IMG/VR virus record: IMGVR_UViG_3300031974_002598
Span: 1 to 46,877 of that record
Length of the DNA stretch: 46,877 bases
Origin: a virus
Reading direction: 5' to 3' (one strand)
Shown here: positions 1-46,877 of the stretch, piece by piece
Position numbering within the stretch: the first letter of the stretch is position 1
Layout: each line of letters starts with the position of its first letter
Notes under the pieces: generated by a model
The model's database searches: none
What the model was told of the DNA's origin: nothing
The model's input: only the letters and a program-made list of their open reading frames with translations
Translations under genes and position numbers: made by a program

Positions 1-1192
1 GTATAGGTCCTGTGGCGGCAAGTAAATGCATACCCAATGGTCCACTCGCTGTTGCGGCAACTCTGCCACCCGCACTTAGATCTAAATCACCACCGTTTGC
101 AGTTAACTGAGTATTAAGTCCTGCATATATTGTGGTGTCGGCTGTGCCTTCCAATCTCAAATTACCACCGTTACCTAGTGGAGGGACGCCCAACGCACCC
201 AGTGCTGGTATACCTATATATTTGTTACCTGCATTATCGCCTGCCGCTTTTAAATGTAAATCTTGGCCTGCTTCTATGTTTACGTTTTTGTCTGCTCTGA
301 GGTTAAAGTTACCTTTGGCTCTCATATTAATACTAGCATGGGCATACATATTAATATCGCCATTAGTTGTTAATTCTATCCAGGTACCTTTTTGGTTAAT
401 CAAATAGATGATACCAGTTGTATCATCAAGTAATAATTGGTTACCCCTAGAGCTTCGCAGTCTGATCATTTTGCTTTTTGGATGATCGTCCATGATAAAA
501 CTGTGTCCACCAGTTCTGCGTTTAGGGTTGTCTGGATTTGCTGAACCTGGTGTTAATATGCCGTATACCTGGCTGGGGGATTCACGCCTGCTAGAGCTAT
601 ATCCTGCTCCACGCAATGGGTCTTTTGCTAGGCCTTGTGTCACAATGGCTTCTGAAAGATCAACGTGTAATGGTCTTGTTGCGTCATTGTGTGTTACTTT
701 TTCATCACGTTTATTCTTTTCAGCCACCGGCAAATTAAGCCCTGGCTCACCATAACTTTTACCACCAGCATTACCAGGAACCATGTGGGTGTACTTGTCA
801 TTGAACAAACAACCAATTATTACACCTTTTTTGGTGTTGCCTTCCATAAACGCAACTAATACATAATTTCCTATGTCTGGTGGTGTTGCCCAAAATCCAT
901 AACTTGTTATGGTATCGTCTTGTTTTTCTAAATCCTTTCCTATGTCTTGTGGGTCTGTGCTACCAGCAAATGGAGAGCTCCATAAACAGTTAAAACCTTC
1001 ATTTGCGGCACCGTCTTTTTGTAAAGCATCAATTTGTACTTCTACAACACCTGTACGATGGGTGTCTTTGTTAGATACAATTTTGCCTAGATAAATGCCC
1101 CAGTTTTTTTCATTCTGATAGGTTTTTTCAATATTGTAATCAATATCGTCAACGTTTTGTTTTTTACCTATATCTTGCTTAGTATCGCTCAT
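1..1192 (-). CDS. gp5: Baseplate central spike, gp5/VgrG-like (3' end outside window)
   Basis: An open minus-strand frame starts at the ATG at 1190-1192, two bases after the upstream gene stops, and stays open to the window edge, so the C-terminus is missing. The N-terminal ~100 residues (NWGIYLGKIV, then GVVEVQIDAL) look like the OB-fold of gp5/VgrG spike proteins. Then come a stretch with YGFWATPPDIGNYVLVAF and KKGVIIGCLF, as in phage baseplate gp5/gpV proteins, and regular short beta repeats (GDINMYAHASINMRAKGNFN) typical of a trimeric beta-helix needle. No lysozyme domain, which T4 gp5 carries internally, is visible; a separate T4-type lysozyme lies at 45.4 kb. It is the last gene seen of a minus-strand baseplate operon. 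Fold assignment is fairly sure; exact orthology to gp5 is inferred. Confidence 0.75.
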   Translation of the reverse strand, partial: MSDTKQDIGKKQNVDDIDYNIEKTYQNEKNWGIYLGKIVSNKDTHRTGVVEVQIDALQKDGAANEGFNCLWSSPFAGSTDPQDIGKDLEKQDDTITSYGFWATPPDIGNYVLVAFMEGNTKKGVIIGCLFNDKYTHMVPGNAGGKSYGEPGLNLPVAEKNKRDEKVTHNDATRPLHVDLSEAIVTQGLAKDPLRGAGYSSSRRESPSQVYGILTPGSANPDNPKRRTGGHSFIMDDHPKSKMIRLRSSRGNQLLLDDTTGIIYLINQKGTWIELTTNGDINMYAHASINMRAKGNFNLRADKNVNIEAGQDLHLKAAGDNAGNKYIGIPALGALGVPPLGNGGNLRLEGTADTTIYAGLNTQLTANGGDLDLSAGGRVAATASGPLGMHLLAATGPI

Positions 1193-1194
1193 AA

Positions 1195-3624
1195 TTAACT
1201 TTCATTACCAGTAGATTTTTTCTCAATGTTTTCTGCACCCAAATTAGTTCTGATTGCATTTAGGTCTACAGAAAATTGACCTCCTGAGAAATTACACATT
1301 ACACTTTGTATTCTGTATAAACCACTAAAGGTCCTACTCACACCATCATATTTCCAATAACCACTGTTTAATGGACTGTCTTCATCAGTAAAATCTGGAT
1401 CATATGCAATTGGTGATCTAATCTCTAACCAAAAACAGTTATCGTCTTTCATATAATTAGCATATTCTGGGGTAGACGCCGCATAACCTGGGCCTCCCAA
1501 GTACCAGGGATCACCACGAACCGTCATGTTTATATCCATTAAAAATCTTTTCGCCGCATGTTGATTAACTAAGAAACCAAAAAGTTTGTTTCTGGGACTA
1601 CCAGTTTTGTATGTTGCGGCACTAGTAACATCAGGTACATCTACAGAAGTTTCTAATTTATTTTTTATAGTTGTTGCGTCATCTACTTCGTCTGACGTTA
1701 GGGTCAAATAACCTAACTTGACCAAGTCAGCGGCAGATACAGCATCATCTCCACCATTACTTAAAAGGTCCTCGACATTTAATATGTCTGCACTATAGGC
1801 ATAGCCACTAATTTCTGGTGTGTAATCTCCTGGACCACCTGTGCCCGTTCCTGTATTAATAACGGTGGGATCTTCTGTAGAGGTTTGCTGTTCTTTTACT
1901 TCTGCATCAGTTGCTATTTTTTTTAATTCTGCACTGGTTAAATTACCCAACAGTTCATCTGCTGTGAGCTGTCCTTCTCCTTTGATAATATTTTTAATAT
2001 CATCTGGACTGAACTGATTATCCAAAAGATCTGATAATCCAGACGTGAACGAGTCAGCCGCACCACTTACATCATCTACAACATCTTTTATCTTGTCAAA
2101 AAATCCAGTAACTTTATCAAGGTTGACTTTGTCATTAACTTTGTTCATTAAATCTCTGACCGTACCTTCCAATGTTAAGTCTGCATCTGCTTCTGATTGA
2201 GCAGAAAAACGAGCAGGGTCAGTAACAGAAGCGTCACCTATTGCACCACCTTTGGGTGCTGTTAATATGGATACTCCACTGTCATACTTGATTTCCAGAT
2301 CTAGTATCTGATCATTTAATCCAGTAAACAAATAATTATAACTTTTATATAAGCCACCATTAGCAATAATTTGACTGAGTCTTGCTTCTGCATCTTCTTT
2401 ACTCAAGGTGTCTACTTCTTTTGGGTCAACTGCAACAGCCTGATTAACTGTCTTATATAATACAGGTTTGAATGTGTACTCGTATGCATAATCGTTTCTG
2501 ACAGGGTCAAACTCTAACTGCTTAATTTCTCCGTGTATCTTAAACCAGGTAACATATGCTTGGTCTGCTTTAACTTTGGAATCCGGATCTAGTGGGTCTT
2601 CTTTTCTGCTGACTTTACTATAAAACTCAGGACACATACTCAACAGTGTGAGTAACACTCTGTCCATGCTGGTGCCTTCATTAAATTTAATTCTGTCTTC
2701 TTTAAAAATTTCTTCTGCTTCTGCACCAGTATATTCTGGTGCGGCTTCTAATTGTTGCTGTCTGTCAATAGCGTCGCCTGCTTGCCATAATTCGTTAGAA
2801 AGTCTGTTAAGTGTTTCTGCATCACCACTATCTTCACTTGTTAGTAGAGTATCATCTGTTATTATATCTTGACTGTTTGTTCCGCCTTCTCCTGCACCTA
2901 TTAGACCGCTGTAGTCAATGACAATTTTATCTTTAACTTCGTTTGTGGCCGCTTTTTCGTGCCAGTCATTTAATTTTTTCTGTAAGTGGTCTAGATGTTC
3001 GCTAATTTTTTTACCCACTGTGGATACTGCCATAGGCAGTTTAAACACCGGCTGTCTGTAAGCATATTGTGCAATAGGTCTGCACACTAAATCATATGTA
3101 CTTCCAGTTTGATCGATCTTGACTATAATATCATTTAGTCTGAGTTTCCATCTAAATGGTCCTGCTATTCTGGTGATTTCACCACCTGCTTCGTTGTCTT
3201 CAGGGTCTGAATCATAACCTTGGAATCTGATTTCCAGGAACAGGATAGTACTGCTGGTGTTATCAATGCCTAGGTATGCTCTGGCTAACTGTATTTGATC
3301 TAGAAAGTCTGCCGCACCTGGTTGTGTAATAGTGAATGTTACATCTACAGTTTTCATAGTTGCAGACATTCTTTGTTCAATTTGAAGATTATCTATTTGG
3401 GTTCCTGTGACGCCAGTTTGTGCTAACACCACAGTGTCTTTGGGTGCCGCTGTGAGAGAGTCGTCAGCAGATGCTTCTTCACTAGAAGCATTTTCAGGAT
3501 TTCTGATCATGTACAACTTGATATTATATGTTGGACTGTCAAAGAAATCCAGTATATTGCCGTATGTCTGACCCACGTATTCGTTGTTTACTATGGGTAA
3601 CTGTGTGTTAACATTGATTGCCAT
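1195..3624 (-). CDS. Large baseplate hub protein (gp27-like position)
   Basis: 809 residues, no signal peptide. It sits between a gp53-like wedge protein and the gp5-like spike, the place where a hub protein that holds the spike is expected. The N-terminal third (YNIKLYMIRNP, then LRLNDIIVKIDQTGSTYDLV) and the extreme C-terminus (SGLYRIQSVMCNFSGGQFSV) read like hub/late-control-D type proteins, in which a trimeric tube-like ring joins spike to tail tube. A long low-complexity acidic middle (about residues 430-600, rich in D, S, T, E) looks like a linker. I recognise the context more than the sequence, so the gp27 equivalence is inference. It starts 3 bases after gp53 stops and ends 2 bases before the gp5-like start. 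Confidence 0.6.
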   Translation of the reverse strand: MAINVNTQLPIVNNEYVGQTYGNILDFFDSPTYNIKLYMIRNPENASSEEASADDSLTAAPKDTVVLAQTGVTGTQIDNLQIEQRMSATMKTVDVTFTITQPGAADFLDQIQLARAYLGIDNTSSTILFLEIRFQGYDSDPEDNEAGGEITRIAGPFRWKLRLNDIIVKIDQTGSTYDLVCRPIAQYAYRQPVFKLPMAVSTVGKKISEHLDHLQKKLNDWHEKAATNEVKDKIVIDYSGLIGAGEGGTNSQDIITDDTLLTSEDSGDAETLNRLSNELWQAGDAIDRQQQLEAAPEYTGAEAEEIFKEDRIKFNEGTSMDRVLLTLLSMCPEFYSKVSRKEDPLDPDSKVKADQAYVTWFKIHGEIKQLEFDPVRNDYAYEYTFKPVLYKTVNQAVAVDPKEVDTLSKEDAEARLSQIIANGGLYKSYNYLFTGLNDQILDLEIKYDSGVSILTAPKGGAIGDASVTDPARFSAQSEADADLTLEGTVRDLMNKVNDKVNLDKVTGFFDKIKDVVDDVSGAADSFTSGLSDLLDNQFSPDDIKNIIKGEGQLTADELLGNLTSAELKKIATDAEVKEQQTSTEDPTVINTGTGTGGPGDYTPEISGYAYSADILNVEDLLSNGGDDAVSAADLVKLGYLTLTSDEVDDATTIKNKLETSVDVPDVTSAATYKTGSPRNKLFGFLVNQHAAKRFLMDINMTVRGDPWYLGGPGYAASTPEYANYMKDDNCFWLEIRSPIAYDPDFTDEDSPLNSGYWKYDGVSRTFSGLYRIQSVMCNFSGGQFSVDLNAIRTNLGAENIEKKSTGNES

Positions 3625-3627
3625 GCT

Positions 3628-3939
3628 TTACCTGCTGGTTTCTGAGTACATACTTACTGCTTGTTTTGATGGTAACATAATGGTTACCCCTGGCTTAAAA
3701 TCACCAATTGGGTCTTTGATAATATCTGGATTACGCAGTGCAAATACCCACCATAGTCTGCTGTTACCGTATAATTTTTCTGCCAATAAGTCTGGTCTTT
3801 CTTCATAACCATGCCCTATAGTGTAGGGCTCGTCATCAATAGTTTTTGTAAGTCCAGGAAGTTTATTCATTCCTAAAAATAAGTCATCTAATACTTCAGC
3901 ATTTTGTAAAAAACTGTCTTTTCTAAATTTCCTAGCCAT
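3628..3939 (-). CDS. gp53: Baseplate wedge protein, gp53-like
   Basis: 103 residues. The segment ERPDLLAEKLYGNSRLWWVF followed by ALRNPDIIKDPIGDFKPGVTI is the LysM-like pattern seen in T4 gp53 and in P2 gpX-type baseplate proteins: a tyrosine/glycine turn, tandem tryptophans, then a 'pG..i.lP' motif (PGVTIMLP). It is about half the length of T4 gp53, so it may represent only the conserved domain. Its ATG overlaps the stop of the upstream tube-initiator gene by one base, indicating translational coupling in the minus-strand baseplate operon. Confidence 0.65.
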   Translation of the reverse strand: MARKFRKDSFLQNAEVLDDLFLGMNKLPGLTKTIDDEPYTIGHGYEERPDLLAEKLYGNSRLWWVFALRNPDIIKDPIGDFKPGVTIMLPSKQAVSMYSETSR

Positions 3940-4883
3940 TAAATAAATCCATCCGAATATAGTTTACCGTTCGCTAATGCATCAAGATCAAATCTTCTGC
4001 GTAATTTGTGCGGAGTATATGTAGGCATCAGGTTAACAGTGATGTTGGTTCTTGTAGGTACATAAGTTATTGTTTCCCCTACTTGTACAGGAACATAATC
4101 TACGTCATCTGGTAATTGCATCTGATAGTTACTAACAACAACTGGCACCTTGTTAAAGCCATGATCTCCCAAATATTCAAATATCATAACAGGAGGCGGA
4201 GTACCATAATCACCGTTTGCAACAGCCGCATCACCAAAGTAGGCTTTGGTACATACTCTTAAAAATGTTATAACTGCTAACAGATATCTGGCCTCATAGG
4301 CATCATTTGCAGTGAAGTCAGCAGTTACAGGAATATCAGGAGCTCTGCCACTTATAAATGTATTAATAGGATAGTTCATACCTTGCATAAGTTTTTGATC
4401 GTACTCAGCAGTACCGCTCAAGAAAATTGTGGGAGTATATTGCCATACAAGTCCATTGCTTTCCTGTATGGGTCTAAGCAGGCTGTCTGTTCCATCATCT
4501 TCACCAACTACAGCAGAGTAGAATTTTTCTTTGCCGCCCTCTTTGGGTCTTAAACGTGCTCTCCAATCGTATTTTGCTTTTAGTGTAGCAGAACTATCAT
4601 CACTTGCAAGACTGTCTACACCGCCAAATACTGCTTGATTAATAATACTACTGTTTTCGTCTCCTGTTCTAGACTGTCTGTCAAGAACTGCTTTGGCAAC
4701 CAATTGCTCATAGGCATTGTTACCATAGTCTGAGTTACCAAAACCAGGCATAAATGCATTTAACATACTTCCTAAACCACGACGCAATGCAGGATTATCA
4801 ATATCCCTTAATTGTTTATTGATTTGGTTCTCTATAAAACTGTTGCCTGCGGCAAATGTTTTGCTACCAAAGAAATCAGCCAT
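3939..4883 (-). CDS. Baseplate / tail-tube junction protein, gp48/gp54-like
   Basis: 314 residues. Motifs YDWRARLRPK, LVWQYTPTIFLSGTAEYDQK, ARYLLAVITFLRVCTKAYFG and PPPVMIFEYLG match the pattern I associate with T4-like tail tube initiator/cap proteins (gp48, gp54), which share a tube-like fold and sit between hub and tail tube. First gene of the minus-strand baseplate operon; a GATAAATAC late promoter lies about 20 bases upstream, and AAGGAGA is placed properly before the ATG. Which of gp48 or gp54 it is cannot be settled by eye. Confidence 0.65.
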   Translation of the reverse strand: MADFFGSKTFAAGNSFIENQINKQLRDIDNPALRRGLGSMLNAFMPGFGNSDYGNNAYEQLVAKAVLDRQSRTGDENSSIINQAVFGGVDSLASDDSSATLKAKYDWRARLRPKEGGKEKFYSAVVGEDDGTDSLLRPIQESNGLVWQYTPTIFLSGTAEYDQKLMQGMNYPINTFISGRAPDIPVTADFTANDAYEARYLLAVITFLRVCTKAYFGDAAVANGDYGTPPPVMIFEYLGDHGFNKVPVVVSNYQMQLPDDVDYVPVQVGETITYVPTRTNITVNLMPTYTPHKLRRRFDLDALANGKLYSDGFI

Positions 4884-4902
4884 ATTATCTCCTTAACTCT
4901 AA

Positions 4903-4911
4903 GTATTTATC
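4903..4911 (-). promoter_or_regulatory. Phage late promoter for the left baseplate operon
   Basis: GATAAATAC on the minus strand, one base off the T4 late consensus TATAAATA over its eight-base core. It lies 20 bases upstream of the ATG at 4883. The same nonamer recurs ahead of many late genes in this window, and the cognate sigma factor gp55 is encoded next door. Confidence 0.75.
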
Positions 4912-4916
4912 AGGTT

Positions 4917-4936
4917 CATAAAAACTAGTTTTAATG
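4917..4936 (-). repeat. Shared 20-nt upstream element, copy 1
   Basis: Plus-strand sequence CATAAAAACTAGTTTTAATG. It matches 19 of 20 bases with 11948-11967. Both copies lie just upstream (minus-strand sense) of a GATAAATAC late promoter that serves a minus-strand tail operon. Possible upstream promoter element or operator; function inferred from position only. Confidence 0.5.
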
Positions 4937-4959
4937 ATCCAGAAACTGGCTGAATACAC

Positions 4960-4987
4960 TTGACAATACACTAAATCAATGTATAAT
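4960..4987 (+). promoter_or_regulatory. Sigma70-type promoter for the gp55-gp47-gp46 operon
   Basis: TTGACA at 4960-4965, 16-base spacer, TATAAT at 4982-4987: both hexamers are perfect consensus. The predicted start near 4994 gives a short leader to the ATG at 5018. This looks like an early/middle host-polymerase promoter, in contrast to the late promoters ahead of structural genes. Confidence 0.85.
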
Positions 4988-5017
4988 GTAGGATAATATT
5001 ACAACCTTGGAGACGGT

Positions 5018-5899
5018 ATGCCCGCACAGAAAAAAACAAATTATTTAAATAACAAAGACATTTTAAAAGAAATTCACAAAAGTAAAATGACTTTTTGTTA
5101 TGTTGAGGACAAAAAGTATTCTCAGTTTGACATTATATTAGACGACATTAGTGAAGTAAACAGCAAAACATTAAAACAAGCAAAGCAAAACAAAGCAAAC
5201 AGAATTCAGAGTGAGGATTATGCTACTGCAATGAGTCAGCATGATCTCAAGGATTATCGTAACAAACCTAAGCAAAAAGAATTTGCAGTAGACATTGACA
5301 GCATAGACGATGAAGACGTTGTGTTCCGTGTAATGACTTATGAGCATATTCCAGATGAAGTAGGCAGAAAGAAAAATCCTAAAACTGAAGCAGAAGAAAA
5401 ATCTAAAGTAAATTTCCCACCTTTTAAGCACTACGCATATCAGAATGGTAATCTTAAAGAAGTTGCTAGAAGTCATTGGCAAGGCAGTTTAAGCAATGGT
5501 GAGTTCAACACTGAGCACGGAACTCTAACAAACAAGTTAGGTACTATGTTTTTAAAGTTAGTTGAACGTTACAGCCACAGAGCTAACTGGAGAGGTTATA
5601 CTTATGTTGATGAAATGCGTGGACAAGCCCTTTTACAACTTAGTGAAGTTGGTCTAAAATTCAATGAAGCAAAATCGGATAATCCTTTTGCTTACTACAC
5701 TGCCGCAGTGAACAATAGTTTCACAAGAGTGTTAAACATCGAGAAAAGAAATCAAAATATTCGTGATGACATTCTGATTGACAGCGGACACTTACCAAGT
5801 TATAGTAGACAGATTGCTCATGAGGAACAACTCAGAGCGTTGAGAGAATCTGCAGAGACAGATAATAGTAATGAAATTGAGGCCTATGACGATATATGA
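5018..5899 (+). CDS. gp55: Late-transcription sigma factor gp55
   Basis: 293 residues. The C-terminal half has the divergent sigma-family region that recruits RNA polymerase to T4-type late promoters: TYVDEMRGQALLQLSEVGLK, NPFAYYTAAVNNSFTRVLN and the following IEKRNQNIRDDIL. In T4 gp55 works with the sliding clamp gp45 and coactivator gp33 at TATAAATA. The N-terminal ~130 residues are charged and longer than in T4 gp55 (185 aa), so this is an extended version. GGAG precedes the ATG. The last bases overlap gp47 (ATGA). The abundance of GATAAATA boxes in the window fits this gene. Confidence 0.9.
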   Translation: MPAQKKTNYLNNKDILKEIHKSKMTFCYVEDKKYSQFDIILDDISEVNSKTLKQAKQNKANRIQSEDYATAMSQHDLKDYRNKPKQKEFAVDIDSIDDEDVVFRVMTYEHIPDEVGRKKNPKTEAEEKSKVNFPPFKHYAYQNGNLKEVARSHWQGSLSNGEFNTEHGTLTNKLGTMFLKLVERYSHRANWRGYTYVDEMRGQALLQLSEVGLKFNEAKSDNPFAYYTAAVNNSFTRVLNIEKRNQNIRDDILIDSGHLPSYSRQIAHEEQLRALRESAETDNSNEIEAYDDI

Positions 5900-6912
5900 G
5901 TCAACTCTTCAAGACCGCGGCGTGTTTCACTGACATACACTACGGTCTGAAACAAAACAGCCGCTTACATTTAGATGATTGCCACAGATACATGGACTGG
6001 TTTATTGCGGAAGCCAAAGCCAGAAATGCAGAAACTTGTATCTTTTTAGGTGACTGGAGTCATCATAGATCCAGTGTAAATGTGGCAACCATGAACGCCA
6101 GTATTAAAGACCTAAAGCGTCTTAATGATGCTTTTGAAAAGGTTTACTTTATAACAGGCAACCATGACCTGTATTACAGGGACAAAAGAGAACTTAACAG
6201 TGTTGAGTATGCTCGTGATTTGCCTAACTTTGTTATGGTAGATGAATGGTTAGTGCAAGATGACGTTGCTATTGTTCCTTGGCTTGTTAGTGATGAGTGG
6301 AAAAAAGTACAGAAGCTCAAAGTCAAATATATGTTCGGGCACTTAGAGCTCCCATACTTTAAAATGAATGCCATGATAGAAATGCCTGATCATGGAGGAT
6401 TAAAAGCAAGTCATTTGGCTGGTCCTGAATATGTATTCAGCGGTCACTTCCACAAACGTCAATATCAGAACAACATACATTATATAGGAAATGCTTTCCC
6501 ACATAACTATGCTGATGCTGGTGACGATGAGCGTGGTGCGATGTTCCTTACATGGGACGAGGAACCTGTGTATGTAAATTGGGAGCATTGTCCCAAGTAC
6601 AAAGTTTTAATGTTAAGCGAGTTATTAGACAAACATTCAGAGTTATTAGACAGTTATACCTATGCAAGGGTTAAACTTGATATCAATATCAGTTACGAAG
6701 AAGCCACATTCATTAAAGAGAAATTTGCAGAGCAATACAAAGTACGTGAACTGCAATTAATGCCAATCAAAGAAGATCAGGAAGAATTTGAAGGCGGAGA
6801 AGTTAAATTTGAAAGTGTTGATCAGATTGTAGTTAGTCAGTTGGATACAATTGAAAGTAACAGTATAGACAAACAACGATTAATTGACATTTATAATGGA
6901 CTAGAAATTTAA
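5896..6912 (+). CDS. gp47: Recombination endonuclease subunit gp47 (SbcD/Mre11-like)
   Basis: 338 residues, calcineurin-like metallophosphoesterase. Metal-binding motifs appear in order: FTDIHYG (D13, H15), LGDWSHH (D53), TGNHD (N89-H90), GHLE and SGHFHKRQ. This is the Mre11/SbcD layout. With gp46 it forms the nuclease that resects DNA ends for recombination-dependent replication and host DNA breakdown. The start overlaps the gp55 stop by four bases (ATGA), and gp46 starts two bases after its stop, so the three genes are a tightly coupled unit. Confidence 0.93.
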   Translation: MSQLFKTAACFTDIHYGLKQNSRLHLDDCHRYMDWFIAEAKARNAETCIFLGDWSHHRSSVNVATMNASIKDLKRLNDAFEKVYFITGNHDLYYRDKRELNSVEYARDLPNFVMVDEWLVQDDVAIVPWLVSDEWKKVQKLKVKYMFGHLELPYFKMNAMIEMPDHGGLKASHLAGPEYVFSGHFHKRQYQNNIHYIGNAFPHNYADAGDDERGAMFLTWDEEPVYVNWEHCPKYKVLMLSELLDKHSELLDSYTYARVKLDINISYEEATFIKEKFAEQYKVRELQLMPIKEDQEEFEGGEVKFESVDQIVVSQLDTIESNSIDKQRLIDIYNGLEI

Positions 6913-6914
6913 GT

Positions 6915-8681
6915 ATGCTGAAGATTAAGAACGTAAGTGCCAAAAACTTTATGAGTATTGGCGCACAGACGCAGGCTGTTAATTTTGATAACGGTCAACT
7001 TACACTTGTACTAGGTCATAATTTGGACTTGGGTGGTGATGGTAGCAGAAATGGTACAGGTAAAACCACTATCATTAATGCACTGAGTTATGCTCTTTAT
7101 GGTGAAGCCTTAACAAACATTAGGCGAGATAACCTTATCAACAAAACAAACGGTAAGCAGATGATAGTGTCTGTGGACTTTGAGATTGACGGTAAGGAAT
7201 ACAGAATTGAACGTGGGCGTAAACCTAACCTTTTACGACTATATGTTGATGGCAACGAGTCCAAAGGAGACGATGATGCTCAGGGAGACAGTCGTGAAAC
7301 ACAAAAAGACATAGAAAAAATTGTTGGTTTCCCACATGAAATGTTCAAACACATTATTGCCCTAAACACATACACAGAACCTTTTCTGAGTATGAAGGCT
7401 AATGATCAACGTGCAATGATTGAGCAACTGCTTGGTATCACAGAGTTGTCTGAAAAAGCAGAACTGTTAAAAGAGCTATTGAAAAATACCAGGGACAGTA
7501 TCAAAGAAGAAGAAATCAGAATCAATGCTGTTGAAACCAGCAATAAAAGAATCGAAAAGAACATTGCAGAAATAGAAAGCAGAAGTAAAGCATGGAATAA
7601 AACACATGCTGACAAGATTGCTGATATGCAAACATCAATTGATACCCTAAAAGAAATTAACATTGAAGATGAAATCGCTAATCATAAGTTAAACGCTGAA
7701 ATTAAAGAGCAAACAGATGCAGTAAATGTATTAGAGAAAGAACTTGAGCGTACAGAAACAAGTTTAAATCGTAGTGAGTCAAAACTAAAAGATTTAAACA
7801 GTGATTTACAAAGTGCAAAAGACGGTGTATGCCCAGCATGTGGACAAGGCACTGCACATCTGGAAACACACGAAGAATATACAACAGAAGTAGAAGAAAA
7901 GATCAATGAAGAAAACAAATACTACCTTGAACTTTCAAAACGTATCAACGACATCGCTGTTGCCTTGGAAGAATATGACGTTGACGATGAAGTAGATACA
8001 TTTTACAATGATCTTGAAGGTGCTCTAGAGCACAAACATAATTTGGATTCTTTAGAAAAACAACTGGAAGAAAAGTTGTTGGAAGAAAATCCTTACATTG
8101 ACCAGATAACAAGTCTAACAGAGTCTGGATTACAAGACATTGATTTTGAAAACATCAATGAACTAACTGAACTGAAAGACCATCAGGAGTTCTTGTACAA
8201 ATTACTTACAAGCAAAGATAGTTTTATTCGTAAAAGAATTATAGATCAAAACATTGCATATTTAAATCATAGGCTTGCCTATTATTTGGAAAAGATCGGG
8301 TTGCCGCATGAAGTCAAGTTTGGCTCGGACTTGGGTGTAGAAATAACAGAATACGGCAGAGACCTGGACTTTGATAATTTGTCCAGAGGTGAACGTAACA
8401 GACTTATACTAAGTTTAAGTTGGGCGTTCAGAGACATTTATGAAAGTCTCAATCATCCAATGAACTTGATGTGTATTGACGAACTAATAGATTCAGGTAT
8501 GGATAGCATGGGTGTGGAAAGTAGTTTAGGTATTTTGAAGAAAATGAATCGTGATCAGGGTAAAAACATTTTCTTAATCTCACACAAAGAAGAACTTGTA
8601 GGCAGAGTAAACAATGTGTTAACTGTGATTAAGGAAGGTGGATTTACTTCATATAACACAGACACAGAATATGTCGAGTAA
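6915..8681 (+). CDS. gp46: Recombination endonuclease subunit gp46 (SbcC/Rad50-like ATPase)
   Basis: 588 residues, close to T4 gp46. Walker A is GSRNGTGKTT with K50. Two long coiled-coil arms flank a zinc-hook CPACG motif near residue 305. The ABC signature LSRGERNRLILSLSW and Walker B LMCIDELIDSGMD are near the C-terminus. These are the defining Rad50/SbcC elements; the protein binds gp47 and powers DNA end processing. The 3' end overlaps the likely start of the radical SAM gene by 11 bases. Confidence 0.93.
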   Translation: MLKIKNVSAKNFMSIGAQTQAVNFDNGQLTLVLGHNLDLGGDGSRNGTGKTTIINALSYALYGEALTNIRRDNLINKTNGKQMIVSVDFEIDGKEYRIERGRKPNLLRLYVDGNESKGDDDAQGDSRETQKDIEKIVGFPHEMFKHIIALNTYTEPFLSMKANDQRAMIEQLLGITELSEKAELLKELLKNTRDSIKEEEIRINAVETSNKRIEKNIAEIESRSKAWNKTHADKIADMQTSIDTLKEINIEDEIANHKLNAEIKEQTDAVNVLEKELERTETSLNRSESKLKDLNSDLQSAKDGVCPACGQGTAHLETHEEYTTEVEEKINEENKYYLELSKRINDIAVALEEYDVDDEVDTFYNDLEGALEHKHNLDSLEKQLEEKLLEENPYIDQITSLTESGLQDIDFENINELTELKDHQEFLYKLLTSKDSFIRKRIIDQNIAYLNHRLAYYLEKIGLPHEVKFGSDLGVEITEYGRDLDFDNLSRGERNRLILSLSWAFRDIYESLNHPMNLMCIDELIDSGMDSMGVESSLGILKKMNRDQGKNIFLISHKEELVGRVNNVLTVIKEGGFTSYNTDTEYVE

Positions 8682-9810
8682 CAGTAAAACCTTTTGCTAC
8701 AATGCATTTACAGGTCTAGACATAGGCACATATGGCAGAATAAGACCATGTTGTAAGTTTGATGGTGATCACATACCTTTATTCAATATTGCTAACGGTA
8801 TATCATCTTACAGAAACAGTACTTGGCTTAAACAATTACAATACGAATTTATCCAGGGTAAACGTCCAGCAGGCTGTCATAGATGCTGGGTAGAAGAAGA
8901 TGCTGGATTGGAAAGCCGACGTCAATTAGACTACAAGCGTCATAAACACAGATTAGACCAGCTCACATTAAAAGAAAAAGATTTTATAATAGTGGGAGTA
9001 GCCTTTAATAATCTGTGCAACTTAGCATGTCGTATTTGTGGTCCATGGGCTAGTAGTACCTGGTTAGCAGAAAACAAAAAACAAGACCCATCTCTGTCAA
9101 GCAAGCCCAGCATGTGGCACAAAGTGGGAAATAATTTACAAGACTTATACGACTACGCACATGACGCATCGCTGTTGGAGATTGTGGGTGGTGAGCCTTT
9201 TTTATCTGACTTTCCTGAACATTTGACTTTTTTACAAAAGTTTGTTGATGCAGGAACTGCTGAACAAATTACTATACATTATACTACAAATGGTACAATT
9301 TTTCCAAGTCAGGAATACAGAGACATTTGGCGTAATTTTAAGGAAGTAGAGATACAACTTAGTATAGATGACATTGAAGATAGATTTGAATATAATCGCT
9401 GGCCAGCAAAATGGAACGAAGTTTATAACAACATAAAAAGTTTTCAGTTTTATGTAGACTCTCATGACAATCTTAAGTTAACAACAGCATACACAGTATC
9501 TGCTTTTACTATAGCATATGCGGCACAGTTTACAGAGTGGTGTAAGCAACAAGAACTTTCAGAGCCGTGGTTTGGATTAGTAAACAAGCATGCGTATTAT
9601 CATCCTGGTGTACTAGACAAAAGTTTAAAAGAAAAAATTAAACAAACACTAATGAGTTCAGACTCTGAAAAAGTTAGAAACTTGAGTGCATATCTGGAAG
9701 GGGCACCGTCTGATATGCCTGCATTTATGTCTGAAGTTGAAAGATTAGACGCTATTAGAAAACAAAACTTTCAGGAAACATTTCCAGAACTAGTAATAGA
9801 CTGTAAATAG
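8671..9810 (+). CDS. Twitch-type radical SAM protein
   Basis: About 379 residues from the ATG at 8671. The radical SAM cluster motif is CNLACRIC (CxxxCxxC), followed by a glycine-rich VGGEPFL motif for SAM binding. Before the core, extra cysteines occur in RPCCKFDG and AGCHRCWVEEDAG, as in SPASM/twitch proteins that hold an auxiliary Fe-S cluster. Related genes are found in marine T4-like phages but their substrate is not known to me. I prefer ATG 8671 to the in-frame GTG at 8638, because the GTG has AAGGAAG directly abutting it and would lengthen the overlap with gp46. Reaction unknown; peptide or nucleotide modification are both possible. Confidence 0.8.
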   Translation: MSSNSKTFCYNAFTGLDIGTYGRIRPCCKFDGDHIPLFNIANGISSYRNSTWLKQLQYEFIQGKRPAGCHRCWVEEDAGLESRRQLDYKRHKHRLDQLTLKEKDFIIVGVAFNNLCNLACRICGPWASSTWLAENKKQDPSLSSKPSMWHKVGNNLQDLYDYAHDASLLEIVGGEPFLSDFPEHLTFLQKFVDAGTAEQITIHYTTNGTIFPSQEYRDIWRNFKEVEIQLSIDDIEDRFEYNRWPAKWNEVYNNIKSFQFYVDSHDNLKLTTAYTVSAFTIAYAAQFTEWCKQQELSEPWFGLVNKHAYYHPGVLDKSLKEKIKQTLMSSDSEKVRNLSAYLEGAPSDMPAFMSEVERLDAIRKQNFQETFPELVIDCK

Positions 9811-9815
9811 GAATT

Positions 9816-10241
9816 ATGAGTCCATGGTTATTTCAAGGTTCGGTAGTTGATGAATTACCCGAAGGTTGCGAAGCATTCGTATACTTAATCACGAACAAAA
9901 AGAATGGTAAAAAGTACGTGGGCAAAAAACTTGCTAAGTTTAAAACAACCAAGCCGCCATTAAAAGGCAAAAAGAACAAACGCAGAGGCACAAAAGAAAG
10001 TGACTGGCGAGAATATTGGGGCAGTTCAGATCATCTCAAAGAAGATGTAGCAAAGTATGGAGAGGATAATTTTATTCGCGAAATACTGCATATTTGTCCC
10101 AGCAGAGGAGTTGCTAGTTACTTAGAAGCAAAAGAGCAATTTGAAAGAGAAGTATTGTTAACAGACGATTACTATAACGGAATCATCAATGTTAGAGTAG
10201 GTGGTTCAGAAATTTTGCGTGAAGCACTTAAAGGTGACTAA
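9816..10241 (+). CDS. GIY-YIG-like endonuclease domain protein
   Basis: 141 residues. The N-terminal part reads FVYLITNKKNGKKYVGKK, matching the two-part GIY-YIG motif (here VYLI...KYVG). Then follow a basic stretch (KGKKNKRRGTKESDW) and a conserved-looking glutamate segment (YLEAKEQFEREVL), as in GIY-YIG proteins. It could be a free-standing homing endonuclease or a structural protein that reuses the fold; no intron is evident nearby. It ends the gp55-gp46 operon and is followed by the structured-RNA region. Confidence 0.7.
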   Translation: MSPWLFQGSVVDELPEGCEAFVYLITNKKNGKKYVGKKLAKFKTTKPPLKGKKNKRRGTKESDWREYWGSSDHLKEDVAKYGEDNFIREILHICPSRGVASYLEAKEQFEREVLLTDDYYNGIINVRVGGSEILREALKGD

Positions 10242-10318
10242 CTATAAGACGGCTAACATGGCAAACATGGCATTTCATAACATCATTTCTTAGGCATTAC
10301 AAACAGCACACAAGGTTG

Positions 10319-10606
10319 GCGGGCCGGATAGGTCAATACCGCTGTGGAAAAACTGGCGAAAACGTAACCAGACACGAAACACACTGAGGCACTCCCCAGG
10401 AGTTAAGCATTGGTGTAGATTGAATGCTGTCAGTCAAACAACTGCAATACACATAAAAACTGTTTCTGCTGAAGCGAGAGAACAGGTAGCGAAAGCGATG
10501 TCGACGTAGGTTGGGAAAGGTCGGAGCCCATTGTGTAGCAGATAAAATACCTACCTTCAGTTGTGGACGAAAACACTCGTCAGAAGAGCGTGAGCGGCCT
10601 TTTTTT
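10319..10606 (+). ncRNA. Candidate structured non-coding RNA (class unknown)
   Basis: No ORF fits here, but many helices can be paired by hand. A possible terminal closing stem pairs 10321-10326 with 10595-10600. Others are 10353-10356/10368-10371; 10391-10395/10399-10403 (ACTCC/GGAGT); a 10-bp helix 10460-10469/10474-10485 with two bulged G and loop TGAA; 10506-10511/10549-10554 (GTAGGT/ACCTAC) enclosing TGGG/CCCA; and 10566-10570/10577-10581 (GACGA/TCGTC). A seven-T run (10600-10606) follows the closing stem, as at the end of a terminated transcript. It does not show RNase P, tmRNA, 6S or group I intron hallmarks that I can recognise. Strand is inferred from the T-run. Confidence 0.6.
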
Positions 10607-10610
10607 ATAT

Positions 10611-10761
10611 GAAGCCTTTATCAGGCTTCGTATGGGCTCAACATCTGTCAGAAGTACATTTATATCGTATTGGTCACATGATTGATATTATTAATGATTT
10701 GAAATTATTTCCAACAAGTGAATGAACGGAGCATAGCGGAGTGAATGAATGCAGTTGGAAA
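10611..10761. other. Hairpin-rich non-coding stretch after the RNA candidate
   Basis: Contains a perfect 7-bp hairpin at 10611-10629 (GAAGCCT, five-base loop, AGGCTTC). An 8-bp stem TTTCCAAC (10708-10715) / GTTGGAAA (10754-10761) encloses a direct repeat GTGAATGAA at 10718 and 10741, 23 bases apart. The part between the hairpins (10630-10707) is AT-rich with nothing I recognise. Might be part of the same RNA locus or its 3' processing region. Confidence 0.4.
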
Positions 10762-10807
10762 AGGCCGTAAGGCCTTTCAGATGAAAGCACACCATAAGAT
10801 GTGCTTT
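10760..10807 (-). terminator. Tandem hairpin terminator of the gp26 operon
   Basis: Read on the minus strand, the stop codon at 10806-10808 is followed at once by hairpin 10784-10807 (8-bp stem AAAGCACA/TGTGCTTT). Then comes hairpin 10760-10777 (7-bp stem AAAGGCC, loop of four, GGCCTTT) followed by T residues. The second has the form of an intrinsic terminator; being symmetrical it could also act on plus-strand transcripts. Confidence 0.65.
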
Positions 10808-11039
10808 ATAGTTCTTCGCTAGATTGTTTTCCGGCTTTTATTCGATTGTAGTTATTGATGACTTTTACTGCTAGGTTTCTTTCTTTAGCACTCATCATCA
10901 TAGCATCTGTCCAACTAATACTGCCGCCAGAAAAAACAGCAATTTCAATTAGACTTTTTTCTATGCCGTCTGCTTCCTTCCTCAGTTTGTTGAGCAGTTC
11001 TACGATTTGTTCGGGTTCTGCGTGAGTTAGGAAGCGGTG
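10806..11039 (-). CDS. -1 frame extension of gp26-like protein (tail chaperone-like, probable frameshift product)
   Basis: A 77-codon open frame lies in the -1 frame relative to gp26 and overlaps its end. Between the upstream in-frame stop and residue 47 of this segment there is no ATG, GTG or TTG, so it has no plausible independent start. A slippery TTTTTTC at 11045-11039 lies exactly in phase for -1 slippage (T TTT TTC). The fusion would be about 358 residues (281 + 77). The extension contains SWTDAMMMSAKERNLAV, which resembles the C-terminal part of tail-assembly chaperones and the small gp51-like protein expected beside gp26. In lambda-type phages the G/GT chaperone made by -1 frameshifting precedes the tape measure gene, and here the tape measure gene is the divergent neighbour. 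Confidence 0.65.
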   Translation of the reverse strand, partial: HRFLTHAEPEQIVELLNKLRKEADGIEKSLIEIAVFSGGSISWTDAMMMSAKERNLAVKVINNYNRIKAGKQSSEEL

Positions 11040-11881
11040 AAAAAATTTACCGGGTCGAACCCAATCTCCTTCTCAAATACTTCCTGACACTTCTCACATT
11101 CTAACTGAATGTTCTTTTGGACACCTAACTTATTAACTTCTTGTATTTGATCCTCAACTGACTTGCCAATTTTTGCATCACAATTTTCTAAAAATTCGCG
11201 AATAGCATTTCTGTCAGTTACTTTAAATTGCTCATCTTCAATGTCAACACCACTAATGCTGGCAACACTGTCCACAATTAAATCAAAGTTAAGAGCGGCA
11301 ATTTGTAGGAAGTTATCATTAAATGCTTTGAGTTGTTCGATTTCATCTTCAATGCTTTGTAGACTTTGTAAACTTCTGGTACTGCGGAAATTTGCAATAC
11401 CTGCTTGTACTGTGCTTTCATATGTAAAAGGTCTAACCTCAATAATCAAGCCTTGATCAGTTTCAAACTTGTAAGTCTCTGTTAATATAGTCATACTTTC
11501 AAGTGCAGATTCGATACTGGCAACACTTGTGATAGTCTCTTTACATTTTGGACATTCTCCAGAAACTTCAACTTCGTCGCCTTGTGTGGCTCCCTGGATA
11601 GCAATTAGTAATGCATCTACATCATTACTGATTAAACTTCTGGGCTTCTTGACTGCAGGCACACAGCTCTTTAAGACCTGAGCAACTGCTTCTCCATTTA
11701 GCAATGCGTCTGGATTCTTCATAATCATCTCGTCTTTTGCTGTCATGGGGAACACTGGTAATTCACCAGTCTCTGGCCATTCTATCACACCCTCGTCATA
11801 AAATTTACCCTGACTAGGTAATTGTGTGTATAGTTTGGGTGCACGATAATAACCCGCTAATGGATTTGAATTTTGTGCCAT
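11027..11881 (-). CDS. gp26: Baseplate hub assembly protein gp26-like
   Basis: 284 residues in the zero frame. N-terminal motif LYTQLPSQGKFYDEG and FPMTAKDEMIMKNPDALLNG are typical of the T4-type gp26 baseplate/hub assembly family. Two CxxC pairs, CPKCKET near residue 110 and CEKCQEVF near 265, form a likely zinc ribbon. In T4, gp26 and gp51 act in hub and tail formation without being abundant in the virion. The ATG is preceded by AGGAG. The gene has its own late promoter facing it at 11937-11945 and appears to be extended by -1 frameshifting (see 10806-11039). Confidence 0.75.
   Translation of the reverse strand: MAQNSNPLAGYYRAPKLYTQLPSQGKFYDEGVIEWPETGELPVFPMTAKDEMIMKNPDALLNGEAVAQVLKSCVPAVKKPRSLISNDVDALLIAIQGATQGDEVEVSGECPKCKETITSVASIESALESMTILTETYKFETDQGLIIEVRPFTYESTVQAGIANFRSTRSLQSLQSIEDEIEQLKAFNDNFLQIAALNFDLIVDSVASISGVDIEDEQFKVTDRNAIREFLENCDAKIGKSVEDQIQEVNKLGVQKNIQLECEKCQEVFEKEIGFDPVNFFTAS
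11039..11045 (-). promoter_or_regulatory. Putative -1 ribosomal frameshift slippery heptamer
   Basis: TTTTTTC on the minus strand. In the gp26 frame it reads AAT TTT TTC ACC, so P- and A-site tRNAs can re-pair with TTT TTT after moving back one base. It is of the X XXY YYZ type. Slippage occurs three codons before the gp26 stop and leads into the 77-codon extension. Confidence 0.6.
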
Positions 11882-11904
11882 TTAAAACTCCTGTTAATTA
11901 AACA

Positions 11905-11913
11905 GATAAATAT
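11905..11913 (+). promoter_or_regulatory. Late promoter for the tape measure gene
   Basis: GATAAATAT, about 64 bases upstream of the ATG at 11977. It faces, and lies beyond, the minus-strand late promoter at 11937-11945, so the two divergent late transcripts overlap at their 5' ends. Confidence 0.65.
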
Positions 11914-11936
11914 CATAAAGTGAATTATCTGTAAAG

Positions 11937-11945
11937 GTATTTATC
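11937..11945 (-). promoter_or_regulatory. Late promoter for the gp26 operon
   Basis: GATAAATAC on the minus strand, 56 bases upstream of the gp26 ATG, identical to the nonamer ahead of the left baseplate operon (4903-4911) and with the same 20-nt element just upstream. Confidence 0.7.
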
Positions 11946-11947
11946 AC

Positions 11948-11967
11948 CATAAAAACTAGTGTTAATG
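11948..11967 (-). repeat. Shared 20-nt upstream element, copy 2
   Basis: CATAAAAACTAGTGTTAATG on the plus strand; 19 of 20 bases match 4917-4936. It is separated from the minus-strand late promoter by 2 bases here and by 5 bases in the other copy. Confidence 0.5.
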
Positions 11968-11976
11968 GAATAGTGA

Positions 11977-14900
11977 ATGGCCACAATAAATGTAGATTTC
12001 CCAGACGGTAATCGAGTACAAATACCAGAGTACATGCTCTCAAGCCAGGGCGACCAACTTATCAATCTTACAAAAGCATTGGTTGCCGCTGACAAAAATG
12101 CCGTGGATTCATACAAAAAGCTCATTGAACTAACCAGAGACAGCAATAAAAAGCAAGAAAAAACAGAAGAAAACCGTGAAAAATACGAAAAAGACGCTAT
12201 ACAACTACTGCAAGATATAGATAAAAACACAGAAGAAAACAAGAAAAAGAAACAAGACGGTGATAAAGAACTAAACGAATCATTCATGAAACTGAGTGGT
12301 GCGTTAAAATCATTGAGCACCAGTATAGCAACAGGTGTGCTGGTAACACTGGGTTTTGTGGGCAAAAGTGCATTTAACCTGGGTAACACATTAGCAGACT
12401 TAGCACAAACTGGTATTGCAACCAGTGAGGGCCAAACAGGCGCAACCACAGCCGCTATTGCTGAACTAAACAGATTAGGACTAAGCACTGCACAAGCCGC
12501 AGGCATCCTTGCTGGGTTTGGTAATGTAGTACAAACTGTGGGTAAAAATCAGTTTGTGGCATTTGCACAAGAGTTAGGCAGATTAACTGCTTTTGGTACT
12601 GAGTTTGGTATGACCATGGATCAAGCCGTGGGAGTTATAGCAGAAGATTTATCAATCAGACAGAAGTTGGGCATACTGAATGAATTTGAAGCCGCAAGTG
12701 CCGCTCGCAGAAGTCAGGAATTGTTCACTAGACAATTAGAAGCAACCACACTGTTAGGTAAAAGCATAGAAGAAATTCGTGGTGCTTCTACAAACACACT
12801 GGAAGAAAATGCCAATATGGCTTTGAGAATCCAGCAAATTGCTTTAATGAAAGGTGACCAAGCGGCGGCTGAATTTCAGGCGGCTATTCAGGAAGGATTT
12901 GGTAATCTCAGAGGTAGAGGTTTAGACCAGGGAATACTGGATGCTATTGGTAATGAAATTGGTGCGTTTGTGCCTTTTGCTGGCGAAGCAGGTAAAGAAT
13001 TGTTCCGTGCATTTAATGTATTAGGCGATTTAGGCGACACTGGTGGCGCATTGACTTCAAGTATTGAAAAAATGAACAAATTATCACAAGAAGGTGATGT
13101 AGCCGGTGTAGAAGCAGAAATGGCTCGCTTCGAGACATTGTTAGGTGAAACAGCAGATAACCTGACTGCTGACGAGATGAACGAATTCAACGCAATGTTG
13201 GGTACCCTGGGTCCAGCAGGTGAAGCACTAGCCAAATCTTTGGGACAACTTCGTTTTACTGCTGGCAAAGCATTTGAAGGCCTGGATTTAGATCCGTTAA
13301 CCAAAGGCAGTAAAATGTTCCAGAATTCCATGAACCAGATATCAGGTGCATTTAGTGGAATGGCTAACAGTATCAGCGGCACAATAGGGCCAGCATTTCA
13401 GGGCATGGCAAATGCTCTGATAGAAGACACATATGCAAGAAATGAAAACAACGAATTGCTAAACGCAGAAGGCAAAGCAATGACTTACACTGCTGAGCAA
13501 ATTGAAAAATTAGGATTAAAAAATACCAAAGCCGGCGAAGCCATAAAAGATTTAACTCACCTGACTGATGAGCAAAGACAGCAATTACAGGGATCAAACA
13601 GTATTGTGGGAGCATTTAAAGAGGCAATGACCAGAGTGCAAACAACATTGATTAAGTTGTTTTTTGGTGGCAATGTTGAAAAAGGTATGGAAGGTTTTTC
13701 TGCCACCATACGTGATACAGTGGTGCCTATGTTGGACAAATTTGCCACATGGTTTGAAAACGGTGGTGGAAAAACCATACTCCAGGTATTCAGTTTTGTA
13801 ACCAGTGCCATTGTGGGATTTGGCCAGGGTGTTATAGGAACAGCATCGTTCTTGTTTAATGCAATAAAAATTGCAATAACACCCATAACATGGACATTGG
13901 GTAAACTGGGTGATGCTTTCACTTTTGTAAAAGACAAATTGGGTGAATGGACCGGCTGGTGGGATAAAAGTGAAGACACACTGGAGTCAAGTGTTGGTAC
14001 TATTGCAAGTTTTGGTAAAGCCATAGGTGCAGTTTTAGGTGGTTTGTTTGTGTTTAAGAAAGCACTGGGTGCTTTTGGCATGATAAAAAATCTAATACCA
14101 GGCATGGGTGGCGGAGCCGCCGGTACAGCCGCTCAAACAGCAGGTGGTGCGGCAGGTGGTGGATTGGGCAAAGGTATTGCTAGTATAGGCAAAGGCATAG
14201 GTAAAGGTGTAGGCGGCATACTTAAAGGACTAGCGGCGGGTTTAAAATCATTGGGATCAATGCAAGCCGCCGGTGGTGTTGCGGTACTAGCCGGCTTGGG
14301 TTTTGCAATGGAAAAAACTATTGCTCCAGGATTTAAAGCGTTCACTGATATAAAATGGGAAACTGTAGGCAAAGCAGTAGTTGCGATTGGTGCATTAGGT
14401 TTAGTTGCTGGCGTAATGGGTTCGTTTGCAGTGCCAGTACTATTAGGAGCCGCGGCTATTGGTGCACTGGGATTAGCATTGCAATTATTCCCAATAGATG
14501 CATTGGAAGGTTTGGGAACTATGATGGAGAGTGCTCTTAGTGGAGTTGCTACTGTTATAGAAAGTGTGTTTGGTGGCATAGGCACTGTTGTAGAAAAAGT
14601 AAGTGAAGCCATTGTGGCAGTCAAAATGGCTGGAGCAGAAGCCGAAGCAGTTAAAATGGAAGGCGCCACAAATGCCATAAAAGAACTAGCAGGCATAGAT
14701 GATACCAGATTTGCCGCAATCAGCACAGGCATAGACACAGTTGCTCAATCTTTGGTTAACTTTAGTGGCGCAGTAGGTGATGACGGCTTCTTCGGCCTGG
14801 GTGGTAGTGGTGCAGATGTTGACAAGCAAATGGAACAGGTCGGCATATTTAAAGCATTCGCAGAATTAGACAGTGTGGCTATTGCCGCAACAGCCACAGC

Positions 14901-15279
14901 AATAGGTCAAATGGCAGATGTGTACACCAGATTTGCACAACTGGATTCAGCAGGCATATTAGGCTCAGCAGAAGCAATAACAAAACTAAACGAAGCAACT
15001 GGTGCAAAACAAAGTGTGGTTGACCAGGCAATTGGCGTTTTCCAATCTGGTATAGATACTATTTCCAGTGGTGTAAGCAATTTCTTAGGATTAAATGGTG
15101 GAACACCCGATTCACCAGATCAAACAGCAATAGCATCAGCACCACAAGATGGACAATCTGGTGGTAATGCAGAATACAAAGACAAAACCACTCAGGAATT
15201 ATTAGCAATTATCGCTCAAAACACAGGCGACTCAGCCAAAGGTCTCGGCAAAGTTGACAGAACGATCCGACAGTCATAA
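11977..15279 (+). CDS. Tail tape measure protein
   Basis: 1100 residues, the longest non-fibre protein in the window. It begins with a short beta segment, then a highly charged helical stretch (about residues 30-105, rich in K and E) suited to coiled coil. Long Ala/Gly/Leu-rich helices and hydrophobic segments follow in the C-terminal half (for example LGLVAGVMGSFAVPVLLGAA), interspersed with glycine-rich linkers. This composition is that of tape measure proteins, which fill the tail tube and set its length. It is about twice the length of T4 gp29 (590 aa), which would predict a longer tail or an extra domain. Its divergent partner is the gp26-like chaperone. Start at ATG 11977; the ribosome site is weak. 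Confidence 0.75.
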   Translation: MATINVDFPDGNRVQIPEYMLSSQGDQLINLTKALVAADKNAVDSYKKLIELTRDSNKKQEKTEENREKYEKDAIQLLQDIDKNTEENKKKKQDGDKELNESFMKLSGALKSLSTSIATGVLVTLGFVGKSAFNLGNTLADLAQTGIATSEGQTGATTAAIAELNRLGLSTAQAAGILAGFGNVVQTVGKNQFVAFAQELGRLTAFGTEFGMTMDQAVGVIAEDLSIRQKLGILNEFEAASAARRSQELFTRQLEATTLLGKSIEEIRGASTNTLEENANMALRIQQIALMKGDQAAAEFQAAIQEGFGNLRGRGLDQGILDAIGNEIGAFVPFAGEAGKELFRAFNVLGDLGDTGGALTSSIEKMNKLSQEGDVAGVEAEMARFETLLGETADNLTADEMNEFNAMLGTLGPAGEALAKSLGQLRFTAGKAFEGLDLDPLTKGSKMFQNSMNQISGAFSGMANSISGTIGPAFQGMANALIEDTYARNENNELLNAEGKAMTYTAEQIEKLGLKNTKAGEAIKDLTHLTDEQRQQLQGSNSIVGAFKEAMTRVQTTLIKLFFGGNVEKGMEGFSATIRDTVVPMLDKFATWFENGGGKTILQVFSFVTSAIVGFGQGVIGTASFLFNAIKIAITPITWTLGKLGDAFTFVKDKLGEWTGWWDKSEDTLESSVGTIASFGKAIGAVLGGLFVFKKALGAFGMIKNLIPGMGGGAAGTAAQTAGGAAGGGLGKGIASIGKGIGKGVGGILKGLAAGLKSLGSMQAAGGVAVLAGLGFAMEKTIAPGFKAFTDIKWETVGKAVVAIGALGLVAGVMGSFAVPVLLGAAAIGALGLALQLFPIDALEGLGTMMESALSGVATVIESVFGGIGTVVEKVSEAIVAVKMAGAEAEAVKMEGATNAIKELAGIDDTRFAAISTGIDTVAQSLVNFSGAVGDDGFFGLGGSGADVDKQMEQVGIFKAFAELDSVAIAATATAIGQMADVYTRFAQLDSAGILGSAEAITKLNEATGAKQSVVDQAIGVFQSGIDTISSGVSNFLGLNGGTPDSPDQTAIASAPQDGQSGGNAEYKDKTTQELLAIIAQNTGDSAKGLGKVDRTIRQS

Positions 15280-15286
15280 TGTCAGG

Positions 15287-15315
15287 TTGACAATTCGGAT
15301 AAATACTGCTACAAT
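15287..15315 (+). promoter_or_regulatory. Nested sigma70-like and late promoters for the portal gene
   Basis: TTGACA (15287-15292), a 17-base spacer and TACAAT (15310-15315) form a good sigma70 promoter. Inside the spacer sits the late box GATAAATAC (15298-15306). Both point to the portal gene at 15337, so it may be transcribed at two stages. Confidence 0.6.
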
Positions 15316-15336
15316 ACTTAAAATAGTGGATTTATT

Positions 15337-17040
15337 ATGAGTTGGAAAAAATACTTTACGCCTGTTGACAACAGTGGTTTACCACTAAATGTACAACCAG
15401 CGGACAATATGGGAGACGGCGTAGGTGTGGCTAGTAGCCGTTATGCTAGTTGGCTACCAGAAGTATATGCAGGTTCACCTAACAGACTTATCCGTTACAT
15501 GCAATATGATAACATGGACGGAGATTCCGAAATCAATGCCGCATTAGATACTATTGCAGAATTTGGTACACAAGAGGACGATTATACTGGTCTTCCGTTC
15601 AGTATTGAATATTCAGAAGATCCTTCAGACACTGAAAGCAAAATTATCAGCAAAACATTGCAACAGTGGTGTAACTTAAACCAGATTTACAAACGTGCAT
15701 TCAGAATATTCCGTAACACAATCAAATACGGAGATCAGATTTTTATCAGAGACCCAGAAACATACGAACTCTACTGGGTAGATCCTGCCAACGTGGAAAA
15801 AGTTATTGTAAACGAAAGCGAAGGCAAAAAAATTGAAACATACTTTATCAAGAACCTAGATCCTATTTTCCAGGAGCAAATTGCTACAGACGTAGCACCT
15901 ATGCATGCAAGACCATTTGGCAGTGGACAAGGTATTACAGGCATCATGAGTCCTACAAATGCAGGCAACGGTGGCAGTTATTTAACTGGTGCAATTGACG
16001 GTGTTGATCAGGGCATTCCAGTCAGTGCTGAACACATTGTGCATATCAGTTTAACGGAAGGTATGGACGGTGCTTGGCCATTTGGTGTAAGTATTTTAGA
16101 ACCTATTTTTAAAGTATTCAAACAAAAAGAGTTATTAGAAGATTCAATTATTATATACAGAGTGCACAGAGCACCAGAAAGACGTGTGTTCTTTATTGAT
16201 GTAGGTAATATGCCTCCTCACAAAGCCAGCCAGTATTTAGAGCGTATCAAATACGAAGTACAGCAAAAACGTATACCAGGCAAAAACAAAGATGGTCAAA
16301 GCATAGCAGACAGTGCTTATAACCCAATGAGCATGCTGGAAGATTACTTCTTTGCACAAACAGCAGATGGCAGAGGTAGTAAAGTAGACACACTACCAGG
16401 CGGTGAAAACCTAGGACAAATTGACGATTTACGCTATTTTAACAACAAGTTATTAAGAGGTTTAAGGGTACCTAGCTCATACTTGCCTACAGGTCCAGAA
16501 GACGGTTCCGCTGTATATAATGACGGCAAAGTGGGTGTTGCATACATTCAAGAGTATAGATTTGCCAAGTATGTAGAGCGTTTACAGAAGCAAATCCAAG
16601 AAGATCTTGACAGAGAATTCAAGATGTTCCTCAAACACAGAGGCATTGAAATAGATCCAGGCAACTTTTATATACAATTAAACAAGCCAATGAACTTTAG
16701 TTCATACAGAGAAATACAGTTAGAAACAGAAAAAGCACAACTGTTTAACCAAGTACAAGCAATACCATACATGAGTAACCAGTTTAAACTTAAGAAGTAT
16801 CTGGGACTAACTGATGAAGAAATCAGAGAAAATGAAGAATTATGGCGTCAGGAAAATGATGTAAATAAAGCATCAATGCCAGGCGCAGTAACAAACCAAG
16901 CAGGTTTAGGCAGTATAGGAGTACGTCCTATGCCAGATGCTGATGTTAATTTAGATGTAGAACCTGATATGTCAGACATTGTAGACCCTGCTATGGATGC
17001 CGAAGGTGGTGAAATACCGCCTGAAGGAGGTAATTTATAA
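15337..17040 (+). CDS. gp20: Portal vertex protein gp20
   Basis: 567 residues, near the T4 gp20 length (524). Recognisable segments are RYASWLPEVYAGSPNRLIRY near the N-terminus, GDSEINAALDTIAEFGTQED, YELYWVDP, EHIVHISLTEG, RVHRAPERRVFFIDVGNMPP, LPGGENLGQIDDLRYFNNKL and FKMFLKHRGI. All are typical of T4-like portals, which form the dodecameric DNA channel at one capsid vertex and nucleate head assembly. It starts the canonical head-gene run 20-core-21-22-23. Its stop overlaps the next ATG by one base. Confidence 0.95.
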   Translation: MSWKKYFTPVDNSGLPLNVQPADNMGDGVGVASSRYASWLPEVYAGSPNRLIRYMQYDNMDGDSEINAALDTIAEFGTQEDDYTGLPFSIEYSEDPSDTESKIISKTLQQWCNLNQIYKRAFRIFRNTIKYGDQIFIRDPETYELYWVDPANVEKVIVNESEGKKIETYFIKNLDPIFQEQIATDVAPMHARPFGSGQGITGIMSPTNAGNGGSYLTGAIDGVDQGIPVSAEHIVHISLTEGMDGAWPFGVSILEPIFKVFKQKELLEDSIIIYRVHRAPERRVFFIDVGNMPPHKASQYLERIKYEVQQKRIPGKNKDGQSIADSAYNPMSMLEDYFFAQTADGRGSKVDTLPGGENLGQIDDLRYFNNKLLRGLRVPSSYLPTGPEDGSAVYNDGKVGVAYIQEYRFAKYVERLQKQIQEDLDREFKMFLKHRGIEIDPGNFYIQLNKPMNFSSYREIQLETEKAQLFNQVQAIPYMSNQFKLKKYLGLTDEEIRENEELWRQENDVNKASMPGAVTNQAGLGSIGVRPMPDADVNLDVEPDMSDIVDPAMDAEGGEIPPEGGNL

Positions 17041-17243
17041 TGAGATTGAACGAATTTTACAATCCAGAAAACGATAGACTTGAACAACGTAAACAAGAAG
17101 ATACCAGAAAAAGCAAATTAACTCTTGAAGAGCTAAATAAGTTACGCAAATACAGAGATATCAAAAAGGCAGAAGAGATTGAGCACGAAAAGTTTGCAAG
17201 AACAATGTACTCAGCACCTGCCGCAGATAACACTGGTATTTAA
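17040..17243 (+). CDS. Small charged protein in the head gene cluster
   Basis: 67 residues, strongly charged and helical (DRLEQRKQEDTRKSKLTLEE, then a KYRDIKKAEE segment), with no cysteines or membrane segments. It overlaps the gp20 stop by one base and has a good GGAGG site inside the gp20 end. By position, between portal and protease, it may be a minor prohead core component equivalent to one of the T4 gp67/gp68 pair, but I do not recognise the sequence itself. Confidence 0.6.
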   Translation: MRLNEFYNPENDRLEQRKQEDTRKSKLTLEELNKLRKYRDIKKAEEIEHEKFARTMYSAPAADNTGI

Positions 17244-17301
17244 GTTTAGTTTTTAGTAGATAATACCAGAAACTAAATAAAAATTAAGAAATCGCTCAAA
17301 A

Positions 17302-17374
17302 TCTAGCCATTTCTGGCTAGAATTCACTCACCTTCTATAAGTATAATTGTGGACAGATGTATATCGCGTCTGTC
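17302..17374 (+). promoter_or_regulatory. Structured leader with late-like promoter before the core gene
   Basis: Within the 164-base gap before 17408 there is a perfect 8-bp hairpin at 17302-17321 (TCTAGCCA, loop TTTC, TGGCTAGA). The late-like box TATAAGTA is at 17336-17343, one base off the T4 consensus, and a 6-bp stem lies at 17352-17357/17369-17374 (GACAGA/TCTGTC). TATAAT at 17342-17347 overlaps the late box and could instead be a sigma70 -10. TAGGAGG precedes the ATG. The first hairpin could also attenuate transcription from gp20. Confidence 0.5.
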
Positions 17375-17407
17375 TAAATTAATCTTAGTACTTTATAGGA
17401 GGCCACA

Positions 17408-18235
17408 ATGTCAGAATCACGTACTAAACTAGAACAGATTCTAGAGCTCCTCTTAGCAGAAGAAAACGAAAAAGCAGAAGAAATGCTACACGAGTTTGTA
17501 GTAGACAAAGCTCGCTCAGAATATGAGAGAGTGCTTGATGAATCAGATGCTGAGGACTTAGAAGAAGACGAAATTGATGAAACAGTAGAATCAGAAGATG
17601 AAGCGGTTGAAGAAGCCGAAGAATCAGAAGAGGAAGCAGTTGAAGAATCAGAAGAAGCAGTTGAAGAATCAGAAGTAGATTTTGAAGAAGCAATTGAAGA
17701 TTTACCAAGCGAAGATTTCGAAGATGAAATCCGTAGCGACGAAGACGAAATTGAAAATGCTGAGTCAGGCTTAGAAGAAGAAGAAGGCGAAGACGAAGGT
17801 GATGAAGATCTCGAAGACAAAGTTGACGAGTTAGAATCAGAACTTGAAGATCTCCGTGCAGAATTTGAAAAACTTCTTGCTGACGAAGACGGCGAAGAGC
17901 CAGCAGACGACGTGGACATGGAAGAGCCATTGGACATGGGCGACGAAGGCGAAGAAGAAGAATTTGAATCAGTTGAATACGATTTAGACGAAGATGCAGA
18001 AGAAGCAGACGAAGTTGTTGAAGAAGCAACTAAGTTGAGTGATGCAGTAGCGGCACCAAAAGGCGGCGAAGCAGACAGCAACGAGTCAATGCTTACTAAA
18101 GCACCTAAGAAAACTACTGTAAGCGGCGCTGGTAAGCCAGTACATGCTAAAGACGGTGGTGAAGGCGCTAAAGGCGATTCAGCAAAAGATCACACACCTA
18201 CAGACAACATCAAAGTTGAGCCTAAAAAGGCATAA
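17408..18235 (+). CDS. Highly acidic prohead core protein
   Basis: 275 residues. The centre (about residues 40-210) is almost entirely E, D, A, S and V, with 21-base tandem repeats encoding EEAVEES units around 17620-17680. The N-terminal 40 residues look like a helical interaction segment (LEQILELLLAEENEKAEEML) and the C-terminus is basic and Gly/Lys-rich (KGDSAKDHTP). The position between gp20 and gp21 and the acidic character fit a T4 gp67/gp68-type core protein, which is degraded by the gp21 protease during maturation. It is much longer than either T4 protein. SD is TAGGAGG. Confidence 0.65.
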   Translation: MSESRTKLEQILELLLAEENEKAEEMLHEFVVDKARSEYERVLDESDAEDLEEDEIDETVESEDEAVEEAEESEEEAVEESEEAVEESEVDFEEAIEDLPSEDFEDEIRSDEDEIENAESGLEEEEGEDEGDEDLEDKVDELESELEDLRAEFEKLLADEDGEEPADDVDMEEPLDMGDEGEEEEFESVEYDLDEDAEEADEVVEEATKLSDAVAAPKGGEADSNESMLTKAPKKTTVSGAGKPVHAKDGGEGAKGDSAKDHTPTDNIKVEPKKA

Positions 18236-18253
18236 TTGTAGGAGTAACTGACT

Positions 18254-18880
18254 ATGGCACGAAAACTTTACGAATATATGGCGGCAGACCAAGCAGGTCT
18301 GAAATTGATGGAATCCGAAGATGGCAAAGATCTGTTTATGGCAGGACTTTTTATCCAGGGTGACGTCCAAAATCAGAACGGCAGAGTTTACCCCAAAAGT
18401 GAAATTCAACGTGCTGTAGAAAGTGTTAGAACTAGATTGAGCAAAGGCGAAACTGTGTTGGGAGAATTAGACCATCCAGAAGAGCTTCAAATTAACCTAG
18501 ATCGTGTTAGTCACATTATTACAGATATGCACTGTGATGATGCGAACGGTATGGGTAAATTGAAAATCATAGACACACCAATGGGTAATATTGCAAGAGC
18601 TTTATTAAAAGCAGGAGCAAAACTGGGCGTTAGTAGTAGAGGCAGTGGTAATGTTAATGAATCCGGTAAGGTTTCAGATTTTGACATTGTAACTGTCGAC
18701 ATTGTGGCCCAGCCCAGTGCACCAGATGCATATCCTAAGACAATCTATGAGAGTTTGTTTAACATGAGAGGCGGAGAAGCAATTCACAGAGTTGCTTCAG
18801 CCGTAACACACGAAAAAAGTGCAGAAAAACATTTGATGAAAGCAATCACTACTTTTATCGATGAACTTAACAAAAAGTAA
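18254..18880 (+). CDS. gp21: Prohead core protease gp21
   Basis: 208 residues, T4 gp21 length (212). Herpesvirus-protease-like S/H residues are visible: the histidine in GELDHPEE and the serine in GVSSRGSG, with NGRVYPKSE upstream and FDIVTVDIVAQPSAPDAYP downstream, all conserved in T4-like gp21. It cleaves scaffold and capsid proteins at (L/I)xE sites after prohead assembly and itself is part of the core. Followed 13 bases later by gp22, with TAGGAG sites before both. Confidence 0.93.
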   Translation: MARKLYEYMAADQAGLKLMESEDGKDLFMAGLFIQGDVQNQNGRVYPKSEIQRAVESVRTRLSKGETVLGELDHPEELQINLDRVSHIITDMHCDDANGMGKLKIIDTPMGNIARALLKAGAKLGVSSRGSGNVNESGKVSDFDIVTVDIVAQPSAPDAYPKTIYESLFNMRGGEAIHRVASAVTHEKSAEKHLMKAITTFIDELNKK

Positions 18881-18893
18881 GTAGGAGACTACT

Positions 18894-20006
18894 ATGGCAG
18901 TGACATTTAATGAGTTACTTGAAGGAACTGAGCTTTCGGAAGAAGTGCGTGGTTCTATTCAAGAAGCATGGGAGAGTAAACTGTCTGAAGCAAGAGAAGA
19001 ATTAACTGCTGAACTCCGTGAGGAGTTTGCTCAGCGTTACGAACATGACAAAGGTCTTATTGTGGAAGCAATGGACAATTTCATTAGTACTAAAGTTGAA
19101 GCAGAAATTGCAGAACTTGCAGAAGATAGAAAAGCTCTTGCAGAGCAACAAGTTAAGTATCGCAAGGCTGTCAGTGAACATGCAAAACTTCTTGATAAAT
19201 TTGTAACTGAAATGGTTGCAAAAGAAGTCAAGGAACTTAGAGCAGACCGTAATCGTGTTGCCGAGCATGTCGGCAAACTTGATGAGTTCGTAACTGAGCA
19301 ATTAGCAGAAGAACTTAAAGAGTTCCACGAGGACAAGAAAGCCCTAGTTGAGCAAAAAGTCAAAATGGTACGTGAAGGCAAGAAACAACTTGCTGAAGCG
19401 AAAAAAGACTTCATTTCTAAAGCCGCTGATAAGGTCGAAGGCGTTATCAACCGTGTTATTACTAATGAAGTTAAGTCATTTAAAGACGACATTACAGCCG
19501 CTCGCGAAAACGACTTTGGACGTAGAATTTTCGAAGCATTCGCAACTGAGTATAACACATCATACTTAAACGAAGCCAAGGAAATTAAAAAAGTCCAGAA
19601 AGAACTAGCCAAAGTGGAAAAAGCCCTTAACGAATCTAAGCAAGCGATTGCTGAGAGGGAAGAAGCAACTAAATTAGTTGAGTCAAAATTAAGAGTTGCT
19701 GAAGACCGTTATGCTCGTAAAGAGACACTTAATAGTCTTTTAGCACCATTAGGCAAAGAGAAGAAAGAAATTATGTCTGATTTACTCGAAAGTGTGAAAA
19801 CAGAGAAGTTAGAAGAGTCCTTTAACAAGTACTTGCCTAGCGTTCTTAACGAAGAAGCACCAAGAGCAAAGAAGGCAATCACAGAATCAGTGACAAAAGA
19901 ACACACTGGTAATAAGAAGGCACCTGTCCAGGCAGAGGCCGATGACAACACGGAGAGTGTTGTTGAAATTAACACGATCCGTAAATTAGCCGGACTTTCA
20001 AAATAA
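18894..20006 (+). CDS. gp22: Major prohead scaffold protein gp22
   Basis: 370 residues, overwhelmingly charged and helical with repeated 'AEHxxKLxxFVTExxAxEVKEL' style heptad segments (about residues 75-170), the expected form of the T4 gp22 core scaffold. It directs gp23 shell assembly and is then degraded by gp21; several LxE tripeptides, for example LSE near residue 15, could be cleavage sites. Lies between gp21 and gp23 in the T4 order. Confidence 0.88.
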   Translation: MAVTFNELLEGTELSEEVRGSIQEAWESKLSEAREELTAELREEFAQRYEHDKGLIVEAMDNFISTKVEAEIAELAEDRKALAEQQVKYRKAVSEHAKLLDKFVTEMVAKEVKELRADRNRVAEHVGKLDEFVTEQLAEELKEFHEDKKALVEQKVKMVREGKKQLAEAKKDFISKAADKVEGVINRVITNEVKSFKDDITAARENDFGRRIFEAFATEYNTSYLNEAKEIKKVQKELAKVEKALNESKQAIAEREEATKLVESKLRVAEDRYARKETLNSLLAPLGKEKKEIMSDLLESVKTEKLEESFNKYLPSVLNEEAPRAKKAITESVTKEHTGNKKAPVQAEADDNTESVVEINTIRKLAGLSK

Positions 20007-20021
20007 TAGGAGTTTAATAAA

Positions 20022-21161
20022 ATGGCAAATTTATTTGAAAGCAACTGGTCCGCAACCAAAGATGCGTTGATGGAAGGTCTTAGTGGCCAACGTCAAAAAA
20101 CTATGGATGTGGTACTCGAAAACGCAAAGCGTCATTTGTCAGAGGCCGCAACCGCAGGTAGCACAGGTGCAGGTTCAGTAGCAACTTTAAACAAGGTTAT
20201 GTTACCTTTGATCCGTAGGGTTATGCCTTCCGTGATCGCAAACGAACTAGTTGGCGTTCAGCCAATGACTGGTCCAGTAGGACAAATCCACACACTTAGA
20301 GTCCGTTATGCGGAATCAGGTGGTGGCGCAACAGCAGGTGATGAGGCATTAAGCCCATTCAAACTTGCTTCTACATATGCAGGCTCTCCAGATGCTACGG
20401 CAACTGCTGAGGGTACTCCAGGTAGAAAAATGTCAATCCAAATCTTAAAAGAAACTGTCGAAGCAAAGACAAGACGTTTAAGTGCTAGATGGACATTCGA
20501 AGCGGCACAAGATGCAGAAGCAATGCACGGTGTTGACGTTGAAGCAGAAATCATGCAAGCTCTTGCACAAGAGATTGTTGTTGAAATCGACCAAGAAATT
20601 ATTGGTTCGCTTCGCTCATTAGCAGGCGCAGGTACAACTTTAGACTTTAGTTCTTTAAGTGGTACAAGTGTTTACGTTGGTGACCGTCACGCGGCATTAG
20701 CAATCGAGATCAACAGAGCGGCTAACAGAATCGCGGCTAGAACAAGACGCGGCGCTGGTAACTACGTTGTTGTTTCTCCAGAAGCGTTAACAATCCTCCA
20801 GAGTGCAAGCACATCAACATTTGCTCGTACAACTGAAGGTTCATTTGAAGCGCCTACAAACACTAAGTTTGTTGGTACATTAAATGGTACAGTTAAAGTA
20901 TTCGTAGACAACTACGCGGCTGACGGTACTAAAGTACTTGTTGGTTACAAAGGTTCAAGCGAAACTGACGCTCCTGCGTTCTACTGCCCATACATTCCAT
21001 TAATGAGCACAGGTCCAGTTATGGATCCTGCAACATTTGAGCCAGTAGTGAGCTTCATGACCAGATATGGTTACAAAGAGCTTACAAATACTGCTTCATC
21101 GCTCGGTAATGCGGCAGACTACGTTGATGCTATTACATTAGCAAACGTTGCATTCCAGTAA
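20022..21161 (+). CDS. gp23: Major capsid protein gp23
   Basis: 379 residues. Motifs characteristic of T4-like gp23 include LIRRVMPSVIANELVGVQPM, RKMSIQILKETVEAKTRRLSARW, AEIMQALAQEIVVEIDQEI and the C-terminal PVVSFMTRYGYKEL. HK97-fold shell protein. A gp21-type cleavage site LSE/A is present at residues 39-42, which would remove a ~41-residue N-terminal peptide (T4 cleaves after residue 65). It is much shorter than T4 gp23 (521), lacking much of the insertion domain region. An intrinsic terminator follows directly. Confidence 0.95.
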   Translation: MANLFESNWSATKDALMEGLSGQRQKTMDVVLENAKRHLSEAATAGSTGAGSVATLNKVMLPLIRRVMPSVIANELVGVQPMTGPVGQIHTLRVRYAESGGGATAGDEALSPFKLASTYAGSPDATATAEGTPGRKMSIQILKETVEAKTRRLSARWTFEAAQDAEAMHGVDVEAEIMQALAQEIVVEIDQEIIGSLRSLAGAGTTLDFSSLSGTSVYVGDRHAALAIEINRAANRIAARTRRGAGNYVVVSPEALTILQSASTSTFARTTEGSFEAPTNTKFVGTLNGTVKVFVDNYAADGTKVLVGYKGSSETDAPAFYCPYIPLMSTGPVMDPATFEPVVSFMTRYGYKELTNTASSLGNAADYVDAITLANVAFQ

Positions 21162-21186
21162 GAATTACTTTTTACAGGAGAAAGAG

Positions 21187-21211
21187 CCCCACCTTGTGTG
21201 GGGTTTTTTTT
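21187..21211 (+). terminator. Intrinsic terminator after gp23
   Basis: 6-bp stem CCCCAC (21187-21192) / GTGGGG (21198-21203), five-base loop, then eight T residues. Closes the head gene transcript. Confidence 0.9.
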
Positions 21212-21227
21212 GACTTTTTGCTTTTCG

Positions 21228-21236
21228 GATAAATAG
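21228..21236 (+). promoter_or_regulatory. Late promoter for the first fibre gene
   Basis: GATAAATAG, 17 bases after the terminator T-run and 36 bases before the ATG at 21272. An inverted repeat GCAAC-AA-GTTGC (21244-21255) lies in the leader. Confidence 0.7.
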
Positions 21237-21271
21237 TTACATAGCAACAAGTTGCATACAGGATATTATCG

Positions 21272-24200
21272 ATGGCAAACAAACGTACCTATATTAATGC
21301 TGATGAAGAACTGATTATTCAGGGTAAACTTACCATTGAAGGAAATGTAGTTCAGAAACAATATGTAAATACTTTAACATTCACTGAAAACAAATTTGAG
21401 GGTGATGTATTAGTAATTAACAGTGATGGTGTAAATGCAAACGGCACTAGCACAACAGGACAACTTACACTAAGAAGCGGAACAACAGACGGAACTTTAC
21501 AATTTTCAGATTCCAACACCACTCTTGTTGTAAGCCATGATGTAAAAGCACCTACTTTCTTGGGCAACATTCATATGCCCGTTGCCAGAAACTTCAGCAT
21601 TAGTGGAGACGGCTCCGCAACACCACAACCTTTTGACGGTACAGGAGATATTGACTTACCATTAGTATTAGCAACTGTAAACACAGATGTTGGTAGTTGG
21701 GGAGATGCCAGCACAGTCCCAACATTTACTGTAAACGGAAAAGGTTTAATTACTGGCGCAAGTGAAAATGCAATTAGTATTACCTCTGGTAACATTACAG
21801 ATTTTGTTACGGCAGTTAGAGGTAATGTAAGCCATGCAGACGCTGGCGGTGACGGATCATTCAGTTATGATAGTGCAACTGGTGTGTTCACATACACCGG
21901 ACCTAGTTTAGCAGAAGTACAAGCCAGAATAGATAACTCAGCGGCAAACGTAAGAGCACATATTAGTGTTACTGATGCAGGCGGCGATGGTTCATTATCA
22001 TACAGTAGTTCTACTGGTGTTATAACTTATACAGGCCCAAGTCTTGCAGAAGTACAAGCCAGAATAGATAACTCAGCCGCTAATGTTAGAGCACATTTTA
22101 GTGCAAGCAACGGTGTAGATTACAACAGTGCAACTGGCGCATTCCAAGCCGTAGAAACGGAGATACAACACGACAGTTTAGATGGTTTTGTTGCAAACGA
22201 ACACATTGACCATAGTGGTGTTGATATTATTGCAGGAAACGGTCTTGTAGGTGGTGGTGACATCACTGCAAGTAGAACATTAAATGTTGTAGGCGGCGAT
22301 GGTATCACTGCTAATGCAGACGACATTGAAGTTGATAGTACAGTTGTTAGAACGTCAGGTAACCAAACTATTGCAGGTGATAAAACATTCACAGGCACAG
22401 TAGATTTAAGTGGTGCAAGTGTCCCAGGCTTTACTATTGACGGTGAATTATCTGTAACAGGTAACGTTAACTCGCTTAACTATGTGGATTTACAAGTACA
22501 GAATTCAGAAATTATATTAAACAGTAATGTAGCAACAGCTCAAGATGCAATTATTAAAAATGAAAGAGGTTCTACAGGAACTGACACATATTTAAAATGG
22601 GACGAAGGTTCAACCAGATGGCAGTTTAGCAATGACGGTAGCACAGACAATAATATGCTACTGCTCACAGACTTTAGTGCTACTGGTAATATTACATATA
22701 ATAACACAACTGGTGTTATCGGTCAAAGTTTAACAACAGATGATGTTACAGAAGGAACAAATTTATATTATACTACTGCTAGAGCACAAACAGATGCACA
22801 GGCAGTTAGCATTAACAACGTTGTAGAAGATACAACACCGCAACTGGGTGGTACACTTGATCTTAATGGACAAACCATACAAGGAGATCTACTACCAAGT
22901 GCAAACATAACATATGATTTAGGTAGCAGTTCAGCAAGATGGAACGACCTTTACTTAAATGGTTCTACACTTTATTTGGGTGATGATGTTCTCAGTATTG
23001 CAGGCGGCAAATTACAATTTAACAGTTCAAACGTTGTTGTTAGTGGAGAGAACTTGGATATTGCAGGTACTCAAACCTTTACAGGCGAGTTAGTAATTCC
23101 TGCAACATCAGCAACAGCAAACGGTGCAATTTATTATGATAATGTAACTGGCGAAGCATACATTTATGTTAGTGGCATGGCCAAGAAAATTACTCCTGCT
23201 GTAGACGCAGGTGACGTTGAAGGTGTTGGTGCTAGTGGTATAGGCGTATATGCAGGTACCAGAGTTTCAGGCAATGTTACATATCATGGCATTAAGAGCT
23301 TAAACAGTGGAACATACACTGGTATTAGTGAAAGTGCTAATGTTATCACAATAGATGGTAATGCTACTGCTATACGTGGATTAGTAAGCAGTAACGATGC
23401 AGGTGGTGATGGTTCATTCAGTTACAATAGTTCAACAGGTGTGTTTACATACACTGGACCAAGTGCAACAGAAGTCAGAAGCCACTTTAGTGCAGGCACA
23501 GGCATCAATATTGCAGGCGGTGTAATTTCCAGTACTGTGGCAGGATTTACTGGATTTGATTTAACCACAGACTCTGGTGCTGGTAGTGCTCACACTGTTA
23601 ACAGTGGTGAGAATGTTACACTTCAGGGTGGTACAAATATCACAGTAACAAACACTGGCAATGTTATCACAATCAGAAACGACAATGCGGCAGATATTGA
23701 AAGTGTTACTGCTGGCTCAGGTTTAACTGGCGGTGGTAATTCAGGAGCACTTACATTAAACATTGGTGCCGGTACAGGTATTACTGTAAACCCAGACAAT
23801 GTGGCTGTAGACATGAGTGCGTTTAGCACAACAGATTTAACTGAAGGCACAAATTTATATTACACTGACACCAGAGCAGATGCAAGAGTAGACGCAGGCT
23901 TTAGTTCAAAAGATACTGATGATTTAAGTGAAGGGTCAAACTTATATTACACTGATGCAAGAGCAAGAGCGGCAGTTAGTGCCACAGGTGATCTAAGTTA
24001 TAATGCTTCAACTGGTGTATTCAGTTTCACAGAGAGAACTGATGCAGAAGTTAGAGGACTTATCAGTGCTACTGGTAATATTAATTATAATAGCACAACA
24101 GGTGTCATCAGCGAAAGTTTAACAACTACTGATATTGACGAAGGCGATAATTTATACTACACTGATGCAAGAGCCAGAGGTGCAATCAGTGTAAGTGGTG

Positions 24201-25249
24201 ATTTAAGTTATGATTCAGCAACTGGTGTAATTAGTTTTACAAACGATGCTGGTGACATAGAAAGTGTTGGTGCAGGATCAGGCTTAACAGGTGGCGGCAC
24301 TTCAGGTGCAGTAACACTCAATGTTGGAGCAGGCGCCGGCATCACAGTAAATGCTGATAATATCGCACTAACAAGCGGTGTTGTTACAGCAAGTACAAAA
24401 GGCTCAGCAAGCAAAACAGTTACAGCAACAGTTGATACTTATGGTCGTGTAACAGCATTAAGCGATCAAGACATTGCAATCACCAGTGGGCAAGTTTCAG
24501 GTCTTGCAAGCTCAGCAACAACAGACACAACAAACGCAACAAATATTAGCTCAGGCACACTGGCAAGTGCTAGACTTCCAGATCTAACAGTGGCAGACTT
24601 TGGTGCGGCGGCTATTCAAACTGGTGCAGAATCATTTAGTGATAGTGATTCAATCCTTATGACAGCGGCGGCAGTACAAGATAAAATCGAAAGTTATGGC
24701 TACAGCACAACAACCGGTGATATCACAGAGGTTGGTGCAGGTACTAATTTAAATGGCGGAGGCACAAGCGGTTCAGTTACACTTAACCTGGATACCACAT
24801 TAACAGGTATGACTGCGGCCACGTTTAGTGGTACTGTTACTGCTAATTTGTTCAGTGGTACTGCTACAAGTGCACGTTATGCTGACTTGGCTGAGAAATA
24901 CGAATCCGATGGTAACTATGAAGCAGGCACAGTGGTTGTGTTTGGTGGCGAAGCAGAAATTACTATAACAGATCAAGAAAATGATCACAGAGTAGCAGGT
25001 ATTATATCCACAGACCCTGCATACATGATGAACTCAGAAGCAGACGGACAATATGTAGCATTACGTGGTAGAGTACCGTGTAAAGTTATTGGTCCTGTTA
25101 AAAAAGGCGATGTACTAATCACTTCAAACAGACCAGGATTTGCAATGGCTTCAGATCAACCACACTTTGTAAGTGCAAGTTGTATCGTAGGTAAAGCACT
25201 GCAATCTCTCGATTCCCCAACAGAAGGCGTTATAGAAGTAGTAGTTTAA
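21272..25249 (+). CDS. Large fibre/adhesin-like virion protein with repeats
   Basis: 1325 residues. The central part is built from recurring units: GLTGGG-SGAVTLNVGAG blocks, 'GTNLYYTTARAQ' blocks and 'SYNSTTGVISFT' blocks, the usual beta-structured shaft repeats of marine T4-like phage fibres. The first ~100 residues (INADEELIIQGKLTIEGNVV) look like an attachment domain. The last ~170 residues from ARYADLAEKYES onward form a compact domain that is nearly shared with the gene at 28188, probably a trimerisation or intramolecular chaperone domain. Receptor contact is inferred from gene type and position after the head genes. Single-gene transcription unit with its own late promoter. Confidence 0.8.
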   Translation: MANKRTYINADEELIIQGKLTIEGNVVQKQYVNTLTFTENKFEGDVLVINSDGVNANGTSTTGQLTLRSGTTDGTLQFSDSNTTLVVSHDVKAPTFLGNIHMPVARNFSISGDGSATPQPFDGTGDIDLPLVLATVNTDVGSWGDASTVPTFTVNGKGLITGASENAISITSGNITDFVTAVRGNVSHADAGGDGSFSYDSATGVFTYTGPSLAEVQARIDNSAANVRAHISVTDAGGDGSLSYSSSTGVITYTGPSLAEVQARIDNSAANVRAHFSASNGVDYNSATGAFQAVETEIQHDSLDGFVANEHIDHSGVDIIAGNGLVGGGDITASRTLNVVGGDGITANADDIEVDSTVVRTSGNQTIAGDKTFTGTVDLSGASVPGFTIDGELSVTGNVNSLNYVDLQVQNSEIILNSNVATAQDAIIKNERGSTGTDTYLKWDEGSTRWQFSNDGSTDNNMLLLTDFSATGNITYNNTTGVIGQSLTTDDVTEGTNLYYTTARAQTDAQAVSINNVVEDTTPQLGGTLDLNGQTIQGDLLPSANITYDLGSSSARWNDLYLNGSTLYLGDDVLSIAGGKLQFNSSNVVVSGENLDIAGTQTFTGELVIPATSATANGAIYYDNVTGEAYIYVSGMAKKITPAVDAGDVEGVGASGIGVYAGTRVSGNVTYHGIKSLNSGTYTGISESANVITIDGNATAIRGLVSSNDAGGDGSFSYNSSTGVFTYTGPSATEVRSHFSAGTGINIAGGVISSTVAGFTGFDLTTDSGAGSAHTVNSGENVTLQGGTNITVTNTGNVITIRNDNAADIESVTAGSGLTGGGNSGALTLNIGAGTGITVNPDNVAVDMSAFSTTDLTEGTNLYYTDTRADARVDAGFSSKDTDDLSEGSNLYYTDARARAAVSATGDLSYNASTGVFSFTERTDAEVRGLISATGNINYNSTTGVISESLTTTDIDEGDNLYYTDARARGAISVSGDLSYDSATGVISFTNDAGDIESVGAGSGLTGGGTSGAVTLNVGAGAGITVNADNIALTSGVVTASTKGSASKTVTATVDTYGRVTALSDQDIAITSGQVSGLASSATTDTTNATNISSGTLASARLPDLTVADFGAAAIQTGAESFSDSDSILMTAAAVQDKIESYGYSTTTGDITEVGAGTNLNGGGTSGSVTLNLDTTLTGMTAATFSGTVTANLFSGTATSARYADLAEKYESDGNYEAGTVVVFGGEAEITITDQENDHRVAGIISTDPAYMMNSEADGQYVALRGRVPCKVIGPVKKGDVLITSNRPGFAMASDQPHFVSASCIVGKALQSLDSPTEGVIEVVV

Positions 25250-25257
25250 CAAAAAAC

Positions 25258-25319
25258 GATAAATACTTATAACGGCAAGACAGTGTGGCTTCACACTGAC
25301 AATGTTTTTGCAAACATTG
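25258..25319 (+). promoter_or_regulatory. Late promoter and twin-hairpin leader
   Basis: Late box GATAAATAC at 25258-25266. Two perfect hairpins separated by a single base follow: 25281-25298 (7-bp CAGTGTG/CACACTG, loop GCTT) and 25300-25319 (8-bp CAATGTTT/AAACATTG, loop TTGC). The ATG is at 25340 with GGGGA upstream. The hairpins lie in the predicted 5' untranslated leader and could stabilise the mRNA or control initiation. Confidence 0.65.
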
Positions 25320-25339
25320 AACTAACCGGGGACAATTAG

Positions 25340-26806
25340 ATGGCGATTTTTGGTAACTTTAAAGGTACCACTAAATCTGAGTTTCAGATTGGCAAAACTG
25401 CTGGTAATAAAATCAGTACCAGTACACAACCAAGCTCAGATTTAACCAATGGTGACCTTTACATAGACAGTGGCAATAGTACACTTCAGGTGTATGATAG
25501 TGGGTGGAAAAGTATTGGCGAAACACTTACCTCACTTAATGTTGACAGTGGCACACTGTTTGTAGACAGCTCTAACGATACTGTTACTATTGGTTCAACA
25601 AGCTCAAACGAAAAACTATTTGTAAATGGTAACTTACGATTAGGTACCAACCCTAGCCTACAATACTCCGGTGCATATTTAGATTTAAGACATTCAAACG
25701 GTTCAGGTTCAGTTATCCGTGTAAGAGATAACAACACTGGCACAGATCCAATATTTAAAATTTATGATGCAAATAATACATCAGAAGTATTCAAAGTACA
25801 AGGCAGAACAGTAACCTTTACTGATCAAGAATTTACCAATTCAAACATAATGAAGTTCAACCAGATGTACACTGGTGCTTCAACTGGCAGTTACTTTACT
25901 AACGGTGAATACCAAAAGGTTGTAACAATTATACCAGACGGCGACAGCCAAAACTATCAAGTGGTTGGTCGTATCGTTGCTCAAAATGCCGGTGAAACTC
26001 ACACAGTTTATTTTAATGCCGCATTGAGAAGTAATACATTACCAGATCTTAATTGGACAATACTGTATGATGAAGAATACAACGGTAGCAGATACATAGA
26101 TCCTCAATTATGGACCAAAGAAACAAGCACAGCAGGATTTATTTTTGCATTCAAAACATTAGCCACAATTTATGGAACTGTTACATGTGATTTTGAAGTT
26201 ATTCCAAGAAACAGTTCACAAAAAACAAATGTCACTGTAAACACAACTCAGAACAGTGAACAGGCAAGTGTTGATACAGGTTATACTGCAAATGACATGA
26301 CCAAAGTGTTCAGCAAAAAAGGTCAAGAATTTACTATTGCTGATGCATACAAATTTCCAACAGCAGACGGTAGCAGTGGGCAAGTAATTAAAACAGATGG
26401 CTCAGGTACATTAAGTTTTGGAGCCATACCTGCAAGTGGAAGTAATACTCAAGTTCAATTTAATGACGGCGGCAACTTAGCAGGTGATTCAGATTTTACA
26501 TTTGATAAATCAGATAACACATTAACAGTAACCAATTTAGACGTATTGGGTACTTTCAGCCATGTCGAAGACTATGGAACTATAACACAAGCGGCAAATA
26601 TCACAATCGACTATGGTGTTGTTACAGTAGATGATAGACAACCAACACCACATGATAGTTATACAGTATCAGAAGCAAATGCATTAACATATAGCAATGC
26701 TGGCGATATGATATTTGTCAGTGACGAAACGGGTGGTGCTACGATGGCTTTTTACGATGGCACTAACTGGAGAAGAATACAAGACAGAGCCGTAATAAGC
26801 TCATAA
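25340..26806 (+). CDS. Fibre-associated structural protein
   Basis: 488 residues, no signal peptide. The N-terminal ~60 residues (NGDLYIDSGNSTLQVYDSGW) resemble phage fibre head/attachment segments. The middle (about 150-330) looks like a globular beta domain, with PDLNWTILYDEEYNGSRYID and a single-cysteine segment TVTCDFEVIPRNSS. The C-terminus repeats the 'DNTLTVTNLDVLGTF' and 'FYDGTNWRRIQD' motifs seen at fibre ends. Between two clear fibre genes, so a tail-fibre or collar adhesin is likely, but the exact role is not recognisable. Confidence 0.6.
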   Translation: MAIFGNFKGTTKSEFQIGKTAGNKISTSTQPSSDLTNGDLYIDSGNSTLQVYDSGWKSIGETLTSLNVDSGTLFVDSSNDTVTIGSTSSNEKLFVNGNLRLGTNPSLQYSGAYLDLRHSNGSGSVIRVRDNNTGTDPIFKIYDANNTSEVFKVQGRTVTFTDQEFTNSNIMKFNQMYTGASTGSYFTNGEYQKVVTIIPDGDSQNYQVVGRIVAQNAGETHTVYFNAALRSNTLPDLNWTILYDEEYNGSRYIDPQLWTKETSTAGFIFAFKTLATIYGTVTCDFEVIPRNSSQKTNVTVNTTQNSEQASVDTGYTANDMTKVFSKKGQEFTIADAYKFPTADGSSGQVIKTDGSGTLSFGAIPASGSNTQVQFNDGGNLAGDSDFTFDKSDNTLTVTNLDVLGTFSHVEDYGTITQAANITIDYGVVTVDDRQPTPHDSYTVSEANALTYSNAGDMIFVSDETGGATMAFYDGTNWRRIQDRAVISS

Positions 26807-26822
26807 GTTTTAGGATATACAC

Positions 26823-28145
26823 ATGCCAAGAGCAAAAACACAAACATTAAAAAAGACAACTAAAAAGGTTGAAGAACCAAAACAACAAACGATTAATATA
26901 GATGACTTGGTATCTCATATTAGAGAACAAGTTAAAAAAGAATTAACTGCTGAGTTTGAAGGAAAAATGCAAACAGCACTAGCCAATTTATCACAGAATG
27001 CAGAAATATCAAGAGAAAAACTCATTTTAACTGCATCGAAAACTCCATATACTGTGGAAGCAAATGATGATGGTCTGGAATTTTTAAAAGATACAGACAC
27101 TGTGTTAGTGGTTGGAAAAAATGGACAACTATCAACAGGCACCAAAAGTGCCAGAACTGTGGGAAAAGGTAGTGCACACTTTAAAGCAGGATACAGTAGT
27201 GAGGCAATAATGCCCACAAGTGGTGATTTAAGTACCCGTGGGGTTATTGTTGAAGGCGATGGTGATGACGACAAAACATTTATATTTAGAGCAGTTAGTC
27301 GTATGAACCGTCAAGGAGCAAATATTTTTAGTGATGGTAGTTTAGCACTAGGTGCTATGAAGAAAAGAAATGGTGAAACATTGTCAGTGTACCACAGACA
27401 TGATGATGGTGATGCAGTAAACATTAATATTCCTTCATTAGCATATGAAGGTTCATTGCTACATTTTCAGGCTGATAGAGCACAAAGTAAACGTTGGAAT
27501 GCTTTAAAAATTAGTGCTGATGCAGGAGATACCACACTATACAAAGTTGATGGAAATGGTGATACATATACTGCCGGCACACTATACTCTAACAACACAG
27601 GTTATGCAGAAGTTTTTGAGTGGGCAGATGGTAACCATCGTAATGAAGACAGAAGTGGATTTACAGTTACCATGGACAAAACAACTGGCCTGATACGAAG
27701 TGCAGATGAAGGTGATGATATTTTGGGTGTGGTTGTAACTGGTGCGGCATTTGTAGGCGGTAGTCAGTGGAATTGTTGGAAAGACAGAAATTTAAAAGAC
27801 GAAGCAGGAAATACAAAAACTTCCACATATGAAATTGTGGAATGGTTGGAAATGGAATCCACATCAGTTAAGAGCTACTATAAGGATACATTAAGCAAAG
27901 ATTTTGCTTTACCTGATAATGCTGTTATAATTGAAACAGATGAGTTAGGGAAAGAATTTAAAAAACCTATGATAAATCCAGGTTGGGACTCTAACAAGGA
28001 ATATGTAGGCAGACAGGACAGACAAGAATGGGCACTGGTATGTTTATTAGGAACTATACCAGTTTTTAAAGGGCAAGTTTTATCCAGTAACTGGATAAGA
28101 TTGCGTGATTTAACAGACGAGTTAGAACTCGTTTTAATTAAGTAA
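26823..28145 (+). CDS. Fibre/spike protein with G2-type autoproteolytic C-terminal domain
   Basis: 440 residues. It starts with a basic helical/coiled segment (about 1-65), then a beta region. Residues from about 262 read YAEVFEWADGNHRNEDRSGF, DDILGVVVTGAAFVGG and WNCWKDRNLKDEAGN. This is the pattern of the peptidase G2 / IMC domain, an intramolecular chaperone that trimerises phage appendage proteins and cleaves itself off. Cleavage here is inferred; I cannot point to the catalytic residues with certainty. It starts 17 bases after its upstream neighbour and shares that promoter. Confidence 0.65.
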   Translation: MPRAKTQTLKKTTKKVEEPKQQTINIDDLVSHIREQVKKELTAEFEGKMQTALANLSQNAEISREKLILTASKTPYTVEANDDGLEFLKDTDTVLVVGKNGQLSTGTKSARTVGKGSAHFKAGYSSEAIMPTSGDLSTRGVIVEGDGDDDKTFIFRAVSRMNRQGANIFSDGSLALGAMKKRNGETLSVYHRHDDGDAVNINIPSLAYEGSLLHFQADRAQSKRWNALKISADAGDTTLYKVDGNGDTYTAGTLYSNNTGYAEVFEWADGNHRNEDRSGFTVTMDKTTGLIRSADEGDDILGVVVTGAAFVGGSQWNCWKDRNLKDEAGNTKTSTYEIVEWLEMESTSVKSYYKDTLSKDFALPDNAVIIETDELGKEFKKPMINPGWDSNKEYVGRQDRQEWALVCLLGTIPVFKGQVLSSNWIRLRDLTDELELVLIK

Positions 28146-28149
28146 ATTT

Positions 28150-28158
28150 GATAAATAG
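28150..28158 (+). promoter_or_regulatory. Late promoter for the last fibre gene
   Basis: GATAAATAG four bases after the preceding stop codon and 30 bases before ATG 28188; TAGGGGAT supplies the ribosome site. Confidence 0.65.
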
Positions 28159-28187
28159 ACATATAATACTATTTTAGGGGATTAGAA

Positions 28188-30947
28188 ATGGCAACAGCAA
28201 TTCAGAGAAGACGCGGTACTACGGCACAACACGCCAACTTTACCGGTCTTGCTGGTGAAATTACTATCGATACCACCCTTGATACGATCATTGTACATGA
28301 TGGATCTACTGCTGGCGGCATACGCCTTGCAAAATATTCCGAAGTGCAGGCGGCATCCGAAGGTGATATTACAGCAGTAAATACCAATGCAGGATCAGGT
28401 TTAACAGGCGGTTCAACTACTGGTGCGGCTAACATAGCAATCGACTATGAAAACTTAACAGGTAACCTGGTACCAAGTGCTAATAACACTTACAGTTTAG
28501 GTAGCCTAACAAACGTGTGGAAGGACGTATACATTGGTCCTGGTTCACTATACGTTAACGGATCAAAAGTTATTGAAGACAGTTCAGGTACTATTCAGTT
28601 CACTGCTGATACAAACCAGAACATCAGTATCTTAACAACTGGTACAGGTGACATTGAATTAACAACAGGCGGTGACATTCAGTTAAAATCAAATGTTGTT
28701 TTAACATCAGGTAAAGTTATCACTACAGCAGGTGGTGGTGCAACCAAGTTTACATCTAATGTAAACCTTAACAGTAATTACATTAACAATTTGGGTAATC
28801 CAGTTTCGGCACAAGACGGTGCTACTAAAGCATACGTTGATGGTGCTACCTACATTACTGGTGGTGACGGTATAGATAACACATCAGGTACTATAGCAGT
28901 TGACAGCACAGTTGTTAGAACAACTGGCGCCCAAACTATTGCAGGTGCTAAAACATTTAGTGACGATGCAGTATTCAGTGGTAACTTAACAGTTAGTGGT
29001 ACGCAAACAGTTGTTAATTCTACAGTAACATCTTTAGCAGACAACATCATTGAACTCAACAGAGATGCAAGTGGTGCTCCAAGTGAGAACGCAGGTTTAA
29101 CTGTTAACCGTGGTTCAAGTGCTGACGTTACTTTACAATGGAATGAAACTTCAGATGTATGGCAGTTTACCAATGATGGTTCAACATACCAAAACATGCT
29201 AACAGACTCAACTGCTAGAGCATTGCTTAGTGCAGGTGGTGATTTAAGTTACAACAATTCAACTGGTGTAATAAGTTTCACAGAGCGTACAGACTCTGAA
29301 GTACGCGGTTTAATCAGTGTAACAGACTCAGGTGGTGACGGTTCTTTAGCATATAACTCAGGAACAGGTGTTATTACTTACACAGGTCCAAGTGCTAGTG
29401 AAGTAAGAGCTCACTTTAGTGCTGGCACAGGTGTTGCTTATGATAGCGGAACAGGTGTTATTTCACTTGCTGATACTGGATTAATTTCAGGTGTTACTGC
29501 TGGTTCAGGTTTAACTGGCGGCGGTACAGATGGTAACGTAACAGTTAATGTTGGCGCAGGTACAGGTATCACAGTGGCGGCTGACAGTGTTGCAGTTAAC
29601 ATGGGTGCATTTGATACTGATGATTTAGCAGAAGGTTCAAGTAACTTGTATTTCACAAATACAAGAGCACAAACCCAAGCAAACGTTGCTATTGGTAACA
29701 ATACTACTGACAACGTAGCAGAAGGTTCTAGTAACTTATACTATACAGATGCTAGAGCTAGATCAGCAATCAGCGTTTCAGGAGACTTGAGTTATAACAG
29801 TACAACTGGTGTTATCAGTTTTACTAATGATGCAGGTGACATTGAAAGTGTTACTGCTGGTACTGGTTTAACAGGTGGTGGCGCATCAGGTGCTGTTACT
29901 TTAAGTATAGACAACACAGGCGTAACAGCGGCAACTTATGGTGACGCTGACAGTGTTGGACAATTTACAGTTAATGCACAAGGACAAATAACATCAGCAA
30001 GCAGTGTTGATATTAGCATTGCGGCTTCACAAGTTAGTAGTGGTACATTAGCAAGTGCTAGACTCCCAGACTTAGTGGTTGGTGATTTTGCTGATGCGGC
30101 AGTCCAAACAAGTGCTGAAGCATTTAGTGATTCAGACACAGTGTTGATGACAGCGGCGGCAGTTGCTGACAAGATCGAAAGTTATGGTTACTCAACTACA
30201 ACTGGTGATATTACAGGTGTTACAGCAGGTACTGGTTTAAGTGGTGGCGGTTCCAGTGGTTCAGTTACACTTAACGTAAGTGGTTTAACAGTATCAGAAT
30301 TTGCAGGTGGTTCTATAACAACAAGTGCAGAATCGTTTGCAGATAATGACACAACGTTAATGACTTCAGCGGCTATTGCTGACAAGATCGAAAGTTATGG
30401 TTACACAACACAAGTAGGTGATATTACTGGTGTTACAGCAGGTACCAACTTAAATGGTGGTGGTACTTCAGGTGCTGTAACAGTTAACCTGGATACTACA
30501 TTAACAGGTATGGCGGCGGCTACATTCAGTGGCACAGTAACAGCAGGCTTGTTTAGTGGTACAGCAACAAGTGCACGATACGCTGACTTGGCAGAAAAAT
30601 ATGCAACAGATGCAGAACTTGAAGCAGGCACAGTTGTTTGCTTTGGCGGTGATGCAGAAGTTACAGCATGTGACCACGAAGCAGATCACAGAGTAGCAGG
30701 TGTTATCTCAACTGATCCAGCATACATGATGAACGCAGATGCAAACGGTCAGTATGTTGCATTAACAGGAAGGGTTCCATGTAAAGTTACAGGCCCAGTT
30801 GCTAAAGGTGACTTACTGGTAAGCTCAAGTGTTGCAGGTCATGCAAAAGCAGATAACAATGCAGGCCCAGGTAGAATAATTGGTAAAGCAATTGGTTCTT
30901 CAGAAGGTGGCGAAGCAGTTATTGAAGTACTTGTTAACATGATGTAA
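28188..30947 (+). CDS. Fibre/adhesin-like virion protein, paralogue of 21272-25249
   Basis: 919 residues. The N-terminus is the widespread phage fibre attachment type (IQRRRGTTAQHANFTGLAGE, then IIVHDGSTAGGIRLA). The shaft repeats GLTGGG-type, EGSSNLYYTDARA and SYNSTTGVISFTND units. The C-terminal ~170 residues (ARYADLAEKYAT, DHRVAGVISTDPAYMMNADA, GRVPCKVTGPVAKGD) are closely similar to those of the 1325-residue protein, while the N-termini differ. So the pair has a common C-terminal module on different anchors. An intrinsic terminator follows. Confidence 0.8.
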   Translation: MATAIQRRRGTTAQHANFTGLAGEITIDTTLDTIIVHDGSTAGGIRLAKYSEVQAASEGDITAVNTNAGSGLTGGSTTGAANIAIDYENLTGNLVPSANNTYSLGSLTNVWKDVYIGPGSLYVNGSKVIEDSSGTIQFTADTNQNISILTTGTGDIELTTGGDIQLKSNVVLTSGKVITTAGGGATKFTSNVNLNSNYINNLGNPVSAQDGATKAYVDGATYITGGDGIDNTSGTIAVDSTVVRTTGAQTIAGAKTFSDDAVFSGNLTVSGTQTVVNSTVTSLADNIIELNRDASGAPSENAGLTVNRGSSADVTLQWNETSDVWQFTNDGSTYQNMLTDSTARALLSAGGDLSYNNSTGVISFTERTDSEVRGLISVTDSGGDGSLAYNSGTGVITYTGPSASEVRAHFSAGTGVAYDSGTGVISLADTGLISGVTAGSGLTGGGTDGNVTVNVGAGTGITVAADSVAVNMGAFDTDDLAEGSSNLYFTNTRAQTQANVAIGNNTTDNVAEGSSNLYYTDARARSAISVSGDLSYNSTTGVISFTNDAGDIESVTAGTGLTGGGASGAVTLSIDNTGVTAATYGDADSVGQFTVNAQGQITSASSVDISIAASQVSSGTLASARLPDLVVGDFADAAVQTSAEAFSDSDTVLMTAAAVADKIESYGYSTTTGDITGVTAGTGLSGGGSSGSVTLNVSGLTVSEFAGGSITTSAESFADNDTTLMTSAAIADKIESYGYTTQVGDITGVTAGTNLNGGGTSGAVTVNLDTTLTGMAAATFSGTVTAGLFSGTATSARYADLAEKYATDAELEAGTVVCFGGDAEVTACDHEADHRVAGVISTDPAYMMNADANGQYVALTGRVPCKVTGPVAKGDLLVSSSVAGHAKADNNAGPGRIIGKAIGSSEGGEAVIEVLVNMM

Positions 30948-30979
30948 TAACAATAATACTACATTTGTGTAGAAATTTT

Positions 30980-31008
30980 AAGGGGTCTTTTTAGGCCCCT
31001 TTTTTTTT
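30980..31008 (+). terminator. Intrinsic terminator after the fibre genes
   Basis: 8-bp stem AAGGGGTC (30980-30987) / GGCCCCTT (30994-31001), six-base loop and a T-run to 31008. Separates the structural genes from the curli cassette. Confidence 0.9.
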
Positions 31009-31019
31009 GATCTTAAACC

Positions 31020-31028
31020 GATAAATAC
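31020..31028 (+). promoter_or_regulatory. Late promoter of the curli-like cassette
   Basis: GATAAATAC directly after the terminator and 79 bases before the first ATG (31107). It has the same nonamer as the portal and baseplate promoters. No other strong promoter or terminator is visible before 36443, so it probably drives the whole csg-like operon. Confidence 0.75.
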
Positions 31029-31106
31029 CTGTGTAGGTAAAATTTACAAACATATACACATAACAGTACACACTTCATTTATAGACTAACAGAGGTGAGT
31101 ATCACT

Positions 31107-31403
31107 ATGACAGAAATTTTTGAATTAATAGCCGATGTCGGCGCACCCATTGCAGGTTCTATTGTCATGGGTTTCTTTATCTTTTTAGTCATTAAACAAA
31201 TAATGGAAGGAATTGTAGACCAGGTTAAAACTCTGACTATGTTTTGCAAAAGTTTAGAAGCAAGAGCAAGTACTATGAGTAACGAAATGATGAAAATAGA
31301 TTTGTTAGTCAGTAGTGCATTAGAGCTACGTCCTGACACAGAACGTATTTCACGTGCAGAAAATTTTGTCGAAGACGGCAAAGTGGATGCTAGGAGAGAT
31401 TAG
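31107..31403 (+). CDS. Small membrane/coiled-coil protein A (curli operon first gene)
   Basis: 98 residues from ATG 31107, chosen over the GTG at 31095 because AGAGGTGAG is well spaced before the ATG. One transmembrane helix (about residues 10-35, PIAGSIVMGFFIFLVIKQIM) is followed by a long charged helix. It is similar to the next gene: both have 'I.D.G.PI', one membrane helix, then 'ID.L...V...LE.R'. The pair looks like a duplication. It could be a holin-like or an inner-membrane partner of the secretion channel. Function unknown. Confidence 0.75.
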   Translation: MTEIFELIADVGAPIAGSIVMGFFIFLVIKQIMEGIVDQVKTLTMFCKSLEARASTMSNEMMKIDLLVSSALELRPDTERISRAENFVEDGKVDARRD

Positions 31404-31750
31404 TGGACGAAGTAACCGGAGTAGCACAACTTATAAGTGATTATGGATTTCCTATAGTCATGATGGTAGGACTGGGTTATTTTGTGTATTTTATTTGGAA
31501 TTTTATTGGAGAACACATAGACCCAGCATTAGAAGAAATGCATATAGCATTAATAAGGGTTATAGATAAAACCCGTATGCTGGATCAAGACATGATCAGA
31601 CTACAGCAAAAAGTAAATGTGGTATTAGAGTATAGAGCTAAAGAAAAAATTATTAAGCAAGCAGAACAGCAAAAACTGATTGATGAGCTGAAAGCAAAAA
31701 ATAAACCTTTAGGCAGTGCAGTAATACCCAAGGAGAGTAAAACAAAATGA
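31403..31750 (+). CDS. Small membrane/coiled-coil protein B (paralogue of A)
   Basis: 115 residues, GTG start at 31403 overlapping the upstream stop, with AGGAGAG upstream. N-terminal membrane helix (YGFPIVMMVGLGYFVYFIWN), then a helical domain with LDQDMIRLQQKVNVVLEYRA and a lysine-rich tail. Overlaps the CsgF gene by four bases (ATGA). Its coupling to csgF suggests a role with the channel, but a holin/antiholin pair with gene A is an equally open possibility. Confidence 0.75.
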   Translation: MDEVTGVAQLISDYGFPIVMMVGLGYFVYFIWNFIGEHIDPALEEMHIALIRVIDKTRMLDQDMIRLQQKVNVVLEYRAKEKIIKQAEQQKLIDELKAKNKPLGSAVIPKESKTK

Positions 31751-32292
31751 TGACAGACAAAGACTGGGCATTATTAAAAAGCCAAATAGGTCCTCACATT
31801 TGGACCGGTACAGATTTATTTAAAGCATTTGCGTTTGGATTGTTTTTAGGATTATTATTCATGAGTCCTTTAGCATTAGCAGACCAATTGACTCACAAGT
31901 TTAAAAATCCAAGTTTTAGTGGCGTAGGCACAGGCGCACATTACTTGACAATCGAAAACCAAGAAAAAAGTCGTAAAGACAAAATTAAGGACGATATAGA
32001 AGCGGCACTTAAAGCGGCACAAAGAGAGGAAGAAAACTCAACTCTTAATAAGTTCTTGAGAAACTTGGAAAGCAGAATTTACAGTCAGATATCTAAACAG
32101 TTAGTAGACAGTATGTTTGGTAACGAAGAAGGTGCTGACTACGGTGTGTTTACTATTGAAGGTAACACTGTAACATATGAAAGATTAATTGGCGAAGACG
32201 GTATAGAAATCATTCGCTTGATGATTGTTGCAGAAGACGGATCAACAACAACTATTGATATTCCAGTTGGTGTAGGAAATTTAGGCGGCTAA
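31747..32292 (+). CDS. csgF: CsgF-like curli assembly factor
   Basis: 181 residues. A 25-residue charged N-terminal segment precedes a hydrophobic signal (LFKAFAFGLFLGLLFMSPLALA) with probable cleavage after A45. The mature protein begins DQLTHKFKNPSFSGVGTGAH, matching the start of bacterial CsgF ('FxNPxFGG...'). In CsgF this segment enters the CsgG barrel and forms the second constriction. The C-terminal domain (SKQLVDSMFG, then YERLIGEDGIEIIRLMIVAE and TTIDIPVG) also follows the CsgF plan, which ends in a small beta domain. The long n-region is unusual. It overlaps csgG by one base. Confidence 0.88.
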   Translation: MMTDKDWALLKSQIGPHIWTGTDLFKAFAFGLFLGLLFMSPLALADQLTHKFKNPSFSGVGTGAHYLTIENQEKSRKDKIKDDIEAALKAAQREEENSTLNKFLRNLESRIYSQISKQLVDSMFGNEEGADYGVFTIEGNTVTYERLIGEDGIEIIRLMIVAEDGSTTTIDIPVGVGNLGG

Positions 32293-33185
32293 TGAAGAAC
32301 GGAATACTAGCAATTTTGCTTGCAATACTAACGTCTGGATGTGCTAGTTTGGCAGTACCAGGAAACAAAATGACTGGCGATTGGTGCTGGGACGCCACTA
32401 TGGAATGTATAGAGCCACCAAAGCAAGTAGAATTACCTACATATGAACAATTAAGAAAACTACCACCAGCAGAGCAACAGCCAGTGGTAGCAGTATATAG
32501 TTTTGGCGATTTAACCGGACAAAGAAAACAAGGTGATCAACCACTTTACAGTACAGCAGTTACTCAAGGTGCAAAGGAACTGCTAATAGATGCACTCAAA
32601 GCGGCAGGAGCAGGAGATACTGGAAACGGTACCTGGTTCCGAGTAGTTGAAAGAGGAATCAGTTTGGATAGTTTAATTCGAGAGAGACAAATTATTCGAA
32701 GCACCAGAGAAGACTATTCAAAAGTAACTGGAGAAGAACAACCAGAATTACAACCAATGTTGTTTGCTGGTATGTTATTTGAGGGAGGAATAGTTGGATA
32801 TGACACAAACGTAGAAACAGGCGGACTTGGTGCCAGATACTTGGGTATAGGTGGTACAAGTCAATACAGAAGAGACAGTGTAGTTGTTTCGCTTCGTGCT
32901 GTAAGCACACTAACAGGCGAGATTATACTTAATGTACAAACATACAAGACTATTTTATCAGTTGGCCTAGCAGGCGATGTATTCAGATTTGTCGACATGG
33001 ATACAAAACTTATTGAGATGGAAACTGGTATGACACAAAACGAAAGTGTAACATGGGCGGTTCGGTCAGCAATTGAAGCGGCTGTGTTGGCACTTATTGA
33101 ACAAGGCGATCAGAGAGGTTACTGGAATATAGATTATCCGGACGCGGATGATGTTCTAACTGATTTGATTGACCTAGACGATTAA
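32292..33185 (+). CDS. csgG: CsgG curli secretion channel lipoprotein
   Basis: 297 residues. Lipobox LTSGC with lipidated C17. The CsgG domain is unmistakable: VVAVYSFGDLTGQRK, YSTAVTQGAKELLIDAL, WFRVVERGISLDSLIRERQI, GGIVGYDTNVETGGLGARYL, GIGGTSQYRRD and QTYKTILSVGLAGDVFRFVD. CsgG forms a nonameric 36-strand outer-membrane pore that exports curlin subunits. Compared with my recollection of E. coli CsgG, constriction residues Y51, N55 and F56 correspond to G, L and Y here (segment QGDQPLYSTAV). Full length, no truncation. Located in a late-transcribed phage operon between CsgF and a curlin-like substrate. Confidence 0.96.
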   Translation: MKNGILAILLAILTSGCASLAVPGNKMTGDWCWDATMECIEPPKQVELPTYEQLRKLPPAEQQPVVAVYSFGDLTGQRKQGDQPLYSTAVTQGAKELLIDALKAAGAGDTGNGTWFRVVERGISLDSLIRERQIIRSTREDYSKVTGEEQPELQPMLFAGMLFEGGIVGYDTNVETGGLGARYLGIGGTSQYRRDSVVVSLRAVSTLTGEIILNVQTYKTILSVGLAGDVFRFVDMDTKLIEMETGMTQNESVTWAVRSAIEAAVLALIEQGDQRGYWNIDYPDADDVLTDLIDLDD

Positions 33186-33207
33186 TATGCATATTATAGG
33201 AGAAAAA

Positions 33208-33930
33208 ATGAATGCGAAGAGTTTACTTACCAGTGCCTTCGCGGTTGTTTGTTTAGGTATGAGCAGTATAGTGTTCGCTCAGAGCACCACAGACAATGAA
33301 ATACTCATCGAACAGGTGGGTGATACATTAAACCTTACAATTAACCAACAAGGTTATGGTAATAAAATATCAGGAGATAGTACACAGAGTACAGATCTTG
33401 TTATTACTGGGGCAACTCTAAATATCGATTTAGATCAAATTGGTAATAGCAATAAGTTTTATGGACCTATTACAGCAGACAGTTTTACTATGGATTGGAC
33501 ATTTACTGGTGACAGTAATATTTGGGACAATTTAATTGGTAGTACTGGTAGTGCTGATAGTGGCGACATTTTAGTAGATGTCACAGGTGATAGTAACACA
33601 TTTGATTTTGATCTAGCAAGTGTAACCAGTGCTGAGAGATTAGACATGGACTTTACACTTTTAGGTTCAAGTAATGTGTTTGATATCGACATCGAAGTAG
33701 ATGACGCAACATGGAACTTTGATATAACAGGCGATAGTAATAATTTCTTAACCAGTCAAACAGACGGTGCTTACCATTTCATGAAAGTTATTCATGATGG
33801 TGATAACGGAGACTTTGATTTAATTCAAAGTTCAGGTACATGTCCTACAGGTGTAACAAGTTGTTACAGTCACATTGATTTGGATATAGATAGTGAAAAC
33901 GCAACTGTACAAATTACTGTTACTGACTAG
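33208..33930 (+). CDS. Curlin-like secreted protein 1
   Basis: 240 residues from ATG 33208, preceded by TAGGAGAA; the ATG at 33187 lacks this site. Signal peptide with cleavage VFA/QST after residue 24. The mature part has degenerate curlin-type repeats built on Gly-x-x/Ser-Asn turns: QQGYGNKI, DQIGNSNKFYG, FTGDSNIW, VTGDSNTF, LLGSSNVF and ITGDSNNF, spaced about 22-34 residues apart with hydrophobic alternation between. This is the pattern of CsgA/CsgB amyloid subunits. It is highly acidic and low in basic residues. Two cysteines near the C-terminus (TCPTGVTSCYS) could form a disulfide. Probable CsgG substrate. Confidence 0.75.
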   Translation: MNAKSLLTSAFAVVCLGMSSIVFAQSTTDNEILIEQVGDTLNLTINQQGYGNKISGDSTQSTDLVITGATLNIDLDQIGNSNKFYGPITADSFTMDWTFTGDSNIWDNLIGSTGSADSGDILVDVTGDSNTFDFDLASVTSAERLDMDFTLLGSSNVFDIDIEVDDATWNFDITGDSNNFLTSQTDGAYHFMKVIHDGDNGDFDLIQSSGTCPTGVTSCYSHIDLDIDSENATVQITVTD

Positions 33931-35062
33931 TATTTTACAGGTTCAAATAAATGCCGCTGAGGCTCAAATTGGCGGCATTTTTGAACAAAGCGGTTCTGTA
34001 GGAGAAATTACCCGTGAAACAGGTGAGAGTATTCTAGCAGAACTTGAGGCCGGCATTGTTTCTATGGATGTAGTAGAAACTGAAAACGGCAGATTAAAAA
34101 TTCAATTTGTAGACGACACACAAGTTTCTATGACAGAACACACTGTAGTAGAAATAAACGAATATGTTTACGATCCCAATCCAAGCAACAGCAAAATGGC
34201 ACTTAACTTTGCACAAGGTACTGCAAGATTCGCCACAGGTAAATTAGGATTAGTACCCAGAGAAAATATACAAATACAAACACCCACAGCGGCAATCGGT
34301 ATTAGGGGAACAGACTTTACAATGACTGTGGACGAATTAGGCAGAAGTTTAGTAATACTGTTGCCAGATGCAGATTGTAATGACGCAAAAAAATTAGAAG
34401 AAGGCTGTTTACCGAGCGGAAGTATTAGTGTAACAAATCAAGGTGGTACACAAATACTCGACGAAGCATATCAAGCAGTTATGGTTAGCACTGCAGAAAC
34501 ACCACCCACAACACCGGTGACCATAGAAAATTTAGATTTAAACATGATTGACAACATGTTTATTGTGAGCCAGCCAGGCGAAGTACAAGAGGCAGTAGCG
34601 GAACAGGAAGCAGAAAATCAGGGTGTGGATTTGTTGGCGTTCGGAGATTTAGACATCGACTTTTTGGAAGAAAATTTATTGCAGGAAAATTTAGAAGATT
34701 TACAGTTTTCAGAATTAGACATTGATTATTTAGGTGTGGATTTATTGGCAAACTTTCTAGATGTAATAGATACAAGTCTAGATATGGATCCTGTTGGACA
34801 AGACAAACAGGACCAAGGTCCTGATAAAATAACAGGTACACTCAATCCTGGTTATGATCCTGTTACCATGTATAACACACTGCTAGACAACAGTGAATAC
34901 ATTTGGTTTTTAAGGGTAGTAGATGGACAAGGCCGTATATCAATCAAAATACCAGTAGGCGGTAACGCCAGAATTGAAAGTGAAACAGAAGGGACGCCGA
35001 GCATTATTTGTGTCAACGATTGTTCGGACATAAATATATACATAAGGCAGACACAGGGATAA
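33893..35062 (+). CDS. FecR-domain periplasmic protein
   Basis: 389 residues from GTG 33893. This start overlaps the curlin gene by 38 bases, but it encodes a convincing signal peptide (MKTQLYKLLLLTSILQ..., cleavage after AAEA, residue 24). The FecR domain covers about residues 35-135: GEITRETGES, LKIQFVDDTQVSMTEHTVV, ALNFAQGTARFATGKLG and IQTPTAAIGIRGTDF. The C-terminal half is acidic, with repeated 'DIDFLEENLLQENLEDL' segments, and ends in a small cysteine-containing domain (CVNDCSDINIYI). Soluble FecR-domain proteins often occur near CHASE2-type cyclases; one is encoded 5.5 kb downstream. Role as sensor or anchor for the curlins is inferred. Confidence 0.85.
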   Translation: MKTQLYKLLLLTSILQVQINAAEAQIGGIFEQSGSVGEITRETGESILAELEAGIVSMDVVETENGRLKIQFVDDTQVSMTEHTVVEINEYVYDPNPSNSKMALNFAQGTARFATGKLGLVPRENIQIQTPTAAIGIRGTDFTMTVDELGRSLVILLPDADCNDAKKLEEGCLPSGSISVTNQGGTQILDEAYQAVMVSTAETPPTTPVTIENLDLNMIDNMFIVSQPGEVQEAVAEQEAENQGVDLLAFGDLDIDFLEENLLQENLEDLQFSELDIDYLGVDLLANFLDVIDTSLDMDPVGQDKQDQGPDKITGTLNPGYDPVTMYNTLLDNSEYIWFLRVVDGQGRISIKIPVGGNARIESETEGTPSIICVNDCSDINIYIRQTQG

Positions 35063-35063
35063 C

Positions 35064-35924
35064 ATGAATATAGAAGAAAAATTAAAAAACATGAAACCAA
35101 GTGATACTCCATTGCTATGGCTTGGCTATACCTTATTGGGCATGATGTTGTTGTTAGGACAACCAGCAAATGCTCAAAGTGCCACAGACAATGTTATTAA
35201 TATCAGCAATCCTGTTAGTGCAGACAATTTAAATCTCGACATACAACAAGCCGGCTACGATAATGAAATCACATTAAGTATTGGCGGCTCATCAAACACC
35301 CTTGACATTTATCAATTGGGTGCAAAAAACACTACCAAGTATACAGACACATGGGGCTCAGGATATGACTGGGGCGGAGATTTAGCAGGCAACAACAATG
35401 ATATCACAGTAAAGCAATACACTGATACCAGCAAAAGTATCTCAGATAACTTTTTCGGCTTCCACATACAGGGCAATAACAACAATGTGTTAGTTGGGCA
35501 GGAATGGTACATAAATGATCAAGGTGTTTACAATACTAATCCTGGAAATGGCTGGGGAGATCATTATTTGCGATTAGACATACATGGTGATTACAATGAT
35601 ATCATTCATACTCAAAGAACAGACAGTGCAAGTGATGGACAAACATCTTATGTGAATGTATATGCAGATTATAATGATGTGTATATACAACAAAGACAGG
35701 GTCAGCACTCGATGAACATGACCATCAATAATGATTACAATGAAGTTTGGTTTACTCAAGCAGGGCAACCAGCACACACTGCCACTGTAACACTTGGTGG
35801 TAATTATCCTACAACTCTTACCGTACAACAAGGAGTACATGCAACTTCAAGTTCACTAAATTACTCCCTTACACAAGATTGTCAAACAGCAGGAGGTTGC
35901 ACTGTAAGTGTAACGCAACAATAA
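35064..35924 (+). CDS. Curlin-like secreted protein 2
   Basis: 286 residues. A long n-region (residues 1-18) precedes a hydrophobic signal with cleavage after PANA, residue 37. Repeats are of the curlin type: QQAGYDNEITLSIGGSSNTL, YQLGAKNT, DLAGNNNDITVKQY, IQGNNNNVLVGQE, IHGDYNDIIHTQ, VYADYNDVYIQQ, INNDYNEVWFTQAG and LTVQQG, with the Q/N ladder typical of CsgB/CsgA. It is richer in Gln, Asn, Tyr and Trp than curlin 1 and so is the better amyloid candidate. Starts two bases after the FecR stop; likely CsgG substrate. Confidence 0.82.
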   Translation: MNIEEKLKNMKPSDTPLLWLGYTLLGMMLLLGQPANAQSATDNVINISNPVSADNLNLDIQQAGYDNEITLSIGGSSNTLDIYQLGAKNTTKYTDTWGSGYDWGGDLAGNNNDITVKQYTDTSKSISDNFFGFHIQGNNNNVLVGQEWYINDQGVYNTNPGNGWGDHYLRLDIHGDYNDIIHTQRTDSASDGQTSYVNVYADYNDVYIQQRQGQHSMNMTINNDYNEVWFTQAGQPAHTATVTLGGNYPTTLTVQQGVHATSSSLNYSLTQDCQTAGGCTVSVTQQ

Positions 35925-36196
35925 TGGAATGTCCTGAAGGTTTAATTTGCTACACAGAAGAAGAATACGAAGAACTTCTTACTGTGATGGAAGAGCATGG
36001 TATCTTTGGTGACGAATTAGCAGAACTTGCTCAACCCGCAATGGGTGACGCAGAAGCAGTAGCAAACTTTACTTGGGAATTGTTGTTTCTCACACCCTGG
36101 GAACTAGCATACATAGCAATACCAATGAGTGTGTTAGCCACATACGGTTTAACTATCTACTTTGCGTATAAGTGGATTCAAAAGAAGTTTTCCTGA
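35924..36196 (+). CDS. Small acidic protein with C-terminal membrane helix
   Basis: 90 residues. ATG at 35924 overlaps the curlin stop by one base. An acidic N-terminal half (EEEYEELLTVMEEHGIFGDE) is followed by a membrane segment (about residues 58-83, ELAYIAIPMSVLATYGLTIYFAY) and a basic tail KWIQKKFS. Predicted single-pass inner-membrane protein with N-outside/C-inside topology by the positive-inside rule. Not recognised. Coupled to the curlin operon. Confidence 0.65.
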   Translation: MECPEGLICYTEEEYEELLTVMEEHGIFGDELAELAQPAMGDAEAVANFTWELLFLTPWELAYIAIPMSVLATYGLTIYFAYKWIQKKFS

Positions 36197-36197
36197 C

Positions 36198-36443
36198 ATG
36201 GGTTATACAGAAGCAGTATTAGTTTTAATACTGAGTACATCATCTGGCGAAATATTAGATAAACAAATTGTTAGATCATTTGTAAAAGATTGGCACTGCG
36301 TACAATTTTATTATGATCCTAAATATACTAGACCTTTACAACAACATGGCTTTGATTATTGGTTAGCAAATAAGGAATACGCACAACCAGGTTACACAAT
36401 CAGTTTTCAGTGTAAACATGTAGGCCCGTATTACACTGCATAA
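36198..36443 (+). CDS. Small protein of unknown function
   Basis: 81 residues from ATG 36198, just after the preceding stop; an in-frame upstream start at 36162 would overlap the previous gene. Composition is aromatic-rich (HCVQFYYDPKYTRPLQQHGF) with two cysteines, and no signal peptide or membrane span is clear. Reads like a small folded alpha/beta domain. Not recognised; last gene of the curli operon. Confidence 0.55.
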   Translation: MGYTEAVLVLILSTSSGEILDKQIVRSFVKDWHCVQFYYDPKYTRPLQQHGFDYWLANKEYAQPGYTISFQCKHVGPYYTA

Positions 36444-36465
36444 ATTAACAGAAAATTAATGTCGT

Positions 36466-36510
36466 TGTAACATAACCTTAACATTTCAAGCCCACTAAAA
36501 TCATAAATAT
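36466..36510 (+). promoter_or_regulatory. Direct-repeat box (Pho-box-like) and late promoter before the porin/transporter pair
   Basis: TGTAACA (36466-36472) and CTTAACA (36477-36483) are 7-mers in direct repeat with an 11-base period. A -10-like TAAAAT follows at 36496-36501, 12 bases later. This is the geometry of PhoB-type boxes (two 7-mers, four-base spacer, box in place of the -35). The late-like box CATAAATAT is at 36502-36510. The rest of the 207-base gap shows nothing I recognise. Downstream are a beta-barrel gene and a PiT-like transporter. The regulator is inferred. Confidence 0.35.
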
Positions 36511-36650
36511 ACTTGTAAAACATTAGACGTGAAGCCCACAAGGCATAGTACTGTTATTAATGTTTCACATATTAACACAATTAATATCAGAACGCAGACA
36601 CCATTAGGAAAAACTGTATTTCTGAACAACTAAACTTTTAGGAGTTCGAA

Positions 36651-37205
36651 ATGAAATCATTTCTAATTGGTCTCTGTGCTATAGTACTGACTATTCCTGC
36701 ATTCGCAGAGACCCCCTCAGAACAAGAATACAATTACAAAATCAAACAGGACGATTGGGAATACACTTTTCGTACCAGAGAAGATCGCTGGCATGTGGAA
36801 GTGGGCAACAAGGTAGGTCCTGTTGAAGTAATGTATAGATATGCAGATCAAGACGGTACCATAGAGAACCGTATTAAATTCACCACAGAGCTCTTTTCTT
36901 ACAAAGACCTTGTTACAGAAGGCAGAATGGAGTATCGTCATTTTGATAACAAAGAGTCACATTGGCGTTATCGTTTCATAGTAGAATACACTCCGCACAT
37001 TACAGGTAATCTTTATCTGTATGCGAAATGGCAACCTCGTTGGAGTTTTAAAGATGCTGGCACTAAGTTTGATGCCAGAGATCAATTGGGCATTACCTAT
37101 AAAGGTGATGGTTGGAAAATAACTCCTTTCATAGAACGCACTAGCACAGAGCACTATGAAAGAAAAATGACAGTGACAGGTATTCACTGGGAGGCTAAAA
37201 TATAA
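36651..37205 (+). CDS. Outer-membrane beta-barrel protein (KdgM-like porin possible)
   Basis: 184 residues. Signal peptide with cleavage AFA/ETPS after residue 19. The mature 165 residues alternate polar and aromatic/hydrophobic residues in about ten strands (WEYTFRTREDRWHVEVGNKV, PVEVMYRYADQDG, WRYRFIVEYTPHI, GNLYLYAKWQPRW, DQLGITYKGDGWKITPFIER). This is the signature of a small outer-membrane barrel similar in size and style to KdgM-type porins. The last residues (GIHWEAKI) do not end in aromatic F/W. SD is TAGGAGTT. Its stop overlaps the ATG of the PiT-like gene, so the two are probably made together. Confidence 0.65.
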   Translation: MKSFLIGLCAIVLTIPAFAETPSEQEYNYKIKQDDWEYTFRTREDRWHVEVGNKVGPVEVMYRYADQDGTIENRIKFTTELFSYKDLVTEGRMEYRHFDNKESHWRYRFIVEYTPHITGNLYLYAKWQPRWSFKDAGTKFDARDQLGITYKGDGWKITPFIERTSTEHYERKMTVTGIHWEAKI

Positions 37206-38149
37206 TGGATATGATGACTTTATTATGGACCGTGCTGGGCTTCAGCATGGCGTCATACACAGTTATCGCCAATGATAGTATCCAAACATTGGGCACATGG
37301 ATTCAATCCAACAAAGAAAAGTTTGATTGGAAAACCATGTGGCTGGGTGCAAGCAGTGTGTTACTGTTTGCATTGTGGTATGGATGGACTGTTAACGGTG
37401 GTGACATATCGTACGGTAGGCTAGATAGAATACCCTATATAGAACCACAATGGTATCACGCACTAGCACCAGGTGTGCTGTTAATACTGACTAGATTTGG
37501 TGTGCCAGTTAGCACATCGTTCTTAGTGTTAAGTGCATTTGCTAGTACCTTTGTGTTAGAAAAAATGCTGGTAAAAAGTTTTGCTGGCTACGGTGTTGCG
37601 GCTATTAGTGCCTATGCAATATGGGCAGTAATATCCAAATGGCTTAATAATGTACAACTGGGCGGCAGTGAGCGTAACTGGACTATTGCACAATGGACTG
37701 TTACTGGTTGGCTGTGGTGGACATGGTTAAGTCATGATATGGCTAACATGGCTGTGTTCTTGCCAAGAGAAGTTAGTGCAACAACACTAGCGGCTATTAG
37801 TGCATTGTTTATTGCTGGCATGGGTTTTATGTTCAGAGAACAAGGCGGCAAGATACAAGGTGTTGTTCAAAGCAAAACAGACACTAACTATGTTAAGAGT
37901 GCAACACTTATTGATTTAGTGTATCTGGTTATACTGTGGTACTTCAAACAGTACAACAACATACCAATGAGCACCACATGGGTGTTTATAGGTTTACTTA
38001 GTGGTAGAGAACTTGCTATTGCTACATTCCAAGGCGGATCAAAGAAACTGGAAGAAGTGTTTCCTGTGATTGCAGGAGACTTTGGTCGCTTGATGGTGGG
38101 TGTTGCGGCAAGCATGGGTATCATTATAGGTATTCATACACTTACCTGA
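37205..38149 (+). CDS. PiT/PHO4-like inner-membrane transporter
   Basis: 314 residues with about nine membrane helices. Two internal repeats each carry the paired PiT signatures. Repeat 1 has ANDSIQTLGT (near residue 23) and GVPVSTSFLVL; repeat 2 has SHDMANMAVFLPRE and NIPMSTTWVFIGLLSGRE. In the PiT family, 'GxND...' and 'P.ST' motifs line the phosphate/cation path. The protein is shorter than PitA (499) and the first motif lacks the usual 'GANDVAN' spelling, so substrate may differ. Coupled to an outer-membrane barrel, which suggests an uptake route across both membranes. A strong terminator follows. Confidence 0.6.
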   Translation: MDMMTLLWTVLGFSMASYTVIANDSIQTLGTWIQSNKEKFDWKTMWLGASSVLLFALWYGWTVNGGDISYGRLDRIPYIEPQWYHALAPGVLLILTRFGVPVSTSFLVLSAFASTFVLEKMLVKSFAGYGVAAISAYAIWAVISKWLNNVQLGGSERNWTIAQWTVTGWLWWTWLSHDMANMAVFLPREVSATTLAAISALFIAGMGFMFREQGGKIQGVVQSKTDTNYVKSATLIDLVYLVILWYFKQYNNIPMSTTWVFIGLLSGRELAIATFQGGSKKLEEVFPVIAGDFGRLMVGVAASMGIIIGIHTLT

Positions 38150-38150
38150 T

Positions 38151-38175
38151 AAATGGGGGCAATGCCCCCATTTTT
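38151..38175 (+). terminator. Strong intrinsic terminator after the transporter
   Basis: Perfect 10-bp stem AAATGGGGGC (38151-38160) / GCCCCCATTT (38164-38173), loop AAT and T-run to 38175. It also lies at the 3' end of the minus-strand genes below and could act in both directions. Confidence 0.9.
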
Positions 38176-38254
38176 ATACTAAAACTAGTTTAGTAATTTT
38201 ATCAATTCTTCCAGATTTCATCATCTTGTCGAATTTTTTAAAAAGTCTTTTCAT
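38174..38254 (-). CDS. 26-residue cationic peptide ORF
   Basis: ATG at 38254-38252 overlaps the stop of the upstream minus-strand gene as ATGA, with GGAGG eight bases upstream inside that gene. The peptide starts MKRLFKKFDKMMKSGRI and ends in KLVLV: seven Lys and two Arg against two Asp, and amphipathic if helical. The precise coupling and strong ribosome site argue that it is translated. Possible membrane-active or regulatory peptide; no homologue recognised. Confidence 0.5.
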   Translation of the reverse strand: MKRLFKKFDKMMKSGRIDKITKLVLV

Positions 38255-38550
38255 GTCATTTCCTCCAAGTCACGAAATTGACATGTCGTCCAACCTTCAG
38301 AATGGTGTAACTTAAAAGTTCGGTGAATGTTTTTGGGTAGTTCTACTTTGCGATATCGCCCTGTTGGGCACTCACGGTGTCGAACTATCTTGCCTTTGTA
38401 GACTGAACCATCTTGTAAATGAAAATAGATAGCAGTCTTACTCAGTGCAATTTGCTGTAAATCACTTCGCTTTATGTGATTGTCAGCCAATGCTGGTCCG
38501 CCTGTAAAGAGCAGGATCAACATGGCTACTATTCCTATTGGCTTCGCCAT
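38251..38550 (-). CDS. Small secreted periplasmic protein
   Basis: 99 residues from ATG 38550 (AAGGAG six bases upstream; two earlier in-frame ATGs lack a proper site). Signal peptide MAKPIGIVAMLILLFTGGPA, cleavage about LA/DNH at 22. The mature 77 residues contain two cysteines (HRECPTG and WTTCQF), likely a disulfide, and beta-like segments (TAIYFHLQDGSVYKGKIVRH). The only minus-strand gene, with its coupled peptide, inside the accessory block. It is not CsgE by eye. Function unknown. Confidence 0.65.
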   Translation of the reverse strand: MAKPIGIVAMLILLFTGGPALADNHIKRSDLQQIALSKTAIYFHLQDGSVYKGKIVRHRECPTGRYRKVELPKNIHRTFKLHHSEGWTTCQFRDLEEMT

Positions 38551-38580
38551 ATCCATCTCCTTATTGTTATGCAACTATTC

Positions 38581-38609
38581 TGCAACAGTAATGTTACAGT
38601 TTTGTTACA
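38581..38609. repeat. Triple 7-mer direct repeat with 11-base period (Pho-box-like)
   Basis: TGCAACA (38581), TGTTACA (38592) and TGTTACA (38603) are separated by four bases each. On the plus strand a -10-like TAAGAT (38621-38626) lies 11 bases beyond the last repeat. It lies in the divergent gap between 38550 (minus) and 38696 (plus). Related to the array at 36466-36483, which carries the reverse-complement 7-mer TGTAACA. Confidence 0.4.
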
Positions 38610-38659
38610 ATGTTATTTATTAAGATCGTATAAAGAATTAACAGAGTTGTGAATCTTTA

Positions 38660-38696
38660 TTGACAAAATCATACATTTCGTGTATTATATAATACA
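38660..38696 (+). promoter_or_regulatory. Sigma70 promoter overlapped by a 16-bp palindrome
   Basis: TTGACA (38660-38665), 17-base spacer and TATTAT (38683-38688). A perfect palindrome TGTATTATATAATACA (38681-38696) covers the -10 and the expected start site, as an operator for a dimeric repressor would. Drives the small membrane/lipoprotein genes from 38696. Confidence 0.7.
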
Positions 38697-38833
38697 TGAA
38701 ACATATGATAAAATGGCTTAAAATCTGTGCTATGTTACTCACAGTGCTGATAGCCATATCAATTATACAGTTAGCAGTTCACAGTATTGAAATAGGATAC
38801 GACCTCATGTATCACAGTGATGGACGACCCTAA
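38696..38833 (+). CDS. Small membrane peptide (possibly leaderless)
   Basis: 45 residues. ATG at 38696 lies where transcription from the promoter at 38660-38688 should begin, so the mRNA would be leaderless or use the second ATG at 38705. Sequence: basic N-terminus (KHMIKWLK), one hydrophobic helix (CAMLLTVLIAISIIQLAV), then an acidic/polar tail. Its 3' end overlaps the next gene by 14 bases. Confidence 0.5.
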   Translation: MKHMIKWLKICAMLLTVLIAISIIQLAVHSIEIGYDLMYHSDGRP

Positions 38834-39131
38834 CAAAATAGACGAACTGTTTAACAAATATATCACCCAACGACTTAGAGGCGGATTACATATTGCATAT
38901 GGTATGCTGTATGTACAAATCAGTCTAATATTCCCATACTTCTTTTATGTGACAATATGTTTAAGTGTCGTAGTCTATTACATATATCTCTGTGAAAAAT
39001 ATGGCTACATGATAGACCATTACACATTTGAAATGATAAGGATCAATGCACACCCAGACCCCGTATTTACTCCAATGCCAGCACCTGAATTCTTTGATCA
39101 TGCTGGCATAGTCGATAAATATATAATGTAG
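38820..39131 (+). CDS. Small two-span membrane protein
   Basis: 103 residues from ATG 38820. An N-terminal charged segment is followed by a hydrophobic region (GMLYVQISLIFPYFFYVTIC, then LSVVVYYIYL) that can form a hairpin of two membrane helices, and then a cytosolic tail with HPDPVFTPMPAPEFFDHAG. Not recognised. Lies in the same transcript as the preceding small peptide, ahead of a terminator-like hairpin. Confidence 0.6.
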   Translation: MDDPNKIDELFNKYITQRLRGGLHIAYGMLYVQISLIFPYFFYVTICLSVVVYYIYLCEKYGYMIDHYTFEMIRINAHPDPVFTPMPAPEFFDHAGIVDKYIM

Positions 39132-39144
39132 GCAAGAAGCCTAT

Positions 39145-39173
39145 AACAGTATAGCAGTTGGCTTACTGTTTTT
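39145..39173 (+). terminator. Probable intrinsic terminator
   Basis: Nested stem AACAGTA (39145-39151) with AGC inside, loop AGTTG, GCT, then TACTGTT (39164-39170) and a T-run. One bulged T in the stem. Confidence 0.6.
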
Positions 39174-39186
39174 ACAAGGAGAGAAT

Positions 39187-39462
39187 ATGAGAAGCATGCT
39201 CAGTATTCTTGCAGTCCTTGGTATATTTTTACTACCATCATGTGCCTCAGTTGGAGCAGTGATTGAAGGTGGTAAAGAATTTACTACAGGTGTAGTAGAT
39301 GGATCTGTTAAGGCGGTTTCAACAATAACCGGAGCCGTTTTAGAAGATGCATCTAACATCGTTGAAACAACAGCAGAAGTTACACAAGGTGTGGTGGAAA
39401 CTGTTGGTAATGAAATCGACGAGCAGACCGACGAACTGCAAGACGCTCCAAAAAAGGACTAA
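39187..39462 (+). CDS. Small acidic lipoprotein
   Basis: 91 residues. Lipobox LLPSC with lipidated C19 after a short signal (MRSMLSILAVLGIF). The mature part is a Val/Thr/Glu-rich helix or turn repeat (GVVDGSVKAVSTITGAVLED, TTAEVTQGVVETVGNEIDEQ) ending in PKKD. AAGGAGAG precedes the ATG. Small lipoproteins in phages can act in lysis (Rz1-like), superinfection exclusion or envelope anchoring; nothing here decides between these. It is not proline-rich like Rz1. Confidence 0.7.
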   Translation: MRSMLSILAVLGIFLLPSCASVGAVIEGGKEFTTGVVDGSVKAVSTITGAVLEDASNIVETTAEVTQGVVETVGNEIDEQTDELQDAPKKD

Positions 39463-39493
39463 GCCTGTTCTCCCGTCGCAAGGAGAGTAAGGC
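39463..39493 (+). other. Hairpin downstream of the lipoprotein gene
   Basis: GCCT/AGGC plus TCTCC (39469-39473) / GGAGA (39482-39486) with an internal bulge and loop CGTCGCAA. No T-run, so it is more likely an mRNA-stabilising or processing element than a terminator. It sequesters the AGGAGA sequence, which otherwise looks like a ribosome site. Confidence 0.4.
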
Positions 39494-39515
39494 CAGTAAT
39501 AGTGAGGATATTAAA

Positions 39516-39572
39516 ATGTTGATACAACAAATTAAAAAATATTGTACAACCAATCCTCAGGAGTGCGAATAA
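39516..39572 (+). CDS. 18-residue peptide ORF
   Basis: MLIQQIKKYCTTNPQECE, ATG 39516, GAGG about eight bases upstream. The stop codon abuts the ATG of the next gene, so translation may be coupled. Two cysteines. Could be a leader peptide for the downstream secreted protein rather than a functional product. Confidence 0.35.
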   Translation: MLIQQIKKYCTTNPQECE

Positions 39573-40076
39573 ATGAAAGCGGCAATGTTAATAGCATTGT
39601 CGCTTTTATCTTTTAGTGCATCAGCAAGTCTTTCCCAGCAACAAATACATGCTATACAAAATGGTTGGCATGCACCCTATAGTCAAAAAACAATAGATAG
39701 AGTATTACAACAAGATACTTTGATTACGTTTGATGATACTCCCAAATATACTATAGTCAATATAAAAACAGAACCTGCAAGTAAATTGCATTGGGCAACT
39801 TTTTGGACGTTGCAACTATTAGATATTTACACTACAAACAAAGGTATGCAATATGACTGTGTAACAGAACTCAACCCTTTACTACCTAAGAGACCCTCAT
39901 TGTTTAGACTTACTTTACACAAAGGTATGTTTTTAACCCCTCTAGTTTTATTAGATAAAGAACTGGCATTCACAGACGCTGAACTTATAAGTGGAACACT
40001 TATAACAGGTGGTGTAGTTGCAAGTAACTTTAACGTCATTAAAAACGCAAAACGCAAGTGTAACAAAATTAGATAA
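39573..40076 (+). CDS. Secreted/membrane protein, DUF5658-like
   Basis: 167 residues. Signal peptide with cleavage about ASA/SLSQ at residue 18. The middle region reads HWATFWTLQLLDIYTTNKGM and then TELNPLLPKRP, with LHKGMFLTPLVLL and a further hydrophobic segment. This 'LDxxTT...xELNPL' arrangement recalls the DUF5658-type small membrane proteins. The basic C-terminus (NAKRKCNKIR) should stay cytoplasmic. Function unknown. The last codons contain the late promoter for the next gene. Confidence 0.55.
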   Translation: MKAAMLIALSLLSFSASASLSQQQIHAIQNGWHAPYSQKTIDRVLQQDTLITFDDTPKYTIVNIKTEPASKLHWATFWTLQLLDIYTTNKGMQYDCVTELNPLLPKRPSLFRLTLHKGMFLTPLVLLDKELAFTDAELISGTLITGGVVASNFNVIKNAKRKCNKIR

Positions 40077-40080
40077 ATAT
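40072..40080 (+). promoter_or_regulatory. Late promoter within the end of the upstream gene
   Basis: GATAAATAT overlapping the stop codon of 39573-40076, 25 bases before ATG 40105. Confidence 0.6.
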
Positions 40081-40104
40081 CAGTGTAAGGTAGGAGTTAC
40101 ACAC

Positions 40105-40572
40105 ATGATGGAGATCGCCGCGGCCATTTCTTTGGCCAGCACTGCATTCAATGCACTCAAAAAAGGCATGGAAACCGGTCGTGAAATCGAGGATATGATC
40201 GATTATTTTGGCAAATGGTTTGAAGCCAAAGAAGCATTGAGCGAGCAAAGCATTAACAGCCAAAATCAACCTTTAGTTAAAAAACTGTTTTCAGGCAACA
40301 GTGTTGAAGCACAAGCATTACAAATTACACATGCCAAACATAAAATAAAACAAATGGAAAAAGAGTTGTATGAGTACTTGTTGTATACAGGACAGCAAGA
40401 ATTTTACAACGACATGATGCGTGAACGCAGAGCAATTCGTGAAGCACGTTTTAGAGAAGCTCAACGCATAGCCGAGCGTAGAAAACTGATATTTGATATA
40501 GTAGTTGGTGGCGCTTTAATAGTAATAACTGTATTCCTCATTGTGGGAATGTTTAGTATAGTTTTATCATAA
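40105..40572 (+). CDS. Conserved T4-like phage membrane-anchored helical protein
   Basis: 155 residues from ATG 40105 (TAGGAGTT upstream; a second ATG follows at 40108). N-terminal EIAAAISLASTAFNALKKGM and the middle PLVKKLFSGNSVEAQALQI, then a charged helix (MRERRAIREARFREAQRIAE) and a C-terminal membrane span (IVVGGALIVITVFLIVGMFS). I recognise this arrangement from hypothetical proteins of marine T4-like phages. Its role is unknown to me. It has its own late promoter, so it is likely virion- or lysis-related rather than part of the curli unit. Confidence 0.7.
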   Translation: MMEIAAAISLASTAFNALKKGMETGREIEDMIDYFGKWFEAKEALSEQSINSQNQPLVKKLFSGNSVEAQALQITHAKHKIKQMEKELYEYLLYTGQQEFYNDMMRERRAIREARFREAQRIAERRKLIFDIVVGGALIVITVFLIVGMFSIVLS

Positions 40573-40576
40573 ATAT
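40568..40576 (+). promoter_or_regulatory. Late-promoter-like box abutting the cyclase start
   Basis: CATAAATAT only five bases before ATG 40582. If used, transcription would begin at or after the cyclase start codon, so the cyclase is more likely read from 40072 or a promoter further up; the match may be fortuitous. Confidence 0.3.
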
Positions 40577-40581
40577 CTATT

Positions 40582-42654
40582 ATGAAATGGTTATACAGCG
40601 GCTGGGCCGTAGCAATTACAGTTTGTTTACTAACAGCACTTAGAGTAACAGACCCCACGCCTGTACAAAGTTTGCGTTCACAGACATTTGATTACTACCA
40701 ACAACTAGATGAAGTCAAACAAAGCAACGAAGTTGTAGTAATAAACATAGGCGAAAAGAGCCTACAACAATGGGGACAATGGCCTTGGCCCAGACAGAAC
40801 ATAGCACAATTGATATCCGACTTGAGAAACTCAAACGCAGGCATCATAGGTCTCAACGTGATGTTTCCGGAACCAGACAGATTTGGTGGCGACGAAGTAC
40901 TAGCCAGTTGGATGAACCAAAACGGCATAGTTTTAAGCCAGACCCCATCTTCCAGAGGCATAAAGAGTTCAGGCCCACATATTGGTACAGCCACAATAGG
41001 ACCAGCACCAGCGACTGATTATTTACTGACGTGGCCTAACCTAGTAACAAACATAGAACAATTAGAAAATGTAGCAGACGGTATAGGAGTAATTGCAAGT
41101 GCTCCGCAACCAGACAATCAGACCAGAACATATCCCTTGGCTGTTGGTGTAGAAGAAAAAATATACCCATCGTTTGCTATAGAACTACTCAGGGTATATA
41201 CTGGTAAGCCAAGTTATGTTCTGAAAACGTCTGAAATAGGTGTACAAGAGTTTGCTGTACCTCCTTTTGAACCTATTATAACACAGCCTGATGGAACAGC
41301 CTATATTCGTTTTAACAATACATTTGAAGAATACGAATATGTAGATGCGAGTAAACTGCCTGACTTAGGTGGAAAGTTCGTTATTGTGGGTGTAAGTGCA
41401 GAAGGTGTTGCCAATCCGGTACCCACACCGAGAGGCAACATATTACCACATTACATACAAGCCCATATGACGCAAAATTTTATTGACGGCAGTAACATTA
41501 CCCGTAATGAGTTATCAGCACTGATAGAGCTTCTGATAGCGTTCTTGAGTATGACATTGATAGCAATAGCAATATACAAGTTACCTGTGTGGGCAGGACT
41601 AGTAACTACAGTTACTATTATAGGCGGAATTGTATACTATAGTGTGCAGTCTTACACTGCCAATTTAGTTTTATTTGACGCAACATTTCCTGCATTAAGT
41701 GCGTTCTTGATATTCACACAAAGTTCATTTAATAACTTTTGGATACAATTTAAACTTAGACAGGAAATCCAAAAGCAGTTTGCAGGGTACTGCTCGCCTA
41801 CAGTTGTGCGTATGCTTCAACAAAACCCTGCACTGATCAAAGACGGTATGAAACGAGAGATCAGTATTTGCTTTAGTGACTTGCGTGGCTTTACTCCATT
41901 GGGAGAAAGTTTTGGCGATGATGTACAAGGATTAACAAAGTTAATGAACGGTTACATGGACGCAATCACACAACCTGTACTTGACGCAGACGGAATGATT
42001 ATCAAATATATTGGTGATGCCAGTATGCATGTACACAATGCACCTAACGATGATCCGCGTCATGCACACTCAGCAGTTATGACAGGACTAAACATGTTAT
42101 CAGCAGTGGAGGACTTTAATGAGAAAATTACTGCAGAAGGCAGACCACCCATTGGTATGGGGGCTGGCATTAATACTGGCTTGGGCTATCTTGGGGAAAT
42201 GGGTTCTACATCGAGACACTCCTATGACGTTCTGGGAGACGCTGTTAGCACAGCCGCAAGAATTGAATCAAAGTGTAAAGAGTACGGATGTTTATTACTT
42301 GTAGGCGAAAACACTTATAAAGAAACCTATGACGAGTTCTTTTATCTCAAAGTAGATGATTTGGCAGTAAAAGGCAAGAGTGTGGGCATTACAATATACA
42401 CAGTGTTAAGCACCTGGGACTATGCTTGGGAAAGCACTAACTGGCCCGCAATACAACCACAGCATGATAAAATGCATGAGTGCTATCGTAATCAAAGTTT
42501 TGATATGGCAATACATTTTTGCAAACAGCTCAAAGGCGAGTTTGATGGTAAAATGGATGCATATTATGACATGTGGATTGAACGTTGCGAGTTTCAGAAA
42601 ACACAAGACTTGCCTGAAGACTGGAATGGCGTATTCATAGCCACCAGTAAATAA
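40582..42654 (+). CDS. CHASE2-domain adenylyl cyclase (class III)
   Basis: 690 residues, full length. N-terminal membrane helix; periplasmic CHASE2 domain (about 25-310) with VVVINIGEKSLQQWGQWPWP and IGLNVMFPEPDRFGGDE; three membrane helices (about 315-395); class III cyclase domain (about 425-610); and a C-terminal TPR-like tail ending LPEDWNGVFIATSK. Catalytic residues: metal Asp D433 (FSDLRGF) and D479 (KYIGD), adenine-selecting pair K475 and D549 (YDVLGD), and transition-state Arg R560. The usual Asn of the 'VNxAxR' motif is Ser (S556, VSTAAR). Expected to make cAMP in response to a periplasmic signal. No good ribosome site is visible before the ATG. Confidence 0.92.
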   Translation: MKWLYSGWAVAITVCLLTALRVTDPTPVQSLRSQTFDYYQQLDEVKQSNEVVVINIGEKSLQQWGQWPWPRQNIAQLISDLRNSNAGIIGLNVMFPEPDRFGGDEVLASWMNQNGIVLSQTPSSRGIKSSGPHIGTATIGPAPATDYLLTWPNLVTNIEQLENVADGIGVIASAPQPDNQTRTYPLAVGVEEKIYPSFAIELLRVYTGKPSYVLKTSEIGVQEFAVPPFEPIITQPDGTAYIRFNNTFEEYEYVDASKLPDLGGKFVIVGVSAEGVANPVPTPRGNILPHYIQAHMTQNFIDGSNITRNELSALIELLIAFLSMTLIAIAIYKLPVWAGLVTTVTIIGGIVYYSVQSYTANLVLFDATFPALSAFLIFTQSSFNNFWIQFKLRQEIQKQFAGYCSPTVVRMLQQNPALIKDGMKREISICFSDLRGFTPLGESFGDDVQGLTKLMNGYMDAITQPVLDADGMIIKYIGDASMHVHNAPNDDPRHAHSAVMTGLNMLSAVEDFNEKITAEGRPPIGMGAGINTGLGYLGEMGSTSRHSYDVLGDAVSTAARIESKCKEYGCLLLVGENTYKETYDEFFYLKVDDLAVKGKSVGITIYTVLSTWDYAWESTNWPAIQPQHDKMHECYRNQSFDMAIHFCKQLKGEFDGKMDAYYDMWIERCEFQKTQDLPEDWNGVFIATSK

Positions 42655-42668
42655 CATCTAGATAAACT

Positions 42669-42890
42669 TCACAGATCCAATTGGTATTTTTCTAAATTTG
42701 CAAGTAAGTTAGGAATTTCATCATGCTGTATCATTTTAATGATGGTTTCAGTGAGACCAATTTCCTGCTTTACCATGCTCATACGAAAAAGCAATTTTTT
42801 GAGCTCTTCCTCATAGTACTCGAGCTCTTTTTCTTTGCGAAGTTTTTCTTCGATTAAATCGGCAATTAATATAATATTACTACCTGACAT
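42669..42890 (-). CDS. Small coiled-coil protein conserved in T4-like phages
   Basis: 73 residues. Begins SGSNIILIADLIEEKLRKE, then a charged coiled coil (ELEYYEEELKKLLFRM) and a short C-terminal helix (IGLTETIIKMIQ). Small proteins with this 'IADLI.EKL.KE..L..YE' pattern are familiar from marine T4-like phages, role unknown. It ends 14 bases from the cyclase stop; convergent, with no clear terminator between them. Confidence 0.65.
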   Translation of the reverse strand: MSGSNIILIADLIEEKLRKEKELEYYEEELKKLLFRMSMVKQEIGLTETIIKMIQHDEIPNLLANLEKYQLDL

Positions 42891-42904
42891 AATATTATTT
42901 ATGC

Positions 42905-43528
42905 TTATTCGTCAGGACTCCAAAGTTGTGCACCCATAAAGAAGTTGTAGTAATGTCTAAAGTCTTTCATTAGTTGCCTTGCATGAAATAATTCTAACGG
43001 TATGTTATCATCATGTTTTGTAAACGGCCAATAGTATCTGCTTATAATACGTTCTAGTCTTTTAATATCTCTGGATAAAGCATCTAACAACTGGTTACTA
43101 AATTCTTTATCACTTACTAATTCCAACAGCCAATGATGAACAGGATTTTCAGGATTAAAACGCCTAAACATATCTCTAGTTTCATAAAAAAGTGCCTTAA
43201 CTGGATTTATGTCATTTCTGTATTTGATTAAAATAGTAGGAAACATAAAGTCAGAACTGGACGTTTCTAATTTGTTAATAATGGAATTATATTCTTTTCT
43301 TAAATTTTTACGCAGATGAGGAATACTTTTTTCTATAAACACTTCGTAATCTGTTATAAGTTTTGTAGCAAGTTTTTTGTGTTTAGGAGAATAGTAAGGC
43401 ATACACTCCTTGATGTCATTTATACTGAAGGCACCTTCTAGTAAATCGTGAGGAACTGTACCAGTTTCTTCGTAACGGTTCAATTCAGACTGTATTCTTA
43501 TGCAAAGTATATCAACTACACTTGCCAT
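42905..43528 (-). CDS. Helical protein of unknown function
   Basis: 207 residues, mostly alpha-helical and charged (IRIQSELNRYEETGTVPHDL, RKNLRKEYNSIINKLE, LLDALSRDIKRLERIISRYY), without cysteine clusters or membrane segments. GGAGG lies seven bases before the ATG. It belongs to the same minus-strand run as the Nudix and gp15 genes. I do not recognise a family. Confidence 0.65.
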   Translation of the reverse strand: MASVVDILCIRIQSELNRYEETGTVPHDLLEGAFSINDIKECMPYYSPKHKKLATKLITDYEVFIEKSIPHLRKNLRKEYNSIINKLETSSSDFMFPTILIKYRNDINPVKALFYETRDMFRRFNPENPVHHWLLELVSDKEFSNQLLDALSRDIKRLERIISRYYWPFTKHDDNIPLELFHARQLMKDFRHYYNFFMGAQLWSPDE

Positions 43529-43542
43529 GTATCCTCCAAAAA

Positions 43543-43968
43543 TTAAAGAGTGTTAATGTCCAGGATTCTGTGTAGTTTGTCTGTTCCTTGATTTCTCAGA
43601 AGAGTAACCTTTGCTCCTTGGTGTAAAGGCTGTGGCCAGTTACCTATATTGACCCATGCATATCCTGCACTTTCGTCATTTAATGACGGGTGAAATTCTT
43701 TCTCTATTACTGCAACAAAACTATAGTAATAAAAGTTTTTATCTTTACTTTCGTAAATATCTATAGGGTTTAATTTTGCTAACTCAGGCATAAAACCTAT
43801 TTCTTCAGTTAATTCCCTTTGCAATGTTTCAAAAGGTGTTTCACCTTTTTCGCAAACACCACCAAAAAATCCCCATGTATGCTTAAATCGTTTGTCACTA
43901 TTTCTTAGTTGTAATAAACACCTGCCTGTGTCTTTTGCTAAGAACAAAACTCCTGCGGCCATTGTCAT
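43543..43968 (-). CDS. Nudix hydrolase
   Basis: 141 residues from ATG 43968, which overlaps the gp15 stop by one base; an upstream in-frame TTG is less likely. A perfect Nudix box (GX5EX7REUXEEXGU) is present: GVCEKGE, seven residues, RELTEEIGF. N-terminal strand GVLFLAKDTGRCLLQLRN and KHTWGFFGG precede the box as expected. Hydrolyses a nucleoside diphosphate linked to X; possible targets are oxidised nucleotides, ADP-ribose, NAD or mRNA caps, not decidable here. T4 itself has a Nudix protein (NudE.1). Confidence 0.9.
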   Translation of the reverse strand: MTMAAGVLFLAKDTGRCLLQLRNSDKRFKHTWGFFGGVCEKGETPFETLQRELTEEIGFMPELAKLNPIDIYESKDKNFYYYSFVAVIEKEFHPSLNDESAGYAWVNIGNWPQPLHQGAKVTLLRNQGTDKLHRILDINTL

Positions 43969-45311
43969 TACAGTATTAACCTCCAATAACCTGGATTGTA
44001 AGTACCCTCATGACTACTAATCCATGCAGAATCTTTCCAAGTATATTGTTTATTTGTAAAACTGTTTACTACCCACTCTTGATCAGTTTGATTATCGGAA
44101 TCAAAATCCACATACCACTTCACACCATCAAAAGCAATGATGTCATTAGCACTTGCTGTTATGCCCCACTCTGTGTATGACGGAGTTATATCTTCAGTGA
44201 TTAAATATCTTTGTGTTGAATCTTGTGGAGGTAAACCAATACCAGGCCTGTTAGAATGTGGATTGATAATTTTTGTTAACGGTGTTAATGTATTACTTGG
44301 CAAAGTATCATTATCTAAATTAAATATTAAACTAGCACCACTTAGTGGATTTGCAGTAACACCACCAATTACCATTTTTGTTCTATCTTCATGGTCATCA
44401 GTTGTATTTAATTCCAGTCTGGAAGTTTCTGATATTTCTCCCAACTGATTAATAATATCACCCCACTCTGCAACATTACCTTGTGGGTCTACTAATGTTG
44501 CTGTTCCACCCTGCAATCTAACCCTATAGTCATTAGGAGCAACAATAATAGTACTATCAGCATCTAGTTGGCCAAAGAAATCATAGTATGCACTATCAAA
44601 TCCTAAATCTGCTACACTGTTAGTATTATGTATGTCTGTTAAGATTTGCTGAATAATTTTTTGCCTTTGTACTTTGGCAGGAGGTGAAATCCAAATTGGT
44701 ACGGCAAATGTTAATGTAGCGATATCTAAATTTTCATCTACCCCTTGCGGTAATGTTCTACTGCTCCAATTTATGTCAGTCATCTCCACTTCGAAAACAG
44801 AGCTCCAATCTAGCGGATTATCGTTGCTTTGTAATTGTATACTTGGATTAAATATAACAAAAATTTGTTCTAAGATTTGTAATTTTGTGTCAGTATTTGT
44901 TGTCCAAACGTCAACTTGTAGCGACATATTATATGGAACTGGCATGTATCTTTTAGTGGTATACAGATTACCCTGCTCACTGGTATATACATTCTCTTCT
45001 TTGTTCCACTCACGCTCTGCCACTTGTTTTGTATCTACAAAATAAGGTTCCTGAATTCTGTCTCTGGCAGGCTGTATGCTTTGTATACTTAATGTAATTT
45101 GTGGTGCAGAGTTAATAGCATTTTCTGAATTGTTACGCAATATGTGTGCAACCATTCTGCTGATGTCGCCATAACGAGCAGGCACACGATTATAATGTAC
45201 ACCGTTGCTGGTGTTTTCTTTAACCTTGAAATTTGAAAATACTCGTACTAACTGAATTAGATAACGTTTTATCTGTTCATCGTACCAGTAATCTAAGTTT
45301 TTACCTGCCAT
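43968..45311 (-). CDS. gp15: Tail sheath stabiliser / tail completion protein gp15-like
   Basis: 447 residues. The N-terminal ~230 match the T4 gp15 layout: YWYDEQIKRYLIQLVRVFSN, VPARYGDISRMVAHILRNNS, YMPVPYNMSLQVDVWTTNTD, LQILEQIFVIFNPSIQLQ and TLTFAVPIWISPPAKVQRQK. gp15 forms the hexameric ring that caps the sheath and tube and binds the neck. The protein is longer than T4 gp15 (272); the C-terminal ~200 residues (VNSFTNKQYTWKDSAWISSH near the end) are an added domain. Its start overlaps a 40-codon gene by 11 bases. Confidence 0.8.
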   Translation of the reverse strand: MAGKNLDYWYDEQIKRYLIQLVRVFSNFKVKENTSNGVHYNRVPARYGDISRMVAHILRNNSENAINSAPQITLSIQSIQPARDRIQEPYFVDTKQVAEREWNKEENVYTSEQGNLYTTKRYMPVPYNMSLQVDVWTTNTDTKLQILEQIFVIFNPSIQLQSNDNPLDWSSVFEVEMTDINWSSRTLPQGVDENLDIATLTFAVPIWISPPAKVQRQKIIQQILTDIHNTNSVADLGFDSAYYDFFGQLDADSTIIVAPNDYRVRLQGGTATLVDPQGNVAEWGDIINQLGEISETSRLELNTTDDHEDRTKMVIGGVTANPLSGASLIFNLDNDTLPSNTLTPLTKIINPHSNRPGIGLPPQDSTQRYLITEDITPSYTEWGITASANDIIAFDGVKWYVDFDSDNQTDQEWVVNSFTNKQYTWKDSAWISSHEGTYNPGYWRLIL

Positions 45312-45423
45312 TAGCTCTTACCCATTCACCATTCTTAAACTGTACTAGTTCGCCATATTGATCTAAAGTAAATTCTCCTTCCACTGGGTTAGGTAATTCT
45401 TTTACTTTGATCTGCTCTGACAT
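45301..45423 (-). CDS. 40-residue protein between lysozyme and gp15
   Basis: ATG at 45423-45421 overlaps the lysozyme stop (TAATG), with AGAGGAAG upstream, and its end overlaps gp15 by 11 bases. The sequence EGEFTLDQYGELVQFKNGEW is a compact beta-like motif, similar to the 'DQYGxxVxFKNGxWV' pieces at the ends of other phage structural proteins. Tight packing on both sides supports real expression. Confidence 0.6.
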   Translation of the reverse strand: MSEQIKVKELPNPVEGEFTLDQYGELVQFKNGEWVRANGR

Positions 45424-45866
45424 TACACTTCCTCTAATCTGCCCATTAATCTTTCAGCACGATTAGTAACTTGACGATACCATTTTGAATCTCTACCTTC
45501 AACAGCGGCTCGTTTCCAATCTTGCTCTTCTAGTGCCTTGCGGAAATTTTTAAATCCGCCTAATCTTGTACGGCCCATGTTGAACATCATGTTTACAAGT
45601 ACTTCTTGTACTTCTCCGGGCCATCCATTAAACTGATCTCCGTATAGAGCAACACACTCACTAATTGCGGTGTCAAGGTCACGTTCAAAGACTTCTGCCA
45701 CTCGCTCTTCAGATACGGGAGTTCCAACTGGTTCACCATGTTCTGGATCCCCTTCGATGACCAAATGTCCAACTCCGAATGTTGGTAGTCCGAGGTGGTC
45801 GAGGTAAACTTCATTTACTACTCCTTCATCAATTTTTAATTGTTCAAATACTGCTTTTCTATCCAT
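45423..45866 (-). CDS. T4-type lysozyme (muramidase)
   Basis: 147 residues from ATG 45866 (AAGGAA upstream); a longer start at 45896 overlaps gp14. The T4 lysozyme catalytic layout is clear: E14 in IDEG, Asp in YLDHLG and Thr in PTFGVGH, corresponding to E11, D20 and T26 of T4 lysozyme. The C-terminal lobe has VLVNMMFNMGRTRLGGFKNF and DSKWYRQVTNRAERL. Hydrolyses the MurNAc-GlcNAc bond. No signal peptide or membrane anchor, so it needs a holin if it is the endolysin. Alternatively it is a tail lysozyme, since the gp5-like spike lacks that domain in the part seen. Confidence 0.88.
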   Translation of the reverse strand: MDRKAVFEQLKIDEGVVNEVYLDHLGLPTFGVGHLVIEGDPEHGEPVGTPVSEERVAEVFERDLDTAISECVALYGDQFNGWPGEVQEVLVNMMFNMGRTRLGGFKNFRKALEEQDWKRAAVEGRDSKWYRQVTNRAERLMGRLEEV

Positions 45867-45895
45867 TGTGTTTCCTTTGTTAAATAATCCAAACA

Positions 45896-46877
45896 TTAAT
45901 CATCCGTCCTTGGTTTTACAACCTGACTAAGGTTAACCTTTTCTGGTGATGTTTCACCATCTGAATTAATACTTATGTTGTCGTTGTTAATAAATGTTGT
46001 AAGTAATCTGTTTGCCGCACTCCATACTTGTCTCTGATCTTCTCCAACTCTTGACCATCTTGTACCGTTTTTCTTGAACAGTCTGTTTGGTGAAAAGTCT
46101 GTACGCAAAAAATAACTTCCGTCGTCTGCAGATATAGGAAAACTTTCTCCACTACCTACTATGTTTATACCATTAGGCGGTAAGCCATCGTCAGTGCCAA
46201 ATATTCCTATACCAGGTTTATCAGGTGCATTTTCGTCATAGTACAAATGAGCAGAATTTCTAAATTGCGGATCATTGCTTACATCATTTTCTGCTTGCTC
46301 TAAAATCTTATCGTTGATAGTGATTTCGTTAGCATAAGTACTAATCAGATTGCGTAAATCGCCTTCTTCCTCACCAGTACCAAGTATATCTCTGTACTCT
46401 TGAGAATCTGTTATTGGTCCTAACTTAACACGCCATAAATGCGGCCACCATCTAGGGTCAAATCCTTCTGCAGGCCTTGCACCCTCTTGTACTACATAAA
46501 ATCTGTTTATTGCTTCATCACTACCTAAGAGCAAATCATCACGCAAATGAGGTAATTCTAAAACATCACCAGGCATAAGTTTTCTACCTATACCGTCTAC
46601 CATACTGTCAATATGGAAAGTCATAAACACAGTATCGTTTGCTAAAAAAGCACCGAATTGTGTTAAATCGAAACCGTCGTTGTCTGCAATGTTGTACTGC
46701 CCACGTAACTCATAAATATCTTTTTCGTATTTTCTATCTCTGTTTTCCAAAAATAGGATATCCTGAATAAAAATTTCTGAGTTATCTACAGCACTACTGG
46801 GTCTTGTTGGGTCTCCTGTATTTGGAGTATCCTGAATACCCATGTATTTGTGTACATGGACACCAGTACCACCAGCA
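45896..46877 (-). CDS. gp14: Neck protein gp14-like (5' end outside window)
   Basis: The frame is open to the right edge of the window. The first ATG (46843) lacks a ribosome site, and the residues before it (GGTGVHVHKY) continue naturally into MGIQDTPNTGDPTRP, so the true start lies beyond the edge. Motifs NRDRKYEKDIYELRGQYNIA, GRKLMPGDVLELPHLRDDLL and RWWPHLWRVKLGPITDSQEY are those I associate with gp14 head-completion/neck proteins of marine T4-like phages. It joins head and tail together with gp13 and gp15. Followed 29 bases later by the lysozyme start. Confidence 0.7.
   Translation of the reverse strand, partial: AGGTGVHVHKYMGIQDTPNTGDPTRPSSAVDNSEIFIQDILFLENRDRKYEKDIYELRGQYNIADNDGFDLTQFGAFLANDTVFMTFHIDSMVDGIGRKLMPGDVLELPHLRDDLLLGSDEAINRFYVVQEGARPAEGFDPRWWPHLWRVKLGPITDSQEYRDILGTGEEEGDLRNLISTYANEITINDKILEQAENDVSNDPQFRNSAHLYYDENAPDKPGIGIFGTDDGLPPNGINIVGSGESFPISADDGSYFLRTDFSPNRLFKKNGTRWSRVGEDQRQVWSAANRLLTTFINNDNISINSDGETSPEKVNLSQVVKPRTDD

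Follow-up and report, generated by a model that had tools for sequence, protein, structure and literature searches.

The window analysed here, a 46,877-nucleotide stretch of viral DNA (IMG/VR record IMGVR_UViG_3300031974_002598), carries at 31107–35924 the genes of TM1, TM2, CsgF, CsgG, Cur1, a FecR-domain protein and Cur2, in this order (Table 1). These genes all lie on the + strand and are tightly packed, with 1–38 nt overlaps or small gaps, and the FecR gene starts with a GTG inside the 3' end of Cur1. The gene of a CHASE2-cyclase is the eighth member, and a variable insert stands between it and Cur2; it lies beyond the segment covered by an earlier sequence-only reading and was overlooked there, as were TM1 and TM2 as conserved members.

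The preceding fibre gene (28188–30947) is followed by an intrinsic terminator that sets it apart from the cassette, as the earlier reading had proposed. The late promoter proposed ahead of the genes also finds support. Of the 16 ATAAATA sites in the window, 12 precede a gene in sense orientation at a distance of at most 120 bp, against 0.86 expected, and a late-type motif stands before TM1 in all 19 jumbo-clade loci inspected. By count, ATAAATAC is not enriched (5 vs 3), a number that is uninformative alone; only the position relative to genes is informative. The window also carries a late sigma factor gene (phrog_12791) at 5018–5899.

Table 1. Features of the cassette and its surroundings in the window
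Feature	Position	Strand	Basis
Intrinsic terminator	30980–31001	+	9-pair stem, T-run; top of the terminator scan in the region
Late-promoter-type motif GATAAATAC	31020–31028	+	Placement upstream of genes; kept in the jumbo clade
TM1, ~98 aa	31107–31403	+	phrog_18771; single hydrophobic segment, then coiled-coil-like region
TM2, 115 aa	31403–31750	+	phrog_18771; paralogue-like to TM1
CsgF; signal peptide, FKNPSFSG segment for binding to CsgG	31747–32292	+	Pfam CsgF 2e-14; alignment to PDB 6l7a
CsgG, outer-membrane secretion channel lipoprotein	32292–33185	+	Pfam CsgG 1e-45; phmmer to PDB 3x2r/4uv3 1.8e-45
Cur1, predicted secreted curlin-like beta-solenoid protein	33208–33930	+	Family members, motif statistics, NCBIfam, model
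FecR-domain protein, predicted secreted, with curlin-like C-terminal strand	33893–35062	+	Pfam 2.8e-11; C-terminal statistics
Cur2, predicted secreted curlin-like protein	35064–35924	+	Curlin_rpt above cut-off
Small protein o8	35924–36196	+	65–67% in L006, L009, L010; kept in part of the jumbo clade
Small protein o9	36198–36443	+	68–81% in L006, L009, L010; kept in part of the jumbo clade
CHASE2 + class III adenylate/guanylate cyclase	40582–42654	+	PF05226 1.6e-39; PF00211 1e-16

Channel, plug, substrates and leading genes

Homology makes the identity of the CsgF and CsgG genes certain, and both had been recognized correctly from the letters. CsgG has the lipobox LTSGC at residues 13–17, and the mature N-terminus of CsgF, DQLTHKFKNPSFSG, aligns to the E. 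coli GTMTFQFRNPNFGG. In the CsgG-binding segment, FKNPSFSG of the window stands against FRNPNFGG of E. coli, and the pattern F.[NS]P.F.G is kept in 95 of 97 phage CsgF sequences. Mutation of any of three Phe residues of E. coli CsgF, F7 and F12 included, abolishes binding to CsgG (PMC6957492), and the F7 and F12 positions are also F in the window protein. Of the CsgG constriction residues Tyr51, Asn55 and Phe56 (PMC6957492), only the Phe56 position is kept, as Y; G and L stand at the positions of Tyr51 and Asn55. None of the cassette proteins matches CsgE in Pfam or NCBIfam, and CsgC is absent from the cassette. CsgE, which is present in E. coli, raises curli yield and is not essential for the phenotype (PMC7029224); because the phenotype is possible without it, we do not treat CsgE as a required feature of a type VIII secretion system (T8SS).

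The two signal-peptide proteins that had been read as curlin-type appear to be curlin-repeat substrates. Both Cur1 and Cur2 carry Sec signal peptides. Cur2 scores above the Pfam cut-off for Curlin_rpt (1.3e-5), a model that matches 10 of 11 members of the Cur2 family. Cur1 itself gives no Pfam match, and its assignment comes from its family (Curlin_rpt in 3 of 12 members), from weak matches to NCBIfam CsgA and CsgB (0.002 and 0.007) and from motif statistics under composition-preserving shuffles, with four strand motifs against 0.35 expected (p=0.0002) and six turn motifs against 0.59 expected (p<0.0002). That these proteins might score as ordinary fibre proteins had been named beforehand as the outcome that would speak against the assignment; what was found is that curlin models match them. 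The structure models of both are of medium confidence (pLDDT 73–74), and Foldseek gave no significant match with them. In structure comparison, the Cur1 model is a beta-solenoid that matches CsgA (8c50) with Z 16.8 over 190 residues and an rmsd of 9.0, tied with SufBD, and the Cur2 model resembles beta-solenoids in general, CsgA not being among the matches listed.

The TM1 frame is open from a GTG at 31095, with the ATG at 31107 a better fit to relatives, and TM2 has a weak match to a holin family (phrog_4898, 0.0019). The leading genes of the pelagiphage module have been named histidine kinases (HK) (PMC9599517). We reject this name for TM1 and TM2, which are proteins of 98–115 aa with one hydrophobic segment and with no match to a DHp/HATPase kinase domain in Pfam or NCBIfam; in the published histidine kinases, too, no kinase domain is seen.

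The FecR-domain protein and the CHASE2 cyclase

The FecR-domain identity of the gene at 33893–35062 is certain from its Pfam match, in agreement with the FecR protein in a tightly packed operon of the earlier reading. The protein is predicted to have a signal peptide ahead of a FecR domain that is exported. The C-terminal pattern h-x-h-x-Q-x(0-3) is found in 63 of 64 phage FecR proteins, in 0 of 73 bacterial FecR proteins and in 19 of 1250 other ORFs, and bacterial curlins frequently have the same ending; the full curlin motif, including Asn in register, occurs in only 5 of 74 FecR ends. This curlin-like strand suggests that the phage FecR is a fibre-associated client, which would probably be exported or docked with the fibre.

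A role as an iron-citrate anti-sigma regulator, for which a cytoplasmic anti-sigma part, a single TM and a fecI neighbour would be expected, was rejected as unsupported, given the signal peptide and exported domain, the frequent location of bacterial kin beside CHASE2-type cyclases, and the lack of a sigma factor gene (fecI) in the cassette, where the cyclase is the partner instead. FecR adjoins a CHASE2-type cyclase in many bacteria that have no curli, and by this adjacency the two form an independent bacterial gene pair, also in SAR11; the bacterial genomes examined have 1–3 CHASE2 genes each. In the cyclase of the jumbo clade, Ser replaces the usual transition-state Asn (GDAVSTAAR), so that cyclase activity in this clade is uncertain.

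It is conceivable, if rather doubtful, that the curlin-like C-terminal strand of FecR caps this protein onto the phage-made fibre and that FecR acts on the CHASE2 cyclase to pass on a signal. A viral amyloid on the surface of the infected cell would then be coupled to an intracellular second-messenger switch for late infection or lysis. In our opinion, the tail and the cyclase partner together offer a testable idea for the constant presence of both genes.

Conservation, lineage and possible functions

Conservation was assessed on 91 viral contigs, with counts restricted to loci having sufficient flank. The order TM1-TM2-CsgF-CsgG-Cur1-FecR-Cur2-cyclase is found in essentially all contigs long enough to show it. 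CsgF is present in 87/87 loci, TM1 in 79/79, Cur1 in 82/82, FecR in 67/67 and Cur2 in 51/51, and the cyclase in 38 of the 39 viral loci whose downstream flank reaches 9.5 kb or more. All cassette genes are under purifying selection, with dN/dS of ~0.04–0.2 for most and 0.09–0.44 for Cur2.

The portal protein is 33–36% identical to pelagimyophage portals vs 64–73% for contigs of up to 340 kb; contigs of this lineage measure 217–340 kb, and the closest named portals are those of PA5oct and Atu_ph07. The window CsgG also falls in a clade separate from pelagiphage CsgG. These comparisons place the window in a jumbo T4-like phage lineage of its own, apart from the SAR11 podo- and pelagimyophages; the virus is probably marine. 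Two sets of records were handled apart: the CsgG of 'Salmonella phage S.Kent' was left out as evidence, being a 1.5 kb unannotated fragment that is probably host DNA, and the whole-cassette contigs L021–L026 and L057, binned in Saprospirales, Planctomycetes, Synechococcus, Flavobacteriaceae, Maricaulis and Pelagibacter MAGs, were taken as presumably mis-binned phage rather than bacterial curli.

We think, with a probability of about 0.6, that the phage cassette encodes a type VIII (curli) secretion system together with its substrates, which would put a fibre on the infected cell late in infection, and that a FecR-cyclase sensor is linked to it. Gene content, homology and the late motif bear out the earlier idea that this T4-like virus supplies the curli channel along with substrates for it, encoded in one late-type unit. 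CsgG would build an outer-membrane channel late in infection, CsgF would plug into it from outside, and Cur1 and Cur2 would leave through the channel and form curli-like beta-solenoid fibres at the surface of the infected cell. FecR and the CHASE2 cyclase may act as a sensing pair that turns the state of the envelope or the fibre into a change in cAMP or cGMP. Several observations speak against this reading: CsgE and CsgC are missing, the CsgG constriction is kept at one of three positions, the structure models are of medium confidence with no significant Foldseek match, the jumbo-clade cyclase has the Ser substitution, few FecR ends carry the complete curlin motif, and Melnitz-infected cultures showed no clumping (PMC9004378). 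The benefit might be an altered cell surface, by which cells or virions are retained or other phages kept out, variants that we do not rank; this is a guess at roughly even odds.

The lysis pore proposed for Melnitz (PMC9004378), in which CsgGF would have become a gated, pinholin- or secretin-like opening in the outer membrane that controls when lysis occurs, with the curlin-like genes as passengers, is compatible with motif-based late expression and with the small single-TM proteins TM1 and TM2 and their weak holin-family match. We consider it unlikely, however, since the CsgF plug segment is canonical and the substrate genes are kept under purifying selection with the channel in every sufficiently flanked locus, which argues against a pore-only role. 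The Melnitz CsgGF was treated by its authors as a pore only, without csgA/B (Buchholz et al. 2022, PMC9004378), but the Melnitz record annotates two curlin repeat proteins, contrary to that argument; no clumping was seen in infected cultures (Buchholz et al., PMC9004378). An uptake pore admitting nutrients or cofactors to the infected cell has been suggested as well (PMC7029224; PMC9599517), and CsgG would be leaky if ungated, yet this leaves the obligatory Cur1, Cur2 and CsgF unexplained, and FecR has no canonical anti-sigma context and is paired with a cyclase; we hold it to be very unlikely.

That Cur1 and Cur2 decorate the virion or tail, instead of forming cell-surface fibres, seems highly improbable to us. 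Although the late-type cassette of the jumbo lineage lies directly behind tail-fibre genes and tail fibres commonly contain beta-solenoids, virion proteins need neither Sec signal peptides nor a dedicated outer-membrane channel, and the cassettes of HTVC008M and Melnitz have another location, close to the gene of the ssDNA-binding protein. A misassembled host fragment at 31–36 kb, the other outcome named beforehand as damaging, can be practically discounted despite the bacterial descent of CsgG, FecR and the cyclase (also PMC9599517), because the cassette is syntenic in ~20 contigs, some of them >200 kb, where it lies between fibre genes and nudix/tail-sheath genes; late motifs stand at its front, and its base composition equals that of the flanks.

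Comparison with known curli systems

The phage curli set is not new, being known from SAR11 and OM43 phages. The order HK-CsgF-CsgG-CsgA/B-FecR-CsgA/B-AC was reported in podo- and myo-pelagiphages (Wittmers et al. 2022, PMC9599517), and HTVC008M and Melnitz both carry the set, so the full set, substrates and FecR included, is better described than the earlier reading supposed. The window has the gene content and order of the pelagiphage module (PMC9599517; HTVC008M; Zaragoza-Solas et al. 2020, PMC7029224), and the Methylophilales phage Melnitz has the same eight genes. The window differs in its jumbo T4-like setting, its own CsgG clade and a cyclase set apart by the variable insert. The curlin-like FecR tail is common to the window and the published modules, without mention in their cited accounts. 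Phage-borne curli thus extend from SAR11 and OM43 phages to a giant T4-like lineage in which the set is fixed and syntenic, and we regard the fact that channel, plug and both substrates are almost always inherited together as evidence against the published pore-only reading.

With bacterial curli (E. coli csgBAC/csgDEFG and alphaproteobacterial csgF-csgG-curlin clusters) the phage cassette shares CsgG, CsgF, curlin-type substrates and the C-terminal curlin strand, whereas it lacks CsgE, CsgC and CsgD and adds TM1/TM2, FecR and the CHASE2-cyclase; these additions were found within ~8 kb of CsgG in 0 of 5 alphaproteobacterial loci at the search sensitivity used. The Burkholderia BiofilmReg operon encodes a LysM-FecR protein and a CHASE2 histidine kinase, and its disruption abolished biofilm formation (PMC5192318). 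In both cases a FecR-domain protein, exported in Burkholderia and predicted to be so in the phage, stands beside a CHASE2 membrane sensor, but the phage pair would have a class III cyclase as its output, and it is linked with genes for curli secretion.

Cassette members and their predicted expression

The sequence-only reading had claimed a curli (type VIII) secretion cassette, and all of its genes were found where it had placed them. Pfam matches confirm CsgF (2e-14), CsgG (1e-45) and FecR (2.8e-11), as well as the curlin-type repeats claimed for Cur2 (Curlin_rpt, 1.3e-5, over the cut-off). Taken by itself, Cur1 gave no Pfam match; its claimed curlin-like character is supported by Curlin_rpt matches in 3 of 12 relatives, by weak NCBIfam CsgA/CsgB matches, and by Psi-x-Psi-x-Q and G-x-[SNDG]-N motifs above composition-preserving shuffles. 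AlphaFold models built on 10-row alignments (mean pLDDT 74 for Cur1, 73 for Cur2) are all-beta beyond the signal peptide and, aligned by VIA, resemble beta-solenoids generally. The Cur1 model scores Z 16.8 against CsgA (8c50), but with an rmsd of 9.0 and tied with SufBD. These structure matches are consistent with a curlin-like identity and are no proof of it.

By alignment, CsgG and CsgF resemble the canonical channel components in the regions that count. The alignment to the solved E. coli CsgG spans its length (1.8e-45), and an aromatic residue is retained in the constriction at the Phe56 position only. The match to E. coli CsgF falls exactly on the segment lining the CsgG barrel (PMC7304575). 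Mutation of F5, F7 or F12 of CsgF abolishes CsgG binding (PMC6957492); the window protein retains F7 and F12, with His at the F5 position, and the motif F.[NS]P.F.G is present in 95 of 97 phage CsgF.

We think that late expression of the cassette is well supported as a prediction, because 12 of the 16 ATAAATA copies in the window stand in sense no more than 120 bp ahead of a gene start (0.86 expected), the motif precedes TM1 in 19/19 inspected loci of the jumbo clade (the window and giant T4-like relatives with the cassette), and a T4-type late sigma factor gene is present. Together with a strong terminator ending the fibre gene ahead of the cassette, these observations uphold the isolating terminator and phage late promoter read from the sequence. 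Another ATAAATA lies 43 bp before the cyclase gene.

Features of the window and, where a contig is named, of relatives
Feature	Position	Remark
Late-promoter-type motif	31020-31028	GATAAATAC
T4-type late sigma factor gene	5018-5899	
TM1 and TM2	31107-31750	head of operon; both phrog_18771
ATAAATA inside FecR gene	35000-35006	64 bp before Cur2; possible internal late promoter
Cur2-to-cyclase slot	35924-40582	
Exported protein, possibly outer-membrane-barrel-like	36651-37205	slot cargo
Multi-TM protein	37205-38149	slot cargo
CHASE2-adenylate/guanylate cyclase	40582-42654	behind variable insert
FecR-Cur2 insert protein	L011 12795-14294; L012 11911-13407; L013 4333-5808	
1100-aa protein	11977-15279	between baseplate hub and portal genes; no convincing PHROGs/Pfam match
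Radical SAM protein, and a protein matching an NAD-synthetase-labelled phage family and homing-endonuclease families	8638-10241 (both)	beside SbcCD-like genes

Conservation of the gene order

In 91 viral loci, chosen for the likeness of their CsgG to that of the window and of a few relatives, the genes follow the order TM1-TM2-CsgF-CsgG-Cur1-FecR-Cur2-cyclase with essentially no variation wherever the flank suffices; very different arrangements could escape a sample of this kind. Presence is complete for CsgF (87/87), TM1 (79/79), TM2 (81/81), Cur1 (82/82), FecR (67/67) and Cur2 (51/51), and 38/39 for the cyclase, with some contigs near-identical and the counts thus non-independent. dN/dS is low in all cassette genes and highest in Cur2. 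For Melnitz, a Methylophilales phage, Buchholz et al. proposed that CsgGF acts as a pinholin (PMC9004378). The main argument counts against it: Cur1 and Cur2 are never lost where the flank suffices, and a pore-only reading is disfavoured because dispensable substrates should have been lost somewhere among the 91 loci. Moreover, the annotation of Melnitz itself names two curlin repeat protein genes.

The Cur2-to-cyclase slot of the jumbo clade (window, L006, L009, L010, L131) spans ~0-6 kb with differing cargo; in L006 this is a pair of exported proteins, of which one shows weak cytochrome-c matches. In one sub-clade, a protein of ~490-500 aa that matches nothing in Pfam is inserted between FecR and Cur2. 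Whole phage cassettes also occur in contigs binned to MAGs of unrelated bacterial phyla (L021-L026, L057); these are likely mis-binned phage contigs, which could mislead bacterial curli surveys.

FecR, the cyclase and the leading genes

The members listed by the sequence-only reading are present; TM1, TM2 and the CHASE2-cyclase had been overlooked. Wittmers et al. named the leading genes histidine kinases (PMC9599517), a name unsupported by their size (~100 aa), their one hydrophobic segment and the lack of a kinase domain in Pfam or NCBIfam.

Many of 73 bacterial FecR proteins found by a phage FecR profile have a CHASE2-type cyclase within 8 kb without any curli gene; the bacterial genomes checked contain only 1-3 CHASE2 genes each. 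Among these cases are five SAR11 single-cell genomes (L062, L073, L083, L088, L093), which encode an exported FecR-domain protein near such a cyclase, again without curli genes; a group known to host such phages therefore possesses a sensor pair of its own. Because these pairs occur without curli, and five alphaproteobacterial csgF-csgG-curlin loci are without FecR and cyclase nearby, the phage cassette looks like two fused bacterial units, csgF-csgG-curlin and a FecR-CHASE2-cyclase sensor. In Burkholderia, a FecR and CHASE2-kinase operon is required for biofilm formation (PMC5192318).

The C-terminal pattern h-x-h-x-Q-x(0-3) ends 63/64 distinct phage FecR, versus 0/73 bacterial FecR and 19/1250 other ORFs, and phage and bacterial curlins often share this type of ending. 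As the Asn of the curlin consensus N-x-Psi-x-Psi-x-Q (PMC10192328) is in register in only 5/74 FecR ends, the tail is a degenerate half-repeat; the CsgB C-terminal repeat, implicated in CsgF binding, is degenerate at the same Asn too (PMC10192328). We infer that FecR is a fibre-associated client.

Class III cyclases have a catalytic Asn and metal Asp residues. The jumbo-clade cyclase reads GDAVSTAAR, with Ser replacing the usual catalytic Asn, and retains the metal Asp and KYIGD motif; the Ser is a warning against assuming signalling.

Phage lineage and known modules

The window is a 46.9-kb IMG/VR fragment. Its portal shares 64-73% identity with those of cassette-carrying contigs up to 340 kb (among them L124, a fragment of 34.8 kb), 53-54% with that of PA5oct and its relatives, and 50% with that of Atu_ph07; identity to the portals of pelagimyophage-type contigs, HTVC008M and Melnitz included, is only 33-36%. 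In CsgG, the jumbo contigs group together in a single clade, separate from the pelagimyophages. The cassette site is fixed in the jumbo clade: fibre genes precede the cassette, and the cyclase, nudix and tail-sheath genes follow it in that order. Among 50,697 phage records, CsgG matched only HTVC008M, Melnitz and one 1.5-kb Salmonella contig; therefore, the named jumbo relatives are without the cassette. Judging by related phages, the virus is probably marine.

The statement in the sequence-only reading that some marine phages have csgG/csgF was right, the module being described in pelagimyophages (PMC7029224) and Melnitz (PMC9004378), and carried by the SAR11 phage HTVC008M too. That the full set with substrates and FecR is less described does not stand, since all these genes, their metatranscriptomic expression and global distribution were reported (PMC9599517). 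No report of the module in jumbo phages was found in the open-licence papers searched. Thus, the module itself is known; added here are its occurrence in a jumbo lineage, the FecR tail, the bacterial FecR-CHASE2 pairing and the co-inheritance test. HTVC008M and Melnitz carry the same module as the window, whereas the portal and CsgG of the window fall elsewhere, in the jumbo clade.

Follow-up and report, generated by a model that had tools for sequence, protein, structure and literature searches.

The marine viral DNA analysed here, a stretch of 46,877 nucleotides from an IMG/VR record (the window), encodes a curli secretion apparatus together with an exported FecR-domain protein and a CHASE2-domain nucleotide cyclase. 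The FecR protein ends in a strand of the type found in CsgB, and FecR genes accompany CHASE2 genes in bacteria and in phages alike. On a plausible, though somewhat doubtful, reading, FecR would serve as an anchor in the periplasm, connected to the exported fibre and monitored by CHASE2, and the cassette would be a phage surface-fibre module equipped with a load sensor. The gene set is not new, as it has been published for pelagiphages and phage Melnitz; what seems to be new is the link between FecR and the fibre, along with a second version of the cassette that uses another exporter.

The curli cassette

The cassette comprises the following genes.

31095–31403, + strand: small one-TM protein, first of a tandem pair (phrog_18771, E = 6.1e-24; one TM helix by hydropathy)
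31403–31750, + strand: second small one-TM protein of the pair (phrog_18771, E = 1.2e-23; hydropathy)
31747–32292, + strand: CsgF, curli pore accessory protein (PF10614, E = 2e-14)
32292–33185, + strand: CsgG, outer-membrane curli secretion channel (PF03783, E = 9.8e-46; lipobox LTSGC near the N-terminus)
33187–33930, + strand: curlin-like beta-solenoid protein 1 (profile match to curlin 2; model, pLDDT 80.7; beta-helix matches)
33893–35062, + strand: FecR-domain exported protein (Pfam PF04773, E = 2.8e-11; model, fold, 5ix9 profile match and tail)
35064–35924, + strand: curlin-repeat protein 2 (Curlin_rpt PF07012, E = 1.3e-5)
40582–42654, + strand: CHASE2-domain class III nucleotide cyclase (PF05226, E = 1.6e-39; Guanylate_cyc PF00211, E = 1e-16)

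Channel, accessory protein and curlin-repeat substrate make up a type VIII (curli) secretion gene set, recognized from the genes alone, and the cassette is predicted to enable an infected bacterium to export sticky protein fibres across its outer membrane. The FecR gene lies downstream of CsgF and CsgG between two curlin-like genes, overlapping the ORF of the first by 37 nt. It is not adjacent to the cyclase gene, which is found 5.5 kb further on; about 4.7 kb of unrelated genes follow the second curlin in the window, against 0–6.3 kb in its relatives. The order TM–TM–CsgF–CsgG–curlin–FecR–curlin–(insert)–CHASE2 cyclase recurs in the cultured phages Melnitz (MZ577097) and HTVC008M and in IMG/VR loci, and is near-invariant across ~90 viral loci. 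An earlier sequence-only reading had placed FecR, the cyclase and flanking curlin-like genes in one viral block, and Pfam and profile comparisons bear this out. That reading left out CsgF, CsgG and the two TM proteins, all of which belong to the cassette.

The upstream curlin-like protein has no Pfam match but is related to curlin 2 by hhalign profile comparison (99.7%). It is modelled as a beta-solenoid, for which Foldseek returned no significant match and VIA-align only generic beta-helix matches.

A pelagiphage T8SS cassette with FecR and an adenylate cyclase is described by Wittmers et al. 2022 (PMC9599517). The window has the same genes in the same conserved order, from CsgF and CsgG through curlin, FecR and curlin to the cyclase, although its cyclase is displaced from the second curlin by the insert, and its capsid protein is nearest to that of PA5oct-like jumbo phages (69%) rather than to a pelagiphage protein. 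The slot upstream of CsgF, labelled ‘histidine kinase’ in that publication, is filled here by the ~100-aa TM proteins (102 and 115 aa), in which Pfam finds no kinase domain. As HTVC008M and Melnitz have proteins of the same kind at this place, the mismatch is probably one of labelling rather than of genes, and does not set the window apart from this cassette type. Among cultured phages the phrog_18771 pair is seen solely alongside this cassette.

The FecR protein

The modelled FecR protein consists of a signal peptide, a FecR or anchor-like domain (residues ~27–228), an acidic disordered linker (~229–311) and a C-terminal beta domain (~312–389) that terminates in a CsgB-type strand. The terminal motif, [hydrophobic]x[hydrophobic]xQ, was present in 22 of 23 phage FecR proteins in a first sample and, with Q or N allowed, in 78 of 79 in a second, compared with 0/77 bacterial FecR proteins and 2/357 other phage ORFs. 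CsgB of Escherichia coli ends in MAIRVTQR and so has the motif, whereas the end of E. coli CsgA does not; CsgB-like minor curlins of bacterial operons often carry the same strand. Homology of the whole FecR tail to curlins was considered and dropped: curlins were the top-scoring profiles in hhalign but with a probability of only 2–3%, so it is the last strand alone that is clearly common to both. To that extent the previously suggested link between FecR and curlin is supported. Deletion of repeat 4 or 5 of CsgB abolishes outer-membrane association (PMC4551309).

The N-terminal domain resembles an adhesin anchor. Profiles built from curli-class FecR proteins, from those of a second phage class with a TolC/HlyD exporter (see below) and from bacterial FecR proteins all rank 5ix9, the adhesin anchoring domain of MpIBP, above every other PDB sequence (E = 0.003, 8e-5 and 5e-5, respectively). 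Structural comparison with 5ix9 superposes 64 columns at 1.2 Å, and a separate search gave Z 7.1, by itself a middling score; FecR-type signalling domains gave the best matches in structure (PupR, Z 15.6). The domain is thus akin in sequence profile and fold to the N-terminal domains of LapA-type retention modules, which belong to giant type-I-secreted adhesins (LapA; MpIBP), and in the second cassette it is fused, as they are, to adhesin-like proteins. In the window, FecR is instead a protein in its own right and bears a curlin-type tail. Other differences are that no LapD was seen in the cassette and that the output is a CHASE2 cyclase rather than a c-di-GMP receptor. A LapG-type protease was rejected as a cassette partner, since a LapG-family (Peptidase_C93) match occurred in only 2/15 phage records and distant from the cassette. 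The likeness to 5ix9 extends to bacterial FecR proteins encoded beside CHASE2, and so it may mirror the domain family rather than anchoring.

The name of the domain, its nearest solved folds (PupR) and a proposal in PMC9599517 all favour FecR as an iron-responsive regulator of curli genes or of iron uptake. We regard this as most improbable. The protein has a signal peptide, but Pfam finds only the FecR domain and hydropathy no TM helix, so that the anti-sigma domain and TM helix that precede the FecR domain in FecIR/PupIR-type proteins, and that would define such a role, are absent. No FecI or FecA gene was seen in the cassette, and FecR domains also occur at the heads of adhesins. If the fibre-anchor reading holds, the annotation ‘ferric citrate regulator’ would give way to that of a likely anchor.

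Pairing of FecR with CHASE2 and exchange of the exporter

The sequence-only reading had taken FecR and CHASE2 genes to be genomic neighbours in bacteria. With flanks of ~4.5 kb (1.5 kb proved too short), a FecR gene was found near 20 of 40 bacterial CHASE2 loci and in none of 20 shifted control regions (Fisher 3.5e-5). Where the sequence continued for 8 kb or more downstream of a phage FecR gene, the cyclase was present at 44 of 46 loci; FecR loci that lack it downstream include L385 and L388. The assumption is borne out, and the pairing lies far above the chance level that would have told against it. Such pairs have been described in Campylobacterota (PMC9239204) and, as BiofilmReg, in Burkholderia (PMC5192318). 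There, as in the window, an exported FecR protein is encoded near a CHASE2 sensor protein, but the bacterial FecR proteins lack the curlin-type tail. The CHASE2 genes that neighbour FecR in bacteria have both cyclase and non-cyclase outputs, which indicates that FecR goes with the sensor. Bacterial curli loci had neither a FecR nor a CHASE2 gene (0/20), and the phage thus unites two separate cellular systems.

Within the phage set, distances between CHASE2 domains follow those between FecR proteins (rho 0.61) while distances between cyclase domains do so weakly (0.22), and the contrast persists given CsgG. The sensor therefore co-varies with FecR and the cyclase domain only slightly, a pattern that neutrally caused domain swapping might also produce.

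A second phage cassette retains FecR, the CHASE2 cyclase and the TM pair, but the curli genes are swapped for a TolC/HlyD exporter and FecR-headed adhesins, the FecR domain standing at the head of a cadherin-repeat protein of 1.0–1.7 kaa. For one contig of this class a phage origin is supported by the presence of a T4-type clamp loader and of a baseplate-fibre connector; searches of these contigs for a T4 portal gave no match, nor did any control. Two loci, L181 and L244, contain both exporter types, each with its own CHASE2 cyclase. Since FecR and CHASE2 accompany the TolC/HlyD exporter too, the circuit is not specific to curli.

The CsgB-type tail, the adhesin-anchor similarity, the TolC/HlyD cassette and the co-variation of CHASE2 with FecR appear to be new; the first three were not found in the available portions of PMC9599517.

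Proposed mechanism, alternatives and output

In the fibre-anchor reading, CsgG and CsgF would export the curlins while the signal peptide takes the FecR protein into the periplasm, where its N-terminal domain would fold as an anchor or plug. The CsgB-type strand would join or template the curlin fibre or a secretion intermediate, and the membrane-bound cyclase (TM helices at ~4–22 and ~313–378 by hydropathy) would sense through its CHASE2 domain whether the FecR domain is unoccupied or engaged by the fibre and the pore. The state of FecR would then set cyclase activity, perhaps in concert with the two small TM proteins. This model is built on gene content and order, the FecR–CHASE2 pairing, the FecR tail, the anchor similarity, the replacement of the exporter and the co-variation of the sensor; from these we infer the physical contacts, the direction of signalling, and the product and target of the cyclase. 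A precedent for the sensor is provided by the CHASE2 cyclases CyaD1, CyaD2 and CyaK of Sinorhizobium meliloti, which respond through an outer-membrane partner, NsrA (PMC13001267), although NsrA is a beta-barrel that detects a plant protein, and cAMP there is read by the CRP-family regulator Clr.

FecR might instead be an assembly factor only, taking the place of CsgE at the CsgG pore as its periplasmic gate or adaptor, or nucleating or anchoring the fibre, with the cyclase independent. CsgE is absent from phage curli loci according to PMC9599517, none was noticed in the gene tables of Melnitz and HTVC008M, and the CsgB-type tail and anchor-like domain would suit this role. It is nonetheless unlikely, as it leaves unexplained both the pairing of FecR with CHASE2 in bacteria with no curli genes nearby and why CHASE2, not the cyclase domain, tracks FecR. 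That the envelope genes are merely co-inherited as a block, with no functional FecR–CHASE2 circuit, we consider distinctly improbable: one cassette ancestor would yield the same phage synteny, and foreign genes spanning as much as 6.3 kb precede the cyclase, but the same two genes are paired again in bacteria and in a cassette with an unrelated exporter, the order is preserved despite insertions, and the set is reported to transfer between phage families (PMC9599517). Still less probable is a gated CsgG/CsgF pore that times lysis and is modulated by FecR and the cyclase, as proposed for Melnitz (PMC9004378), given that curlins are encoded and that the same sensor genes accompany a TolC/HlyD exporter and giant adhesin-like proteins, which indicates surface display.

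We propose more broadly, with real reservation, that marine phages carry an exchangeable adhesin-export and load-sensor module, in which a FecR anchor tied to curlin (CsgG) or to a giant cadherin-repeat adhesin (TolC/HlyD) is monitored on the periplasmic side by a CHASE2 domain that evolves in step with it, signalling whether the phage-encoded surface fibre is loaded, with an output other than canonical CRP-type cAMP signalling. If so, a virus would equip the surface of its host with machinery for adhesion and monitor it via a dedicated periplasmic sensor, with two different exporters. A testable role would follow for FecR domains adjoining CHASE2 sensors, a widespread bacterial pairing.

For SAR11 hosts there is reason to doubt the further suggestion that cAMP links secretion to host physiology, because a cNMP-binding protein is encoded in only 2 of 60 SAR11-family genomes and no cNMP-binding domain was found in 15 phage records, some of them fragments. 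The class III cyclase residues (two metal Asp, the substrate Lys with its Asp/Thr/Ser partner, and the transition-state Asn and Arg) are all retained in the window's lineage except the Asn, which is replaced by Ser556. This replacement may reduce cyclase activity; Ser occupies the same position in 4 of 29 bacterial CHASE2 cyclases.

The cassette and its virus

The window is part of the genome of a T4-like virus, carrying a portal, a late sigma factor, an SbcCD-like nuclease and a major head protein (20022-21161). The last is 69% identical to proteins of PA5oct-like Pseudomonas jumbo phages, and on this basis the virus is probably a jumbo relative and not a pelagiphage (phages of SAR11-type hosts). 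As contigs of 217 and 340 kb also carry close relatives of its cassette, the range of the cassette goes beyond pelagiphages. These contigs (L440 and L441) encode, far from the cassette, a match of ~129 aa to Peptidase_C93 (LapG family).

Cassette of the window (31095-42654)
31095-31750: two tandem phrog_18771 proteins, ~100 aa and one transmembrane (TM) segment each, in the position of a published 'histidine kinase'
Next in order: CsgF and CsgG
33187-33930: curlin-like protein (curlin 1)
33893-35062: FecR-domain protein
35064-35924: curlin-repeat protein (curlin 2)
40582-42654: CHASE2-domain class III cyclase

The sequence-only reading had noticed FecR flanked by curlin-like genes and a CHASE2 cyclase in the same viral block, and this is confirmed. 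Curlin 1 has no Pfam match; it is kin to curlin 2 by profile comparison and is modelled as a beta-solenoid. Its gene overlaps the FecR frame by 37 nt, and most relatives have an overlap of 31-43 nt. The cyclase follows curlin 2 after an insert of 4.7 kb of other genes; at 36651-38149 this encodes a signal-peptide protein resembling, by eye, a small outer-membrane beta-barrel and a 314-aa multi-TM protein, both lacking a PHROG or Pfam match.

The gene set is already published. Its order in the cultured phages Melnitz and HTVC008M is that of the window, and Wittmers et al. 2022 (PMC9599517) describe CsgF, CsgG, CsgA/B, FecR and the cyclase in pelagiphages. Sibling capture (Zaragoza-Solas 2020; PMC7029224) and a lysis-timing pore (Buchholz 2022; PMC9004378) have been proposed. 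The 'histidine kinase' of Wittmers et al. is, from position and size, presumably the same genes as the phrog_18771 pair, in which a kinase domain is absent in the window.

Complete or partial phage cassettes also occur on contigs binned into bacterial MAGs (L099-L105, L142; MAGs of Saprospirales, Planctomycetaceae, Flavobacteriaceae, Pelagibacter and other groups); these bins probably contain contaminating phage DNA. The 1,499-base record OR851715.1 (search hit H7; by name Salmonella phage S.Kent 1-2-1) encodes a CsgG relative (41.5%); it may be a piece of DNA from a host or from elsewhere.

The FecR protein: tail and anchor-like domain

The favoured reading is that FecR is an anchor in the periplasm, which would be attached to the exported fibre and sensed by CHASE2. 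In the model of the protein, a domain rich in beta structure and a C-terminal beta domain are connected by an acidic linker modelled at low confidence. Judged by sequence, a shared terminal strand links FecR to curlin. The FecR strand, hydrophobic-x-hydrophobic-x-Q, ends 22 of 23 phage proteins and, with Q or N allowed, 78/79 of a second phage sample, compared with 0/77 bacterial FecR relatives and 2/357 other phage ORFs (>=200 aa); as the sequences are related, the counts do not represent independent events. Across the alignment Ile384 and Gln386 never change, but the surrounding tail does. Even the FecR of locus L244 (739 aa), remote in sequence from the others, ends EVTIIQTD. The same ending is found on most copies of the two phage curlins (15/19 and 17/26), although curlin 1 of the window, ending VQITVTD, is no strict match. 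E. coli CsgB ends MAIRVTQR and CsgA has no such ending; among bacterial operons in which curlins were detected, most have one curlin with a similar ending. Outer-membrane association needs CsgB repeats 4 and 5 (PMC4551309). The remainder of the FecR tail domain has no demonstrable homology to curlins by profile comparison. At L017 (11572-12867) the FecR frame does not stop, as it usually would, behind the tail strand NITITQTN, which suggests a lost stop or a frameshift.

The only PDB-sequence match of the FecR profile under E 0.1 is 5ix9, an adhesin cell-surface anchoring domain (E 0.003), and structural comparison agrees (Z 7.1), but signalling domains of the FecR type are better matches (PupR, Z 15.6). 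Such retention domains fold internally and are too large for channel passage (PMC12077191). Profiles of the FecR from a TolC/HlyD class of cassette (E 8e-5) and from bacterial CHASE2 neighbours (E 5e-5) also match 5ix9; because bacterial FecR shares it, the likeness backs location and fold more than proven anchoring.

FecR, CHASE2 and the exporter

The neighbourhood of FecR and CHASE2 in bacteria, stated in the sequence-only reading, held up. Sixty genomes across Pseudomonadota gave 40 CHASE2 sites, read ~4.5 kb to each side; a FecR-domain gene lay near 20 of them, against 0/20 regions shifted along the same contigs (Fisher 3.5e-5). A search starting from FecR agreed, against a background of ~3 CHASE2 genes per genome, and individual cases are published (Campylobacterota, PMC9239204; Burkholderia, PMC5192318). 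As the 20 FecR-neighboured sites comprise 12 cyclases and 8 proteins with other outputs, FecR accompanies the sensor domain and not the cyclase. Neither gene was found within ~8 kb of 20 bacterial curli loci, so the phages have brought together a sensor pair and an exporter that are separate in cells.

Pairwise distances were compared among 64 non-redundant viral loci. CHASE2 correlates with FecR (rho 0.61) and CsgG (0.59), whereas the cyclase domain to which it is fused does so poorly (0.22 and 0.21), and even the two domains of this protein correlate with each other at no more than 0.29. With CsgG controlled for, the partial correlations with FecR are 0.39 for CHASE2 and 0.11 for the cyclase domain (difference 0.27, bootstrap 0.15-0.43). 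Output domains have been swapped, but the CHASE2 sensor has remained together with FecR and the exporter.

The sequence-only reading had FecR bind curlin or secretion intermediates and signal through CHASE2 to cAMP and host physiology. The FecR-CHASE2 pairing and FecR-curlin tail give this putative circuit partial support; cAMP acting on host physiology is its weak part, as this would need a receptor, yet a cNMP-binding domain occurs in only 2/60 SAR11-family genomes and 0/15 phage records, counts that bear on the cassette in general rather than on the window's own host. In the window cyclase, Ser556 (42247-42249) replaces the transition-state Asn, as in about half of aligned phage cyclases, including the window lineage, and 4/29 bacterial CHASE2 cyclases.

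A scan with a related cyclase found a second cassette in which a TolC/HlyD exporter replaces curli, a version that a literature search found in no paper.

Loci of the second cassette
L185, L197, L204, L207, L220, L225, L106, L181, L244

Here the FecR domain stands at the head of a cadherin-repeat protein of 1.0-1.7 kaa (seven distinct ones seen); next come a TolC-like OEP protein, a membrane protein of 250 aa, HlyD and the CHASE2 cyclase. No exporter ATPase was recognised in this cassette, the 250-aa protein included. Most of these loci also have the TM pair, and one contig bears T4-type phage genes. Two loci, L181 and L244, contain both kinds of exporter as neighbours, or what is left of them at the contig end, and each exporter has a separate CHASE2 cyclase.

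Follow-up and report, generated by a model that had tools for sequence, protein, structure and literature searches.

Genes at the locus and their phage setting

The window, the whole stretch of 46,877 bases of the virus record, carries an open reading frame at 40582-42654 (+ strand) with an ATG start and no internal stops. Its product is a CHASE2 class III adenylyl cyclase (AC) of 690 aa, assigned from Pfam matches to CHASE2 and Guanylate_cyc, from an AlphaFold2 (AF2) model and from PHROG 35576, a family of unknown function that matches over the full length (9e-154). Genes for a late sigma factor, SbcCD, portal, protease, major head, tail sheath stabiliser and lysozyme are found on the same record. 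The cyclase segment and these phage genes form one contig, and the identical junction was seen in dozens of independent contigs, which disposes of the concern raised in the initial annotation that the segment might not be joined to a phage genome.

Upstream, also on the + strand, lies a curli-FecR module. It opens with two small membrane proteins (102 aa, 31095-31403; 115 aa, 31403-31750) that have no Pfam family and are kept in Methylophilales phage Melnitz, Pelagibacter phage HTVC008M and many contigs. These are followed by a CsgF homologue (31747-32292; PF10614, E 2e-14), a homologue of the outer-membrane curli pore CsgG (32292-33185; PF03783, E 9.8e-46), a curlin-like secreted protein (33187-33930) recognised by its conserved position and weak matches to CsgA/CsgB NCBIfam models, a FecR-domain protein of 389 aa (33893-35062; PF04773, E 2.8e-11) that resembles bacterial FecR neighbours and is the proposed CHASE2 partner, and a curlin-repeat protein (35064-35924; PF07012, E 1.3e-5). 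About 4.7 kb of small genes then lead to the cyclase. The contig holds csgF, csgG, curlin, FecR, second curlin and AC together; the initial annotation had the cyclase gene right and left the module at 31.1-35.9 kb, evident from its Pfam matches, unconnected to it.

The same genes in the same order make up the T8SS-FecR-AC module (csgF-csgG-curlin-FecR-curlin-adenylate cyclase; HTVC008M gp019, Melnitz_103) that Wittmers et al. 2022 reported from pelagiphages, podoviruses and myoviruses alike, arguing for an alphaproteobacterial source (PMC9599517); earlier papers treated csgFG only (PMC7029224, PMC9004378). In Melnitz and HTVC008M the AC ends a csgF-csgG-curlin-FecR-(curlin or hypothetical)-AC cassette, and csgG, FecR and AC co-occur on 21 IMG/VR contigs, some of them near-identical. 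The gene order of the module is conserved across phage groups, in these 21 contigs as well as in the two isolates. Unlike the pelagiphage module, that of the window belongs to another phage group and has several small genes between curlin and AC. One or two ‘histidine kinase’ genes were placed before csgF in the published module (PMC9599517). Pfam found no kinase domain in the two small proteins at 31095-31750, which at 102 and 115 aa are unlikely to be these genes.

By tblastn, the Melnitz cyclase was 53% identical to the window protein over its full length and that of HTVC008M 34%, and a scan of IMG/VR yielded at least 99 stretches encoding relatives, 79 of which were retained as distinct loci. 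The cyclase gene and its phage module are already known, in pelagiphages and a methylophage, and the earlier description of the gene as very unusual for a virus does not stand. A one-off acquisition or contig artefact was rejected, as independent contigs and two isolate genomes show the gene with the same flanks. Related contigs, including a record of 340 kb, carry portals 64-83% identical to that of the window, against only 36% for Melnitz and HTVC008M; the nearest named phages by portal are PA5oct-type jumbo phages (~54%). The T8SS-FecR-AC module therefore reaches jumbo-type marine myoviruses; our literature search found no paper combining jumbo phage, curli and CsgG. Elsewhere in the window, the region 8638-10241 encodes a radical SAM protein (QueE-like match) and then a 141-aa protein with conflicting annotation, its matches including both homing endonuclease families and a PHROG labelled NAD synthetase.

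The ORFs of the spacer between module and cyclase (35879-40572) are small, poorly conserved and mainly on the same strand; membrane helices or signal peptides occur in several of them, and the gene content of the spacer differs among related phages. At one locus (L071, in the 8 kb surrounding the match) the cyclase is flanked on both sides by the curli-FecR module, which is on the opposite strand, and the cyclase thus need not be the final gene of the operon. Given the ~4.7 kb spacer of the window and this inversion, strict co-transcription is not conserved.

Architecture of the cyclase

The CHASE2 sensor domain occupies residues 13-320 (40618-41541; PF05226, E 1.6e-39) and the class III catalytic domain residues 424-601 (41851-42384; PF00211, E 1e-16), the latter also recognised by a residue survey and by PDB fold matches. 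The domain search proposed in the initial annotation thus returned both expected domains, each above its curated cut-off. Three membrane helices (residues 312-333, 336-361 and 368-400; 41515-41781) are predicted between them from AF2 secondary structure, and a C-terminal helical extension (residues 612-690; 42415-42651) is missing from one subset of Asn-type viral relatives. The AF2 model (mean pLDDT 76.7, pTM 0.56) runs from an N-terminal membrane helix (residues 7-23) through CHASE2 and the three helices to the catalytic domain, which is the layout of CHASE2 proteins, with an extracytoplasmic CHASE2 flanked by one N-terminal and three further membrane helices. The count of three helices given earlier was accurate for those after CHASE2 but missed the fourth that precedes it.

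The modelled catalytic part superposes on CyaB, CyaC, Cya2, Rv1625c and Ma1120 in a PDB fold comparison that probed the catalytic domain and barely CHASE2; against CyaB (3r5g) VIA-align gave a Z of 20.7 and an rmsd of 2.6 over 184 residues. Confidence of the model was low at residues 475-489 and 538-551. A chance ORF is ruled out by homologues and purifying selection. The Pfam domains, the AF2 model and the adenylyl-type residues confirm what had been proposed for 40582-42654, an intact and complete transmembrane CHASE2 class III cyclase on a phage contig.

Active site and the Ser556 lineage

The catalytic residues of the window cyclase are D433 and D479 (codons at 41878 and 42016, + strand) for the metals, K475 and D549 (42004 and 42226) for adenine, R560 (42259) and, at the position occupied by Asn in most class III cyclases, Ser556 (42247-42249), exactly as listed in the initial annotation. 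The combination of Lys with Asp, Thr or Ser that specifies adenine is present as K475 and D549, and in the Asn-Arg pair of the transition state Arg560 is present with Ser556 in place of Asn.

D433, K475 and D479 were unvarying in 82 viral relatives and R560 was kept in all 81 that cover the position. The survey of residue 556 that had been suggested gave two types: positions 549 and 556 are Asp/Ser in 43 of the 82 proteins and Ser-or-Thr/Asn in 38, one being truncated, and Ser556 is accompanied by Asp549 in 43/43. The Asp/Ser type forms a single clade of catalytic domains (100/100 support). Median dN/dS was lowest in the Ser-type catalytic domain (0.048), compared with 0.083 in the Asn-type and 0.10-0.12 in CHASE2, which makes the Ser-type domain the most constrained portion of the protein.

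Ma1120 of Mycobacterium avium has the same Lys/Asp adenine pair and a non-Asn transition-state residue, is active, and loses its activity when Asn is put back (PMC4215837); unlike the window protein it has Ala rather than Ser, is without CHASE2 and is not a phage protein. Asn is therefore typical of class III cyclases and not required. Taken together, the single Asp/Ser clade, its strong constraint and the active Ma1120 support Ser556 as a fixed trait of one catalytic lineage rather than decay, in line with the option, offered earlier, of a lineage that tolerates Ser. The replacement of the transition-state-stabilising Asn and the low model confidence near residues 475-489 and 538-551 would suit a catalytically weak or dead cyclase, retained for its CHASE2 sensor or as a scaffold, yet we consider this highly improbable: the catalytic domain with the Ser is the most constrained one, the remaining catalytic residues are kept in every relative, a swapped domain is always another intact cyclase (see below) and Ma1120 works without the Asn (PMC4215837). 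The further active-site losses that a sensor-only remnant should leave were found in none of the 82 viral relatives, which refutes that reading, and a pseudogene was likewise rejected by the invariant catalytic residues and purifying selection.

Bacterial cyclase domains were inspected in ~56 cases (the 30 best matches from 398 genomes and 26 further CHASE2 cyclases). All have Asn556 and all but one have Ser or Thr at 549, the exceptional domain having Arg at 549 and also Arg replacing Lys475. A bacterial source of the Ser/Asp lineage was not found among these ~56 cyclases, and a degenerate-peptide scan of genome contigs gave only one distant relative, in Variovorax. In a tree including bacteria, the phylogeny that had been called for, the Asp/Ser type stays a separate, long-branched viral clade, apart from bacterial CHASE2 cyclases and of unsure placement. 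The SAR11 16S probe pattern matched 0/398 genomes.

Exchange of sensor and catalytic domains

Sensor and catalytic domain gave opposite pictures of relatedness. Melnitz and the window share 38% in CHASE2 and 85% in the catalytic domain, whereas a second locus (L037) shares 85% with the window in CHASE2 and 42% in the catalytic domain. On the CHASE2 tree the catalytic type switches 8 times, at least 5 of these being forced by well-supported branches, and a single clade was rejected (AU p 3e-5). Trees of downstream genes also required switches, 8 for the sheath stabiliser, 6 for the Nudix gene (43543-43986) and 8 for the gene at 42905-43528. L006 and L037 are colinear, with ~81% DNA identity to either side of the catalytic domain, which alone cannot be aligned; the pattern repeats in L005 and L038, with matching flanks and a different catalytic domain. 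Between L003 and L037, dS was 0.32 for CHASE2 and 1.58 for the catalytic domain. DNA identity profiles and blastn blocks placed the crossover points between phages in the membrane-helix region (~codons 285-400).

In one pair (L004 and L036) the DNA is identical to ~codon 345 and diverges permanently afterwards, and an assembly chimera is possible there. As a general cause of the swaps an assembly chimera was rejected on the evidence of L006/L037 and L005/L038, in which both flanks match and the catalytic domain is the sole difference.

Judging from these alignments and trees, CHASE2 and catalytic domains have been exchanged independently and repeatedly among related phages, with two catalytic lineages, each with metal, Lys and Arg residues intact, alternating behind a conserved CHASE2. 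A limited literature search found no published report of sensor/catalytic exchange. To the known module this analysis adds a phage lineage with Ser/Asp, catalytic cassettes that can replace one another, a jumbo-phage setting and, as described below, the parallel with bacterial FecR-CHASE2 pairs. These natural domain swaps, one sensor with two catalytic domains, provide ready comparisons for the effect of the Ser/Asp variant.

FecR beside bacterial CHASE2 proteins

A FecR-domain gene lies no more than 1.4 kb from the CHASE2 cyclase at 7/7 alphaproteobacterial loci examined, that of S. meliloti CyaK among them, directly upstream in five, and the phage FecR aligns with four of these neighbour FecR proteins. 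Among gammaproteobacterial CHASE2 loci FecR was within 6 kb at 7/20, and the pairing is therefore not obligatory. Two of the seven alphaproteobacterial FecR-CHASE2 cyclase pairs (L084 and L087) adjoin NHLP-type peptide export genes, a context hinting that such pairs may watch export machines generally.

Two studied systems have a similar arrangement. In Sinorhizobium meliloti the neighbour of cyaK encodes FecR, TPR-like and beta-barrel-like parts, and from its position, size and domain layout we infer that this ORF is NsrA, an outer-membrane receptor whose signalling to CyaK is accompanied by a rise in cAMP (PMC7529298, PMC13001267). As in the phage, the NsrA-CyaK/CyaD system has the gene of a FecR-containing envelope protein adjoining a CHASE2 class III cyclase (PMC7529298, PMC13001267), and the window cyclase is ~28% identical to CyaK. 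The S. meliloti FecR is fused to TPR and beta-barrel domains, whereas that of the phage is a separate 389-aa protein; the S. meliloti system has no curli genes, and its receptor Clr is known. In the Burkholderia BiofilmReg operon, which affects biofilm, a LysM-FecR protein is paired with a CHASE2 sensor much as in the phage, but the output is a histidine kinase rather than a cyclase (PMC5192318).

Neither FecR nor a CHASE2 cyclase was found near bacterial csgFG (0/32 loci, within ~20 kb around each), indicating that phages joined two systems. The phage module thus appears to combine curli export with a FecR-CHASE2 signalling pair, each bacterial, which makes more precise the comment already in print that AC and FecR do not belong to the curli operons of bacteria (PMC9599517).

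The cyclase might instead act independently of the curli genes, its cAMP reprogramming host carbon metabolism or timing lysis, the roles suggested in the initial annotation, with adjacency due to a shared hypervariable island. The 4.7 kb spacer of the window, made up of unrelated small genes, and the inverted L071 arrangement fit this, as do the position of pelagimyophage curli genes in a hypervariable region (PMC7029224) and the phage curli regions that have no cyclase (PMC9599517). We nevertheless regard it as rather unlikely, since an identical gene set and order is found in three phage groups and FecR, the sole non-curli envelope gene of the module, is the one that recurs beside bacterial CHASE2 cyclases.

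Proposed role in the infected cell

Our preferred reading, to which we give a probability of about 0.6, is that a phage envelope module has its cytoplasmic output in a functional transmembrane adenylyl cyclase, and that a FecR/CHASE2 trans-envelope sensor tied to curli export makes cAMP. We infer the FecR-CHASE2 contact, the signal, the product and the receptor as follows. During infection, periplasmic FecR, with the CsgG/CsgF pore and the curlins, would present a signal to CHASE2, which may be a ligand from outside or how far export through the pore is under way. CHASE2 would then drive dimerisation or rotation of the catalytic domains via the membrane helices, giving the infected cell a pulse of cAMP. 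A search of 11 phage records, among them the complete ones of Melnitz and HTVC008M, gave no cNMP-binding (PF00027) protein. The receptor would therefore presumably be supplied by the host, most likely as a CRP-family or other host protein.

A Pycsar-like or superinfection-exclusion role, in which attack on the envelope by another phage would lead, through a cyclic nucleotide, to activation of a membrane effector, would suit the exclusion of competing phages by phage curli suggested in print (PMC9599517) and the match of the catalytic domain to PADLOC PycC models (best 6.6e-16, residues 423-566). These matches are, however, limited to the generic class III core. Pycsar uses pyrimidines, whereas the Lys475/Asp549 pair specifies adenine. 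No effector to pair with PycC was found by PADLOC in eight proteins of the curli-cyclase region, the seven other than the cyclase matching no PADLOC defence family, and the cNMP-binding domain is absent from the 11 phage records. Defence-type roles are weakly supported on this evidence, and we hold this one to be improbable.

Returning to the envelope module, the domain exchanges extend it to a broader picture that we put forward tentatively, as a possibility somewhat short of even odds: marine phages may share a recombining pool of a CHASE2 sensor and two interchangeable cyclases, the Asp549/Ser556 type being unseen in sampled bacteria, that would read the state of the phage curli/FecR proteins as virus-encoded trans-envelope signalling. 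If such a virus-encoded transmembrane second-messenger system exists, some marine phages would wire an outside signal into the infected cell, beyond lysis, and the FecR-CHASE2 link to bacterial signalling offers a testable mechanism for the phage module. The Nudix hydrolase gene at 43543-43986, directly between the cyclase and the tail sheath stabiliser and kept in most related contigs, could process nucleotide products.
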